NCBI GenBank assembly: GCA_008330645.1
Contig: VLTN01000080.1
Span: 62,001-126,000 of the forward strand
Direction: 5' to 3'
Length of the DNA stretch: 64,000 nucleotides
From: Cafeteria roenbergensis
Lineage: Eukaryota; Sar; Bigyra; Bicosoecida; Cafeteriaceae
Part shown: positions 1 to 64,000 of the stretch, piece after piece
Numbering within the stretch: position 1 is the first letter of the stretch
Layout of the letters: every line of letters starts with the position of its first letter
Position numbers and translations under genes: made by a program
Notes under the pieces: model-generated
Databases searched by the model: none
Told to the model about the DNA's origin: nothing
The model's input: only the letters and a program-made list of their open reading frames with translations

Positions 1-638
1 CAACACTTCGACCATTTCACCCCGGATCTCCGCCGAAACCGCGCCGTCTGCGTTGGGGAGAGACGCCACGCACGCTAGCGCGTACGGCAGCGCCGCGAGG
101 GCCAGGTCCGCGTCCGCCCATGCCGCGGTTTCGCACGCGAGAAGGATCCTTGGCCACGTGCCTGCCTCGAGTGACTCCTCGTCCGCACCCGCTGCCAAGC
201 TGCGCGTCGCGTCGCCGGCGTCAGCCCCACCACCACTGCCGCCTGCTGCAGCAGTCCCAGCGCCGTCGCCGGCGCCGTCACCGGCGCCAGCCGTCCCTGT
301 TGCCGCTGCTGCGGTCATCGCGATGAGGCGAATCACGCGGTGCGTCCAGCTGCAAGCCCACGCCGCGAACCGGGACCGGGAGGCGCTGGCTCTCACGTGT
401 GGAAGGATTCTGAGAGACGCAGACGGAGCGGGATCAGCTGACCCAGGCGCCGAAACCGCGCCCATTGAGCGATCGCTGGCGTGGCTGAGCGGGTCGGAGG
501 CCCTTGCAGCGCGGTGAGAGCTGTGGCCAGCGAAGCCGCCACCAGCTCTGCCGAGACGCTCCGCAGCCCCATGTGCCCCCCGCCTGGTGCCAGCGTCGCC
601 TGCCCAGCGAGAACCAGCTCCGTGGGCAGCAGCCGCTC

Positions 639-672
<34 letters not shown>

Positions 673-3600
673 GGGCCGGGCAGGTGAACCCGCCCCCCCC
701 TCGTGCAGCTGCGACATCGGCACCACCGCAAGCGCTTGCGATGGCGCGAAACCGCGGTGGTCAGCAAACGGGGCTCGCAGCGAAGACGCCGGCGACGAGG
801 ATGCGGGTGCGGACTTGGCCGACACGGGCCTGACTGGCCCGTGATCGTCCTCGTCGTCGCTGCATCTGCTGGCTCTGCCAGGATTGGGATTGCTACCCGA
901 TGGCTCCGGCCAGTGGCGGCGGCGCCTGAGCTCCGCGGTCGCCAGGCCATCCTGGTGGTGGCGGCGCGAATCCCCGTCCGACGTCGCCGCCCTCCGGACA
1001 GCGACTGCGGCAGAGCCACTTCGTCGCGATCGGCGAATGGAGAGAGTTGACTCCCAGTAGGGAGCCACGACGTCGGCGACGTCGGCGCCAACCAGATCCA
1101 CCAGCGGCTGGGGAAGCTGCATGCCAAGCCCTGCTGCCGCAGCGGCGGCAGCGCCAGCACCAGCGCCAGCGCCAGCGCCAGCGCCAGCAGCGCCCGCACT
1201 GGACTGGGCACCGCCGAGTGCGCCCGCGGCAGCAGGGCCGGCCGCCGACGCGGAGGACTGCGCTCCCCCTCCGTGACCGCCAGCCGCGCCGGCGTGCGCG
1301 GAGGAGGAACCTGCCGCCAGCCCCGACGCGGCCGACCCGTGCTCGGCGGCCGGGCCAATGCCTGCCTGCGACGCGGAGACGACGGCGTGGCGAACCCGCT
1401 GCCGCATGCTGAGGCGCGGTTTCGCCACTCCGAGCAGAGCCGCGGCCTCCTCGAGCATGCGTTGAGCGGTGAGAGCGACGGCCTGCTGGGCGCTGGACCC
1501 CGCCGCCGTTCGAAGGGCCCTCGCGATGTGGGAGCGGATGAAGTGCTTCACGAAGTGCTTTCGGCTCTGCTCTGGCTCTGCTTCGACTGTTCCGTTGACC
1601 ACCTTGAGGTCGAGCCTGGCAGGGTCGACCGCTCCAAGCAGGCCGATGCAGCGGCCGCAGAGGTCCCTGGTGCGGTCCGTGGTCGATCGCCGAGCGACGC
1701 TGAGCAGAGCCGCGAGGAGGTCTGACACCACCGGATCCGAGGGGCCCCCCTCCACAGGGCCCCCCGCTCCGCTGGCGAGCGCAACCGCAGCCGCAGGCGC
1801 CCCGCGCAGCGCCGACTGCACGGCCGCCAGCGCCAGCGCCACCACGCCCTCCACGTCGTGCCGAAGCAGCGGCACGAGGCTGGCGAGGCGGCGTGCGAGC
1901 TGCCCGGCGGTCGCGAAACCGCTCCCCGACGCGCGCAGGGGCTCTGCCGACCCGGAGCCCGCTGGAGCCGGCGCAGCGTCGCTCCTGTCCCGTGCATGCC
2001 GGGGCGCTGTCGCGCCGGTGCCGCTGACCACGGCGGCCACATCGCTCAGAGACTCGGCCGCTGGCCCCAGTGGCAGCAGCGGCAGCGCAGAGGCGGTGGC
2101 TCGCTGTCTCGCCAGCAGAAGCAGCCGCAGCGCCCCTGCAGCCAGGGCCCTCGGGCCGGAGCAACTTTCCGCCCACGCCGAAACCGCTGCGAGGCCGGTG
2201 AGCGGCCGGCCGTCCCAGCCCCGGGCAAAGCGGAGCGAAACCGCCCACGAGGCGGGGTGCCAGGCATCGTCGGAGTCGCGGCCCCACCAGTGCCGCGGCG
2301 GGGCAGCAGCCAGCAGCGCGCCCGGCACGAGGCGGATACTGCTGCCGCTGCCGCTGCTACTGTTACTGTTGTTGCCGCTGCTGCTGCTGCTGCTGCTGCT
2401 GGAACTGCCAGAGGTGGTGGCCACAGCGGCGCCGGCGCAGCTGCTCGCAGCTCCAGCACCAGTCGTGTTCGCGTCCGCCGGCGCGGCAGAGCCAGTGGAC
2501 GGTGCACGCGCGACTGGGTGGCTTGCCCAAGCAGGCTTTGAACGACGCAGCGTTGCTCGCCGCGCACCCTTCCTTCCCAGCAGCGAAACCGCGTCCACGG
2601 CAGCCGACAGCTCCACCTCGTCGTCGTCACCCTCAAAGTCGCCGTCCGCCCCGCCAGCGGCAACCGCCCCGCTACCGAGCGCAGTTGCTCCGGCGACGGA
2701 CCCAGGCTGAGCCCCTGCCTCCGTGCGACGCCCGCCCGCTCGCCCAAGGGACAGCTCTGCCACTGATGGAAGGATCCACGACGCCTGAGCCGCCGTCGGA
2801 AGGATGCTCGTCGCTCCGAGCGACGGGTGGCCGCCCAGCGGCTCTGCTATGCCCGGGAACCGTGGGGTCGCTGATGCGCCGGCGGCGGGGTCAGACCCGC
2901 CCTGCCATCCATGAGTGGCTCCGCTGCTGACGTCACTACGCCCGAGATACCTGCCACCGGATGCCGTGACGGCTCTGCTCCCGCTCCTGCCGCTCCTGTG
3001 GTTGCTGCTGCTGCTGTTGCTGCTGAGAGCTGAGGCCGCTCTGCCAAGCTGAGAGACGTCCATCTCGAGCTCGGCTCCAGCTGCAGCAGCGGCTGCGTCC
3101 GCAACGGACACTTCATCGCCCGGTGATACCTCCCATGCCTCGGTGTTCGCCCACTGAGCGCCCGAGGCCGCGGCCACTGAGCCTGCCCCGTCCGCTGCGG
3201 CCCCTCCCTCAGCCACGTGCAGCAGCAGAACGTACACCGTAGGCAACGCTGCAGCGAGCGACTCGTCTGAGAGACGCGACACGAACGCGAGCAGCAATCG
3301 GCACGCCTCCGCCGCAAGAAGCGCCCTGCTCAACGCATACTTGAGCAGAGCCGTCAGCTGCGTGACCATTCGGCTGGCGGCAGCTGGCAGCAAAAACGGC
3401 ACGAGACGCCGGAGCGAGCGAACGCCGGCCAGCTTGGCTCCGTCGGGCACCGCTGGGTCAATGCAGAGCCCCGCTATGCGGTTGAACAAGGAAGAGTAAC
3501 GGATACTCACGTAACCGCGCGCAGGCAGCGCTCGTACCGCCCACGACGCCGGCCCGTCCGCCGCCTCGGCCCCGGCCGCCTGAGGCGCCGCCGCTCCAGC

Positions 3601-5889
3601 CGCAGGGCCGCCCTCCTCGCGCCCCGGCCCGGCAGGCGTCAGGCCAAACGCCTCGGCCACGCACTGACCCAACGGGCCGCTCCGGCCTGGGCCCCCGGAG
3701 GCCGACCCGCCTGCCAGCGGGTCACTGGTGAAACCGCATGGTCTGTGTGCGGCCTCGTCCTTCGTAAGGCGCCTGAGAACGTCCTCTAGGGCAAAGGGGT
3801 CCGTCCGTGGCAGAGCCGTCGCCATCAGACCGGGCACGCTGGTGGTAGAGGCGCCGGAATCGCCAGTGGCACCGGTCACGCCCCTACGAGCAACGCTGCT
3901 GCTGCTGCTGCTGCTGCCGCCGCCGCCACCGCCGCCCGCAGCGCCGGCCCGCCCCATGAACGCATCGAGCGTCGCCTTCCGGGTGACCGAACTCCCTTGG
4001 GTAGCAGCCGGCTGGGATGCCTGAGACCGGCCAGCGCCGCCCGCCCCGCCGAGACCCCCGCTTGAGGCTGCTGCTGCTGCTGCCGCCAATGACGACGACG
4101 AGGACGAGGGCTCCAGACCGAAGGCTTCGAGGACGTCACCAGCTCTCATATCCGGCGACGCTGGCAGCGCGTCCGTCCCGAGAAGACCAACACCGAGCGA
4201 CCGCAGGCTGAGCAGCAGCCGACCTGCCTCAGACTCGGACGCGACGCGCCCTGCCGCGACGGCGCAAATCACAAACACACGGCTCGCTACCGCGCGCAGG
4301 AGCGCCGGCGCCGACGGGAAGCGAAGGAGGTGGACCAGCTGGGCCCAGGCACGCCGCGATTGCTGCGAGCACGCCCCGCCCAGCAGCAGCCGGCCGCACG
4401 CCTGGGCGGCGAGGGCGAGCCGCGACGCCATCAGCATCTGCCGCGTTTGAGCTCGGCGGGCGGGCTGGGAGAGCGACGCGAAGCCGAACAGGTCCCTCTC
4501 GTCGCTCACCATCAAAGAGCCGGTTCGAACGGCAGAGCCGGCCCTGCCGGGGGGCCCACCGTTTCTCGAGACGTCGCTGCCGCCGCCCGCCGTCCCGCCG
4601 TCGTCGGCATCGGGAACAGCAGCAGCGGAGGAGGACGAGGGCGAGGAGGCGGTGCCAACGCCGGCCGCGTCCTCAATCGTGCCGGCCTTGAGCACGTGTG
4701 CCAGCACCGCCAGCGACCCCAGCGCCTCGGTAGAGCCAAGCCACACCAGGTGCGGAACCACAGAGGGGGCAACACGTGCCGCAAACCCTTCCGGGTGCGA
4801 AACCGCTCCGTCGGCGGCGGCCACCTCGGGCGGCAAGCCGGGCCAGGACCCGTCGTGACCCACCTCCAGCACCTCCCGGAAGAAGGCTGCCAGCACGCCG
4901 GGCCGGGCTGCGTTGAACAGGGCCGTCGACGAAACCGCCACAAGCGTGTGCTCAAGCGATAGCACCAGCCGGAGGAGGGATCGTCCGACCGGCTCTGCCG
5001 CCTCCGTCGCCGCAGAGCCACTTCGCGGCCTGGCCGCCCGGGCAGTGACACAGCGCGCGAGGCGGTGGAGTGCCTCGCGAACGGCAGAGCGAGCGGAGGA
5101 CGCGGCCGTGGACGCGCACCACAGCCGGATCAGAGCCGCCGCCGAGGCGGTCAGGAGGGGTCGGGACCAGGAGGTCTCGTCCGCGGCGACGTCTGCGGAG
5201 GCGCCTGCTAGAGCCGTGAGGGCGGCGCCGGACACGCCGGCCGTGACGGCTGCCGGCATCGGCGGGTAGAGCTCCGTTGCGATGCCAGATGCGCTGGTGA
5301 AACCGCGCGAGGACCAGTCGTCAGCCGACCGCGGCTGCGCATCCGCGCCCGCGCCCGGCCCTGCGGCGGAGGCGCCGGCGCCGGCGTTGGCAGAGTGGGG
5401 GGCTCCCAGGGACGCTGGCTTCATGTCCAGCGCAGCCAGCGACACTGCGAGGCCGAGGAGCCGGCGTGCCACAGCTGGGGCCATGGTGGCGGCGGAGCGA
5501 TCCGCCGAAAGCCGGTCCACGCCGGAGTCAGACCCCGCGACCACGCCCCCTCCGGACGCCGTCACGGAACCACTCACGCCCCGCAGCGCGTTGCCCTCTC
5601 CGGCGGCGGCAGCTGCCTGAACCGTCCGCTGCGCCGCCACGACTGCGGCAGCCGACGCCTGCTCCTCGTCCGCCTGGGGACAGCGCGAAGCAGCGTCGAC
5701 GGCGTCGTCGCCGTCTGCACAAAGCGGCCAGTGGCAAGGCAGCGCCCTTGGAGGCAGCCCCGCCGCAATCGCGTGGGCACTGGGCGCGGCAGCCAACCCT
5801 GCCCAATCGGCAGAGCTGCCCCTACTGCTGCTGCTGCTGCTGCTGACGTCAGGCCCGCCGCCGCCGTCGCCACTGTCGATGCCGCCACT

Positions 5890-5930
<41 letters not shown>

Positions 5931-8900
5931 TGCTGCTGCTGCTCGAGCCGGCGGCCGTGTCCTGAGCCCGCTGCCGCGCCTCAGAGGCGCTGCCACCGAC
6001 GCCAGCCGCCCCGCCGCCGCCGCCGCCGCCCAAGTCCATACTGCCCTCGCCGCTCATCCGGCCATCAGCCGGCAGCTCCCCAGCGACAAGCCCCCGGCTT
6101 CCGCCCCCAGTCCCGTGCGCGAAACCGCTGGCCGTGGCCCGCGCCGCCGCCTCCGCCGCCTCTGCGTGCGCCGGGGCGAGCAGCGGCGCCGACAGGCCTC
6201 GGTCAGTGCGGTTCCACACCGCCGCACGGAACGACGATGAAACCGCCGATGAAACCGCTGAGATTGTTCCGCTCGACACGGACGTCGCCGCTCCAAGGAC
6301 GGTGGAGCGGGGCGCAAGAGCGGCGCCCTGCCGCTCGGCAGAGCCAACCAGCGACGCCGTCGCCAGTCTGGCATGAGCGATGCTGCGAGTGCGCGTGATG
6401 GAGCGGAGACTGCGAGGCGACCAGTCGGCACGAGCGCACCAAAGAGCCGTTCGCTCGGCAAGGTAAACGGCCAAAAGATTCGCCGCTCCGGGCCGGACCT
6501 CCGCTGCGGGGCCGGCGAGCGTCGACGCCGCGTCAGCCTCCTCAGGTGAAACCGCGAGGCGGGTGACCGCTGCCGCAACGGCATCGGCGACGACTGCCGC
6601 CGCGACATCCCAGGCACTGGACGCAGACGCTCCCGCCGGTGGGCGTACGGCAGAGCCGCTCGGCAGGCCCCTCGTCCGGCAGAGCCAGCTGGCCGTGGCG
6701 GCTGCCGCTGCAGCGTTGACCGAGAGACGTCGGCGCCACGACTCGGCGCCGACCCACGCGACGACCGCGAGTGCAAGCGGCTCTGCCGCCCGACCCACTT
6801 CGGGGTCGCTCGATTCGAGTGACGCCAGCGCCCATCCCAGCACTCTGGCGGCCACAATCAGACCTCGCACGGCCGCCGACGACGACGGAGACGACGACGA
6901 CGACGACGGCAGTGATCCGAGCCGGCCGCCCAGCTGGCTGCGACGACGTCTTCGACCTTCGCCTCCGTCGTCGGCAGAGCCGCTTCCCTCCGACACGTCA
7001 TCCACGGCAGAGCCGCCGTCCTCCCCCGACAGGGAACTTCCTGCGGCAGAGCTGGGCCCCGCCGCTGCCGCAGCCGTGACCACGCCGCCGCCGCCGCCGC
7101 CGCCGCCGCCTCCACCACCGCCTCCGCCGAGGGTCAGCTCCGCCGCCTCGGCCGCTGCCGCCGCCCGCTCGCGCCGCGTCCTGGCAGAGCTGGACCCGAG
7201 GCGTCGTCGCGACTGAGAGGCTGCCATGGCAGAGCCAGGCCCCGAAACCGCCGTGATGCCCCCAGCTGCCACTGCCTCGAACGCAGCCGTGACGGCGCGG
7301 CGAGACCCCTTCGGCGCCGACTCCGCCGGCTGAGGCGTCGGATGCGCGTCGCTCCTTCGAGGCTGCGACGAGGGCGCCAACGACGGCTGGCCCTGGCCAG
7401 AGGGGCCGCCATCGGCGGTGCTGCCGCCTTGGGACGACGACGGAAACGGCCGCGGCTCTGCGCTGGCTCTGCCGACCCTTCCAGGTCGGAACCGTCTCCG
7501 CACCGCTTTGAACGCCGTGGCCGCCACCAGCTCTGCCGGGAAAGCGAGGCCACATGCGTTGAACGGCGCAAGGGCGCGGAACGCCGCGGCAGCTGCCAAC
7601 AGCGCTGCCGCCGTCGTGGCCTCTCGACCGGATACCTGCGGCGACACCGCGACAAGAGTAGCTCTGCTCGTCGAAGCGACGGCGTGCAGAGCCACCGGCA
7701 GAGACGAAGGCTCGACGCCCGGCGATGCGTCGCTCGCCGCCGCCGCCGCCGCCGCCGCCGAGGCTTGGGCCCACGCTGCCGCCACTGCCGTGGCGTGGGG
7801 AACGTGCGGGGTGGTTGCCGCCTCCAACGCCGCAGCGACGCTGCTCGGGTGCAGAGCCGGATGAAGTGGGAGGCGCACCGAAACTAGGGCAGAGCCGGCA
7901 GAGCAGGTTGCCGAGCGGGCGGTGCGGAGCAAGCCTCCCAGGCGCCAGAGGCCCTCGGCAGAAAGGTCCTCCGGTCGAGCCGGGGCCTCCGCTGCCCCAA
8001 CCCACGGTGCGAGCAGGTGGCCCACTGCCGCAGCAGCCCCGCGCTGCGCCGGCCAGAGACACGCGTCGCTCAGTGACAAGGCGTGACGGAGCAGCGCGGA
8101 CGTCGACGGGTCGCCACACCGCGCCGCAGCCAACTCCACCAGCGATCTCGACGGCCGGGACAACGAAGTGGGGCAACGCCCTGCGGTTTCACCGGGCGGA
8201 CCGGCGCCAGCCAGAGCCCTGACCGCTCCCAGGACGGCGAACAGTCGGAGTGACTCCGGCGGCAGAGCCGCTATGACACGTGCTGAGAGCCCCACGCTTG
8301 CAGCAGCGTTGGACAGAGCCGCAGCGGCAGAGATCCTTGACCGTCTCGTGAACCAGGACTGATGCTCGTGCGACCGGTCACGAGACGTGTCACCTGCCTG
8401 GCCAGAGGCCTCCCTGCCCCTGCAAGACGCGCCGAGCGGCAGGAGCCACGTCTCGGCAGAGCCGCGGTCCACAGCGAGCAGCTCCAGAACAGCTCGCAGT
8501 GTCACCACCGGCGACACAACGGACAAAATTGGTCCCGGCAGAGCCACTTCGAGCGATGACGACGAGCCCCCAGGGGCAGAGGTCCCGTCCCTGGGGTGAC
8601 CCGGCAGCCGCTTCCGCTTGCCACGGCCGCTGGAGGCAGCGCCGCGACGTGAGCCGGCCACGGCGCTGACCATCCCGTTGGCGTCGCCGCCACCGCCACC
8701 GCCACCGCCACCGCCACCGCCACCGCCGCTGTCGCTGTCGCTGTCGCTGCCGCTGCTGCTGTCGCTACCGTCGATCACGACGGTTTCTCCAGGGCCATCG
8801 GATCCGCGTCCCCGACCACCGACTGCTCCTCCCCCCTTGGACGGCTTCCCACGCGGTTTCGCGCGCGGCGTCGGGCTGCGAGGGTCATCATCGCCTTCAC

Positions 8901-11900
8901 AATCAGACTGCCTCCCCGGACCGCTCTGAGAATCCTTCCAGTCCTGGAGGCTGCGACCTGCCCCCCGCCGTAGCTGCTGCTGGCGCTGCTGCTGGCGCTG
9001 CTGCTGGCGCGAGAGTCGCTCAATCACGGCCAGCCGCGCGCTGTTCAACGCCATCACCAGCTCTGCCGCCTGACCGAGGCTCACGGCGGAATTGCACGCA
9101 TCTGAGATGGCACGAAACCGCGCCTCCTCGAGCGCCTGCGACGCCTCTCCCGCAGCAACACGTGCGCTGACACCGACCGAGCCAGCCCGCACCGAGGAGC
9201 GCACTGATGCGGTCGCGGAGCCGTCATCGGCCGAGAACGGCGGACCCCTCTGCCTGCTAGCTACGGCCCTGGGAGCGGCGGCCAGCGAGGGCGCGCTGAA
9301 CAACGCCAGGGACGCGAAACCGTCCAAGGCAGAGCGCAGAGCTGCCTTGGCCTCCGCCTCCGTCACCCTGCCCCCTTCGCGCCCGCCACCGCCAGCGCCA
9401 CCGGCGTCGCTGGCAGCAGCGGCGGCACAGCACACTGCCGCTGCCCGCCGCATGCTGGAGGCCAAGCAGGATCCCAGCAGCCGGCGCCCCAGCGCCGCCC
9501 ACTGCGGCATCGTCGCAGGCGCCGCGAGCAGCGCCCCTGCCCCGCGCAGCGCTGCCGCCAGGGTGGGGGTCACAAGCACGCTCGTCCGCGGCGGGTCCGC
9601 CGCACGAAGAGGCTCTGCCGGCTCTGCCGGTGTGGGTGCCAGCCCAAGACCGAATCGGTGCCTGGAGGAGGCCTTGTCGGCAGAGCCGTTCGAAGTGGCA
9701 GAGCCAGAAGAGGTTGGGTGGGGAGGCCTCGCACCGGCAGAGCCCCTCGCCGCCGCGCCACGGGCACCACCAGCCGCCGCCGCCGCCGCCGCCGCGCCGG
9801 CCTTGACCTCCGCACCGGCCACCGCGGCCGCGGCTCTCACAGCCTCCGTCGCTCGCACGGCGCTGTCGCCACCAGCCATTGCCAGGTCAAGCCCTGCGCC
9901 GGCGTCGCCCTCGGCGGCCACCGCCTGCGCCGCGGTTTCGGCGCACAGCTCCACGAACGAGGCGACGCGAAGCGTGCTGGGCAGCGCGGGAGCTGTCGCT
10001 GCCAGGTACGCAGCCGCCGACGGAAGAGCCGTTGGACGACCAAGCGACGGCGACGTCCGCTCTCGGACCGCCGCCAGCAGCGACAGCTCTGCCTGCGTCT
10101 GGGACGAGGGCCCGTGCACCGGCCTCGCCGCCTCGGCGGAACGTTCCGCCGAGCCAATGACTCTCCCAACCAGTTTGGACAGAGCCGAGACGGAAGGGGC
10201 AAGCGCAGAAAGGACGTCGTCCGGCAGAGCCACAACCGCAAGCGACGCTTGAAGCTGCAGAGCCAATCGAAGTGCTGCCGTCCCGAGAGCGACCGCCTGC
10301 CGAGGGGACAGCGTCGCCGCGGCAGGGTCGGCGGAGTCGTATCGCTTGGTAGGGCCAGCGGCGGCGGCGGAGGCGGCGGCGGCGGCGGCGCGGGCGCCGA
10401 GTCCCGCCGTCGCTGCCGCCTCGCCGGCTGCGCTCCCGGGGTCGGACCCGGCATCGACGCCGAGCGCGTCCAGGGATGCGGCCAAACATTCCGCCGACAT
10501 CCTGACGGCCCGTTTGACCAGCACATCGCGAAGCGACACCCACCTCCTCCGTAGCTCTGCCGCCACGCCCGGCTCTGCCAGGGGCGACCCGGGCTCCGCG
10601 CACATCCGCGACACAGGCATGGGGACGAGCAGTCGGGCTGCGATGCGGAGGCCAGCGAGCGCGGCCACGGCGCCCGTCACGCCATCGCTCGCACTGGTTT
10701 CGGCCCAGCCAGCCGCTGACGCGAGGGGGGCAGTCGCCCACCCGTCAGCACCGCCAGTATCGTCCGCGCTGAAGCCAGCACCGCCGCCGCCGGCTGCTGC
10801 TGCTGCTGCTGCTGCAGCTGCCGTCGCGACCCCATCCGTCCAGAGCTCCTGCACGATTGGCCCGTGAACGGCGAGCGCTGGAACTAGCAGGCGGCCCACA
10901 ACCGACGCTCCAGCAGACGACTGCATCGGCTCTGCCGCCGTCGACTCTCGCGTTCGCCCGCCGCCGCCGCCGCCGCCACCGCCACCGCCACCGCCCCCGC
11001 CTTGCCTGAGCGCCCTGTGAACGGCAGCACTTGCCTTGAGAGCGGGTGAGAGGGTGCTCTGCCCGGCAGAGCCCGACAGCACCGAGATCCCGCTGTGCCT
11101 GCCCGTGGCTCCTTGCATGTGCCCGCCGGCTCTGCCACTTCTGGCAGAGCTCCGTGCGGGGGGCGAAGCCGCAGACCCGTCGTCAGCGACGTGGTCGACG
11201 AGGAGCGCGACGGGCGGCGCGGCGAGCGCCAGCGCCACGTCATCCACGGCCCTTCCGCCGGAGGGCTGGCCCAGCGCGGCTGCGGCGAGGGCGGACGCGC
11301 TGGCGGCGAGGGGCGGGGCGCTACCGGGGCGCGCGTCGCGCGGAGCTGCCCGGCCCCCCAGCGCCTCGATCAGCTCCGCGCCAGACGCAGAGCCGGCCAG
11401 GGCGAGGACTCGCCGGCAGAGCTCGAGCACCGCCCCCGCCTCCCCGGGCGGGCACATTGCTGTGAGGAGGGCCAGAGCGCTGGCTTCGACGCGCCGGGCC
11501 TGACGGCGGCGCCGCGACAGGCCAGAGTTGCGGGACGCGGCCTCAACTCCGTCTTCAGAGTCGTGGTTCAACTCATCGCTGTAGTTGTTGGGGACATCTG
11601 GCTCGGAGTCGTCCTCGTCGCCCTCGTCGTCCCGCCGCCGCTTCCGCGCGGCGCCTGAACCGGCCCCCGGCCCCCTGGCCTGGTCTTCAAAGTCACGGCT
11701 CAGTTTGCGCGGCCGCAGCCCCGCCCTCGCGCCAGGCCACCCGGCGGCGCGGCCGCCGATCCTGCCGCCGATCCCGCCGCTGATCCTGCCATCCTCCCCG
11801 CCGCCCGAGCCGCCCGCGCCAGCCCCGTCCGCCCCGTCGCCCTCAGCCAGCGCCTGCACCTGCGCCGCTGCCACACAGACCATCGTCGGGTGCCTCGCCA

Positions 11901-14510
11901 GCGCCTCCGCCAGACGCTCCTCCAGCGCGCCCACTGCCTCCGCCTCAGTTGCCAGGGCGACGAGGGGGGACCCGTTCACGCTCCGCAACCCAGCCCTGCC
12001 TCTTGGGGCGCGGGACGACGCGGAGGGCACGGAGGGGTCGGCAGAGCCGCCGACGGCCGGAGGGACCGATGGAAGGAGTGTGCTATCCGGCGTGCTGACG
12101 AGACATGCCCCCGCCACGAGCAGACACCTCGGCTTGGCGTGACCCTGCCGGCAGAGTTGCGATGCGAGGCACGACACGACGACCCGCCTCAGCGCCGGAG
12201 CCGTCGCAGAGGTGAGCAGCCTCGCAGCAGACGCAGCAAGAACGCTCTCCGCAGCGGCGGCCGCAGCGGCGCGAGACGACCCGCCCCCGCCGCTGCGGCC
12301 GCCGCCTCCACGGCCACCCAGCTCCCCGCTGCGGCCCCGCCGCCTCGCTGAGCCCCCACCCACCCCCACGCCGCACTGTACCAGACAGAGGGCTATCTGG
12401 CTTTGCAGCGCGGTTTCGCGGGTTCCGCACGCCGTCCATTGGGCGACAACACTTGGCTGGGAGTCCGAGCTGGCACGACCAGCTCGCCCGAGCGCGCCAG
12501 CGCCGGCAGCAGCAGCGCCAGCAGCAGCTGCCGCGCCAACCGCATCCGCAGTTGCAGTTGCAGTTGCAGTTGAAAACGACGTCGTCGCCAGCCCGTGCGC
12601 CTGCTCCGGACGACAAGCGGCGCGCTCCAAGTTCGTTCCCCGCCACGCGAAACCGCTGAGAATGTGCTGCAGGCAAGCTCGGATGCAGCTTGCTGCGGCG
12701 GCGGAAGGGTCCCCAGCAAGGCCGCGGGAGAGAAGGAGGCGCGAAACCGCCAGCCTTTTGCACAGCAGAGCTGCGCAGATGTCTGATGACGCGGTCGGCG
12801 TCAGGAGGGGCCTGGCGGGCAGCGCGGGCGGCGGCGCCACGGGCGGAAAGCCCTCCTCGGCCGATCCGAGGAGGCAGTTGAAGAGCAGCGCCTGCACACA
12901 GGGCCTGGCGGCAGCCAGCTGGGCGTGACGGGCGACGAGGCGCTGCAGTGTTCTGAGGCACGTGTACTGCGGAGGAGGGCGCGGGGTCAGCTGGGTCGAG
13001 CGGCCAAAAGCGTCGTGGGCGGGAGCCGAGCCGTCCGCGGCGGCGCAGCAAGGGCTGCTGCATTGAACCAGATCGAAACCGCCGGCGCGCCTGTGGCAGG
13101 CCAGAGAGCTGCGGCTGCCCCCGGCGGCTGCCCCCGGCTGCTGCCCCCGGCGGCTGCCCCCGGCGGCTGCCCTCGGCTGCTGCCCCCTGGCTGCTACCCC
13201 CGGCTGCTGCCCCCGGCTGCTGCCCCCGGCTGCTGCCCCCGGCTGCTGCCCCCGGCTGCTGCCCCCGGCGGCTGCCCCCGGCTGCTGCCCCCGGCTGCTG
13301 CCCCCGGCTGCTGCCCCCGGCTGCTGCCCCCGGCTGCTGCCCCCGGCTGCTGCCCCCGGCTGCTGCCCTTTCATAAGGGTCGTGCCGTCCCGCCGCCCAC
13401 GCGCTCGCCGTTGAGGGCATGCCATGGCGCTGAGCAGAGCTTGACTCACTTCAAGGCAGGCGGCTGCCGCCACTGATGCAATGTGCGCTGTCGATCCGGC
13501 CTTCCACCGGGCCGAGGCGGCGGCCGCAGCGCTGGCGCGGTCGTCCGGCGCGGCGGCGGCAGCATGCTTGTGCGACGGCTCACGGGCCCACACCGCCCCG
13601 GCATCCTGCGCACAAGCCGGGAAGAGGACCAACGCGACGGGCGGTGCGGCGCCGAATCTGCCGCTCTTGCTCCTGCTGCCGCTGCTGCTGCTGCTGCTCG
13701 CGCGCTGGCCAGAGTCCACCCTGGCTGATGCTGCATGCGGCTGGGCCAGAGCTGCTGCGGCCGCGCGGGCGTCGCAGGCAGCAAGCACCAGGTCATCAAA
13801 AAGGGCCGGGGCGTGCTCAGTGTCGTGGCCTGCCACCACTTGAGCCAGCGTGCTGACTGCGTCCGTGGCTGCGGAATGAACGTCGGCTCCAGCACTGCCC
13901 AAGTCCGCGCCACCAAACCACACGGCGAGCCGAAGCAGCCGCACAATCCACGGGGAGACCTGCAAAACGCAGGGGCAGTGGCTCGTGAGGCAAGTCGCGC
14001 AAACGCAGGCGGGCGCAAGACCGGGGCAAAAGCCTCGCCCAGCAAACTCAAATGGCTTGCCCGACCCAAGCTCACTGCCGTCAAGCTCCCGAGCCCGAAC
14101 ACCGACACGCTGTCGCTGAAGGCGACTCCCCGCGCAGTCTCTGTGAGCACTCTCGCCACCAGCGCAGCCTGCTGCGGCGTCAAAGCGCCTGGGCCGCCGG
14201 CGTCAATTGCTCTGTGGGCCGCGCCCAGCACGCCCCGCACTGTCGCTTCGAGGTGCCTCTGGTTCTCCTCGACGCCCGGGCCAGCCGGCTGAACAAGCTG
14301 CGCCAGCAGCCCGGGCGTCAGCATGCCCAGCCCCGCATGGGCGGACTGCATGGTGTGCTGGCACACAGCAAGCGCTGCCGGCAGAGCTGCGGCACGTCCG
14401 GCGGCGTTGTCGACAGTCGCAGCGTGCACGCCGTGCGAAAGGCAGCCGCTCGCCTCGCCACGGGCCGGCATCCGGCTCGCTTCGGCCACTTTCCACGCTC
14501 TCTCCTCCAT
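1..14510 (-). CDS. ATR: Giant ATR/Mec1-like PI3K-related checkpoint kinase, N-terminal part (3' end off window)
   Basis: ATR-type kinases sense RPA-coated single-stranded DNA in the nucleus. Only the helical-repeat half is here. ATG at 14510 follows an in-frame TGA. Exon 1 is 14510-14076 and a 116-nt GTGAGC...CAG intron (14075-13960) is phase 0. One frame then stays stop-free from 13959 to base 1, giving about 4,800 residues. Three blocks match my memory of human ATR: a UME-like region (residues ~3630-3735, DNA ~3510-3190); LCGRCIGLLGAVDPARLD at ~4247 (human LCGECLGELGAIDPGRLD); and FAAWACSW at ~4675 (human FAEWSASW), followed by a stretch ending SAEIRGEMVEVL (human YAEIMAVL). Human ATR reaches that point near residue 1,440, so this copy is about three times longer, padded with poly-Ala, poly-Gly, poly-Ser and Gln/Gly-rich inserts. 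FAT, kinase and FATC domains would lie to the left. The frame between 397 and 700 is uncertain (see findings). Confidence 0.75.
641..670. repeat. (GCC)10 trinucleotide run inside the ATR-like exon
   Basis: Ten perfect GCC triplets. On the coding minus strand the main open frame reads poly-Ala; the neighbouring frame reads poly-Arg. Slippage here could change length, and it sits beside the stretch where the reading frame is doubtful. Confidence 0.9.
2375..2400. repeat. (CTG/CAG)n run coding poly-Ser
   Basis: A CTG-type run on the plus strand, read as AGC codons in the ATR-like frame. It begins a Ser/Asn/Gly-rich linker between helical blocks. Confidence 0.85.
5889..5945. repeat. (CCG)n-(CTG)n compound run coding Ser/Gly tract
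   Basis: About 16 CCG-type triplets followed by CTG triplets. In the ATR-like frame on the minus strand this reads a few Ser and then a long poly-Gly tract. Confidence 0.85.
8689..8750. repeat. (CCACCG)n then (GTCGCT)n hexamer runs coding Gly and Asp/Ser tracts
   Basis: Two adjoining hexanucleotide repeats. On the minus strand in the ATR-like frame they read alternating Ser-Asp followed by poly-Gly, a typical low-complexity linker. Confidence 0.85.
13115..13371. repeat. 13-bp minisatellite (CCCCGGCTGCTGC-type), about 20 units
   Basis: Tandem 13-mers, mostly identical, with a CCCCGGCGGCTGC variant. Because 13 is not a multiple of 3, each 39-bp triple reads a 13-residue Ala/Gly/Ser/Arg/Gln/Pro repeat in every frame. 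The ATR-like frame stays open through it. The tract is bounded by a GTGAGT at 13449 and a pyrimidine-rich CAG at 12967, exactly 483 nt apart (a multiple of 3), so it could be removed as a phase-0 intron or retained as coding sequence. Confidence 0.85.
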
Positions 14511-14533
14511 CGTCTCCCCGGCGCCCCGTCACG
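14511..14533. promoter_or_regulatory. Shared divergent spacer between two start codons
   Basis: These 23 bases separate the start codon of the minus-strand ATR-like gene (ATG at 14510) from that of the plus-strand EGF/solenoid gene (ATG at 14534). No TATA box is visible; the stretch is C-rich. If both starts are right, each 5' leader must overlap the first exon of the other gene. The promoter itself cannot be delimited by eye. Confidence 0.4.
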
Positions 14534-17500
14534 ATGCGGCGGCCGCCAGCTGCGTTGCTCGGTGAGCTGCCCGGCGGCGCTCGCGCCCAACGGAGCCCCA
14601 GGGCGACAGCAAGCGCCGGCCCCTGCGCCCCGCGAGCTCCGGCACGGGGTGCGTGTGGAAGAGGGGCTAGTTTGCGCGCGGTCGCCCTGGTTCTCTGCCA
14701 GCGCCTGAGCGCGCCGGTTGTGGGCGGTGCATGTGGTCTGACCCAGCCCGCCCCTGAAACAACGCCGCCATGCCTCCCAGCCCCGCCACTGGGGCATGCC
14801 GCCCAGCACAGGCCGCCAGCTCGCACCTGGTGCGCGCGATGGCTGCTCGCTGAGTGGGCCTCGTGTTCGCACCGGGCCACTGCTGCGCGCTCGCCAGGGG
14901 CTGTTGCCTTTTCCGCGGGCCGACCAACAGCAGCCGGCCAAGTGCCCTGCGCACACCACGACGCGCGGCTTCCCGCCTCCTGGGACCGCAGCAGCCCTTC
15001 CCTGCCATCCACGCCTCGCTTCTTCGTGCCCCTTCCCCCCCCGTCCCCACCCCCGGTCCCCCCTCCCCCAACCCTTTTTTGCGTTCCCGCAGGGCGAGCC
15101 TGGCTGACGCTCGGCGTGGCCATGCTTGCCGCTGGCCCCGCCTTGGCGCAGTGCCCGGACCGCTGCAATGGCAATGGTGACTGCACCACGGATAGTCTTT
15201 GCAGCTGCTTCCCGGGCTGGACAGGCCCGTCATGCAGGCTCCGCGTTTGCCCCTCGGGCCCCGCTTGGGTGGCCAAGACCAGCTCTGCAGGTGCCACCGC
15301 CAGCACCTCCGCTGAGCGACCCGTCCTTGAGTGCTCCAACGCGGGCACATGCGACCGCCAGGCGGGCCTATGCCGCTGCTTTGCGGGGTTCACCGGCCCC
15401 GTTTGCGAGAGGACCGACTGCCCCAACAAGTGCTCGTCCAGGGGCCAGTGCCTCACAATCGAAGGCATCAACAGGATTTACGGCAGCGACGCGTCCCCCG
15501 GCGAAACCGGCGATGGGGCTGTCCTTCCCTTTGTAGGATGGGAGGCGAACAGACTCAGCTCTTGCTTCTGCGACCGCGGCTACTCTGGGCCCGACTGCAG
15601 CCAGCAGCTGTGCCAGCGCGGCGATGACCCTCGCACTCGTTACCAGCAAGACCGCACCGTCGTCATCACGACGGGGGTGTCTGGCTCGGACGCGCGCCTC
15701 GGCGGCGGGTTTAACTTGCGGTTCCTAGGACAGTCGAGCACCGACGTGCTTCCGGCTGGAGCCACCGCGGCTCAAGCGGAGGCCGCATGGGCGACCGTGG
15801 GCGGAATCGGGGGTGCTTCCTGCTCCAGGCAATCCTTCAACGAAACAACGTTTGCCGCAACGTACGTGTGCCGCCTTCACTTTGCTCGCGAGGCTGCGGC
15901 GAACAACGTTCTCGAGCATCAGGGCAACCCGGACTTGACCCAGTTCAGCTGTGACGCCAGGCCCGCTGCTGCAGCCACGGCTGCCAACGTGACCTGCTTG
16001 ATTTCCAACCACAACAACAACCTGACAATGGTGAATGGCACCACAAAGGGCGACCTTGGCAACACTGCTGGCATCGGCTCCTCCACGTCCGAAGGCAGGG
16101 TGTACGGAGCTGTTGACCTCGAGCTGCGCATCCTGAACGACACTTCGGTGCCAAACACCTTCGTGTTTGGCCCACTCAGCAGAGTGGACGACTCCGTTGA
16201 GTATCCCATCGATTCAGCAGCGCCAATGACCGTTTCCGCGCTCGACGGCAATGTCACCGTCCAGGTACAGTTTGCATCGGCTGTTGGCCACACCGCAGGC
16301 GCCCGCTGGGTGCTGCAAGTGGGAAACACGTCCAAGTTCCACGTCGTCTCCTATCCAGGCACCAAGGAGCACATTGCTTGCAGTGGCAACGGCGTGTGCA
16401 ATCAGGGTGTTTGTACGTGCTTTGGCCTGTCAACCGGCGGTGCCTGCCAGGTTGTGCCGTCTGCAGAGCTCTTTGGTGCGGACGAGCCCTACTTGAATGT
16501 GTTCATCGCCAACCCTTCGTACAAGGGCAACGCATTCGTCGTGGAAACGCTTCGGGACGAGTCTCCGGACTTCAACTTCTTCATGGCCATCGCCAACCAG
16601 AACACGTTGTTTCGAGTCGACGGCACGGGGATGGTGTGGAGCGACTCAGCGTCCATTCAGCGCAGGACGACAACGAAGTTCCTCACTGTCACCAACGGCG
16701 CCACCATCACGTCCGGGGGGCTCAGGATCGAGGCGGCGGGTCAGACCATTGCCAGCGGCGGCCTGAGCGTCAAGGACGATAGCACGCAGCTGGAAACCAT
16801 GCAGCCGCTGAGCCCTGCGCTTGTTGTCAATTCGACGGCGGACTTCCGAAGCTCTGCCCTCGCGATCCTCTCCGTGGCTGAACGGCCAAACACAACGTTT
16901 TCGTTCCTCTCCGTCCTCACGCGGCATCAGGACGAAATCTTCAGCATCGCTGGCAATGGCCGGCTGACCCTCTCCGGCCCAGACGTCGTGAACAACGAGG
17001 GTGGGCTGGATGTTCAGCTTGGAGGCGCAACTGTGGTGGGTGGAATCCAAGTGCCCACAGTTGGGATCACGTCTGCGGGGGCGATTTTGCTGCAGGAAAA
17101 CACTCCGGCGAATGACCTGCTGACTGTCAGCAATCCCAATGCAACCTACTCTGCCGGAGCTCTTGTGACGCTCACAACGGCCACCCCGGCGTCGGCAGCG
17201 GACTTTTGGTTTGTCCAGGCGCGTGCTGCTGGCTCGGATGTCTTCGAGGTGTCAGGCAACGGGCTGGTGACGATCCACCGCGGCGGCATGGACATTCTGG
17301 CTGGCGGAGCCAACGTCTCCGGAGCAACGGTGCTGCACAACAGCCTCACAGTGCTAGCAGGCGGGGCAAGCGTGGCAGGCGGGCTTTCTGTGAGCGGAAG
17401 CGCGACCATTGCGTCCAACGAAGACACGACTCCTATTCTGGACATTGAGGCGTCAACTTCGACGTTCATTAGCGACGTGCTTCGCATTGGCGCGCAGGCG

Positions 17501-20500
17501 AAGACGAACTTGTCCACCGACTACAATTTGATCCATGCCGTGGGGTCCAACTTCACCGTGTTCCGGGTTCAGGGTGATGGGTCCACGTACATTGGAGCCG
17601 GCGTTCAATCCAGCGTGTACTTCAATGCAACGATTCAGGGCGAGATACCGCTCCGCTTTGGCGGACCTGAAGGTGACAACGACACGGCAACGCTCGCATT
17701 GCACGTGAACGATTTGAGCGTGGATCGGGACATTTACGTTCCGGACGCATCGGGGGTGATGGCAGTCATCGACTTCGCAGACTTCGCCAACCCATCGCCA
17801 GGGCGCGTGATCTACACTTCTGACAACGGCGGCAAGCTGGTGAGCTCTCCGTATTTCTTCTTCAATGAGACGGTGTCGTACCTCACAACGACTGACTACA
17901 TCGCAATCTCGGCCGGCTCCAGTGCGCCCCTGACTCTCTCTGGCGGGCATGTCGTCTTGCAAGCTAAAGAGACCAGCTCTGGAGGCGGACACGTCTCTCT
18001 CACAGCAGGACCTTCCACAAGCCTCACCGAATCTGGCGGATCAGTGATGATCGCATCGGGAGCCGGCAGCTCGTCCTCCACGGGCAACGTGGCTGTGCAC
18101 TCCGCAGATGCCGTTTCAGCTGGTGTAACTGGCTGGATTGAGCTTGCAACGGGAGACTCGGCTGCAGACGACAGTGGGGCCATCTCCGTGAAATCGGGAG
18201 CCTCAACCACAGCCAACTCTGGCGTGGTCATGATCGTTTCCGGAAGCGCAGCAGCAGGGACTTCCGGTGGTGTTCAGCTAACCTCGGGACCAGGGGACGC
18301 ATCGGGAACGGCAACCATATCATCTGGCGCTGGATCAACAGGAAGCGGTGCCACGGTAGTGAAAACAGGCGACGTATCGGGTGGAACGTCAGGGACGGTG
18401 ACTGTGTCGACGGGCGCGGGCACGGCGGGCACTGGCGCGCTCACTGTGGCGACTGGCGCGGCCAGCGGTGGTCCGTCGGGGGCGCTCGCGCTGTCGAGTG
18501 GCGGCGGCACGACCGGCACCGGGGGCGTGACGGTGGCCAGTGGCGATGCGTCGGCGGGTGTGTCGGGAGGCGCCACGGTGACCACGGGCACGGGTACCAC
18601 GTCGTCGGGCACGCTGACGCTGACGACGGGCGCGGGCGGCAGCTCGTCGTCGGGCACGGCGACGCTGTCGTCCGGGTCTGTGAGCGGCGGCACGTCGGGC
18701 ACGGTGACTGTTTCGTCTGGTGACGGGACTGGCGGCGGGGCCGGCGCCGTGGTGGTCAAGGCTGGCGGTGCCGACACTGGCGCAGGGGCGGCCGTGAGCG
18801 TGGTGGGCGGCGCGTCGTCGGGCGGCCTGGGAGGGCCAGCGAGCCTGGTTGGCGGCGCGACGACCAACGCGGCTACGGCGGGCGGGTCCGTGAGCGTGCT
18901 GAGCGGAGTGGGCACGTCGGCGTCTGGCACGGTTGTGTTGGCGTCCGCGGACGGGGCCGGCGCGGTCAACTCCGGGTGGGTGCTGCTGACCTCGGGCGAC
19001 TCGGCGAGCGGCACGGCTGGCACGGTGTCCGTGTCGTCTGGCACTGCGGGCACGTCGAGCGGGAACGTGGTCGCGGACACGGGTGCGGGCTCGGCGTCGT
19101 CGGGCACGCTGACGCTGACGACGGGCGCGGGCGGCAGCTCGTCGTCGGGCGCGGCGACGCTGTCGTCCGGGTCTGTGAGCGGCGGCACGTCGGGCATGGT
19201 GACTGTTTCGTCTGGTGATGGGACTGGCGGCGGGGCCGGCGCCGTGGTGGTCAAGGCTGGCGGTGCCGACACTGGCGCAGGGGCGGCCGTGAGTGTGGTG
19301 GGCGGCGCGTCGTCGGGCGGCCTGGGAGGGCCAGCGAGCCTGGTTGGCGGCGCGACGACCAACGCGGCTACGGCGGGCGGGTCCGTGAGCGTGCTGAGCG
19401 GAGTGGGCACGTCGGCGTCGGGCACGGTTGTGTTGGCGTCCGCGGACGGGGCCGGCGCGGTCAACTCCGGGTGGGTGCTGCTGACCTCGGGCGACTCGGC
19501 GAGCGGCACGGCTGGCACGGTGTCCGTGTCGTCTGGCACTGCGGGCACGTCGAGCGGGAACGTGGTCGCGGACACGGGTGCGGGCTCGGCGTCGTCGGGC
19601 ACGCTGACGCTGACGACGGGCGCGGGCGGCAGCTCGTCGTCGGGCGCGGCGACGCTGTCGTCCGGGTCTGTGAGCGGCGGCACGTCGGGCACGGTGACTG
19701 TGTCGTCGGGCGCGGGCACGGCGGGCACTGGCGCGCTCACTGTGGCGACTGGCACGGCCAGCGGTGGTCCGTCGGGGGCGCTCGCGCTGTCGAGTGGCGG
19801 CGGCACGACCGGCACCGGGGGCGTGACGGTGGCCAGTGGCGATGCGTCGGCGGGTGTGTCGGGAGGCGCCACGGTGACCACGGGCACGGGTACCACGTCG
19901 TCGGGCGCCCTGACGCTGACGACGGGCGCGGGCGGCAGCTCGTCGTCGGGCACGGCGACGCTGTCGTCCGGGTCTGTGAGCGGCGGCACGTCGGGGACGG
20001 TGACTGTTTCGTCTGGTGACGGGACTGGCGGCGGGGCCGGCGCCGTGGTGGTCAAGGCTGGCGGTGCCGACACTGGCGCAGGGGCGGCCGTGAGTGTGGT
20101 GGGCGGCGCGTCGTCGGGCGGCCTGGGAGGGCCAGCGAGCCTGGTTGGCGGCGCGACGACCAACGCGGCTACGGCGGGCGGGTCCGTGAGCGTGCTGAGC
20201 GGAGTGGGCACGTCGGCGTCTGGGCACGGTTGTGTTGGCGTCCGCGGACGGGGCCGGCGCGGTCAACTCCGGGTGGGTGCTGCTGACCTCGGGCGACTCG
20301 GCGAGCGGCACGGCTGGCACGGTGTCCGTGTCGTCTGGCACTGCGGGCACGTCGAGCGGGAACGTGGTCGCGGACACGGGTGCGGGCTCGGCGTCGTCGG
20401 GCACGCTGACGCTGACGACGGGCGCGGGCGGCAGCTCGTCGTCGGGCGCGGCGACGCTGTCGTCCGGGTCTGTGAGCGGCGGCACGTCGGGGACGGTGAC

Positions 20501-23500
20501 TGTGTCGTCTGGTGACGGGACTGGCGGCGGGGCCGGCGCCGTGGTGGTCAAGGCTGGCGGTGCCGACACTGGCGCAGGGGCGGCCGTGAGCGTGGTGGGC
20601 GGCGCGTCGTCGGGCGGCCTGGGAGGGCCAGCGAGCCTGGTTGGCGGCGCGACGACCAACGCGGCTACGGCGGGCGGGTCCGTGAGCGTGCTGAGCGGAG
20701 TGGGCACGTCGGCGTCGGGCACGGTTGTGTTGGCGTCCGCGGACGGGGCCGGCGCGGTCAACTCCGGGTGGGTGCTGCTGACCTCGGGCGACTCGGCGAG
20801 CGGCACGGCTGGCACGGTGTCCGTGTCGTCTGGCACTGCGGGCACGTCGAGCGGGAACGTGGTCGCGGACACGGGTGCGGGCTCGGCGTCGTCGGGCACG
20901 CTGACGCTGACGACGGGCGCGGGCGGCAGCTCGTCGTCGGGCGCGGCGACGCTGTCGTCCGGGTCTGTGAGCGGCGGCACGTCGGGGATGGTGACTGTGT
21001 CGTCTGGTGATGGGACTGGCGGCGGGGCCGGCGCCGTGGTGGTCAAGGCTGGCGGTGCCGACACTGGCGCAGGGGCGGCCGTGAGCGTGGTGGGCGGCGC
21101 GTCGTCGGGCGGCCTGGGAGGGCCAGCGAGCCTGGTTGGCGGCGCGACGACCAACGCGGCTACGGCGGGCGGGTCCGTGAGCGTGCTGAGCGGAGTGGGC
21201 ACGTCAGCGTCGGGCACGGTTGTGTTGGCGTCCGCGGACGGGGCCGGCGCGGTCAACTCCGGGTGGGTGCTGCTGACCTCGGGCGACTCGGCGAGCGGCA
21301 CGGCTGGCACGGTGTCCGTGTCGTCTGGCACTGCGGGCACGTCGAGCGGGAACGTGGTCGCGGACACGGGTGCGGGCTCGGCGTCGTCGGGCACGCTGAC
21401 GCTGACGACGGGCGCGGGCGGCAGCTCGTCGTCGGGCGCGGCGACGCTGTCGTCCGGGTCTGTGAGCGGCGGCACGTCGGGCACGGTGACTGTGTCGACG
21501 GGCGCGGGCACGGCGGGCACTGGCGCGCTCACTGTGGCGACTGGCACGGCCAGCGGTGGTCCGTCGGGGGCGCTCGCGCTGTCGAGTGGCGGCGGCACGA
21601 CCGGCACCGGGGGCGTGACGGTGGCCAGTGGCGATGCGTCGGCGGGTGTGTCGGGGGGCGCCACGGTGACCACGGGCACGGGTACCACGTCGTCGGGCAC
21701 GCTGACGCTGACGACGGGCGCGGGCGGCAGCTCGTCGTCGGGCGCGGCGACGCTGTCGTCCGGGTCTGTGAGCGGCGGCACGTCGGGGATGGTGACTGTT
21801 TCGTCTGGTGATGGGACTGGCGGCGGGGCCGGCGCCGTGGTGGTCAAGGCTGGCGGTGCCGACACTGGCGCAGGGGCGGCCGTGAGCGTGGTGGGCGGCG
21901 CGTCGTCGGGCGGCCTGGGAGGGCCAGCGAGCCTGGTTGGCGGCGCGACGACCAACGCGGCTACGGCGGGCGGGTCCGTGAGCGTGCTGAGCGGAGTGGG
22001 CACGTCGGCGTCGGGCACGGTTGTGTTGGCGTCCGCGGACGGGGCCGGCGCGGTCAACTCCGGGTGGGTGCTGCTGACCTCGGGCGACTCGGCGAGCGGC
22101 ACGGCTGGCACGGTGTCCGTGTCGTCTGGCACTGCGGGCACGTCGAGCGGGAACGTGGTCGCGGACACGGGTGCGGGCTCGGCGTCGTCGGGCACGCTGA
22201 CGCTGACGACGGGCGCGGGCGGCAGCTCGTCGTCGGGCGCGGCGACGCTGTCGTCCGGGTCTGTGAGCGGCGGCACGTCGGGCACGGTGACTGTGTCGTC
22301 TGGTGATGGGACTGGCGGCGGGGCCGGCGCCGTGGTGGTCAAGGCTGGCGGTGCCGACACTGGCGCAGGGGCGGCCGTGAGTGTGGTGGGCGGCGCCTCG
22401 TCGTCGGCGGCCTGGGAGGGCCAGCGAGCCTGGTTGGCGGCGCGACGACCAACGCGGCTACGGCGGGCGGGTCCGTGAGCGTGCTGAGCGGAGTGGGCAC
22501 GTCGGCGTCTGGCACGGTTGTGTTGGCGTCCGCGGACGGGGCCGGCGCGGTCAACTCCGGGTGGGTGCTGCTGACCTCGGGCGACTCGGCGAGCGGCACG
22601 GCTGGCACGGTGTCCGTGTCGTCGGGCACTGCGGGCACGTCGAGCGGGAACGTGGTCGCGGACACGGGTGCGGGCTCGGCGTCGTCGGGCACGCTGACGC
22701 TGACGACGGGCGCGGGCGGCAGCTCGTCGTCGGGCGCGGCGACGCTGTCGTCCGGGTCTGTGAGCGGCGGCACGTCGGGCACGGTGACTGTGTCGTCGGG
22801 CGCGGGCACGGCGGGCACTGGCGCGCTCACTGTGGCGACTGGCACGGCCAGCGGTGGTCCGTCGGGGGCGCTCGCGCTGTCGAGTGGCGGCGGCACGACC
22901 GGCACCGGGGGCGTGACGGTGGCCAGTGGCGATGCGTCGGCGGGTGTGTCGGGGGGCGCCACGGTGACCACGGGCACGGGTACCACGTCGTCGGGCACGC
23001 TGACGCTGACGACGGGCGCGGGCGGCAGCTCGTCGTCGGGCGCGGCGACGCTGTCGTCCGGGTCTGTGAGCGGCGGCACGTCGGGCACGGTGACTGTGTC
23101 GTCTGGTGACGGGACTGGCGGCGGGGCCGGCGCCGTGGTGGTCAAGGCTGGCGGTGCCGACACTGGCGCAGGGGCGGCCGTGAGTGTGGTGGGCGGCGCG
23201 TCGTCGGGCGGCCTGGGAGGGCCAGCGAGCCTGGTTGGCGGCGCGACGACCAACGCGGCTACGGCGGGCGGGTCCGTGAGCGTGCTGAGCGGAGTGGGCA
23301 CGTCGGCGTCTGGCACGGTTGTGTTGGCGTCCGCGGACGGGGCCGGCGCGGTCAACTCCGGGTGGGTGCTGCTGACCTCGGGCGACTCGGCGAGCGGCAC
23401 GGCTGGCACGGTGTCCGTGTCGTCGGGCACTGCGGGCACGTCGAGCGGGAACGTGGTCGCGGACACGGGTGCGGGCTCGGCGTCGTCGGGCACGCTGACG

Positions 23501-26500
23501 CTGACGACGGGCGCGGGCGGCAGCTCGTCGTCGGGCGCGGCGACGCTGTCGTCCGGGTCTGTGAGCGGCGGCACGTCGGGCACGGTGACTGTGTCGTCGG
23601 GTGATGGGACTGGCGGCGGGGCCGGCGCCGTGGTGGTCAAGGCTGGCGGTGCCGACACTGGCGCAGGGGCGGCCGTGAGTGTGGTGGGCGGCGCGTCGTC
23701 GGGCGGCCTGGGAGGGCCAGCGAGCCTGGTTGGCGGCGCGACGACCAACGCGGCTACGGCGGGCGGGTCCGTGAGCGTGCTGAGCGGAGTGGGCACGTCG
23801 GCGTCGGGCACGGTTGTGTTGGCGTCCGCGGACGGGGCCGGCGCGGTCAACTCCGGGTGGGTGCTGCTGACCTCGGGCGACTCGGCGAGCGGCACGGCTG
23901 GCACGGTGTCCGTGTCGTCGGGCACTGCGGGCACGTCGAGCGGGAACGTGGTCGCGGACACGGGTGCGGGCTCGGCGTCGTCGGGCACGCTGACGCTGAC
24001 GACGGGCGCGGGCGGCAGCTCGTCGTCGGGCGCGGCGACGCTGTCGTCCGGGTCTGTGAGCGGCGGCACGTCGGGCACGGTGACTGTGTCGTCGGGCGCG
24101 GGCACGACGGGCACTGGCGCGCTCACTGTGGCGACTGGCACGGCCAGCGGTGGTCCGTCGGGGGCGCTCGCGCTGTCGAGTGGCGGCGGCACGACCGGCA
24201 CCGGGGGCGTGACGGTGGCCAGTGGCGATGCGTCGGCGGGTGTGTCGGGAGGCGCCACGGTGACCACGGGCACGGGTACCACGTCGTCGGGCACGCTGAC
24301 GCTGACGACGGGCGCGGGCGGCAGCTCGTCGTCGGGCGCGGCGACGCTGTCGTCCGGGTCTGTGAGCGGCGGCACGTCGGGCACGGTGACTGTTTCGTCT
24401 GGTGATGGGACTGGCGGCGGGGCCGGCGCCGTGGTGGTCAAGGCTGGCGGTGCCGACACTGGCGCAGGGGCGGCCGTGAGTGTGGTGGGCGGCGCGTCGT
24501 CGGGCGGCCTGGGAGGGCCAGCGAGCCTGGTTGGCGGCGCGACGACCAACGCGGCTACGGCGGGCGGGTCCGTGAGCGTGCTGAGCGGAGTGGGCACGTC
24601 GGCGTCGGGCACGGTTGTGTTGGCGTCCGCGGACGGGGCCGGCGCGGGTCAACTCCGGGTGGGTGCTGCTGACCTCGGGCGACTCGGCGAGCGGCACGGC
24701 TGGCACGGTGTCCGTGTCGTCTGGCACTGCGGGCACGTCGAGCGGGAACGTGGTCGCGGACACGGGTGCGGGCTCGGCGTCGTCGGGCACGCTGACGCTG
24801 ACGACGGGCGCGGGCGGCAGCTCGTCGTCGGGCGCGGCGACGCTGTCGTCCGGGTCTGTGAGCGGCGGCACGTCGGGCACGGTGACTGTGTCGTCTGGTG
24901 ATGGGACTGGCGGCGGGGCCGGCGCCGTGGTGGTCAAGGCTGGCGGTGCCGACACTGGCGCAGGGGCGGCCGTGAGTGTGGTGGGCGGCGCGTCGTCGGG
25001 CGGCCTGGGAGGGCCAGCGAGCCTGGTTGGCGGCGCGACGACCAACGCGGCTACGGCGGGCGGGTCCGTGAGCGTGCTGAGCGGAGTGGGCACGTCGGCG
25101 TCGGGCACGGTTGTGTTGGCGTCCGCGGACGGGGCCGGCGCGGTCAACTCCGGGTGGGTGCTGCTGACCTCGGGCGACTCGGCGAGCGGCACGGCTGGCA
25201 CGGTGTCCGTGTCGTCTGGCACTGCGGGCACGTCGAGCGGGAACGTGGTCGCGGACACGGGTGCGGGCTCGGCGTCGTCGGGCACGCTGACGCTGACGAC
25301 GGGCGCGGGCGGCAGCTCGTCGTCGGGCGCGGCGACGCTGTCGTCCGGGTCTGTGAGCGGCGGCACGTCGGGCACGGTGACTGTGTCGTCTGGTGATGGG
25401 ACTGGCGGCGGGGCCGGCGCCGTGGTGGTCAAGGCTGGCGGTGCCGACACTGGCGCAGGGGCAGCCGTGAGTGTGGTGGGCGGCGCGTCGTCGGGCGGCC
25501 TGGGAGGGCCAGCGAGCCTGGTTGGCGGCGCGACGACCAACGCGGCTACGGCGGGCGGGTCCGTGAGCGTGCTGAGCGGAGTGGGCACGTCGGCGTCTGG
25601 CACGGTTGTGTTGGCGTCCGCGGACGGGGCCGGCGCGGTCAACTCCGGGTGGGTGCTGCTGACCTCGGGCGACTCGGCGAGCGGCACGGCTGGCACGGTG
25701 TCCGTGTCGTCGGGCACTGCGGGCACGTCGAGCGGGAACGTGGTCGCGGACACGGGTGCGGGCTCGGCGTCGTCGGGCACGCTGACGCTGACGACGGGCG
25801 CGGGCGGCAGCTCGTCGTCGGGCGCGGCGACGCTGTCGTCCGGGTCTGTGAGCGGCGGCACGTCGGGCACGGTGACTGTGTCGTCGGGTGATGGGACTGG
25901 CGGCGGGGCCGGCGCCGTGGTGGTCAAGGCTGGCGGTGCCGACACTGGCGCAGGGGCGGCCGTGAGTGTGGTGGGCGGCGCGTCGTCGGGCGGCCTGGGA
26001 GGGCCAGCGAGCCTGGTTGGCGGCGCGACGACCAACGCGGCTACGGCGGGCGGGTCCGTGAGCGTGCTGAGCGGAGTGGGCACGTCGGCGTCGGGCACGG
26101 TTGTGTTGGCGTCCGCGGACGGGGCCGGCGCGGTCAACTCCGGGTGGGTGCTGCTGACCTCGGGCGACTCGGCGAGCGGCACGGCTGGCACGGTGTCCGT
26201 GTCGTCGGGCACTGCGGGCACGTCGAGCGGGAACGTGGTCGCGGACACGGGTGCGGGCTCGGCGTCGTCGGGCACGCTGACGCTGACGACGGGCGCGGGC
26301 GGCAGCTCGTCGTCGGGCGCGGCGACGCTGTCGTCCGGGTCTGTGAGCGGCGGCACGTCGGGCACGGTGACTGTGTCGTCGGGCGCGGGCACGACGGGCA
26401 CTGGCGCGCTCACTGTGGCGACTGGCACGGCCAGCGGTGGTCCGTCGGGGGCGCTCGCGCTGTCGAGTGGCGGCGGCACGACCGGCACCGGGGGCGTGAC

Positions 26501-29500
26501 GGTGGCCAGTGGCGATGCGTCGGCGGGTGTGTCGGGAGGCGCCACGGTGACCACGGGCACGGGTACCACGTCGTCGGGCACGCTGACGCTGACGACGGGC
26601 GCGGGCGGCAGCTCGTCGTCGGGCGCGGCGACGCTGTCGTCCGGGTCTGTGAGCGGCGGCACGTCGGGCACGGTGACTGTTTCGTCTGGTGATGGGACTG
26701 GCGGCGGGGCCGGCGCCGTGGTGGTCAAGGCTGGCGGTGCCGACACTGGCGCAGGGGCGGCCGTGAGTGTGGTGGGCGGCGCGTCGTCGGGCGGCCTGGG
26801 AGGGCCAGCGAGCCTGGTTGGCGGCGCGACGACCAACGCGGCTACGGCGGGCGGGTCCGTGAGCGTGCTGAGCGGAGTGGGCACGTCGGCGTCGGGCACG
26901 GTTGTGTTGGCGTCCGCGGACGGGGCCGGCGCGGTCAACTCCGGGTGGGTGCTGCTGACCTCGGGCGACTCGGCGAGCGGCACGGCTGGCACGGTGTCCG
27001 TGTCGTCTGGCACTGCGGGCACGTCGAGCGGGAACGTGGTCGCGGACACGGGTGCGGGCTCGGCGTCGTCGGGCACGCTGACGCTGACGACGGGCGCGGG
27101 CGGCAGCTCGTCGTCGGGCGCGGCGACGCTGTCGTCCGGGTCTGTGAGCGGCGGCACGTCGGGCACGGTGACTGTGTCGTCTGGTGATGGGACTGGCGGC
27201 GGGGCCGGCGCCGTGGTGGTCAAGGCTGGCGGTGCCGACACTGGCGCAGGGGCGGCCGTGAGTGTGGTGGGCGGCGCGTCGTCGGGCGGCCTGGGAGGGC
27301 CAGCGAGCCTGGTTGGCGGCGCGACGACCAACGCGGCTACGGCGGGCGGGTCCGTGAGCGTGCTGAGCGGAGTGGGCACGTCGGCGTCGGGCACGGTTGT
27401 GTTGGCGTCCGCGGACGGGGCCGGCGCGGTCAACTCCGGGTGGGTGCTGCTGACCTCGGGCGACTCGGCGAGCGGCACGGCTGGCACGGTGTCCGTGTCG
27501 TCTGGCACTGCGGGCACGTCGAGCGGGAACGTGGTCGCGGACACGGGTGCGGGCTCGGCGTCGTCGGGCACGCTGACGCTGACGACGGGCGCGGGCGGCA
27601 GCTCGTCGTCGGGCGCGGCGACGCTGTCGTCCGGGTCTGTGAGCGGCGGCACGTCGGGCACGGTGACTGTGTCGTCTGGTGATGGGACTGGCGGCGGGGC
27701 CGGCGCCGTGGTGGTCAAGGCTGGCGGTGCCGACACTGGCGCAGGGGCAGCCGTGAGTGTGGTGGGCGGCGCGTCGTCGGGCGGCCTGGGAGGGCCAGCG
27801 AGCCTGGTTGGCGGCGCGACGACCAACGCGGCTACGGCGGGCGGGTCCGTGAGCGTGCTGAGCGGAGTGGGCACGTCGGCGTCTGGCACGGTTGTGTTGG
27901 CGTCCGCGGACGGGGCCGGCGCGGTCAACTCCGGGTGGGTGCTGCTGACCTCGGGCGACTCGGCGAGCGGCACGGCTGGCACGGTGTCCGTGTCGTCGGG
28001 CACTGCGGGCACGTCGAGCGGGAACGTGGTCGCGGACACGGGTGCGGGCTCGGCGTCGTCGGGCACGCTGACGCTGACGACGGGCGCGGGCGGCAGCTCG
28101 TCGTCGGGCGCGGCGACGCTGTCGTCCGGGTCTGTGAGCGGCGGCACGTCGGGCACGGTGACTGTGTCGTCGGGTGATGGGACTGGCGGCGGGGCCGGCG
28201 CCGTGGTGGTCAAGGCTGGCGGTGCCGACACTGGCGCAGGGGCGGCCGTGAGTGTGGTGGGCGGCGCGTCGTCGGGCGGCCTGGGAGGGCCAGCGAGCCT
28301 GGTTGGCGGCGCGACGACCAACGCGGCTACGGCGGGCGGGTCCGTGAGCGTGCTGAGCGGAGTGGGCACGTCGGCGTCGGGCACGGTTGTGTTGGCGTCC
28401 GCGGACGGGGCCGGCGCGGTCAACTCCGGGTGGGTGCTGCTGACCTCGGGCGACTCGGCGAGCGGCACGGCTGGCACGGTGTCCGTGTCGTCGGGCACTG
28501 CGGGCACGTCGAGCGGGAACGTGGTCGCGGACACGGGTGCGGGCTCGGCGTCGTCGGGCACGCTGACGCTGACGACGGGCGCGGGCGGCAGCTCGTCGTC
28601 GGGCGCGGCGACGCTGTCGTCCGGGTCTGTGAGCGGCGGCACGTCGGGCACGGTGACTGTGTCGTCGGGCGCGGGCACGACGGGCACTGGCGCGCTCACT
28701 GTGGCGACTGGCACGGCCAGCGGTGGTCCGTCGGGGGCGCTCGCGCTGTCGAGTGGCGGCGGCACGACCGGCACCGGGGGCGTGACGGTGGCCAGTGGCG
28801 ATGCGTCGGCGGGTGTGTCGGGAGGCGCCACGGTGACCACGGGCACGGGTACCACGTCGTCGGGCACGCTGACGCTGACGACGGGCGCGGGCGGCAGCTC
28901 GTCGTCGGGCGCGGCGACGCTGTCGTCCGGGTCTGTGAGCGGCGGCACGTCGGGGACGGTGACTGTGTCGACGGGCGCGGGCACGGCGGGCACTGGCACG
29001 CTCACTGTGGCGACTGGCACGGCCAGCGGTGGTCCGTCGGGGGCGCTCGCGCTGTCGAGTGGCGGCGGCACGACCGGCACCGGGGGCGTGACGGTGGCCA
29101 GTGGCGATGCGTCGGCGGGTGTGTCGGGGGGCGCCACGGTGACCACGGGCACGGGTACCACGTCGTCGGGCACGCTGACGCTGACGACGGGCGCGGGCGG
29201 CAGCTCGTCGTCGGGCGCGGCGACGCTGTCGTCCGGGTCTGTGAGCGGCGGCACGTCGGGCACGGTGACTGTTTCGTCTGGTGACGGGACTGGCGGCGGG
29301 GCCGGCGCCGTGGTGGTCAAGGCTGGCGGTGCCGACACTGGCGCAGGGGCGGCCGTGAGCGTGGTGGGCGGCGCGTCGTCGGGCGGCCTGGGAGGGCCAG
29401 CGAGCCTGGTTGGCGGCGCGACGACCAACGCGGCTACGGCGGGCGGGTCCGTGAGCGTGCTGAGCGGAGTGGGCACGTCGGCGTCTGGCACGGTTGTGTT

Positions 29501-31079
29501 GGCGTCCGCGGACGGGGCCGGCGCGGCCAACTCCGGGTGGGTGCTGCTGACCTCGGGCGACTCGGCGAGCGGCACGGCTGGCACGGTGTTCGTGTCGTCT
29601 GGCACCGGAGGCACCTCGAGCGGGAACGTGGTCGCGGACACGGGTGCGGGCTCGGCGTCGTCGGGCACGCTGACGCTGACGACGGGCGCGGGCGGCAGCT
29701 CGTCGTCGGGCGCGGCGACGCTGTCGTCCGGGTCTGTGAGCGGCGGCACGTCGGGCACGGTGACTGTGTCGACGGGCGCGGGCACGACGGGCACTGGCGC
29801 GCTCACTGTGGCGACTGGCACGGCCAGCGGTGGTCCGTCGGGGGCGCTCGCGCTGTCGAGTGGCGGCGGCACGACCGGCACCGGGGGCGTGACGGTGGCC
29901 AGTGGCGATGCGTCGGCGGGTGTGTCGGGAGGCGCCACGGTGACCACGGGCACGGGTACCACGTCGTCGGGCACGCTGACGCTGACGACGGGCGCGGGCG
30001 GCAGCTCGTCGTCGGGCGCGGCGACGCTGTCGTCCGGGTCTGTGAGCGGCGGCACGTCGGGGACGGTGACTGTGTCGACGGGCGCGGGCACGGCGGGCAC
30101 TGGCACGCTCACTGTGGCGACTGGCACGGCCAGCGGTGGTCCGTCGGGGGCGCTCGCGCTGTCGAGTGGCGGCGGCACGACCGGCACCGGGGGCGTGACG
30201 GTGGCCAGTGGCGATGCGTCGGCGGGTGTGTCGGGGGGCGCCACGGTGACCACGGGCACGGGTACCACGTCGTCGGGCACGCTGACGCTGACGACGGGCG
30301 CGGGCGGCAGCTCGTCGTCGGGCGCGGCGACGCTGTCGTCCGGGTCTGTGAGCGGCGGCACGTCGGGGACGGTGACTGTGTCGACGGGCGCGGGAACGGC
30401 GGGCACTGGCGCGCTCACTGTGGCGACTGGCGCGGCCAGCGGTGGTCCGTCGGGGGCGCTCGCGCTGTCGAGTGGCGGCGGCACGACCGGCACCGGGGGC
30501 GTGACGGTGGCCAGTGGCGTGGCGTCTGCTGGAGCGTCTGGGACTCTGCTTCTCTCGAGCGGAGCTGCTTCGGGAGGCAGCTCGGGACATGCAATCCTTG
30601 CTGCGGGTGCTGTGTCTGGCGGATCTGCAGCTGGCTCGATCTCGCTTCTGGGTGGGACTGGCGACAGTGGCAATGGAGGGAGCATCTACTTGGAGCCCGG
30701 GTCTTCATCGACGGGGACTGCTGGGTCGGTACAGATTGGCGGAGGGTCACCGTTCCGCGCAGTGTTCGCCGGTGCAGTTGACCTGTCGAGCAAATGGACG
30801 AGCTCAACCACGCTGGCTGCCGGAGAGCGGAACAAGGACACCTTCTCTGGGGCGGACATTGCCAGCATCGTTAACTGGACCCCTGCTGTGGGCGACATTG
30901 TGTTGGTGCAGCCCCAGTTCGACCACGACGGAAGCAGTTCGGACGACTTCATGCACGTGTCAGGCCGAGTGTCAGCTGCCGGGGACTTGGAGATCACTGT
31001 CGCGAACAGCCAGGGCTCGACCACGTCCCTTTCGGCATACTTGACAGGCACGTACGGCATCGTCGTGTACCGAGTGTAG
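14534..31079 (+). CDS. Secreted EGF-repeat protein with long beta-solenoid-like repeat domain
   Basis: Exon 1 (14534-14561, 28 nt, phase 1) ends at GTGAGC. A 531-nt intron ends in a long C/T tract and CAG at 15092, and exon 2 runs 15093-31079. The junction creates a clean signal peptide: MRRPPAALLGR, then a hydrophobic core ending AGPALAQ, then CPDRC. Three EGF-like modules (Cys-rich, DNA 15150-15620) and a fourth near 16375-16450 surround a region rich in N-glycosylation sequons. From about 18389 to 30520 come glycine/serine/threonine repeats with a ~17-residue period (SGTVTVSSGDGTGGGAG type), which suggests a parallel beta-solenoid adhesin. The unique ending (TYGIVVYRV, stop 31077-31079) shows no membrane anchor. 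The frame is broken by length changes near 20222 (+1), 22396-22405 (net +2) and 24646 (+1), all in near-identical repeats. Without them the product is about 5,336 residues; taken literally it stops at 20515. Function inferred: cell-surface or matrix adhesion. Confidence 0.8.
18389..30520 (+). repeat. Nested coding tandem repeat: 495-bp (D) and 306-bp (A) modules
   Basis: Two module types alternate and share their last ~100 bp. D begins GDGTGGGAG and spans 165 codons; A begins GAGTAGTG or GAGTTGTG and spans 102 codons. Reading left to right the order is A DD A DDD A DD A DD A DDDD A DDDD AA D AAA, with the last A merging into unique sequence. Each module is itself built of ~16-17-residue repeats. 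Copies are nearly identical, differing by synonymous or single-codon changes (for example tctggc/tcgggc). Confidence 0.9.
24088..28661 (+). repeat. Two adjacent near-identical ~2,286-bp blocks (A-D-D-D-D)
   Basis: Block 1 (about 24088-26376) and block 2 (about 26377-28661) carry the same order of minor variants. The shared markers are gcaggggcagcc at 25458 and 27742, the tctggcacgg variant near 25596 and 27882, and the same order of tct-ggc and tcg-ggc codons. This points to a recent tandem duplication. Confidence 0.75.
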
Positions 31080-31640
31080 GCGCCTCGGGGCTTGGCTTGT
31101 CCCACTTTGCTGCGGTGGCTGGACACCAACCTCCTGCGTCGGTGTGCTTCTTGGCGACTTCATTTGGTATCTCATGAGTTGAGCTTCGTGTTGCGTGTCA
31201 CCATCGCCATCATCAATGTGCGTTCGTTTTTGCGATGGCTGCCTCGAGGTCGAGAAGCCATCTTTTGCCTATTCAGTTTCGCATCCACGAACGTGGATAG
31301 CAGCAGGTGAGTGACGGACACACCATGCGCGGGGATCAGTTGTGGGCGCGGTTCGGAGCTGCCCAGGGTCGTTGCTCCACTCAAAAACGCACTCCGGTCG
31401 GTGCAATCGAAATGACGACAGCATCGTACTTCCTGCAGCGAAGGAACACAAAAGCAGGGCCGAAGGCCAGCGAAGCCAAGTGCTGTCAGCCCCAGTTTTG
31501 CGCACCTTTCCGGCTCGAGCTTCAGTCGTTCTCATGCCGGAAGTCGTTTGCTGTGTCGATCGCAAGGTTCCCAGCCGTGTCAGTCGTGATCGGTATGAAA
31601 GAGTCAGTCAGTTTTGTGAGTCGGGAATCCAGTCCGTGAG
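31080..31640. other. Convergent intergenic spacer, no gene seen
   Basis: The stretch separates the stop of the plus-strand solenoid gene from the stop of the minus-strand receptor gene, so it must hold both 3' UTRs and termination signals. It is visibly less GC-rich than its neighbours. I see no AATAAA, RNA gene or convincing open frame. Confidence 0.6.
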
Positions 31641-34600
31641 TCAATCCCTCAGGTCGGCAAGCGTCGCGTCGGCCTCTACGACATCGGAGTCGCGCTCGCC
31701 GTCTGTGTGGCGGAGCAGCGGGCCGTCTCCTTTCGTCTTGGCCATCGAAAGCAGCTTGAGCGCGCCTGCTGCGGAAGATTCACGTCGCTTGGCCTTGCTT
31801 CGCAGGGAGGCCAAGCCATGGGCCGTTCCCGCCGCCTTGGCCTTCGCAGCTGCTGCGGACGCACTCCCCGTAGCTCCTCCGGACGCAGCAGCCAGGGCCA
31901 GCGTTCGGGAGTCAGTGGCCTTGCCGGGACGAGTTTCAGCTTCGGTCTCCTCGGGCCCCTCGCTCACAGCGGCGCGGACCTGCTTGAAAGTGCGTTTGCT
32001 CTGGGAAGCGCCCGGACCAACGCCTCGCCTCGACTTTCCCGCCCGAAGGCGAGAGCGGTTGCTCGCCCGGAACGTCGCGGCCGCTGCCTCTTGAATTTTG
32101 ATGCGCTCCATCTCGGCGTCGCGGCTCCGCGTGGTGAGAGCCAGCTGCTGCTCGAGGGTGCCGAGAACCTGGGTCACGCGGGCAAAGTCTTCTCTGAACC
32201 GCGTCCACCCTTCCTGGGACATGGCGGCGGCATCGTCCTCTTCTTCGCCGTCCAGCTTGTTGGCCATTTGAAACACCGAGCGCCGCTGCTTTCGCATCTC
32301 CCTGTGCCTGGACGCATCGACAAGGCAAGCGCAGAACGTCGCTCTGCGAGCTGGCTGAATGGTGACGATGACATCGTACAAGAAAATGCACGCCATGTAC
32401 AGCAGGGAAAGGCCGATGACCACCAAGGTGGCCCACGTCAGAATCTGGCGCTGCAGGTCGTAGAACTCGTCGTCGAGCCTCCCAGACTCGAAGCACACCC
32501 CTGCCAGGGTGATGAAGATCGCAGCGCTGAGCAGCGTCCCTTCAAAGTTGTTGTAGTCCAGGATGCGAGAGTAGATCAGCTCGCCGAGCTGCATGGAGGC
32601 GGCCTCCCTGCGCCGCTCCTCCAGAGCAGACATGCTGCCGATGCCGCGAGATCCAAGGGCCGCCACCGTGCTGGAAGAGGTGCCGCCGCCGGCAAAGACT
32701 GCCTCGCTGACCGCATCCGCTGCCTTGCTGGCTTCATCCGGTCGAAGGGTGTCGTCGAACTCGTCAGCAAGACCGCCAAGCGCTTTGGAGATGACGGGCG
32801 CTCTTCCCTCGCGCTTTGCAGCCGCTATTTCCGCCCTCCTCGCCTCACGGCGGTTCCAGTTTGTCACAACCAGCTTCCTGTCCCCGGGACTCATGTACGG
32901 CCGCGTCTGCACTTGCGCGGTGTATGAGACGAACAAGATGAGCAGCGTCAGCGACAGCTGGAATCCGGGCTGGGTGTTGAACATCAGACTGGTTACGGCG
33001 ATGAGGAACTTCCGCGCCACCACCGCAAGCATCCACCAGTAGGTAGCAGGCCGGAACATGTACAGGAGCCGCCTGAAGCTGTCGTAGAACGCCTTTGCGC
33101 GGGACTGGGACAGAGGAGAGAGCTCCTGGCCCTTGGCTCGCAGGTACTGTGCGTAGGGGATCAAGTGCCGTCCGCGCCACATGACAGTTGCCAGAAGGAT
33201 CGGCAGACCCGCGCTGTAGACCACAACTGCCATGGCAGCGAAGGGCAGAATCCGAAGGTGCACCCCGCCCGGCTCGTAGCATGGCTCGAACACCGCCTGC
33301 AGGTAGCCATTCGTGTTGCCATCAGGCGGGTTGGTTTGCACGCAGTTGAAGGCTGCAAGTGAGGGGGTGGGGTGGGAGGGAGGGGTCATGGGACAGGGCA
33401 CTCGCGATCAGAGCACTGCGCGGAACAGGCAACACGCTCCTGGGCGGAGCCGGGCAGCCATGGACCAACTGGGCGCAGAACGGAAACGGCAACGGCGGAA
33501 AGGCGGGTCTCACCGTCCAGCGCGGTCTTCGTCTCTTGCATGTAAATGAACAGCATCAGCAAGACTGCAGCGCCAATCAGACCAGGAACGTGGCTTTGCC
33601 TCTGGCCCTTTTTGCTGCGCTTTACGAGCGTGTTCCACAAGTAGCCTGCCAGAGCCACCACTACCAGCAGCGCCAGCGCGCAGAGTGGGAGCCCGACGAT
33701 TCCCAGGAACTTCTGCTCGTAGTCCAGGTCGGGCGAAATGCACTCAGGTGCTGCCAGTTCCAAGTTGAGGTTGAACGCCGACATGAACTGCGGACAGACG
33801 TCTCGCCACACGCCCGGAGTCACAAGCGGCGTTGTTCCGGTGCGTGAGGCGCGGCCTGCGTCGACGCAGCATGAGGGAGCGAGGCATGCGGGCGACCATT
33901 CCCTCACCTTGAAGGCGTCCCGGATGATGGGCGGCCACTGAACTCGGGCGGAAGTGAAGATTGCCAGAACCTGGAAGTAGTCCACACTGATTTGGATCTG
34001 CAACTCCAAAAGGCCGCCAACGGTGGGGAAGAGACCTCAGAGCAGCTGGCAAGCTTTGCGCGCAAGAGCCGACGAGCTGCGCCACACAGCCTTCGGGCGA
34101 CACGAAACGCGCAGGGCATGCCAGCTCCAGCACAAGCTCACCAGCGCCATGTTCAAGCCACGAGAGTTGAGCAAGTAGCCTGCCGCTCCGAGGACCATGA
34201 CAGCGACCACGATGCCAATGACGATGATCCAAGGCTGGTCGGGACTGCAAGATGGATGGGGCGCAGACGGAGAACACCAGCAGCAGGCACGGCGCAGGAG
34301 AGCGATGTCAAACAGTGAAGGAGAGCAACAGCCACGAAGCAAACTTGGTTTCGCGGGGTGCAAGCTGGGGAAGCGCGCAAGAGCAAGAGACTTACCACTT
34401 TTCGCAGAGTCCTGCGATTCGGTACGCCTGGCCGCGGACGCAGCGGGCGCATCGCTCCCCTTCGTACAGGTCAGCGCACACGTTGTCGCCGAGGCAGGCC
34501 TCCTTGGGCTCGCAGGGCACAATGTTTGGACACACTTCCCTCTGCTGCCGCTCGATCGGGCACACGTCGTTTGGGGTGAGAAGGGCCTGCTTCCACCACC

Positions 34601-37600
34601 CCGGGTCCGCCACGGGCTCGGCACCAAAGCCTTCGCAAGTTGCGCCTACGGGACAGGGCAGGCAGAGCTCGCCGTCCCCACCATAGTAGCCCGGCAGGCA
34701 CACCGCAACGAAGAGCCCCTCTTCTGCAAAGACACTCCCGGCGACGCCGCCAATGTCGATGGTGGCATTCTTGGGGCCAGCTTCTTGGACAGGTGCTTGG
34801 CACTGCAGGAATGGAAGCCCGCCGGCGACAAGCCCAGTGGCGTCGAAGCGCCACAGCGCGCTGGGGCACTGGCTTTCGCCGATCTCGATGGTGACGTTTG
34901 GATCTCCCCGGCCGTAGTTGATGCCTTCGAGCTGGAGGGTCTGACCCCCGAGCGCGCTGTACGGGATTGGGGTCACACGCCTCACCTGCGGGGTGTCGTA
35001 CGCGAATGGCTGCGGGTTCGCATCGACGCCTGACACGCGAACTGTGATCCGCGACTGGTTGCCGAAGCCTCCGGGGGGCCTGAACGCGATGAGGCTGTGG
35101 GTCCGCTGGACAATGCAAGGGGTTGACGGCACCGGGCAGGCGCACGAGTCGAGGTCATCGAGGTTGGCTGGGAAGCTGCCGTACCTGCAGCAGCCGCCAC
35201 CGGGGGTGGCAGCGGACAGCCCGCACTCGTTCGGGTGCAAGATTGCGTACAGCTCGTCGTCGCATGCCGAGGGGCACCGATTCCCCACCACTGCAGGGTT
35301 GTTTGCGTCATCAGACGACGTCAGGCCGGCCCTCACAACGTTCTGGCAGAGCTCGGTCACGGCCACGCCGGAGACATCGATCTCGGGCACGCGCCCCAGG
35401 TTCTCGCCAGTGACCGTGACGAGTGCCGGCTGGCAGCAGTAGCGAAGAGGCAGGCCGGACCGTGGATCGGCGCCCCGGTTCTGGCGGGTGGGTCGCTCGT
35501 ACTGGAAGCACGCGTCAGTGGGTGACGACCCGGGCGACACGGACGTGACAACCGGCCGGGCGTACGAGAGCGACAGAGTGGGCGAAACGGGCGTCACTTG
35601 GACCTGCCCGGTTGACCGGCCTGCTCCGACAACCACAAAGTGGCCTTCGCCTTGGCCCTCTGGCAGGCTGATGATGATCTGGTCGTGGCTCCACCATCGC
35701 GCCTGGCCGGAGGGAATGGTCAGTGGCCCGACCGTGACGATGCCGTCGGTCCCAAAGTTGGCACCTCGGAGTGACAGAACGCCCCTCACCAGATCTCCGT
35801 CAAGCTTGGGCAGCGCCGCTCCAGCGCCGCCGCTTCCTCCAGTCGCCTGGAGGCTGCGCCGCCCCGATGCTCGCAGCGAGCGTCGCGACGCTCCAGGAAC
35901 CAGCACAAGAGGCGCCAGCGGCTCGCTGAACTGAGCGAACTCTCCCCGCCTCCAAGCGGCCACCTTGTCTGCTGGCACAACCGCGTCAGCGGCCCGGAGC
36001 ATCGCCGCGGCTCGTGCATCGCCCACCGCGTCGAGAGCAGCCGCAGCTACGCTGCGCTGCACCAGCCCGGACGTGTTTGCTGACCACGGCGCGGTGGTAA
36101 GCAGCGGGTCAATCTCCGGCGCGTCATACGTGAACACCGGAGACGTGGCCAAGAAGCTTGGCTGGCTGCCGGCCCACACCCGAACGGGAAGATCCTGGCC
36201 GCCCGACGCCGGGGTGACACACCGGATGAGCGTGTCGTTCCAGAAGCTGCACTCCGCAACATCGTCTCCCACAGTGACGTAGCCAGTCAGCTCGCCGGTT
36301 GCTGAGGAGTACTGCTCCCCAAAGCCGCTGCCTCGGAGCTCAAACGGAGTTCCCCCCTGCGTCGGCCGCGTGCCGTCGGCCGTGCTGAGCCCGAAGCTCG
36401 GAGGGGCATACGACACGAGCGGTGCCACAGACAGAACAGCGGGACCCCGCTGGCCGCCAGCGTCAAGGAGCAGCCTCAGGCCGCTGCCTGCCCACTGCGG
36501 CAGCCTCACTGACACTTCAGTGTGGTTCACAATCACCTCCGTGGGCAAGGCCAGCTTCTCTTCAGCCACGCCACCCGACCCGTCGCTCTTGAGTCGCTGG
36601 AGCACAGCCACGGGCGACACACCTAAATTCAGCCCTCGGACCGTGATGCGCTCGCCGGCCACGCCGTCGCGCCAGTGGGTCGAGTCCCCGCCACGGGACG
36701 CGTCTCCGCCTGCGCCATCACCGATGAGCACGAGGCTTGAGGGCGGAAGGTACGCCACCGTGGCGGGCTCAGAAGCGTCATCTGCGCCACGGTGCCGCAC
36801 CAGAACCTGGGCCTCGGCTCCCTGTCCCTGGGGCGCGATGCACTCAATCGTGCCGAGCCTGATTGCGTCTCCCTGCACCTCAAATCCGCCCAAGGCGGAC
36901 GTGTCGAGCTCAAACTGCGCGTTGGACTCGACGCCTCCAGGCGGAAGAGACCCGGGGAGGTCCAAAGTGCGGCACGGTCTGCCCCCGACGGAGACCTCGA
37001 CTGTCGGCGTGGCGGTGCCGCGAGGGATTCTGCCTGCGTTCTTCACTCTGAGGGACACGATCCAGCCGCCGCTGGTGGAGCCCGCCTCCACATCGCCGGT
37101 GCCCGCGCGCGTTGCGACGCTGAGGATTGCCGGGCTCGCCTCGGAGAAGACGCGCTGCTGACTCAGCTGTCCTGCAGCGCTGATGCGAATGGCGCCCTCG
37201 GATGCAAACACGCCCACTACGACGAGCGTGTGAGAGCGAACCTCGTCGGGGATGGGCACGACGGGCACTGTGATGGCGTCCACTCCCAAGCGGACCACCA
37301 GCGCGGTTGGCGATGGGCCGAAATTGCTGCCCGTGACCACGAGGCGCTTGGCTTCGAACGGCGAGGCGCGGTCTGGAACGGTCAGCCGCTCGATCTCCGG
37401 GGGCGAGTACGAGTACAGGACTTGGTTGGACGCCTGGCCCCCGGCCAGCACCATCACAGGCACGGCCGCTCCCTGGCCAGCGGGGGTGTCGAAAAGGATC
37501 TTCGTCGATGTCGCGGACACAACGAGGGCGCACCCGCTCGCCGACGCGAGTTCGGAGGGATCCGGGCCGCTGGGGCCGGGAAGCGTGCCGTTCCCGGTGG

Positions 37601-40600
37601 AATTGCCCGACACGTTCCCCGTGGCGCTGGGCGTGGGAACGCCACCGCCTCCACTGGGGCTCGGAGCACCGTCTGCAGTGCTGGCAGCGTCCTGCCCCGC
37701 CGTCTCGGCGCCAACGACGAGGCCAGTTGCCGGGTCGCATCGCACTGGCGCCGACCCAAACGCAACCCAGACATCGGACCCCGGCGGGCCAAAGCCGACG
37801 CCCTCCAGCGCCATCCGCACACCGCCGCGAGTGTCATGGCCGCCAGAGGCGGCCTGTTGCGCCGTGAGCGACTGGGGCCGCATTGTCGTAATGACCGGGG
37901 CTTCGTACGACGACACCAGGCCTGAGGCAGCGGACTCGCGGGACGTCTGCCCAGCAACCGTCACCGTCCAGCTCAGCCCGCTGCCCACTCCGGGCACGGA
38001 CACACAGCGCAGAAGCACGTGCGGGACCTCGACGTCGCATGCGGGCGTGAAGGGCCCGTAGCGCACGGCACCGAGCTCCTCCGAACGGCCGAGGTTCGTT
38101 CCCCGCACAAAGACAGTGTCGCCTCCAGCCGTGGAAAGGTTGCTCACCCGCGGGCCCTCTAGCCCGGTGATGACAGGGGGCAGGTAGGCGTAGCGTGGCG
38201 TGATCGACCGTTGACCGGCCACAGACAGACGCCACTGAAGCCGGTCGCCAGCGCCCGCAGAGCTCAGGCACCTGATTTGCTGATGGCTCTCCGTCATGGT
38301 GCAGTTGGTTGCCTGGAAGAGTGGCGGACCCCGGGGGAAGTGCATGGGGCTGGTGCGGGCGGAGTAGCCGGGAGGCGCCTGGAGGGGCAAGAAGCCCTCT
38401 GTTGAGCCGTCCAACAAGTCCTCCGTGTCTTCTGAGTCTTCTTCGGCCTCGTCCCCGGGGTCCGCCAGGCCCTGCCCAGCGCTGCCTCCCGCCCCTGACG
38501 CGCTGCTGGCGCCCGCAGGAGTCCCTGCTTCGCCTAGGGACCCAGCCTCTGCGTCCACCAGCTGGGCGTAGCGCACCCACTCCACGGTGGTCACGTCCGG
38601 GCCAAAGTTCTCTCCCTCCACGACGACCTCTTGTCCGCCAGCAGTGCTACCAAAGGCACCAGGACCCCTGACGCTTGCGATGACTGGGGGGCCGTATGAC
38701 GTGCCGGACGCCGCGATGCTGGAGGTGCGGCTGCCGCAGTTTGCCCCGCCCGAGTCGCAAGCCTGCGTGGTCACGCGCCACGAGTGGCCCAGACCCACGC
38801 CGGGAGCTGTGAGGCACGACAGGCGGGTTCCGGAAGCCGATGCTGAAGTGCAGTTCACCGCGGTGTACTCCGACCCAGTTGGCCCATACGTTACGATCCA
38901 AGAGACGCGCAGCGCGGGTGGCAGCAGGGTCACGGGCGGGCCAAAGTTCGCCCCAGCCACGTAGGCGTCGCTCCCGCCTCGGGTTGTGCCGTTTTGCACC
39001 CCCGGACCTGTCACGCCACCAGGGTGCTGGATCACCGGAGCGTCGTAGCGCGTGGTGTTCGGCGCCGGGAGCACAGACCGCTGCCCCGCCACATTGGCAA
39101 ACCACTTGTGGGGGCCGGCAAGGCCTGCCTGCGTGCCGCAGCGCAGCTCCGTGTGGGGGCGCACCAGCTGACACTCCACAGCCCATTCGGACCCGCCTGG
39201 ACCGTACGTCGCCACGCGGCGCGTGAGGCCGTCGTCTGGGCCGAAGGACGATCCTCGCAGCAGGACCACGGACCCGCCTGCAGAACGGATGTCGTGACGA
39301 GCGGAGGGCGGCAGAGAGGCCTGGCCCACCACTTCCAGCGAGGAGACGACAGGCTCACGATACGCCGAGGGGAGCACCACCGGGTCGCTCTGCTGGCCGC
39401 CCACCGACACGACAAAGGTGTGGTCGCGGCCCACGCCAGGCACAATGCCGCAGCTGATCACGTCGTTGGCGACGCTCACGCTGCAATTGGCAGCGAGGTA
39501 GCTTGGCGTGAGCCCAGGCACCTCGTACCGCACTGACAGAAAGGTGTAGGGGTGCCCCACCGGGCCGAACGCCTCTCCGGCCAGCCGAAACTCGCCCTCC
39601 CCCGTGGTGGGGACGCGTGCAAAGCCCGACGCGAGGCCCGACACCGATGGGCGGTGAAAGGAGAGCGTGCGGGAGGCGAGAAGGGCGCCGCTGGCACTCG
39701 GCCACGAAAGCGCAGCGCCCTGGGGCGCGCCTCCTGCGAGAGGCAGCACCTCCACACGAACCACGTGAGAGGAGCCGACACCCGGCGGGCACACGCACAC
39801 GATCTCAACGTTGCCGATGCCCACCGACTGTGACACGGCGCAGCCTGAGGCTTCGTACCGGGTGGCGTTCGGCCCCCCCATGGTCACCCGGAGGCCAGAG
39901 GATCCCTCCCTGCCGGGGTTGGCGGAGATCCACTCGCGAGTCGGGCCAAAGTTTCTGCCCGAGACGATGCACGTGTCGGAGCCCTGGGTGCTCATGCGGG
40001 CCGGGCTGGGAAGGGCGGCACCCGAGACTGCAGCCGCCTGCTCTGCCGCCAAGACTTGGGCCCGAAGCACCGGGTCTGACGGCAGGACTCGCAAGGACTC
40101 AACCTCCACATCGTTCACGTCGCGAATCGTCACGCTGAACTGCCTCGAGGCCTCAAGCGCCCCGGCACCGGCGGAGTCCGCCACAGTGACGGTGAGGTTC
40201 ACGGACCGCGTTCGCTCGAAGTCCAGCCTTGCGCCGGGAGCCACGAAGATCTGGCCCGGGTTGCCCGTTGGCGCCACTGCGAAGACGTCCTGGCCCAGGC
40301 TCCGATAGTTGCGGGCGATGCGCCACGAAAACACGGTTCCGTTATCAGCGTCAAACGCGGGAATCAGGCCTACCACACGCCCGACGGTTGCACCTGCGTC
40401 GAGCTCGTAAGTGGAGAGCTCGGCTGGCGGGTCGAGGATCCGCGGCGGCTCGGGCACATCAAGCAGAGTGACCACAACAGTCTCGCTGCTCGAGAGACCG
40501 CCGTCGGACGCCTCCACTGTTACTGCGAAGGAGCGCGCCGCTTCAAAGTTGAGCGTAGCAGCGGCCGTCGCCCTGATGCTCACCCCGTGCCAGCGGGGCA

Positions 40601-43600
40601 ATTCGGCCCCCGACACCCCAGTCACGTCCTGCGCTGTGGGAGTGCCGTTGACGGCCTGGAACCAGCTCGTCACGTCTGCCCCGGCCTCTCCTCCTGATGG
40701 GCTCGGCTCGCCGGTCAGAGCGCTGACGTCCTGCAGCACAACGGCTTTCTTGACTCTGAACGACAGGCTGACGGACGCCGCGTCCGGGTCAAACCATGCG
40801 AGGGTGCGAAGTCCCGCAACGGTGCCAGGGGCGGAGTTTTCTGGCATTGTGAGCTTCAGGCGGCCGGAGCTGTCGAGCGGGAAGGCGGACCCCAGAGCCG
40901 AGTCTGGCACAGACCCACCAGGACCGGTCCCACCGCCCGCTCGTGCGGCTCGGAGCCGGGCGCCCGCCACCGGCCCAACTGGGGCCTCTGCCACATCGAT
41001 GACTTGCACCACGATGTCGCCTAGGGTCGTGATCGCAGCACTGGCCCCGTCGTCGGGCTCGTCCGTCACCGCCACCGTGACAAAGTGAGAGGATGCCACT
41101 TCAAAGTCGAGAGGGGCCGACACCGTCAACACGCCGGATTGAGTGTCGATGGCAAAGAGCGGGTCTCCGGTGACGGGGTGTGCCGGTGGCGTCCCCCACA
41201 GGGCAAAACGCACGGGGTTGTTGTCCGCGTCTGTGGCAGCAATGGCAGAGCCAGTGAGCGGCGCGCCCACCTCCGCCGACTCGAGCACCGAGCGGGCATC
41301 GGCCAGGTTCGTGAAGCGGGGGGCGACGTTCTGGTCGCTCACCACCACAGAGAGGTTCATGTCGAGCGTCGCCCCTGCGTTGTCCGTCGCTCTGATGGCA
41401 AGCAAGAAGTTCTCAGAAGCAGAGAGGGCGGGAATCGCAGCTGCGGTGGTGAGCATTCCGTCGGTGGCTCCGATGGCGAACCAGCCGTTGGTGTTCCCCG
41501 ACAGCAGCTGAAACGTGACGGTGGAGTTTCGGTCCTGGTCCCAGACGCCAAGCGCCGGCGGAATTCGCTGTCCCGCGGGGGTTTGCTCCGAAAGGGTTCG
41601 CGAAAGCGTCTCTGTGTGCCTGAGCCGGGGAGGCTCGTTGATGTCTCGCAGCGTGAGGGCAAGCCAGCCGGCGGACGCTGTCATGGACCCGGCGTCCCGC
41701 CCCGCCACCTGCACAAGCACTGGGCTGGCCAGGACCTCGTAGTCCAAGGCGGACGCATTGCCGACCAAGAGAGATGTCTTGGCCCTGCCTGGGCCCTCGC
41801 TCTCGCCGGGGGCGAGCGAGAACAAGGTGCCGCCGGCGGGGTTGGTCGACGGCTCAATTTCGAACGAGAGAGCGTCGCCCTCGTCGTCCTCGGCACGGAG
41901 TGTGGCGATGAAGGTCCCGGCGCTCGAGTGCTCGGCAAGCGCCGCTTGGTAGCACAGGTCGGTCTTGGCTGCGCCGCGCACGATGGAGGCCGACTGCGGG
42001 GCGTGACGGAGCACATCCGCGAAGGCATTGCGGCCAACGCACGCCCCCCGCAAGGCCTCTGCGGGGTGCCTCCACGAGAAAGAGGAGTAGCCGCGGCAGG
42101 CCCCGTTGCTTGCGCAGGCCGCCGCACAAGCCGCGTGGCTCGCCTCGTCGCTGCGCAGCTCCAAGGACAGCGCTTCCTCGGCAGCCGAAAGCTGCGTGGC
42201 GATGACGAACGTCACGGTGCCGTCTGCGCTGGTCGGGTCCAGCGGGCTGGGAAGCAGGTCCGACACCGCGTCGAACCCGGGGCCACCGCGGTAGGCCCAC
42301 TTGCCTGTGAGCGAAGCGTTGCACACGAGGCGACCCGGGTCGTTGCGATCGAGCACCGTCACCGTCACAGTCGCGGACACGTTCAGTGGCGGCGAGCCAG
42401 AGTCAACCAGGGTCACGGTGAGCACGAAGTTGCTCTGCGTCTCGAAGTCTAGTCCGGCCGAGTTGAGCACGGTCAGGTTGTTCGTCGCGCCGCCCTTGGC
42501 AAAGCCGAAGACCGAGCCGGGATCGCCGGACGCCACTTCGAAGGTGAGGCCCTTTTCAGCGAACTCGCTGATGCCGTCAACATCGGGGTCGGAAAAGTTC
42601 AGCTGCGCCACGAGAGTGCCGAAGGGCTCATTTTCTGCGATCTCCACGCTCGCGTCCTCCAGCGAGGGCGGCTCATTCACGTCCTGCACGAAGACGCGGA
42701 ACGTGCCAACGACGCTGAGGACGGGGCCCTGGCCGTGGTTTCCCCCAGAGTCGCTTGCCTGCACCGTAAGGACGATCGAAGTCAGCGTCTCGTAGTCCAG
42801 CAGGTGAGCCCCCGCCGCTGCGACTGTGACCTGGCCCGTGGTCCCGTCAAGCTCGAGCGCCGGCGCCGCCCAGGCCGGGACGACACTCAGAATCGCGTAG
42901 GTGATCGTGTCGTTCACGTCCTGGTCCACGGCCGTGACGGATCCCACAATGCTGCCCCCGAGGGAGTTCTCCAGCACAAAGAGGTTGTTGCGGTCAGGCG
43001 CCGGGTCGAACACAGGTGCGTCCTGGGCGTCCGTCACCACGAGAGTCACAGCGGCGTTGTCCTGGAACTCGCCGTCGTCAACGCTCACCTGCAGCACAAA
43101 CGTCCCTAGGCCTGCCGACAGCGGGGCTTCAAAGTCCAGCAGCCCAGCCCGCGCGACGTGCAGCCAGCCGGTCGTTTCATTGAGCAGGAACTGCTCCCGC
43201 TCGTCACCTGCGAGCACGACGTAGCGAAGGGCGTCGCCGTCCTGGTCGGTGGCAACCACCTGGGCCAGAGCGTCGTCGAGCGGCGTGTTCTCCGGAATGA
43301 AGAGCGTCTGCGGCCGGATCACCGGCGGGTCGTTGGCGTTGATGATCTGCACAACGATGGGCTTGGTGTCGTTCCGGGGGTTCGTAGGGTGGTCGTCAAC
43401 CACCATCACAATCAGAGTGATGTTCGTTCGCACCTCGTAGTCGATGGCGTCCGGGTTGCGGACGCGCAGCTGGCCGTCGCACGCACCAATTTTGAAGGCG
43501 TTGTCAACGTTTCCTGCGACGATGGAGAAGAGCAACACCTGCCCCTCGTCCTCGTCGGTGGCGTTGAGGTGGGGCCCTACCTTGGTGTTCAGCTCCGACT

Positions 43601-46600
43601 CCTCCAGAATGTAGACCACTGCCGGCTCCAAGACGGGGGCGTCGTTAATGTTCAAAATCTCGAACCTAGGCATCACGTAAGTGTGGAGCCGGCCGTCCGT
43701 GATGCGCACCACCGCGGCGAGCACGCTTCGGACCTCGTAGTTGAAAGCCTCCTCGCGCTGCACGAACACGTCGCCCGTGCTGGCGTCGAAACCCAGGGCG
43801 CTGTCAGGGTTGCCAGACTCCACGACAAACTGCAGACCGCAGTCGCTGAGGTCAGGCTGGCCAGCAAAGGAGGCAGGGCAGTCCCCATCAGTCACCCCCA
43901 AGGACAGCAGCACGGTTCCGTTTGGGAGGTTCTCGGGCACAGCCAGCGACACCGCAGACGCGGACGGCGCCTCGGCGACATCGCGGATGGTGACGACGAG
44001 GGCTGTGACATCGCCAGTGGCCCACGGGTGCGAGTCCCAGGCGCGAACCCGCACGTCGGCGAGAGTCTCGAGGTTCCGGTTGATGTTCCCTCCCCAGCCG
44101 TCGTACACATAGAGCATGTAGCCGCGGGCGTTCGAGAGCGGGAAACTGGGGCTGTCCTCCATGGGCGAGGGCGCCATGAGGCGTGCGTGCGTGCCGTTCT
44201 GGCTCAGAAGCACGCCGCCGTACTCCCAGTAGGTGAGGTAGCCGGAGTGCTGAGCCATGGGAAAGTTGGTGAACTGGAGGCCGACGTTCTGGCCCACCTT
44301 GGGCGTCACTGCCACCTCCACGAGGTCGGGAAGGCGCGACTGGGAAATCACCCCCGACCGCTCTGCGTCGGCCAGTTGCGTGATGCCCTCGCCGCCCTGG
44401 CCGGTCAGCGCCAGCTGCCTGAGGGGGTCTGAGTTGGCCGCCATTGCAAAGTACTTGGAGTCGTAGTCGGGCGGGGAGACGTCCACCGCCTCCCAAAGGA
44501 GGACGCGAACAGACGCCGAGGCCAGCACCGTGGAGAAGATGTCGTTTCCCCAGCCCTCGCCCGTCTTGATCATGGCTCCTGACCCGTGGTAGTCGGGCGC
44601 CCAGATCCGCACCAGTGAGCTGGACACCCCGAACACGACCGCGGCCTGCTCTGAAGTGCTCCAGAGGTCGTTGTCCGACTGTGCGCTGCCCACCGCCTCG
44701 AACGTGAACCCGGCGTTCGGGCCCGTGTCGGCGCGCACCAGCACCTTGGCGCGGCCCGGCGCCTTGCCCAGAGGGTGCCGCACCTCCGCGTACGAGGCCG
44801 TGCTCCCCTTGGCGTGCATCGTGCGCCAGCCACTGTCAAAGCTGGCGGGGGGCATGCGGGACACTCGGACTCTCACTTCGCCAAGGTGCGCCCGCTGCTG
44901 GAACGGCTCGCCGCTGAAGGCGCCGTTGGCGTACTCTGCGCCCCACCCGAGCCCGACGTTGATGATCGACCCGGACACGCCCCGCAGGCGACCTTGTGAC
45001 GGCGCCCAGAGCCGCACGCTCTCTGACGAAACCGCCGCCACGACGCCACCGTAGCGGTTCCACCAGTAGTAGTCGTTGGCAAAGACTCCGCCAAAGGCTT
45101 GGAACTCGAAGCCGGCGTTGGGGCCGGACACAGCTCGCACAGTGACCCGCACGTCCATGGTGGCGGGTGAGGCGCCGAGGCCGTGCCGCAGCTCGCGGAA
45201 CACGGCCCCCTCCGCCTGAGACCCCATCTTGAAGTAGCCCGAGTCAAAGCCCTCGGACTGGGCGCTGATGGCGGCGTAGAGCTTCGGCGTGGCTTCAAAG
45301 TCCAGCATGGCCGGGTCGTTCACGCCCAGCTGGCCGGTGCTCTTTCCCAGCTCCAGGGCGGCAAAGGCTCGCGGCTCCGAGCCCGACTGCAAGACGGTCG
45401 AAGTCCCGTTGGCAGCGTACTGTGCACGATCGAAGCCATACACCTCGGCCGAACGATTTGCCGTGTGTGGGAGCACCCGAAAGGCTTGCGCGCCCGCGCC
45501 GAGGTGCGTGGTCACCGGGAAAGGCGCGTCCCCGCGGGTGTTTTCCGCCAGCGACGCGGACTGCGACGAGCAGGGGAACAGCGTGGTGGCCTCCACAAAC
45601 CCGCTGTCCTGGTCGGCGCCCACAGGAACGGTGCCGGGCGCTGCGCCCTTGCGCCCGACGGCGGCCCACGAGCCAAGGTCGATGCCCCGTGACGACGCCA
45701 CGCCGATGCTGCGGAGCGCGCGAGTGACGTTTGCGTCGGACTCTGCGGAGCCGGTGACGGCCTCGACACGAACTTCGTCCATGTAGTTGTCGTAGCCCAT
45801 CCACCACCCCACCGCCGCGGTGCCAGAGGCCAGGAAGGCGTCGGGGTTCGGGTCGGTGGCGGAGAACACCACCTCCCCCTCGAGAGCCAGCTCAAACGTG
45901 TGGCCGATAGCGGTCACCTCCACGTGCCGCCACGTGGCCGACTTGAGGTCGGACACTTTGAGCGGCCCGATGGCCGTGGCAATGCCGTTGCGCACCCTGG
46001 CCAGCGTGATGCAGTTGGTGGACACGTCGACGAAGAACCTGTAGTAGTTGCCAACACTGCGCCAGCGGACAGCAAAGGCCATGCCGTAGCGCGCCTGGTA
46101 CACATCCAAGCTCATCTTGACGTTGGTCCAGGCATAGGCCCCGGCCTCGTCAATGAGGGCCCAGGAGATGCCCTGCTGGTAGGTGCTCGTGCAGCGCTCC
46201 ACCGTCCACGACTCGTACATGGTGGTGGGCCGGTTGGGGTTTCCCCAGCCGTATCCGTATGCCCTGATGTTGGACGACTGGGTCACGTACGTGGGCGGCT
46301 GCCGCCTGTCCTTGTCGAGGTCGTTGTTGCTCCCCGTGGAGTTCCGGATCTGCTCGTCGAAGAGGAGGCGCCAGCGCGGGGCGACCGGCTGGGGCTCGCA
46401 GCAGACCACGCGACTCTCAGGCCAGGAGCGCGTCTCAGCAAGCGTGGGCGCGCGTCCGTTGAGCTCCTTGAACGAGGCGCAGACGTCGTCTGCGCTGAAG
46501 GCGCGCCCGACGGCGATCCATGAGTCGGCCTCGTCCCCCGTGGCGACGAACCCTTCCCCGTCCAGGTTCTGCCCGTAGTGCGGCCAGCCGTTCTTGTTGT

Positions 46601-49600
46601 CCCAGCCACCTCCTCTGCAGATGTGCTCCTTGAGGCACATGGTCTTGCCGCTGCCCTCGCACATGCTCTTCATCTCCTGCCACGTGGCTCCCGAGTAGAG
46701 CTGGAAGATGCCACGTCCGACGTCGCTCACGACGCGGCGATTGATGCCGGCCTGGAGGAAGGAGCTGTCAAAGTTGTCGGCGAACAGCAGCTGCTTGGGC
46801 GACGGCATGTCCCGCGCTGCCGCAAGCACAAAGTCGCCGGCGACGACGTCCTCCTCCAGGTAGCGCGCAAACTCGGTGCGCGACTCCACGGTGTCCATTG
46901 GGAAGCTCGCGTTCGCCTTGAGGCTGTACGTGGACGGGTCAATCACCGCAAGGGTGATGCCCGCCTGGCTGGGAACGGCCTCCACTCCATCGACGTCCAG
47001 GCGGGCGAGCGACGGCCTTGCGCGCTGCACGAAGAGCCTCTGGACGCGAGAGCCGATGCTTGTGCCGTCTTGGATGCGGCCAAAGGTGAAACGCACCCAG
47101 CGGGCGCTCACGGGGTCTTCGCGGTACACGAACTGTTCCCTGCCCGTGATCTGGTCCACGACCGCGCCGGGAGCCTCGCTCTCGCCGCGGGTGGCCCAAG
47201 TGGTGAAACCCGCCGAGGCAGAGGTGACCGACGTCTCGACCCGGAAAAAGTCCACCACCTTGCGGTCGCTGCCCGAGAGGTACGCGCCTGCCCTGTTGAC
47301 CTCCCTCACGCTGCCCAGGTCCACCACAACGACCTGGTCCTGGCTGGTGTCGGCCCGACCGAAGATGAAGTCGGCTTCGCCGTTGAGAAGGTAGGGCTTG
47401 GGCTGCAAGGCGAGCAGGTTTGCCGTCATGAGATCCACGGCGGCGGCGTAGCGAGCTGCGGTCGACGAGGACGCCCCGCCGGCGCGCTCGATCACCTCGC
47501 TGGAGAAGCCCGTGTTGGACATGTCTGACTGGCTCAGCGCAGAGCTCACCGCCACGACCGTGGCGCCGTCTGCGTCGCGAGCAACCTGCGTCACCTGCTG
47601 TGAGGGCAGCTCGAACTCCACCACCGCGGCCCGAACCTGGGCGCCGCAGCTCTCCGAGCAATCGCCCACCTGTCCCAGCCTCGTCTTGCCTTCAGCGTTG
47701 CACCACGTCGGGTGAACCACCAGCCGCGTGTCCGAGGAGCCGAGGCTGGGCTCCCCTGCGGCAGAGGCCCACCAGTTGGTCCCCGCGGAAGTGGCAGCGA
47801 GTGCCGCCGGCACCGACTGTCCGGCTTCGGGCCCGTCTGCGAAGGCGTACGACGGCCCAGTGGTCGACTTGCGCTCGCCGCTGATCCAGGCGATGGTGCA
47901 ATTGGACGCAAGCAAGGCGGCGACGCAGTCGAGCTCTCCCTGCGTGGCCACGGTGGCGAGGTGGCCGGTGACCCCCAGGAACGACTGCTGGCCAGCCAGC
48001 GTGCGCGCAGCCGCGTAGTCCATGGGCTGGCCGGTGGAGCCCTCGCCGGCGGTCACCGACCCGTCCTCGGCGTGCATGGCCACGGTGCGCTCCAGCTTGG
48101 CCACAAGCATGTACGTGCCGGACGCCTTGCAGAAGACAGGTGCGCGTGCCCCCTCCCTCAGCTCATCCACGGTCGCGCTGTCAATGTCAATGCTGATCGC
48201 GTCCCCTGGCGTCTGGGCAACGGTGACCTCCATCTGCACGTCGCCGGCCCCGAGCTTGGACCCCACGCTGGAGGCGGACACGGACCTCGACGTGGCTGCC
48301 TCGCCGTCCTCGCGCTGCAGCCGAAGCACGCCGTCCTCGTAAAGGGCAACGGCTCCCGGCCGGAGCACGCAAGCCACCTCCCGAAACAGCGTGGACCCTG
48401 CCGACATGGCTGAGAGGGCGTCGATGGACTTGCTCGCCAGCGCGAGCTTGGACACCTGCAGGCTGGTGAGCCGCTGCTGGTAGTGCCGGAAGTCGTTGAG
48501 CTCCGTGAAGGCAGAGGTGCTCTGGTGCCCAACGGCCCAGAAGTCGCGTGGCTCCGTCTTTGGCCCGTCGAACCGCCTCCGCGCGCCTGTCCAAGTGGCC
48601 GTGCAGGTCGCGACGCCGTCTACGTAGACCACCATCGTTCGCTCCTCGAGCACCACGGCGATGTGGTACCATCGCCCCAGGGCCAGCACGTCGGGCGGGT
48701 CGCACCCCTCATTGTTTGCTAGCGTCGTGGCCTGGCGCACGTGCAGCCGAGGCAGCGAAGGGCGAACCCAGATTGCCGGCTGTCTGTCGGCACTGCCCCC
48801 GATCACGCTCCCGTCGGGCTGCGTGTAGCTCAGCCCCGGGTTTCCCCCTCGGAAGAAGACTCCAGTGTAGTAGCCGAACACGCCAGTGATGCGGATATTG
48901 AACACGAAGCTCTCCTGGTCAGCGTACGGCAGGATCTTGCCGAGGTTGCGCGTGCGGTCGGATTTCCAGGACTTCTGCCCGTCGACCAACACCTGCGTGA
49001 AGGTGCTCGGCGGCTCGGAAAGGCCATCGTTGCGGTGAAGGTACACGAACTTGGACGACGAAGGGTCCAGCTCCAGCCTGACCTGCCCGTTGCACAGGGT
49101 GACCGTGGGTCTGCTGCCCGAGGAGGTGGTCGTTGCCGCGTTGATGCGCATGCGAAGGCGCTGAATCGAGGCCGGGCTGAACGTCTGCTTGGACGTGATT
49201 GTCATGCTGTCCTCCTGGAGCTGCAGCCCAAAGTCAGTGACTCCAGAAGCTCCCCCCGACGCCACAGCCGTGGCAGGAACGGTGCCAGCGATGCGAAGCC
49301 CCGCTGCAGAGGCGGTCACTGCAAGCGAGGACGTTGCTCCACGGAGGCTCCACGCGGCCAAAGAGGAGGTGGGCACGGCGAAGGCGCGAGAGACGCCCGA
49401 CAGCGAGTACGCCGAAAGGCGCGGACACGCTCCATCTGAGCCGCCAGCGGAGCCACGGGTCAGCACGCGGATGTCGTCCACGAGCACCTCGGCCACCTGC
49501 TTGGGGGCGACGACGCCGAGGAAGACGACGAGGCTAGAGGGTGTGGGCACCCCGACTCCGTACTTGGCGCGCATGCGGTCCGCAACGGGCAACGTGAAGG

Positions 49601-52600
49601 TCTGCCACTCGTCGAACGCCACCTGGACCACTTCGTCGCACTGGCCAGCGTGCTTGGCGCCCCCAAAGCAGACGCGGTACGACGCGATGGAGCCGCAGCC
49701 CGCGCCGCTAACAAGGCAGGCGTCGTGCATGGGCATGGCGGAGGCCGCGACGCCGGCTGCCGTGCTGCCGCGGGAGTCCACAACTGCGAGCCAGAACGGC
49801 ATCCCTGCGTAGAAGGGGGCATGCCTCACTCGGAGGGCAAGCGAAAGGACAGCGGTGCTGTCCAGCGCAGCGGAGCCTGTGCCGCCCACCAGCCGACGGC
49901 CCCAAGTCATGCCGGAGCGGCCAAGCGCGGTGCCGTCCCGCATCGCGGTCTCTAGCAGACCGGTCCAAATCGCGTCGACGGAGGCCTCGGTCGCAGCGGC
50001 AACGTCGGCCGCCGGGGTGTCCGGGTGGACCCGCAGCTTGGACGGCACCGTGCTGGTCCATGCGTGCGTCTCGGGCAGGAAAGACTCGCCGAGGCCCCAC
50101 TTCCTGGCAAGGTAGAGCTCCACATTCACCCGCTCGGGCTCAGTGAGGATGCGGCGGTAGAAGAGAAGCTCCGCCACGTCGCAAGCGCTCGGTGAGTTCG
50201 CGCGGGCTAGGGTTCCGCCCAGGGCGAGCTGTGACGGCGAGGTCAGGCCAGACCGAAGGTTGGCCCTTGGCGAGCCGTCGCGCCACCAGCGAGTGAAGTC
50301 GTTGTCGGCCTGAGCGGTGCAGAGGACCCAGTTGGTCTGGTCGGACCCGAGCGCTTCGCGGTCGCCGATCCAGGTCGTTGCGTGCAGGCCGATCGTCGAG
50401 TAGTAGTGGCAGATGATGTAGCGCTCGAACCGGCCTTGCAGGATTTCGCGGTGCAGGCTGGTGCTGGTGCCAGGCGTGTAGCGGGCCAAGAGAAACACGG
50501 TCATGGGGCGGTCCAGTTGGAGGCTTGCCGTGTCGAACAGCATGGAGTCGTCTGACCCGTCGAACCGCACAACGGGTAAGCCAGCCTGTGCTCTGCTCAC
50601 AAGCTTGGGCTGGCGGGACGTCTCTGGCGCGTAGGCGTCCACGCCGTTTCCAGACGAGTCGAGCCACCGCGGCAGTGCCTCGCCGTTGCGCTGCGGAGAG
50701 GCTGCGTTGGGCATCGCGTCAGCCTTGAGCCACAGAGCAGGGCCGGCCGGGATGCCTTCGCAACGCCGGACGAGGGACAGCCCTGTCATGAACAACCGGC
50801 CCTGCGTCACCATGGCCCCGTTACCGAAGCGGGCCACGACGGTTGTTGGGGCGGCCGACGCTGTGACCTCGATGTCGGCATGAACGAGTTCCCACACGCC
50901 GGTCTCAGCCGGGAAGCCAGCCGAAGGGCGTGACACCCTCCTCGTGGGAAGAGCCTCTCCGGCAGCATCAAAGGCTGCAAGGCCCAGGACGTCAGGACCC
51001 CCGTCAAACTTCACAGCGCCAAAGCCGTCGCTCTCGGCGAGCACCCACGCCGACACGCGGTACTCGACGGAATGTTGCGCACCGGGCCACACCTCGGCGG
51101 CCACAGCGTCGGTGCGGAGACCAACCACGTAATCTACAGCCTGTGCCGTGGTTGACGTTGACGCTGGGCCGAGAACGAGCACGGAGCCAGTGTTCAGCGG
51201 ATCGGCCGGACTCGAGCCGGCAGCCGCACCTGGCAGCGGCCAGGACTCAACCGAGTGCCAACCTGTCGACGCTAGCGGCACTCCAGAGGCTCCGCTTGGC
51301 ACCGCGGTCTGCGGGGCGAGGCCGTCGCGAAAGTCGCCGCCAATGAGCAATGGCGGGCAGCCAAGCGCGTCCCGGCCGTCGAAGCGGATGCGAAGGCCAA
51401 ACTCGCCTGACCGCTTGCTTGCGGGGAGGGTTTGCCAGGTGGCTGCGCTGCTGCCTTGCGCCGACTCCCAGAGCCATGAAGCGCCGTCGTCGTCAGACTC
51501 GAACCCCTCGACGAATTTGTCTGCTCCGCTGACGCACGTGTCTGCAGAACGGAGCGTCTCGCCACCGTAGCAAACAAAGCCGGCCTCTACAGCGCAGGCA
51601 GACGAGCATCCGTCCCCGCTGGCCGCGTTGCCGTCGTCGCAAGTCTCTTGCCCGCCGCGAAAGCCGTCGCCGCACACAACTCTCTCGCCGCGGACACGAA
51701 CACGACAGGCGCGAGGAGGACAGTTGAGCGTCGCCGTTCCGTTGCGCCCGCTGCTGTCACGCACGACTGTGTACAGTCCATCGAAGTCCTGTGGCAAACA
51801 GGGGCTCGCATTGTGGCGGCGGGGGAGGCGGGGGGGGGGGAGTGAGCGTGTGCCAAGCATGACGCAACGCTGACTCACCTGCAGCGCCCCGCGCCGACGA
51901 GCACGCGTCCCAACGTGCCCCTAAGCTGGGATACTCACCTCGTCGAGAGAAAGGCTGAACAACAAGCCGCCGATCGGACCAGAGAGAGATTTGAACACTC
52001 CATCAAGGAGGTCAGCTCGGCTCCTGGCGACCGACCACACCCGCACGTCGTCAACCAAACCTGTCAGCGGCGCGCCGACTTGTGTGCTGCGCCCCACGTA
52101 CGCCTCTGGGCGCTGGTACTGGAGGGGCACGGGCATGGGTCCCTCGGCACGGAGCCGCCCGTCCCAATAGATGGCCGCGAGGCCGCTGGACGCGTTGAAC
52201 ACTGCTGCCAGGTGCATCCAACGATTCTGCGAACGACGCGAGCGCTCGCCGGGCGAATTGGGGGGATCAAGGTGGGCAAGCGAGGGTTCCACATCGGACA
52301 GCGGGCGGGAGGGGCAGGGCCACCCTTGGACTTGATGACCGGACAAATGCCAGGGCGCGCGGGGCAGCTGGCAGCCCATGAGCTCGCGGCCCTGTGGCTG
52401 GGAGCCATCATTCTGCAGCGACACAATTTGGCCAGCGCCGCATCCCGCCCGCTGTGCTGCTCGCTTGACCGAGCGCCGGGGGCCGTCCTGCCCTCGTGCT
52501 CTCTGGTAGGTCGGTTGGTGGGCGATGGCCGGCTTGCCTGCGCCATGCGCCCGCCCAAGGCCGCCCCTCTCTGGCAACGGCACTGACGACTGCCTGGCGC

Positions 52601-53037
52601 TGAGCGCAACCACGTGCGCGTGCTCCACGGAATCGGCAATAGCTCGGCTGGGACCCGAGTTCGGGGGGGCTGCTTGCCCATAGCAGGTGGCTGCTCACCT
52701 TTGCAAACGCCTCCGTCGTCCGCAGCACGCCGCGCTGCTCGGCCAGGGGTCGGTTGTCGACTACGAGCTCGGCTTTGCCTCCGTCCCGAAGTTGCAATGC
52801 AACTCTTGGGTGAAAGAAGCCTCCCCCGAAGTCCAGGACTGTCGAGTCCGAGGAGTCCACCACGAAGAGCCATGCCTCGAGCGTGAAGCCGCTGGCCCCG
52901 AACGTAGCGGGGGCGAGCGCCAAATGGTCGCCATCCTTGAGAAACACGGCCCCGTTCTGCTGGCCAAACGCGAACGGGAGCGCGGCGGCCCAGACAGCGA
53001 CCGGAATCAGCCACAAGCGAAAGCACCGTGGCACCAT
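31641..53037 (-). CDS. Giant multi-pass surface receptor: LamG, lectin, cadherin and IPT/TIG domains
   Basis: Seven exons: 53037-52699, 52226-51939, 51788-34396 (17.4 kb), 34244-34142, 33997-33908, 33787-33514 and 33352-31641. All have GT-AG introns with matching phases, giving 6,732 residues. Order: signal peptide (MVPRC...FAFGQQ); LamG-like fold (~30-205); DUF4215-type Cys-rich repeat (~243-293, CDDGN...GDGC); further LamG-like segments; C-type lectin-like (~1430-1600); discoidin-like (~1670-1780); three related ~120-residue modules (~2390-2770); about 10 cadherin repeats (~2820-4100, with VPEN, DFE and NDxP motifs) with a PAN-like insert; about 13 IPT/TIG domains (~4100-5800, GxNFGP motifs); a Cys-rich juxtamembrane segment (~5900-6010); about 8 hydrophobic helices (~6012-6420); and a basic Ala/Lys-rich tail with a likely coiled coil. 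The membrane part resembles the multi-pass end of other large protist surface proteins. Likely an adhesion or sensing receptor; ligand unknown. Confidence 0.85.
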
Positions 53038-53319
53038 GGCGTGCCAGGCCCACCAGCGCTCTTCGCCTCAGCGGAGCGGCGGCGGTGCCACAGATAAAGG
53101 CGGCTGTGCACCTGATGAGCGATCACCTGCAGCGCAGAGCAATCACGAGCCTGCGCGAGCGGGATGTCAGCGCTGGCGACGGCCACAGCAACAAAAAGAC
53201 TCAGGATCACTCAGCCTTGACCATGCGTCGCTACAGTTCCTGATGGTCGGCGAACGCCCGCCACCGGATCCGATTCGTGATGGACGAAGGACGCAACAAA
53301 GCCAAGTCGAGCGAAAAGC

Positions 53320-53324
53320 AAAAA
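53320..53324 (-). terminator. Pol III T5 terminator of the first tRNA-Thr
   Basis: Five T residues on the minus strand, four bases past the discriminator base of the tRNA at 53329-53400. Confidence 0.75.
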
Positions 53325-53328
53325 GGCG

Positions 53329-53400
53329 TGCCTCAACCAGGGATCGAACCTGAGACCTCGACATTACTAGTGTCGCGCTCTACCACTGAGCTATTAAGGC
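53329..53400 (-). tRNA. tRNA-Thr(AGU), copy 1
   Basis: A 72-nt cloverleaf read by eye. Acceptor GCCTTAA pairs with TTGAGGC (one G-T), discriminator A. The D arm holds the A box (TAGCTCAGTGG). Anticodon stem CGACA/TGTCG encloses loop CTAGTAA, so the anticodon is AGT (threonine, ACN). The T arm holds the B box (GGTTCGATCCC). There is no intron and no encoded CCA. It is identical to the two copies at 53604 and 61716 and shares short flanks with the latter. Confidence 0.93.
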
Positions 53401-53603
53401 TGGCACGGATTGGCCTCACGGATTTTGGCATTCAGAATAAAGCTCTGAATGCATGCGACCCGGAACCGGACACAGCTTGATGCAGAGCGCGTTGATGGCA
53501 GCAATCAACGCCACAACAAGACTCCGGTGGGGTGCATCACGCTAGGTAGCGCTGTCTCTATATTTTTATCTGCCAAATCCGACCCTTGCGCCGTGTGCAA
53601 CTC

Positions 53604-53675
53604 GCCTTAATAGCTCAGTGGTAGAGCGCGACACTAGTAATGTCGAGGTCTCAGGTTCGATCCCTGGTTGAGGCA
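53604..53675 (+). tRNA. tRNA-Thr(AGU), copy 2
   Basis: Same 72 bases as copy 1 but in the opposite orientation, 203 bp away. A T/A-rich element (tctatatttttatc, about 53556-53570) lies 34-48 bp upstream, where TATA-like elements assist some Pol III genes. Flanks differ from those of the other two copies. Confidence 0.93.
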
Positions 53676-54212
53676 CGCTTATTTTTTCTCTCTAAAAAGC
53701 AACATGGCCCCGACTGCAGCGTTGTTTGATGCCTGCTCTTGTTTCCAGGACGGTTCCCAGTGCGAGAGCGAGAGGTGCGGTTGATGTGTTTCGCAAGACC
53801 CCACCCGACCAATGCAGCCTGGAAGCCACAGCCAGATTACACTGAAATTGCCCTGACCAGCTGACAATGGCGTTTTGGCGCGCCAGACGCGATCTTGTTT
53901 CCCGTTTCGCGCTGCTCTTTCGCAATCGCACGCAGAAAAAGAAAGCTCGACGCGGACCAACTAGTGCAACCACTATACCCAAAGCAGCGAGGTTATTTGC
54001 CACTTCAATTGAGGGAGACAGTTTAATTTCGATGCCGAGGCGAAGCGTCTTGACAGCATGGACTTCGTGGTGGAAAAGAAGGGCAAAAATAGTCCACAGC
54101 GAACGCCCCAAACACGACTGATGCAGATCAGGGTGCAGTGATTCTGATTTTGCGTGGAAAACCTTGACGCAGCTGGAAAAGCGGACTCGAGTGACGAAGA
54201 GAGCGGCAGCCG
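53676..54212. other. Unique spacer left of the seven-copy array
   Basis: Less GC-rich than the array. It contains an 84-codon plus-strand open frame (53867-54121) with no recognisable motif, which I do not call a gene. I looked for U1, U2, U4, U5 and U6 signatures on both strands and saw none. It joins the array abruptly at about 54213. Confidence 0.55.
53682..53687 (+). terminator. Pol III T6 terminator of the second tRNA-Thr
   Basis: Six T residues beginning seven bases after the discriminator base. Confidence 0.75.
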
Positions 54213-54631
54213 GGGGGCGGCGGGGGAACGCCTGCGGGGCGCGCGCCACACTCCCCGGAGTCGCACAGGGCGCGCTGCGGCTCCGACTGCGCGTGGCGCC
54301 GGCTCTCCCGGGGGCGGATCCGCGCGGCGGCCGCTCCGGGGCGCCCGGACGAGCCCGCCGCTCTCGCGCGAGGTCTCGTGGAGCGCGCGGCTGGTTCCCC
54401 GAGCGCGTGGTGCGTGTGGCGCCGCGCGAGAGAGGGCACGCCGGCGGACCCGTGCAGGCTGTGCATGCGCATTCGTCAACATCCAATCCACGCACAGTCG
54501 TCTACGGACAGCGCCGGCACACGCGCGGCGCACGTGCGGGCGTTCGCCGCCCCCGCAGCGCGACCTCGCGGCGCAAGACCGCCCCAGGCGGCCCCGCCAG
54601 CGCCGGCGCGTGCGGGAGTTGCAGTCGGGGC

Positions 54632-55088
54632 TCAGGCATCGGTCTTGCCCTTGGCGCCCTTGGCGCCCTTGGCACCGCCCTTGGCGGCGGCGGGCTTGCT
54701 GCGGACGGCCGACCAGGGGCGCATCGGGGGCGGGGAGGGGCGGTGAGGCGGGTCGCACGAGCGCGCCGCGAGCGCCCGCCCGGGCCGTGCGACCGAGGGC
54801 CGTCGAGCCGGAGGATTCCGACGCATCGCAAGACTCACGCCTTAGCGCCAGCGGCGCCGGCCTTGGCACCAGCCTTGGGGGCAGCGTCCTCTGCGGTGCG
54901 TCGGGCAGAGGGGCAGGCGCGCGCACACACACGGCAGAGGCGAGGGTCAACAAGTGTCCGCGGTCCCGAGCACGGGCGCGAATACGTGGCCGGTTCGATT
55001 GCGCCCGCGGCGCAGCGGCGCGAGAGCGGGGAGCGGCGCGCAGACGGCCCGGCGGCGGCGCGGCCCGACACTCACTCTTGCCGGGCAT
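54632..55088 (-). CDS. Small Lys/Ala/Gly-rich basic protein, array copy 1
   Basis: Three exons. Exon 1 is 55088-55076 (13 nt, phase 1, ends AAGA|GTGAGT), exon 2 is 54890-54839 (52 nt, between ACCGCAG and GTGAGT), and exon 3 is 54698-54632 (67 nt, after GTCCGCAG, ending GCC TGA). Introns are 185 and 140 nt. Phases match and the spliced product is 43 residues: MPGKKDAAPKAGAK, an AGAAGAK linker, then AKPAAAKGGAKGAKGAKGKTDA-type sequence. It has 11 Lys and 2 Asp and no hydrophobic residue larger than the initiator Met. The composition resembles histone H1 tails or the N-terminal arm of basic ribosomal proteins, but no folded domain is present. Role inferred: nucleic-acid binding or charge neutralisation. 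This copy alone has Ala at residue 37 and two extra bases in intron 1. Confidence 0.65.
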
Positions 55089-55698
55089 GTCTGGGGGAGT
55101 CTCGAGCTTGAGAGAGGGGAGTGCGCTCCGGGGGGGCGGCGGGGAGCAGCGGACGGTCGCTCTGCCGCGCGCGCGATCGACGGCGCTTCACTCCCCCCGA
55201 GGGGACCACGCGGCGGGCTCTGCCGTGAGGATGCGGTCGGTCCCGCGCGGAGGGGCGCGGGGAGCGTGCGGGCGTGCGGGCGGGCGGCGAGGGGACGCCT
55301 GCGGGGCGCGCGCCACACTCCCCGGAGTCGCACAGGGCGCGCTGCGGCGCCGACTGCGCGTGGCGCCGGCTCTCCCGGGGGCGGATCCGCGCGGCGGCCG
55401 CTCCGGGGCGCCCGGACGAGCCCGCCGCTCTCGCGCGAGGTCTCGTGGAGCGCGCGGCTGGTTCCCCGAGCGCGTGGTGCGTGTGGCGCCGCGCGAGAGA
55501 GGGCACGCCGGCGGACCCGTGCAGGCTGTGCATGCGCATTCGTCAACATCCAATCCACGCACAGTCGTCTACGGACAGCGCCGGCACACGCGCGGCGCAC
55601 GTGCGGGCGTTCGCCGCCCCCGCAGCGCGACCTCGCGGCGCAAGACCGCCCCAGGCGGCCCCGCCAGCGCCGGCGCGTGCGGGAGTTGCAGTCAGGGC

Positions 55699-56153
55699 TC
55701 AGGCATCGGTCTTGCCCTTGCCGCCCTTGGCGCCCTTGGCACCGCCCTTGGCGGCGGCGGGCTTGCTGCGGACGGCCGACCAGGGGCGCATCGGGGGCGG
55801 GGAGGGGCGGTGAGGCGGGTCGCACGAGCGCGCCGCGAGCGCCCGCCCGGGCCGTGCGACCGAGGGCCGTCGAGCCGGAGGATTCCGACGCATCGCAAGA
55901 CTCACGCCTTAGCGCCAGCGGCGCCGGCCTTGGCACCAGCCTTGGGGGCAGCGTCCTCTGCGGGGCGTCGGGCAGAGGGGCAGGCGCGCACACACACGGC
56001 AGAGGCGAGGGTCAACAAGTGTCCGCGGTCCCGAGCACGGGCGCGAATACGTGGCCGGTTCGATTGCGCCCGCGGCGCAGCGGCGCGAGAGCGGGGAGCG
56101 GCGCGCAGACGGCCCGGCGGCGGCGCGGCCCGACACTCACTCTTGCCGGGCAT
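55699..56153 (-). CDS. Small Lys/Ala/Gly-rich basic protein, array copy 2
   Basis: Exons 56153-56141, 55957-55906 and 55765-55699; 43 residues with the consensus ending GAKGGKGKTDA. All four splice sites are intact. The acceptor before exon 2 reads CCCCGCAG rather than the ACCGCAG of copy 1. Confidence 0.65.
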
Positions 56154-56764
56154 GTTTGGGGGAGTCTCGAGCTTGAGAGAGGGGAGTGCGCTCCGGGGGG
56201 GCGGCGGGGAGCAGCGGACGGTCGCTCTGCCGCGCGCGCGATCGACGGCGCTTCACTCCCCCCGAGGGGACCACGCGGCGGGCTCTGCTGTGGGGATGCG
56301 GTCGGCCCCGCGCGGAGGGGCGCGGGGAGCGTGCGGGCGTGCGGGCGGGCGGCGGGGGGACGCCTGCGGGGCGCGCGCCACACTCCCCGGAGTCGCACAG
56401 GGCGCGCTGCGGCTCCGACTGCGCGTGGCGCCGGCTCTCCCCAAGCGCGGATCCGCGTGGCGGCCGCTCCGGGGCGCCCGGACGAGCCCGCCGCTCTCGC
56501 GCGAGGTCTCGTGGAGCGCGCGGCTGGTTCCCCGAGCGCGTGGTGCGTGTGGCGCCGCGCGAGAGAGGGCACGCCGGCGGACCCGTGCAGGCTGTGCATG
56601 CGCATTCGTCAACATCCAATCCACGCACAGTCGTCTACGGACAGCGCCGGCACACGCGCGGCGCACGTGCGGGCGTTCGCCGCCCCCGCAGCGCGACCTC
56701 GCGGCGCAAGACCGCCCCAGGCGGCCCCGCCAGCGCCGGCGCGTGCGGGAGTTGCAGTCGGGGC

Positions 56765-57219
56765 TCAGGCATCGGTCTTGCCCTTGCCGCCCTTGGCGCC
56801 CTTGGCACCGCCCTTGGCGGCGGCGGGCTTGCTGCGGACGGCCGACCAGGGGCGCATCGGGGGCGGGGAGGGGCGGTGAGGCGGGTCGCACGAGCGCGCC
56901 GCGAGCGCCGGCCCGGGCCGTGCGACCGAGGGCCGTCGAGCCGGAGGATTCCGACGCATCGCAAGACTCACGCCTTAGCGCCAGCGGCGCCGGCCTTGGC
57001 ACCAGCCTTGGGGGCAGCGTCCTCTGCGGTGCGTCGGGCAGAGGGGCAGGCGCGCACACACACGGCAGAGGCGAGGGTCAACAAGTGTCCGCGGTCCCGA
57101 GCACGGGCGCGAATACGTGGCCGGTTCGATTGCGCCCGCGGCGCAGCGGCGCGAGAGCGGGGAGCGGCGCGCAGACGGCCCGGCGGCGGCGCGGCCCGAC
57201 ACTCACTCTTGCCGGGCAT
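56765..57219 (-). CDS. Small Lys/Ala/Gly-rich basic protein, array copy 3
   Basis: Exons 57219-57207, 57023-56972 and 56831-56765; consensus 43 residues. Intron 2 carries a private G/C change near 56910. Splice sites are conserved. Confidence 0.65.
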
Positions 57220-57830
57220 GTTTGGGGGAGTCTCGAGCTTGAGAGAGGGGAGTGCGCTCCGGGGGGGCGGCGGGGAGCAGCGGACGGTCGCTCTGCCGCG
57301 CGCGCGATCGACGGCGCTTCACTCCCCCCGAGGGGACCACGCGGCGGGCTCTGCCGTGAGGATGCGGTCGGCCCCGCGCGGAGGGGCGCGGGGAGCGTGC
57401 GGGCGTGCGGGCGGGCGGCGAGGGGACGCCTGCGGGGCGCGCGCCACACTCCCCGGCGTCGCACAGGGCGCGCTGCGGCGCCGACTGCGCGTGGCGCCGG
57501 CTCTCCCCAAGCGCGGATCCGCGCGGCGGCCGCTCCGGGGCGCCCGGACGAGCCCGCCGCTCTCGCGCGAGGTCTCGTGGAGCGCGCGGCTGGTTCCCCG
57601 AGCGCGTGGTGCGTGTGGCGCCGCGCGAGAGAGGGCACGCCGGCGGACCCGTGCAGGCTGTGCATGCGCATTCGTCAACATCCAATCCACGCACAGTCGT
57701 CTACGGACAGCGCCGGCACACGCGCGGCGCACGTGCGGGCGTTCGCCGCCCCCGCAGCGCGACCTCGCGGCGCAAGACCGCCCCAGGCGGCCCCGCCAGC
57801 GCCGGCGCGTGCGGGAGTTGCAGTCGGGGC

Positions 57831-58276
57831 TCAGGCATCGGTCTTGCCCTTGCCGCCCTTGGCACCGCCCTTGGCGGCGGCGGGCTTGCTGCGGACGGCC
57901 GACCAGGGGCGCATCGGGGGCGGGGAGGGGCGGTGAGGCGGGTCGCACGAGCGCGCCGCGAGCGCCCGCCCGGGCCGTGCGACCGAGGGCCGTCGAGCCG
58001 GAGGATTCCGACGCATCGCAAGACTCACGCCTTAGCGCCAGCGGCGCCGGCCTTGGCACCAGCCTTGGGGGCAGCGTCCTCTGCGGTGCGTCGGGCAGAG
58101 GGGCAGGCGCGCACACACACGGCAGAGGCGAGGGTCAACAAGTGTCCGCGGTCCCGAGCACGGGCGCGAATACGTGGCCGGTTCGATTGCGCCCGCGGCG
58201 CAGCGGCGCGAGAGCGGGGAGCGGCGCGCAGACGGCCCGGCGGCGGCGCGGCCCGACACTCACTCTTGCCGGGCAT
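57831..58276 (-). CDS. Small Lys/Ala/Gly-rich basic protein, array copy 4 (shorter)
   Basis: Exons 58276-58264, 58080-58029 and 57888-57831. Nine bases are missing in exon 3, removing one Lys-Gly-Ala triplet in frame and giving 40 residues. An in-frame loss that spares the rest is what one expects of a translated gene, though a single event is weak evidence. Confidence 0.65.
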
Positions 58277-58886
58277 GTTTGGGGGAGTCTCGAGCTTGAG
58301 AGAGGGGAGTGCGCTCCGGGGGGGCGGCGGGGAGCAGCGGACGGTCGCTCTGCCGCGCGCGCGATCGACGGCGCTTCACTCCCCCCGAGGGGACCACGCG
58401 GCGGGCTCTGCCGTGAGGATGCGGTCGGTCCCGCGCGGAGGGGCGCGGGGAGCGTGCGGGCGTGCGGGCGGGCGGCGAGGGGACGCCTGCGGGGCGCGCG
58501 CCACACTCCCCGGAGTCGCACAGGGCGCGCTGCGGCGCCGACTGCGCGTGGCGCCGGCTCTCCCGGGGGCGGATCCGCGCGGCGGCCGCTCCGGGGCGCC
58601 CGGACGAGCCCGCCGCTCTCGCGCGAGGTCTCGTGGAGCGCGCGGCTGGTTCCCCGAGCGCGTGGTGCGTGTGGCGCCGCGCGAGAGAGGGCACGCCGGC
58701 GGACCCGTGCAGGCTGTGCATGCGCATTCGTCAACATCCAATCCACGCACAGTCGTCTACGGACAGCGCCGGCACACGCGCGGCGCACGTGCGGGCGTTC
58801 GCCGCCCCCGCAGCGCGACCTCGCGGCGCAAGACCGCCCCAGGCGGCCCCGCCAGCGCCGGCGCGTGCGGGAGTTGCAGTCAGGGC

Positions 58887-59341
58887 TCAGGCATCGGTCT
58901 TGCCCTTGCCGCCCTTGGCGCCCTTGGCACCGCCCTTGGCGGCGGCGGGCTTGCTGCGGACGGCCGACCAGGGGCGCATCGGGGGCGGGGAGGGGCGGTG
59001 AGGCGGGTCGCACGAGCGCGCCGCGAGCGCCCGCCCGGGCCGTGCGACCGAGGGCCGTCGAGCCGGAGGATTCCGACGCATCGCAAGACTCACGCCTTAG
59101 CGCCAGCGGCGCCGGCCTTGGCACCAGCCTTGGGGGCAGCGTCCTCTGCGGGGCGTCGGGCAGAGGGGCAGGCGCGCACACACACGGCAGAGGCGAGGGT
59201 CAACAAGTGTCCGCGGTCCCGAGCACGGGGGCGAATACGTGGCCGGCCCGATTGCGCCCGCGGCGCAGCGGCGCGAGAGCGGGGAGCGGCGCGCAGACGG
59301 CCCGGCGGCGGCGCGGCCCGACACTCACTCTTGCCGGGCAT
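58887..59341 (-). CDS. Small Lys/Ala/Gly-rich basic protein, array copy 5
   Basis: Exons 59341-59329, 59145-59094 and 58953-58887; consensus 43 residues. Intron 1 has the gggggcgaatacgtggccggccc variant shared with copies 6 and 7, so these three form a subgroup. Confidence 0.65.
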
Positions 59342-59952
59342 GTTTGGGGGAGTCTCGAGCTTGAGAGAGGGGAGTGCGCTCCGGGGGGGCGGCGGGGAGC
59401 AGCGGACGGTCGCTCTGCCGCGCGCGCGATCGACGGCGCTTCACTCCCCCCGAGGGGACCACGCGGCGGGCTCTGCTGTGGGGATGCGGTCGGCCCCGCG
59501 CGGAGGGGCGCGCGGAGCGTGCGGGCGTGCGGGCGGGCGGCGGGGGAACGCCTGCGGGGCGCGCGCCACACTCCCCGGCGTCGCACAGGGCGCGCTGCGG
59601 CTCCGACTGCGCGTGGCGCCGGCTCTCCCCAAGCGCGGATCCGCGTGGCGGCCGCTCCGGGGCGCCCGGACGAGCCCGCCGCTCTCGCGCGAGGTCTCGT
59701 GGGGCGCGCAGTTGGTTCCCCGAGCGCGTGGTGCGTGTGGCGCCGCGCGAGAGAGGGCACGCCGGCGGACCCGTGCAGGCTGTGCATGCGCATTCGTCAA
59801 CATCCAATCCACGCACAGTCGTCTACGGACAGCGCCGGCACACGCGCGGCGCACGTGCGGGCGTTCGCCGCCCCCGCAGCGCGACCTCGCGGCGCAAGAC
59901 CGCCCCAGGCGGCCCCGCCAGCGCCGGCGCGTGCGGGAGTTGCAGTCGGGGC

Positions 59953-60412
59953 TCAGGCATCGGTCTTGCCCTTGCCGCCCTTGGCGCCCTTGGCACCGCC
60001 CTTGGCGGCGGCGGGCTTGCTGCGGACGGCCGACCAGGGGCGCATCGGGGGCGGGGCGGGGCGGGGCGGTGAGGCGGGTCGCACGAGCGCGCCGCGAGCG
60101 CCCGCCCGGGCCGTGCGACCGAGGGCCGTCGAGCCGGAGGATTCCGACGCATCGCAAGACTCACGCCTTAGCGCCAGCGGCGCCGGCCTTGGCACCAGCC
60201 TTGGGGGCAGCGTCCTCTGCGGGGCGTCGGGCAGAGGGGCAGGCGCGCACACACACGGCAGAGGCGAGGGTCAACAAGTGTCCGCGGTCCCGAGCACGGG
60301 GGCGAATACGTGGCCGGCCCGATTGCGCCCGCGGCGCAGCGGCGCGAGAGCGGGGAGCGGCGCGCAGACGGCCCGGCGGCGGCGCGGCCCGACACTCACT
60401 CTTGCCGGGCAT
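59953..60412 (-). CDS. Small Lys/Ala/Gly-rich basic protein, array copy 6
   Basis: Exons 60412-60400, 60216-60165 and 60019-59953; consensus 43 residues. Intron 2 is five bases longer than in copies 1-5 through an expanded ggggcgg run. Confidence 0.65.
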
Positions 60413-61023
60413 GTCTGGGGGAGTCTCGAGCTTGAGAGAGGGGAGTGCGCTCCGGGGGGGCGGCGGGGAGCAGCGGACGGTCGCTCTGCCGCGCGCGCGA
60501 TCGACGGCGCTTCACTCCCCCCGAGGGGACCACGCGGCGGGCTCTGCTGTGGGGATGCGGTCGGCCCCGCGCGGAGGGGCGCGGCGAGCGTGCGGGCGTG
60601 CAGGCGGGCGGCGGGGGGACGCCTGCGGGGCGCGCGCCACACTCCCCGGAGTCGCACAGGGCGCGCTGCGGCTCCGACTGCGCGTGGCGCCGGCTCTCCC
60701 CAAGCGCGGATCCGCGTGGCGGCCGCTCCGGGGCGCCCGGACGAGCCCGCCGCTCTCGCGCGAGGTCTCGTGGGGCGCGCAGTTGGTTCCCCGAGCGCGT
60801 GGTGCGTGTGGCGCCGCGCGAGAGAGGGCACGCCGGCGGACCCGTGCAGGCTGTGCATGCGCATTCGTCAACATCCAATCCACGCACAGTCGTCTACGGA
60901 CAGCGCCGGCACACGCGCGGCGCACGTGCGGGCGTTCGCCGCCCCCGCAGCGCGACCTCGCGGCGCAAGACCGCCCCAGGCGGCCCCGCCAGCGCCGGCG
61001 CGTGCGGGAGTTGCAGTCGGGGC

Positions 61024-61483
61024 TCAGGCATCGGTCTTGCCCTTGCCGCCCTTGGCGCCCTTGGCACCGCCCTTGGCGGCGGCGGGCTTGCTGCGGACGG
61101 CCGACCAGGGGCGCATCGGGGGCGGGGCGGGGCGGGGCGGTGAGGCGGGTCGCACGAGCGCGCCGCGAGCGCCCGCCCGGGCCGTGCGACCGAGGGCCGT
61201 CGAGCCGGAGGATTCCGACGCATCGCAAGACTCACGCCTTAGCGCCAGCGGCGCCGGCCTTGGCACCAGCCTTGGGGGCAGCGTCCTCTGCGGGGCGTCG
61301 GGCAGAGGGGCAGGCGCGCACACACACGGCAGAGGCGAGGGTCAACAAGTGTCCGCGGTCCCGAGCACGGGGGCGAATACGTGGCCGGCCCGATTGCGCC
61401 CGCGGCGCAGCGGCGCGAGAGCGGGGAGCGGCGCGCAGACGGCCCGGCGGCGGCGCGGCCCGACACTCACTCTTGCCGGGCAT
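61024..61483 (-). CDS. Small Lys/Ala/Gly-rich basic protein, array copy 7
   Basis: Exons 61483-61471, 61287-61236 and 61090-61024; consensus 43 residues. It shares the longer intron 2 with copy 6. Its upstream region ends abruptly at about 61680, close to the third tRNA, so it has only about 200 bp of array sequence as promoter, whereas inner copies have about 610 bp. Confidence 0.65.
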
Positions 61484-61706
61484 GTTTGGGGGAGTCTCGA
61501 GCTTGAGAGAGGGGAGTGCGCTCCGGGGGGGCGGCGGGGAGCAGCGGACGGTCGCTCTGCCGCGCGCGCGATCGACGGCGCTTCACTCCCCCCGAGGGGA
61601 CCACGCGGCGGGCTCTGCTGTGGGGATGCGGTCGGCCCCGCGCGGAGGGGCGCGGCGAGCGTGCGGGCGTGCGGGCGGGCGAGGGTGGGCGGTGGGGGAA
61701 TCGACC

Positions 61707-61711
61707 AAAAA
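61707..61711 (-). terminator. Pol III T5 terminator of the third tRNA-Thr
   Basis: Five T residues on the minus strand, at the same distance from the tRNA as in copy 1. Confidence 0.75.
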
Positions 61712-61715
61712 GGCG

Positions 61716-61787
61716 TGCCTCAACCAGGGATCGAACCTGAGACCTCGACATTACTAGTGTCGCGCTCTACCACTGAGCTATTAAGGC
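61716..61787 (-). tRNA. tRNA-Thr(AGU), copy 3
   Basis: Identical to copies 1 and 2 over all 72 bases. On the plus strand it shares caaaaaggcg before and tggcac after with copy 1 at 53329, and nothing obvious beyond that. The pair therefore brackets the array in direct orientation. Confidence 0.93.
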
Positions 61788-62606
61788 TGGCACAATAAGT
61801 TGTTGATTTTTGAATCTAGAATAGCTGAGACAAGAATTGCCCTCCATGGGCGTCTTGGCAACACATGTCAGCTTGCCGGGCTCTTCCGAAGGCAGACTTC
61901 TCCGGGTCAAGTCTTGCCATTCCTCGCATGGTTCGTTCGCCCTTGGCCATGAAGTTGCTCATTTTCCCATTGTCAGTTTTCCTCTGTGCTGACATCGGAT
62001 CGCGAGTTTTTCCGCACCCGATGGTCAGAGCATTCAAGAGGTGCCCAAGCGGTGCATATTCTGAAGCTATGTTGGACTGGCTGGAGGGCAAGGAACGAAC
62101 CGTATGCTGTTCAGTGTGTTCACGAGAGTCCAACAAGTAGTCGCCTCGCGCTGAACGCTCGGGTGCGAGAGGGACGGTTTCTGAGCAGCGCGCATCAGTA
62201 AACTCGAGCGTGAGAGACGAGAGCGTTCGAGCGTGCGGAGCTTTCGGCCAGGGACTCGGCGCTGAGGGTGAGCCAGCCGCTGGCCTCTGCGCCAGCCGCC
62301 ATCCACGTCGCATGGCGCCCCTTCCGTGCTCGCGCGCAAGCTGACCATATTCCGGGGCGGGCGTGCTCGCGCATCGCGAGACAAGTCTACGCTGGCGCCA
62401 ACATTTCGCGCGCTCTGCTGCCGTCACGTGCTGTCAAACCAGACCTTCTGCAATGGAGCACCCAGCTCCCGGAGCCCTTGACCTTGTGCTGCGCCCTCGG
62501 CTTTGCTAAAAGCAAACGCTCGAGGAAAGCTGCACAACCGCAAGGGACACCGGCGGCCGTCCTCTCGGCGTCCCACGGGTCGCTCCAGGCGCTCGCTTGA
62601 GCAACG
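61788..62606. other. Intergenic region upstream of the Big_5 gene
   Basis: The first ~400 bp are noticeably AT-richer. It should hold the promoter of the plus-strand gene starting at 62607. Short open frames on both strands (for example 61865-62140 plus) show no recognisable motif and I do not call them. Confidence 0.5.
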
Positions 62607-64000
62607 ATGTTCTTTTCCGCGCTGTGCGGCATTGCGCTGGCGGCCTCGGCGGCCTGGGCTGCGCCAGCTGTCACGACTCTCTCCCCGGCCAACGGAGCCT
62701 TGGGGGTTCACCCGCTGGCCCAGGTCTCCATAACGTTTGACAGCGCTGTGGAGGCTGGGCAGGCGAGGCTGCTGGAGCTTCGGCGAAAGTCGGACGGCCA
62801 CGTCCTCAGCGCCGTTGCCGCAGCATCGTCGTTCGTTTCCATTGAGGGCGCCGCTGCCGTCATTGCCTTCCCATCCCGCCAGGTGGTGTCCGGGGCGGTC
62901 TATGTGACGGTCGAGGCGGGCGCCTTCGTGTCCAAGACGGACCAGAGCGCGTTTGCGGGCGTGGCTGACCGCTCGTGGTGGTTCGAACTTCAAGGTGAGA
63001 CTCGGGTTCGACCTTGGCTGTTCTCGCGAGCCCGCTCCCGTTGTCGGTGTGGGCGCGCTGTGCGGGTTGTGGCGCGTTGTAGCCTGCGGCTCGGGTGCCT
63101 CAGGCTCTTGCGGGTTGGATGCTGAGGACTGGGGCAATCTGGCCTGCACGAGACGCGGCTGGCGTTGCGCGCTCTGTCTCTCGCCGCCTTCGCAGCGGGG
63201 CTCGGATGTGCGTCGATGATGCGGGGCCAGGACGAGCCTCAGGCCCAGAGTGGGCTTCACTCCGTGAACATCAGCCAGTCGGAGCAAGCGACGACCTATT
63301 GCGACATGCGGTTCGATGGTGAGCCAGCCCTTGCTCGCCTTGCTCGCGATGTTGAAGCAGCGAACTGCAACAGCGAACAACGGCCATCGAACCCTGCCGC
63401 TGAACAGCCAGCCATCCTGCGGCCCCGCCCCGCCCCGCCCCGCTGGCCGGCCACCCATGCCCCGCCACCCCGTCGCCTCCCCGGCGCGTCCGCAGGTGCC
63501 TACACCCTGATCGGCTACACCGACTCGGCCATGGGCGGCGACCTGACGTCCGCGCGCGGCTCCTTCAACGCCAGCATGCGCACCGGGTCCGCCACCGTGG
63601 GCGACGCCCGCAGCCTGGTTCGCGCCTCGAGCGCGCTCGCCTTCTCGCTGTCGGCCACCTCGGCCAACAGCGCCTCGTCTGCCATGGGCGGCGGCGTGTC
63701 CGACTACTCGCACGCCTTCCGCATGAGCATCCCCAAGCCCGGCGCCCAGCAGCTGACGCTGGCGGCCACGTGCTCGGCCAACGCCGTGGAGAACGACTCG
63801 GACCGCTTCGGTAGCGACCTCATGTCCGTCGCCTTCCCCTCGGACCACAGCGACCCGGCTGGCGCTTGCGCTGCCGCGTGCTGCGGGCACGCGCAGTGCG
63901 CTTCCTGGTCCATGTCCACCCGCGAGGACTCGTCCTTTGGCGCGTGCAACGTCGGCGACAAGTGCTGCTATCTCAAGAGCACCGCCGGCTCCCAGGGCTA
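62607..64000 (+). CDS. Secreted protein with Big_5 Ig-like, fibrinogen-like and PAN-like segments (3' end off window)
   Basis: Exon 1 is 62607-62994 (phase 1, GTGAGA donor), exon 2 is 63196-63318 (after a CTCTCGCCGCCTTCGCAG tract, donor GTGAGC) and exon 3 is 63496-64000 and beyond. Exon 1 gives a signal peptide (MFFSALCGIALAASAAWA) and a Big_5/SbsA-type Ig-like domain, seen as SPANGALGVHPLAQVSITFD and, near its end, FAGVADRSWWFELQ. Exon 2 to early exon 3 reads CASMM...QSGLHSV...TTYCDMRFDGAYTLIG, a fibrinogen-like start (compare YCDMTTDGGGWTLI) with the GGGW changed. Exon 3 continues into a PAN/apple-like Cys pattern (ACAAACCGHAQCASW, then GDKCCYLKS). The first methionine is taken because the signal peptide follows at once. 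Likely an extracellular carbohydrate- or matrix-binding protein, related in style to the receptor at 31641-53037. Confidence 0.75.

Follow-up and report, generated by a model that had tools for sequence, protein, structure and literature searches.

A tandem array of small genes in Cafeteria roenbergensis probably encodes a linker-histone-like protein that, judging by its sequence, is a short single domain corresponding to part of the H1 C-terminal domain, with the globular domain absent. The genes, designated KA, belong to what sequence comparison well supports as a coding, spliced, multi-locus family.

Seven intron-bearing copies in tandem

A blastn search of the region with one unit, together with direct repeats, placed the array at 54233–61681 of the window, the 64,000-nucleotide stretch analysed. 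Seven units of ~1066 bp, each with three exons, are arranged head to tail on the minus strand, and direct repeats give a spacing of 1056–1071 bp. The initial annotation had described a seven-copy array of a two-intron gene without stating its strand, and both copy number and exon structure hold. Copy 1 lies at 61024–61483 (exons 61483–61471, 61287–61236 and 61090–61024), copy 2 at 59953–60412 (60412–60400, 60216–60165 and 60019–59953), and copy 3 at 58887–59341 (59341–59329, 59145–59094 and 58953–58887). Copy 4 follows at 57831–58276 (58276–58264, 58080–58029 and 57888–57831), copy 5 at 56765–57219 (57219–57207, 57023–56972 and 56831–56765), copy 6 at 55699–56153 (56153–56141, 55957–55906 and 55765–55699), and copy 7 at 54632–55088 (55088–55076, 54890–54839 and 54698–54632). 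All seven frames are open. The products are 43 aa long, apart from that of copy 4 (40 aa), and copy 7 has Ala at one position occupied by Gly in the remaining 43-aa window copies.

Exons 1 and 2 measure 13 and 52 nt in all seven copies. Exon 3 is 67 nt long except in copy 4 (ATG at 58276), where it is 58 nt, 9 nt or three codons fewer; this is the single exon length change, a multiple of three as first reported. Intron 1 is 183 nt long (185 nt in the copy with its ATG at 55088) and intron 2 either 140 or 145 nt, matching the annotated variation by 2 and 5 bases, and the splice sites, described as intact, have GT/AG dinucleotides in 28 of 28 cases. A count of 11 lysines had been given for every unit, which is correct for six copies; the 40-aa product has 10. 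Both strands also carry long frames that extend across the array, one of them, on the plus strand, 1873 aa long. They cross the units without a stop because of the G+C content, and comparison with the diverged array on contig C4 does not support them.

A diverged gene family with conserved exons

A search of 36.3 Mb in 167 contigs located at least 25 KA gene starts at four loci, two contig ends being counted as one locus, so the seven-copy array stands as described but is only one of the four sites of the family. The frame is intact in 21 of 25 copies. One-base exon indels affect the other four, two of which are the copies nearest contig ends. Diverged paralogues occur at two loci: C4 carries a four-copy array, and the C6 paralogue shares its first exon and both intron phases with the window genes while encoding 89 residues with KAAPAK repeats. 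Tblastn of the genome with the long form (an 88-aa query, one Ala short) gave matches on C6 only; it misses the known short forms and is thus an insensitive test. The KAAPAK codon pattern matched 28 times in the genome, 23 times on C6 and five times elsewhere, and the latter five were dropped as parts of other frames once read. The match on C32 is a Lys/Ala-rich stretch within a larger frame.

To assess divergence, one array copy (C80, ATG 56153) was compared with one C4 copy over ungapped columns. Exon identity is 94% for exon 2 (49/52) and 88% for exon 3 (56/64), against 62% (87/140) and 65% (91/140) for the introns, and splice phases are identical. The three differences in exon 2 are each silent and in the third position. 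Overall, 11 codons differ, comprising six silent third-position changes, four replacements and one missing codon, and outside codons 33–37 five of the six differing codons are silent. Frame and splice phases are maintained across three diverged KA forms, whose length differences are multiples of three. The earlier proposal of an amplified, intron-bearing coding gene with the composition of an abundant nucleic-acid-binding protein therefore agrees with the C4 and C6 paralogues at the level of sequence comparison.

We found no account of the KA family in Cafeteria in the open-licence library searched. The main texts, taken on their own, of two Cafeteria genome papers (PMC6972860, PMC8547959) do not contain the word 'histone', and that of the latter does not contain 'tRNA'. 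RNA-seq served for gene prediction in the paper on the assembly (PMC6972860).

Composition of the KA proteins

The KA protein begins with MPGKK, after which a probably disordered chain of Lys, Ala and Gly follows. The 43-aa form contains 11 Lys, 15 Ala and 10 Gly (net charge about +9), and the 89-aa C6 form contains 21 Lys, 39 Ala and 10 Pro with the repeated KAAPAK (about +17). Arginine is absent. Ser and Thr are very scarce, so the proteins lack the (S/T)PxK-type sites typical of H1 tails, which speaks against the H1-like reading.

Pfam searches with the 42-, 43- and 89-aa products returned nothing above noise (best E 1.3, a sporozoite antigen), and the globular winged-helix domain PF00538 is absent from all three. 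As in single-domain H1-like proteins, a Lys/Ala(/Pro)-rich chain is all that they contain, with no Pfam domain above noise. The initial annotation knew of no named family that fits, which is incomplete: the 89-aa paralogue is similar to the single-domain H1-like proteins without a globular part known from kinetoplastids and Toxoplasma. Because basic chains of low complexity can evolve convergently, composition gives weak evidence of family membership. A PDB search with the 43-aa product gave no match. Peptide-pattern stretches numbered 264 in viral contigs and 588 in prokaryote genomes, with no relative of the 89-aa form confirmed in either; these collections are not aimed at protists and say little about such relatives.

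Elsewhere in the genome, PF00538 matched a single position, C1:877081 (24.8–25.4 bits, cut-off 22.4), in a search that intron-split domains could escape. The match sits inside a 3472-aa open frame unlike H1 in appearance, and the surrounding 300 aa contain 9 Lys and 27 Arg versus 20 Asp and 31 Glu.

Elements before and after the genes

Two conserved elements precede the KA genes. The first, GAGTGAAGC[AG]CC[AG]TCGATCGCGC, was mapped by a genome site search to the minus strand at 61566–61588 (copy 1), 60495–60517, 59424–59446 and 58359–58381 (copies 2–4), and 57302–57324, 56236–56258 and 55171–55193 (copies 5–7). Exact matches in the genome number 18, every one at a short-form KA array, and one further site elsewhere has three mismatches. 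The second element, GCACTC, precedes the ATG by 36 nt in copy 1 (61514–61519, minus strand) and in the other six window copies; genome-wide, it precedes the ATG by 36 or 41 nt in 25 of 25 KA copies.

GCACTC also occurs 21–47 nt before the ATG of all four core histone types in the histone clusters, one gene being taken for each. It was seen at none of three non-histone control starts and none of ten HSP70/Ras-type starts. The latter ten remained from 18 pieces after eight without an in-frame ATG were dropped, and their start codons were guessed, at least two appearing wrong (0 and 1 codons ahead of the domain). Among tubulin 5′ ends taken as promoter controls, only one of six pieces included the start codon. 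Two of three non-cluster H3-type genes are missing GCACTC, so the element is no mark of all histone genes.

The KA arrays are situated outside the core histone clusters. The 3′ stem-loop GGTGTT-CATTC-AACACC has 44 genome sites with at most one mismatch, of which 42 are exact. They lie exclusively on C27, C54 and C73, and none was found on the KA contigs at that threshold. An H1-like gene within the clusters was sought by a 17-residue scan for Lys/Ala/Pro/Gly-rich stretches in three pieces, which retrieved only H2B and H4 tails; the same scan recovered KA exons in four of four KA pieces. Cluster open reading frames of at least 95 aa were listed for one core histone cluster piece. Two extra stem-loops on C54 are preceded by no Lys-rich frame on the same strand, and one Lys-rich stretch lies on the opposite strand.

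Transfer RNA genes adjoin all four KA loci (Thr-AGT, Thr-CGT, His and Tyr). In the window, tRNA-Thr (AGT) genes lie at 53328–53400 (minus strand), at 53604–53676 (plus strand, ~560 bp to the left of the array) and at 61715–61787 (minus strand, ~35 bp to its right). On C7, tRNA genes flank a segment that contains an ankyrin-like repeat gene, identified by eye, and no KA gene; tRNA flanks are thus not confined to KA arrays. A small RNA within the KA unit was also considered; only tRNAs matched Rfam, and 55090–56400, one KA unit, matched none of its described families at E values up to 5.

Function and alternative explanations

The best reading of the composition is that KA proteins act as H1-like neutralisers of DNA charge. 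Many copies of the protein would bind linker or other DNA and most likely neutralise phosphate charge, an electrostatic mechanism that would help to compact chromatin, as has been reported for single-domain H1 proteins of kinetoplastids and Toxoplasma. The tandem genes may serve to meet the demand for a chromatin protein needed in stoichiometric quantity. We infer that the KA genes are expressed and that their products reside in the nucleus and bind DNA.

An abundant basic RNA-binding protein, such as a nucleolar or ribosome-associated factor, is an unlikely alternative. Composition alone does not distinguish DNA from RNA binding, the KA products match no histone profile, and TgH1-like of Toxoplasma gondii itself occurs in the nucleolus too, in association with ribosomal proteins (PMC9769792). 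However, ribosomal protein families are equally unmatched among the Pfam results, the 89-aa form with its KAAPAK repeats resembles an H1 tail, and GCACTC is common to the starts of KA and core histone genes. It is improbable that KA is an unrelated basic peptide family, whether an HMGN-like accessory chromatin protein, a protamine-like condenser or a defence peptide. The very short, Gly-rich, Ser/Thr-poor chain and the lack of a confirmed relative in the Pfam, PDB, viral and prokaryote searches above would suit such a family, but the long paralogue shifts KA towards H1-type K/A/P repeats, no hydrophobic start suggesting secretion was seen by eye, and arginine, which protamines contain, is absent. 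That the arrays are non-coding, a satellite or an intronic small-RNA host gene with an incidental frame, is very improbable: small intron-bearing tandem units beside tRNA genes, chance open frames in GC-rich sequence and the four copies with indels fit it, but conserved exons beside unconserved introns, silent third-position changes, frames kept in 21 copies and three diverged forms, and the lack of an Rfam family in the one unit searched all oppose it.

If the linker-histone-like reading is true, KA proteins would, to our knowledge, be among the smallest proteins of this kind. A bolder version, less likely than not, is that this bicosoecid has abandoned the globular H1 kept in brown algae and packs its linker DNA with spliced tails of ~43 and 89 residues, encoded by at least 25 tandem genes in arrays whose flanking tRNA genes act as chromatin boundaries, with a promoter element common to the core histones and no stem-loop ending. 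The tail-only form of H1 has been stated for Alveolata and Euglenozoa (PMC10858212); the linker-histone-like reading would extend it into the stramenopiles, a group whose brown algae carry globular H1. Cafeteria, the host of CroV and mavirus, would offer a culturable flagellate in which to ask what an H1 tail does without a globular domain. The tRNA-flanked layout raises a separate question, that of the boundaries of multi-copy arrays.

Comparison with known systems

The genome's own core histone clusters resemble the KA arrays in being multi-copy and in having GCACTC shortly before the ATG. Their genes are single frames followed by the 3′ stem-loop, whereas KA genes are interrupted by two introns, and a stem-loop of this kind was not found at their loci. 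The two spliceosomal introns also set KA genes apart from kinetoplastid genes, which mostly lack introns. The following likenesses to kinetoplastid and Toxoplasma proteins were drawn from description and composition; for chains of such low complexity, alignment scores would be uninformative. The single-domain H1 of Trypanosoma brucei and other kinetoplastids is, like KA, short, Lys/Ala-rich, without a globular domain and encoded by several similar genes, and 'H1 gene arrays' have been described (PMC3486875). Kinetoplastid H1 is Lys/Ala/Pro-rich (PMC3486875), whereas the 43-aa KA form is Gly-rich.

Among stramenopiles, the tripartite H1 of the brown algae Sargassum and Ectocarpus has a basic tail in common with KA, C-terminal in H1, but its globular domain, present in the published alignment (PMC10858212), was not found in KA proteins. 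TgH1-like of T. gondii is a chromatin-located protein of 91 aa that lacks the globular domain and is similar to the H1 tail, and peripheral chromatin is less compact without it (PMC9769792). The sections of that report drawn on here speak of one gene, compared with at least 25 KA copies at four loci and the additional short form. The 89-aa C6 paralogue is close to TgH1-like in size, and the 40–43-aa window form is about half as long.

Architecture and conservation of the KA gene

A blastn search with one unit places seven direct repeats at 54233-61681 of the window, each holding a KA gene, the three-exon Lys/Ala/Gly gene, on the minus strand. Exons of 13, 52 and 67 nt (58 nt in one copy) flank a first intron of 183-185 nt and a second of 140-145 nt, all bounded by GT/AG, and every copy (7/7) has an open reading frame for MPGKKDAAPKAGAKAGAAGAKAKPAAAKGGAKGAKGGKGKTDA or a near copy. 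The product contains 11 Lys, 15 Ala and 10 Gly among its 43 residues and has a pI of 10.4. The array details of the initial annotation are borne out except that 11 lysines were assigned to each copy; the 40-residue copy has 10. The window also carries a minisatellite at 13114-13368 (13-bp unit, 19.5 copies, 95% matches) and, at 18600-30526, an extended repeat block with units of 495 and 306 bp (98-99% alike). This block is spanned by a 4098-residue minus-strand frame, and parts of it lie under plus-strand frames of about 2100 residues. G+C content is 70.5% in the window, and PMC6972860 gives 36,327,047 bp, 170 contigs and 70.1% G+C for Cafeteria roenbergensis (now burkhardae) strain BVI.

Searching the genome (36,303,456 bp, 167 contigs) with one unit from the window, which covers bases 62001-126000 of contig C80, recovered the same unit at the start of contig C46 and the end of contig C35, as well as an array of four on C4 that is 67-68% identical. 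C35 and C46 may represent one locus broken by the assembler, because both contigs break off within an array that runs the same way in each. A genome-wide pattern search for the opening of exon 1, which would miss members with a different first exon, gave 26 matches, 25 of them with the exact first exon and donor (C80, 7; C46, 5; C35, 3; C4, 4; C6, 6); the other, on C75, has three mismatches and was excluded. At C6, the product is 89 residues long (21 Lys, 39 Ala, 10 Pro and 14 Gly; pI 10.5), and its gene keeps the splice phases with exons of 13, 79 and 178 nt. Frames are intact in 21 of the 25 copies (C80, 7/7; C46, 3/5; C35, 2/3; C4, 4/4; C6, 5/6), and the remaining four have one-base indels within an exon, which may reflect either assembly error or decay.

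Comparison of one C80 copy with one C4 copy, by ungapped identity, showed that exons 2 and 3 are 94% and 88% identical, the introns 62% and 65%, the 130 nt upstream 80% and the 300 nt downstream 50%. Only 11 codons differ: six by silent third-position changes, three of these in exon 2, four by replacements and one by its absence; codons 33-37 contain this absent codon along with three of the four replacements. Splice sites and phase are kept despite the drift of the introns. Judged from sequence, this pattern is that of a spliced coding gene, and the KA genes are almost certainly both coding and spliced.

Elements at KA and core histone genes

Clustered copies of H4, H3, H2A and H2B lie on C73, C27 and C54 in units of roughly 6 kb, and further histone-fold genes are found on other contigs. 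The hexamer GCACTC lies 36 or 41 nt upstream of the ATG in all 25 KA copies, across three array types. It also occurs 21-47 nt upstream in the four core histone types (one gene each) and, among three other H3-type genes, 52 nt upstream of one. It was found at none of three non-histone starts and none of ten HSP70/Ras-type starts, controls that are few and whose start codons are partly guessed. The background probability is 0.023 per 80-nt stretch (41 in 70,904 bases, both strands). GCACTC may be a general initiator for short-leader genes. A second element, GAGTGAAGC[AG]CC[AG]TCGATCGCGC, has 18 exact sites in the genome, every one at arrays of the short (40-43-residue) form; elsewhere there is a single site, with three mismatches.

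At the 3' side, GGTGTT-CATTC-AACACC follows six of six core histone gene ends in one cluster piece (L055) and forms a hairpin of 6 bp whose loop is 5 nt long (z -3.5 and -2.6). With up to one mismatch allowed, the genome holds 44 such sites, all on C27, C54 and C73, and none at KA arrays; thus, KA genes seem to lack this kind of 3' end. Two of the C54 sites (36886 and 37934) have no recognised histone gene upstream.

tRNA genes beside the arrays

tRNA genes adjoin all four KA loci, with C35 and C46 counted as one. In the window, the array lies between tRNA-Thr(AGT) genes, two on its left at 53328-53400 (minus) and 53604-53676 (plus) and one on its right at 61715-61787 (minus), the nearest being about 560 bp from the left end and 35 bp from the right; their repeats reach past the tRNA itself (81 nt inverted, 98%; 88 nt direct, identical). 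The C4 array has tRNA-Thr(CGT) about 100 bp away on one side and two more tRNAs 5.5 kb past the other end. tRNA-His lies about 440 bp from the C35 array and about 125 bp from the C46 array, and tRNA-Tyr lies about 245 and 1040 bp from the C6 array. The genome has 405 tRNA candidates, 63 of them scored and listed, including some on C167, which we take to be mitochondrial. With 405 candidates, a tRNA would lie within 540 bp of any one side of a locus with a probability of about 0.006; adjacency at four loci, with different tRNAs, is therefore unlikely by chance, although tRNAs are clustered in this genome.

Regular tandem arrays of tRNA genes occur at C47:58995-63548 (spacing ~640 bp), C1:365847-372736 (spacing ~850 bp) and C1:513615-516535 (spacing ~475 bp). 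At C7:588200-592700 (L062), the five 340-bp tandem repeats of a gene that is ankyrin-like by eye are bracketed by 100-nt perfect inverted copies containing tRNA genes, a counterexample to KA-specific flanking. In three pieces of the core histone clusters, ARAGORN detected no tRNA. Other systems are known to use tRNA genes as boundaries; for the KA arrays, a boundary role and recombination-driven spread are both put forward as suggestions.

Resemblance to single-domain linker histones

A genome search for the globular linker histone domain, PF00538, gave one match, at C1:877081-877236 (L056; 25.4 bits, cut-off 22.4), inside a 3472-residue open frame with apparent internal repeats. The 300 residues read around it contain 9 Lys and 27 Arg against 20 Asp and 31 Glu, and no Lys-rich tail was found there. 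We do not think that this is an H1. Each exon is searched separately, so a domain interrupted by introns could escape detection, and absence of a globular H1 from the genome is not proven.

Pfam returned no family above noise for the 42-, 43- and 89-residue KA products, and no PDB chain matched the 43-residue product. We favor, with moderate confidence, nuclear DNA-binding proteins with an H1-like action. Numerous short, flexible, positively charged chains, none with a domain for docking on the nucleosome, would bind linker DNA, and the resulting charge neutralisation would aid compaction; the two lengths may be weak and strong versions. The 43-residue form in the window would be a shorter protein of the H1-like kind to which the 89-residue form belongs, given their composition and common gene structure.

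In PMC10858212, H1 of Alveolata and Euglenozoa corresponds to the C-terminal part only, brown algal H1 is shown with a boxed globular domain, and H1 sequences are listed from diatoms and Phytophthora sojae. Single-domain H1 of kinetoplastids is described in PMC3486875 as Lys/Ala/Pro-rich and lacking the globular domain, with five genes in T. brucei, and as facilitating higher-order chromatin structure. The Toxoplasma gondii TgH1-like protein, also without a globular domain, has 91 residues (PMC9769792). By composition rather than alignment, the 89-residue C6 form, with its KAAPAK repeats, is similar to both.
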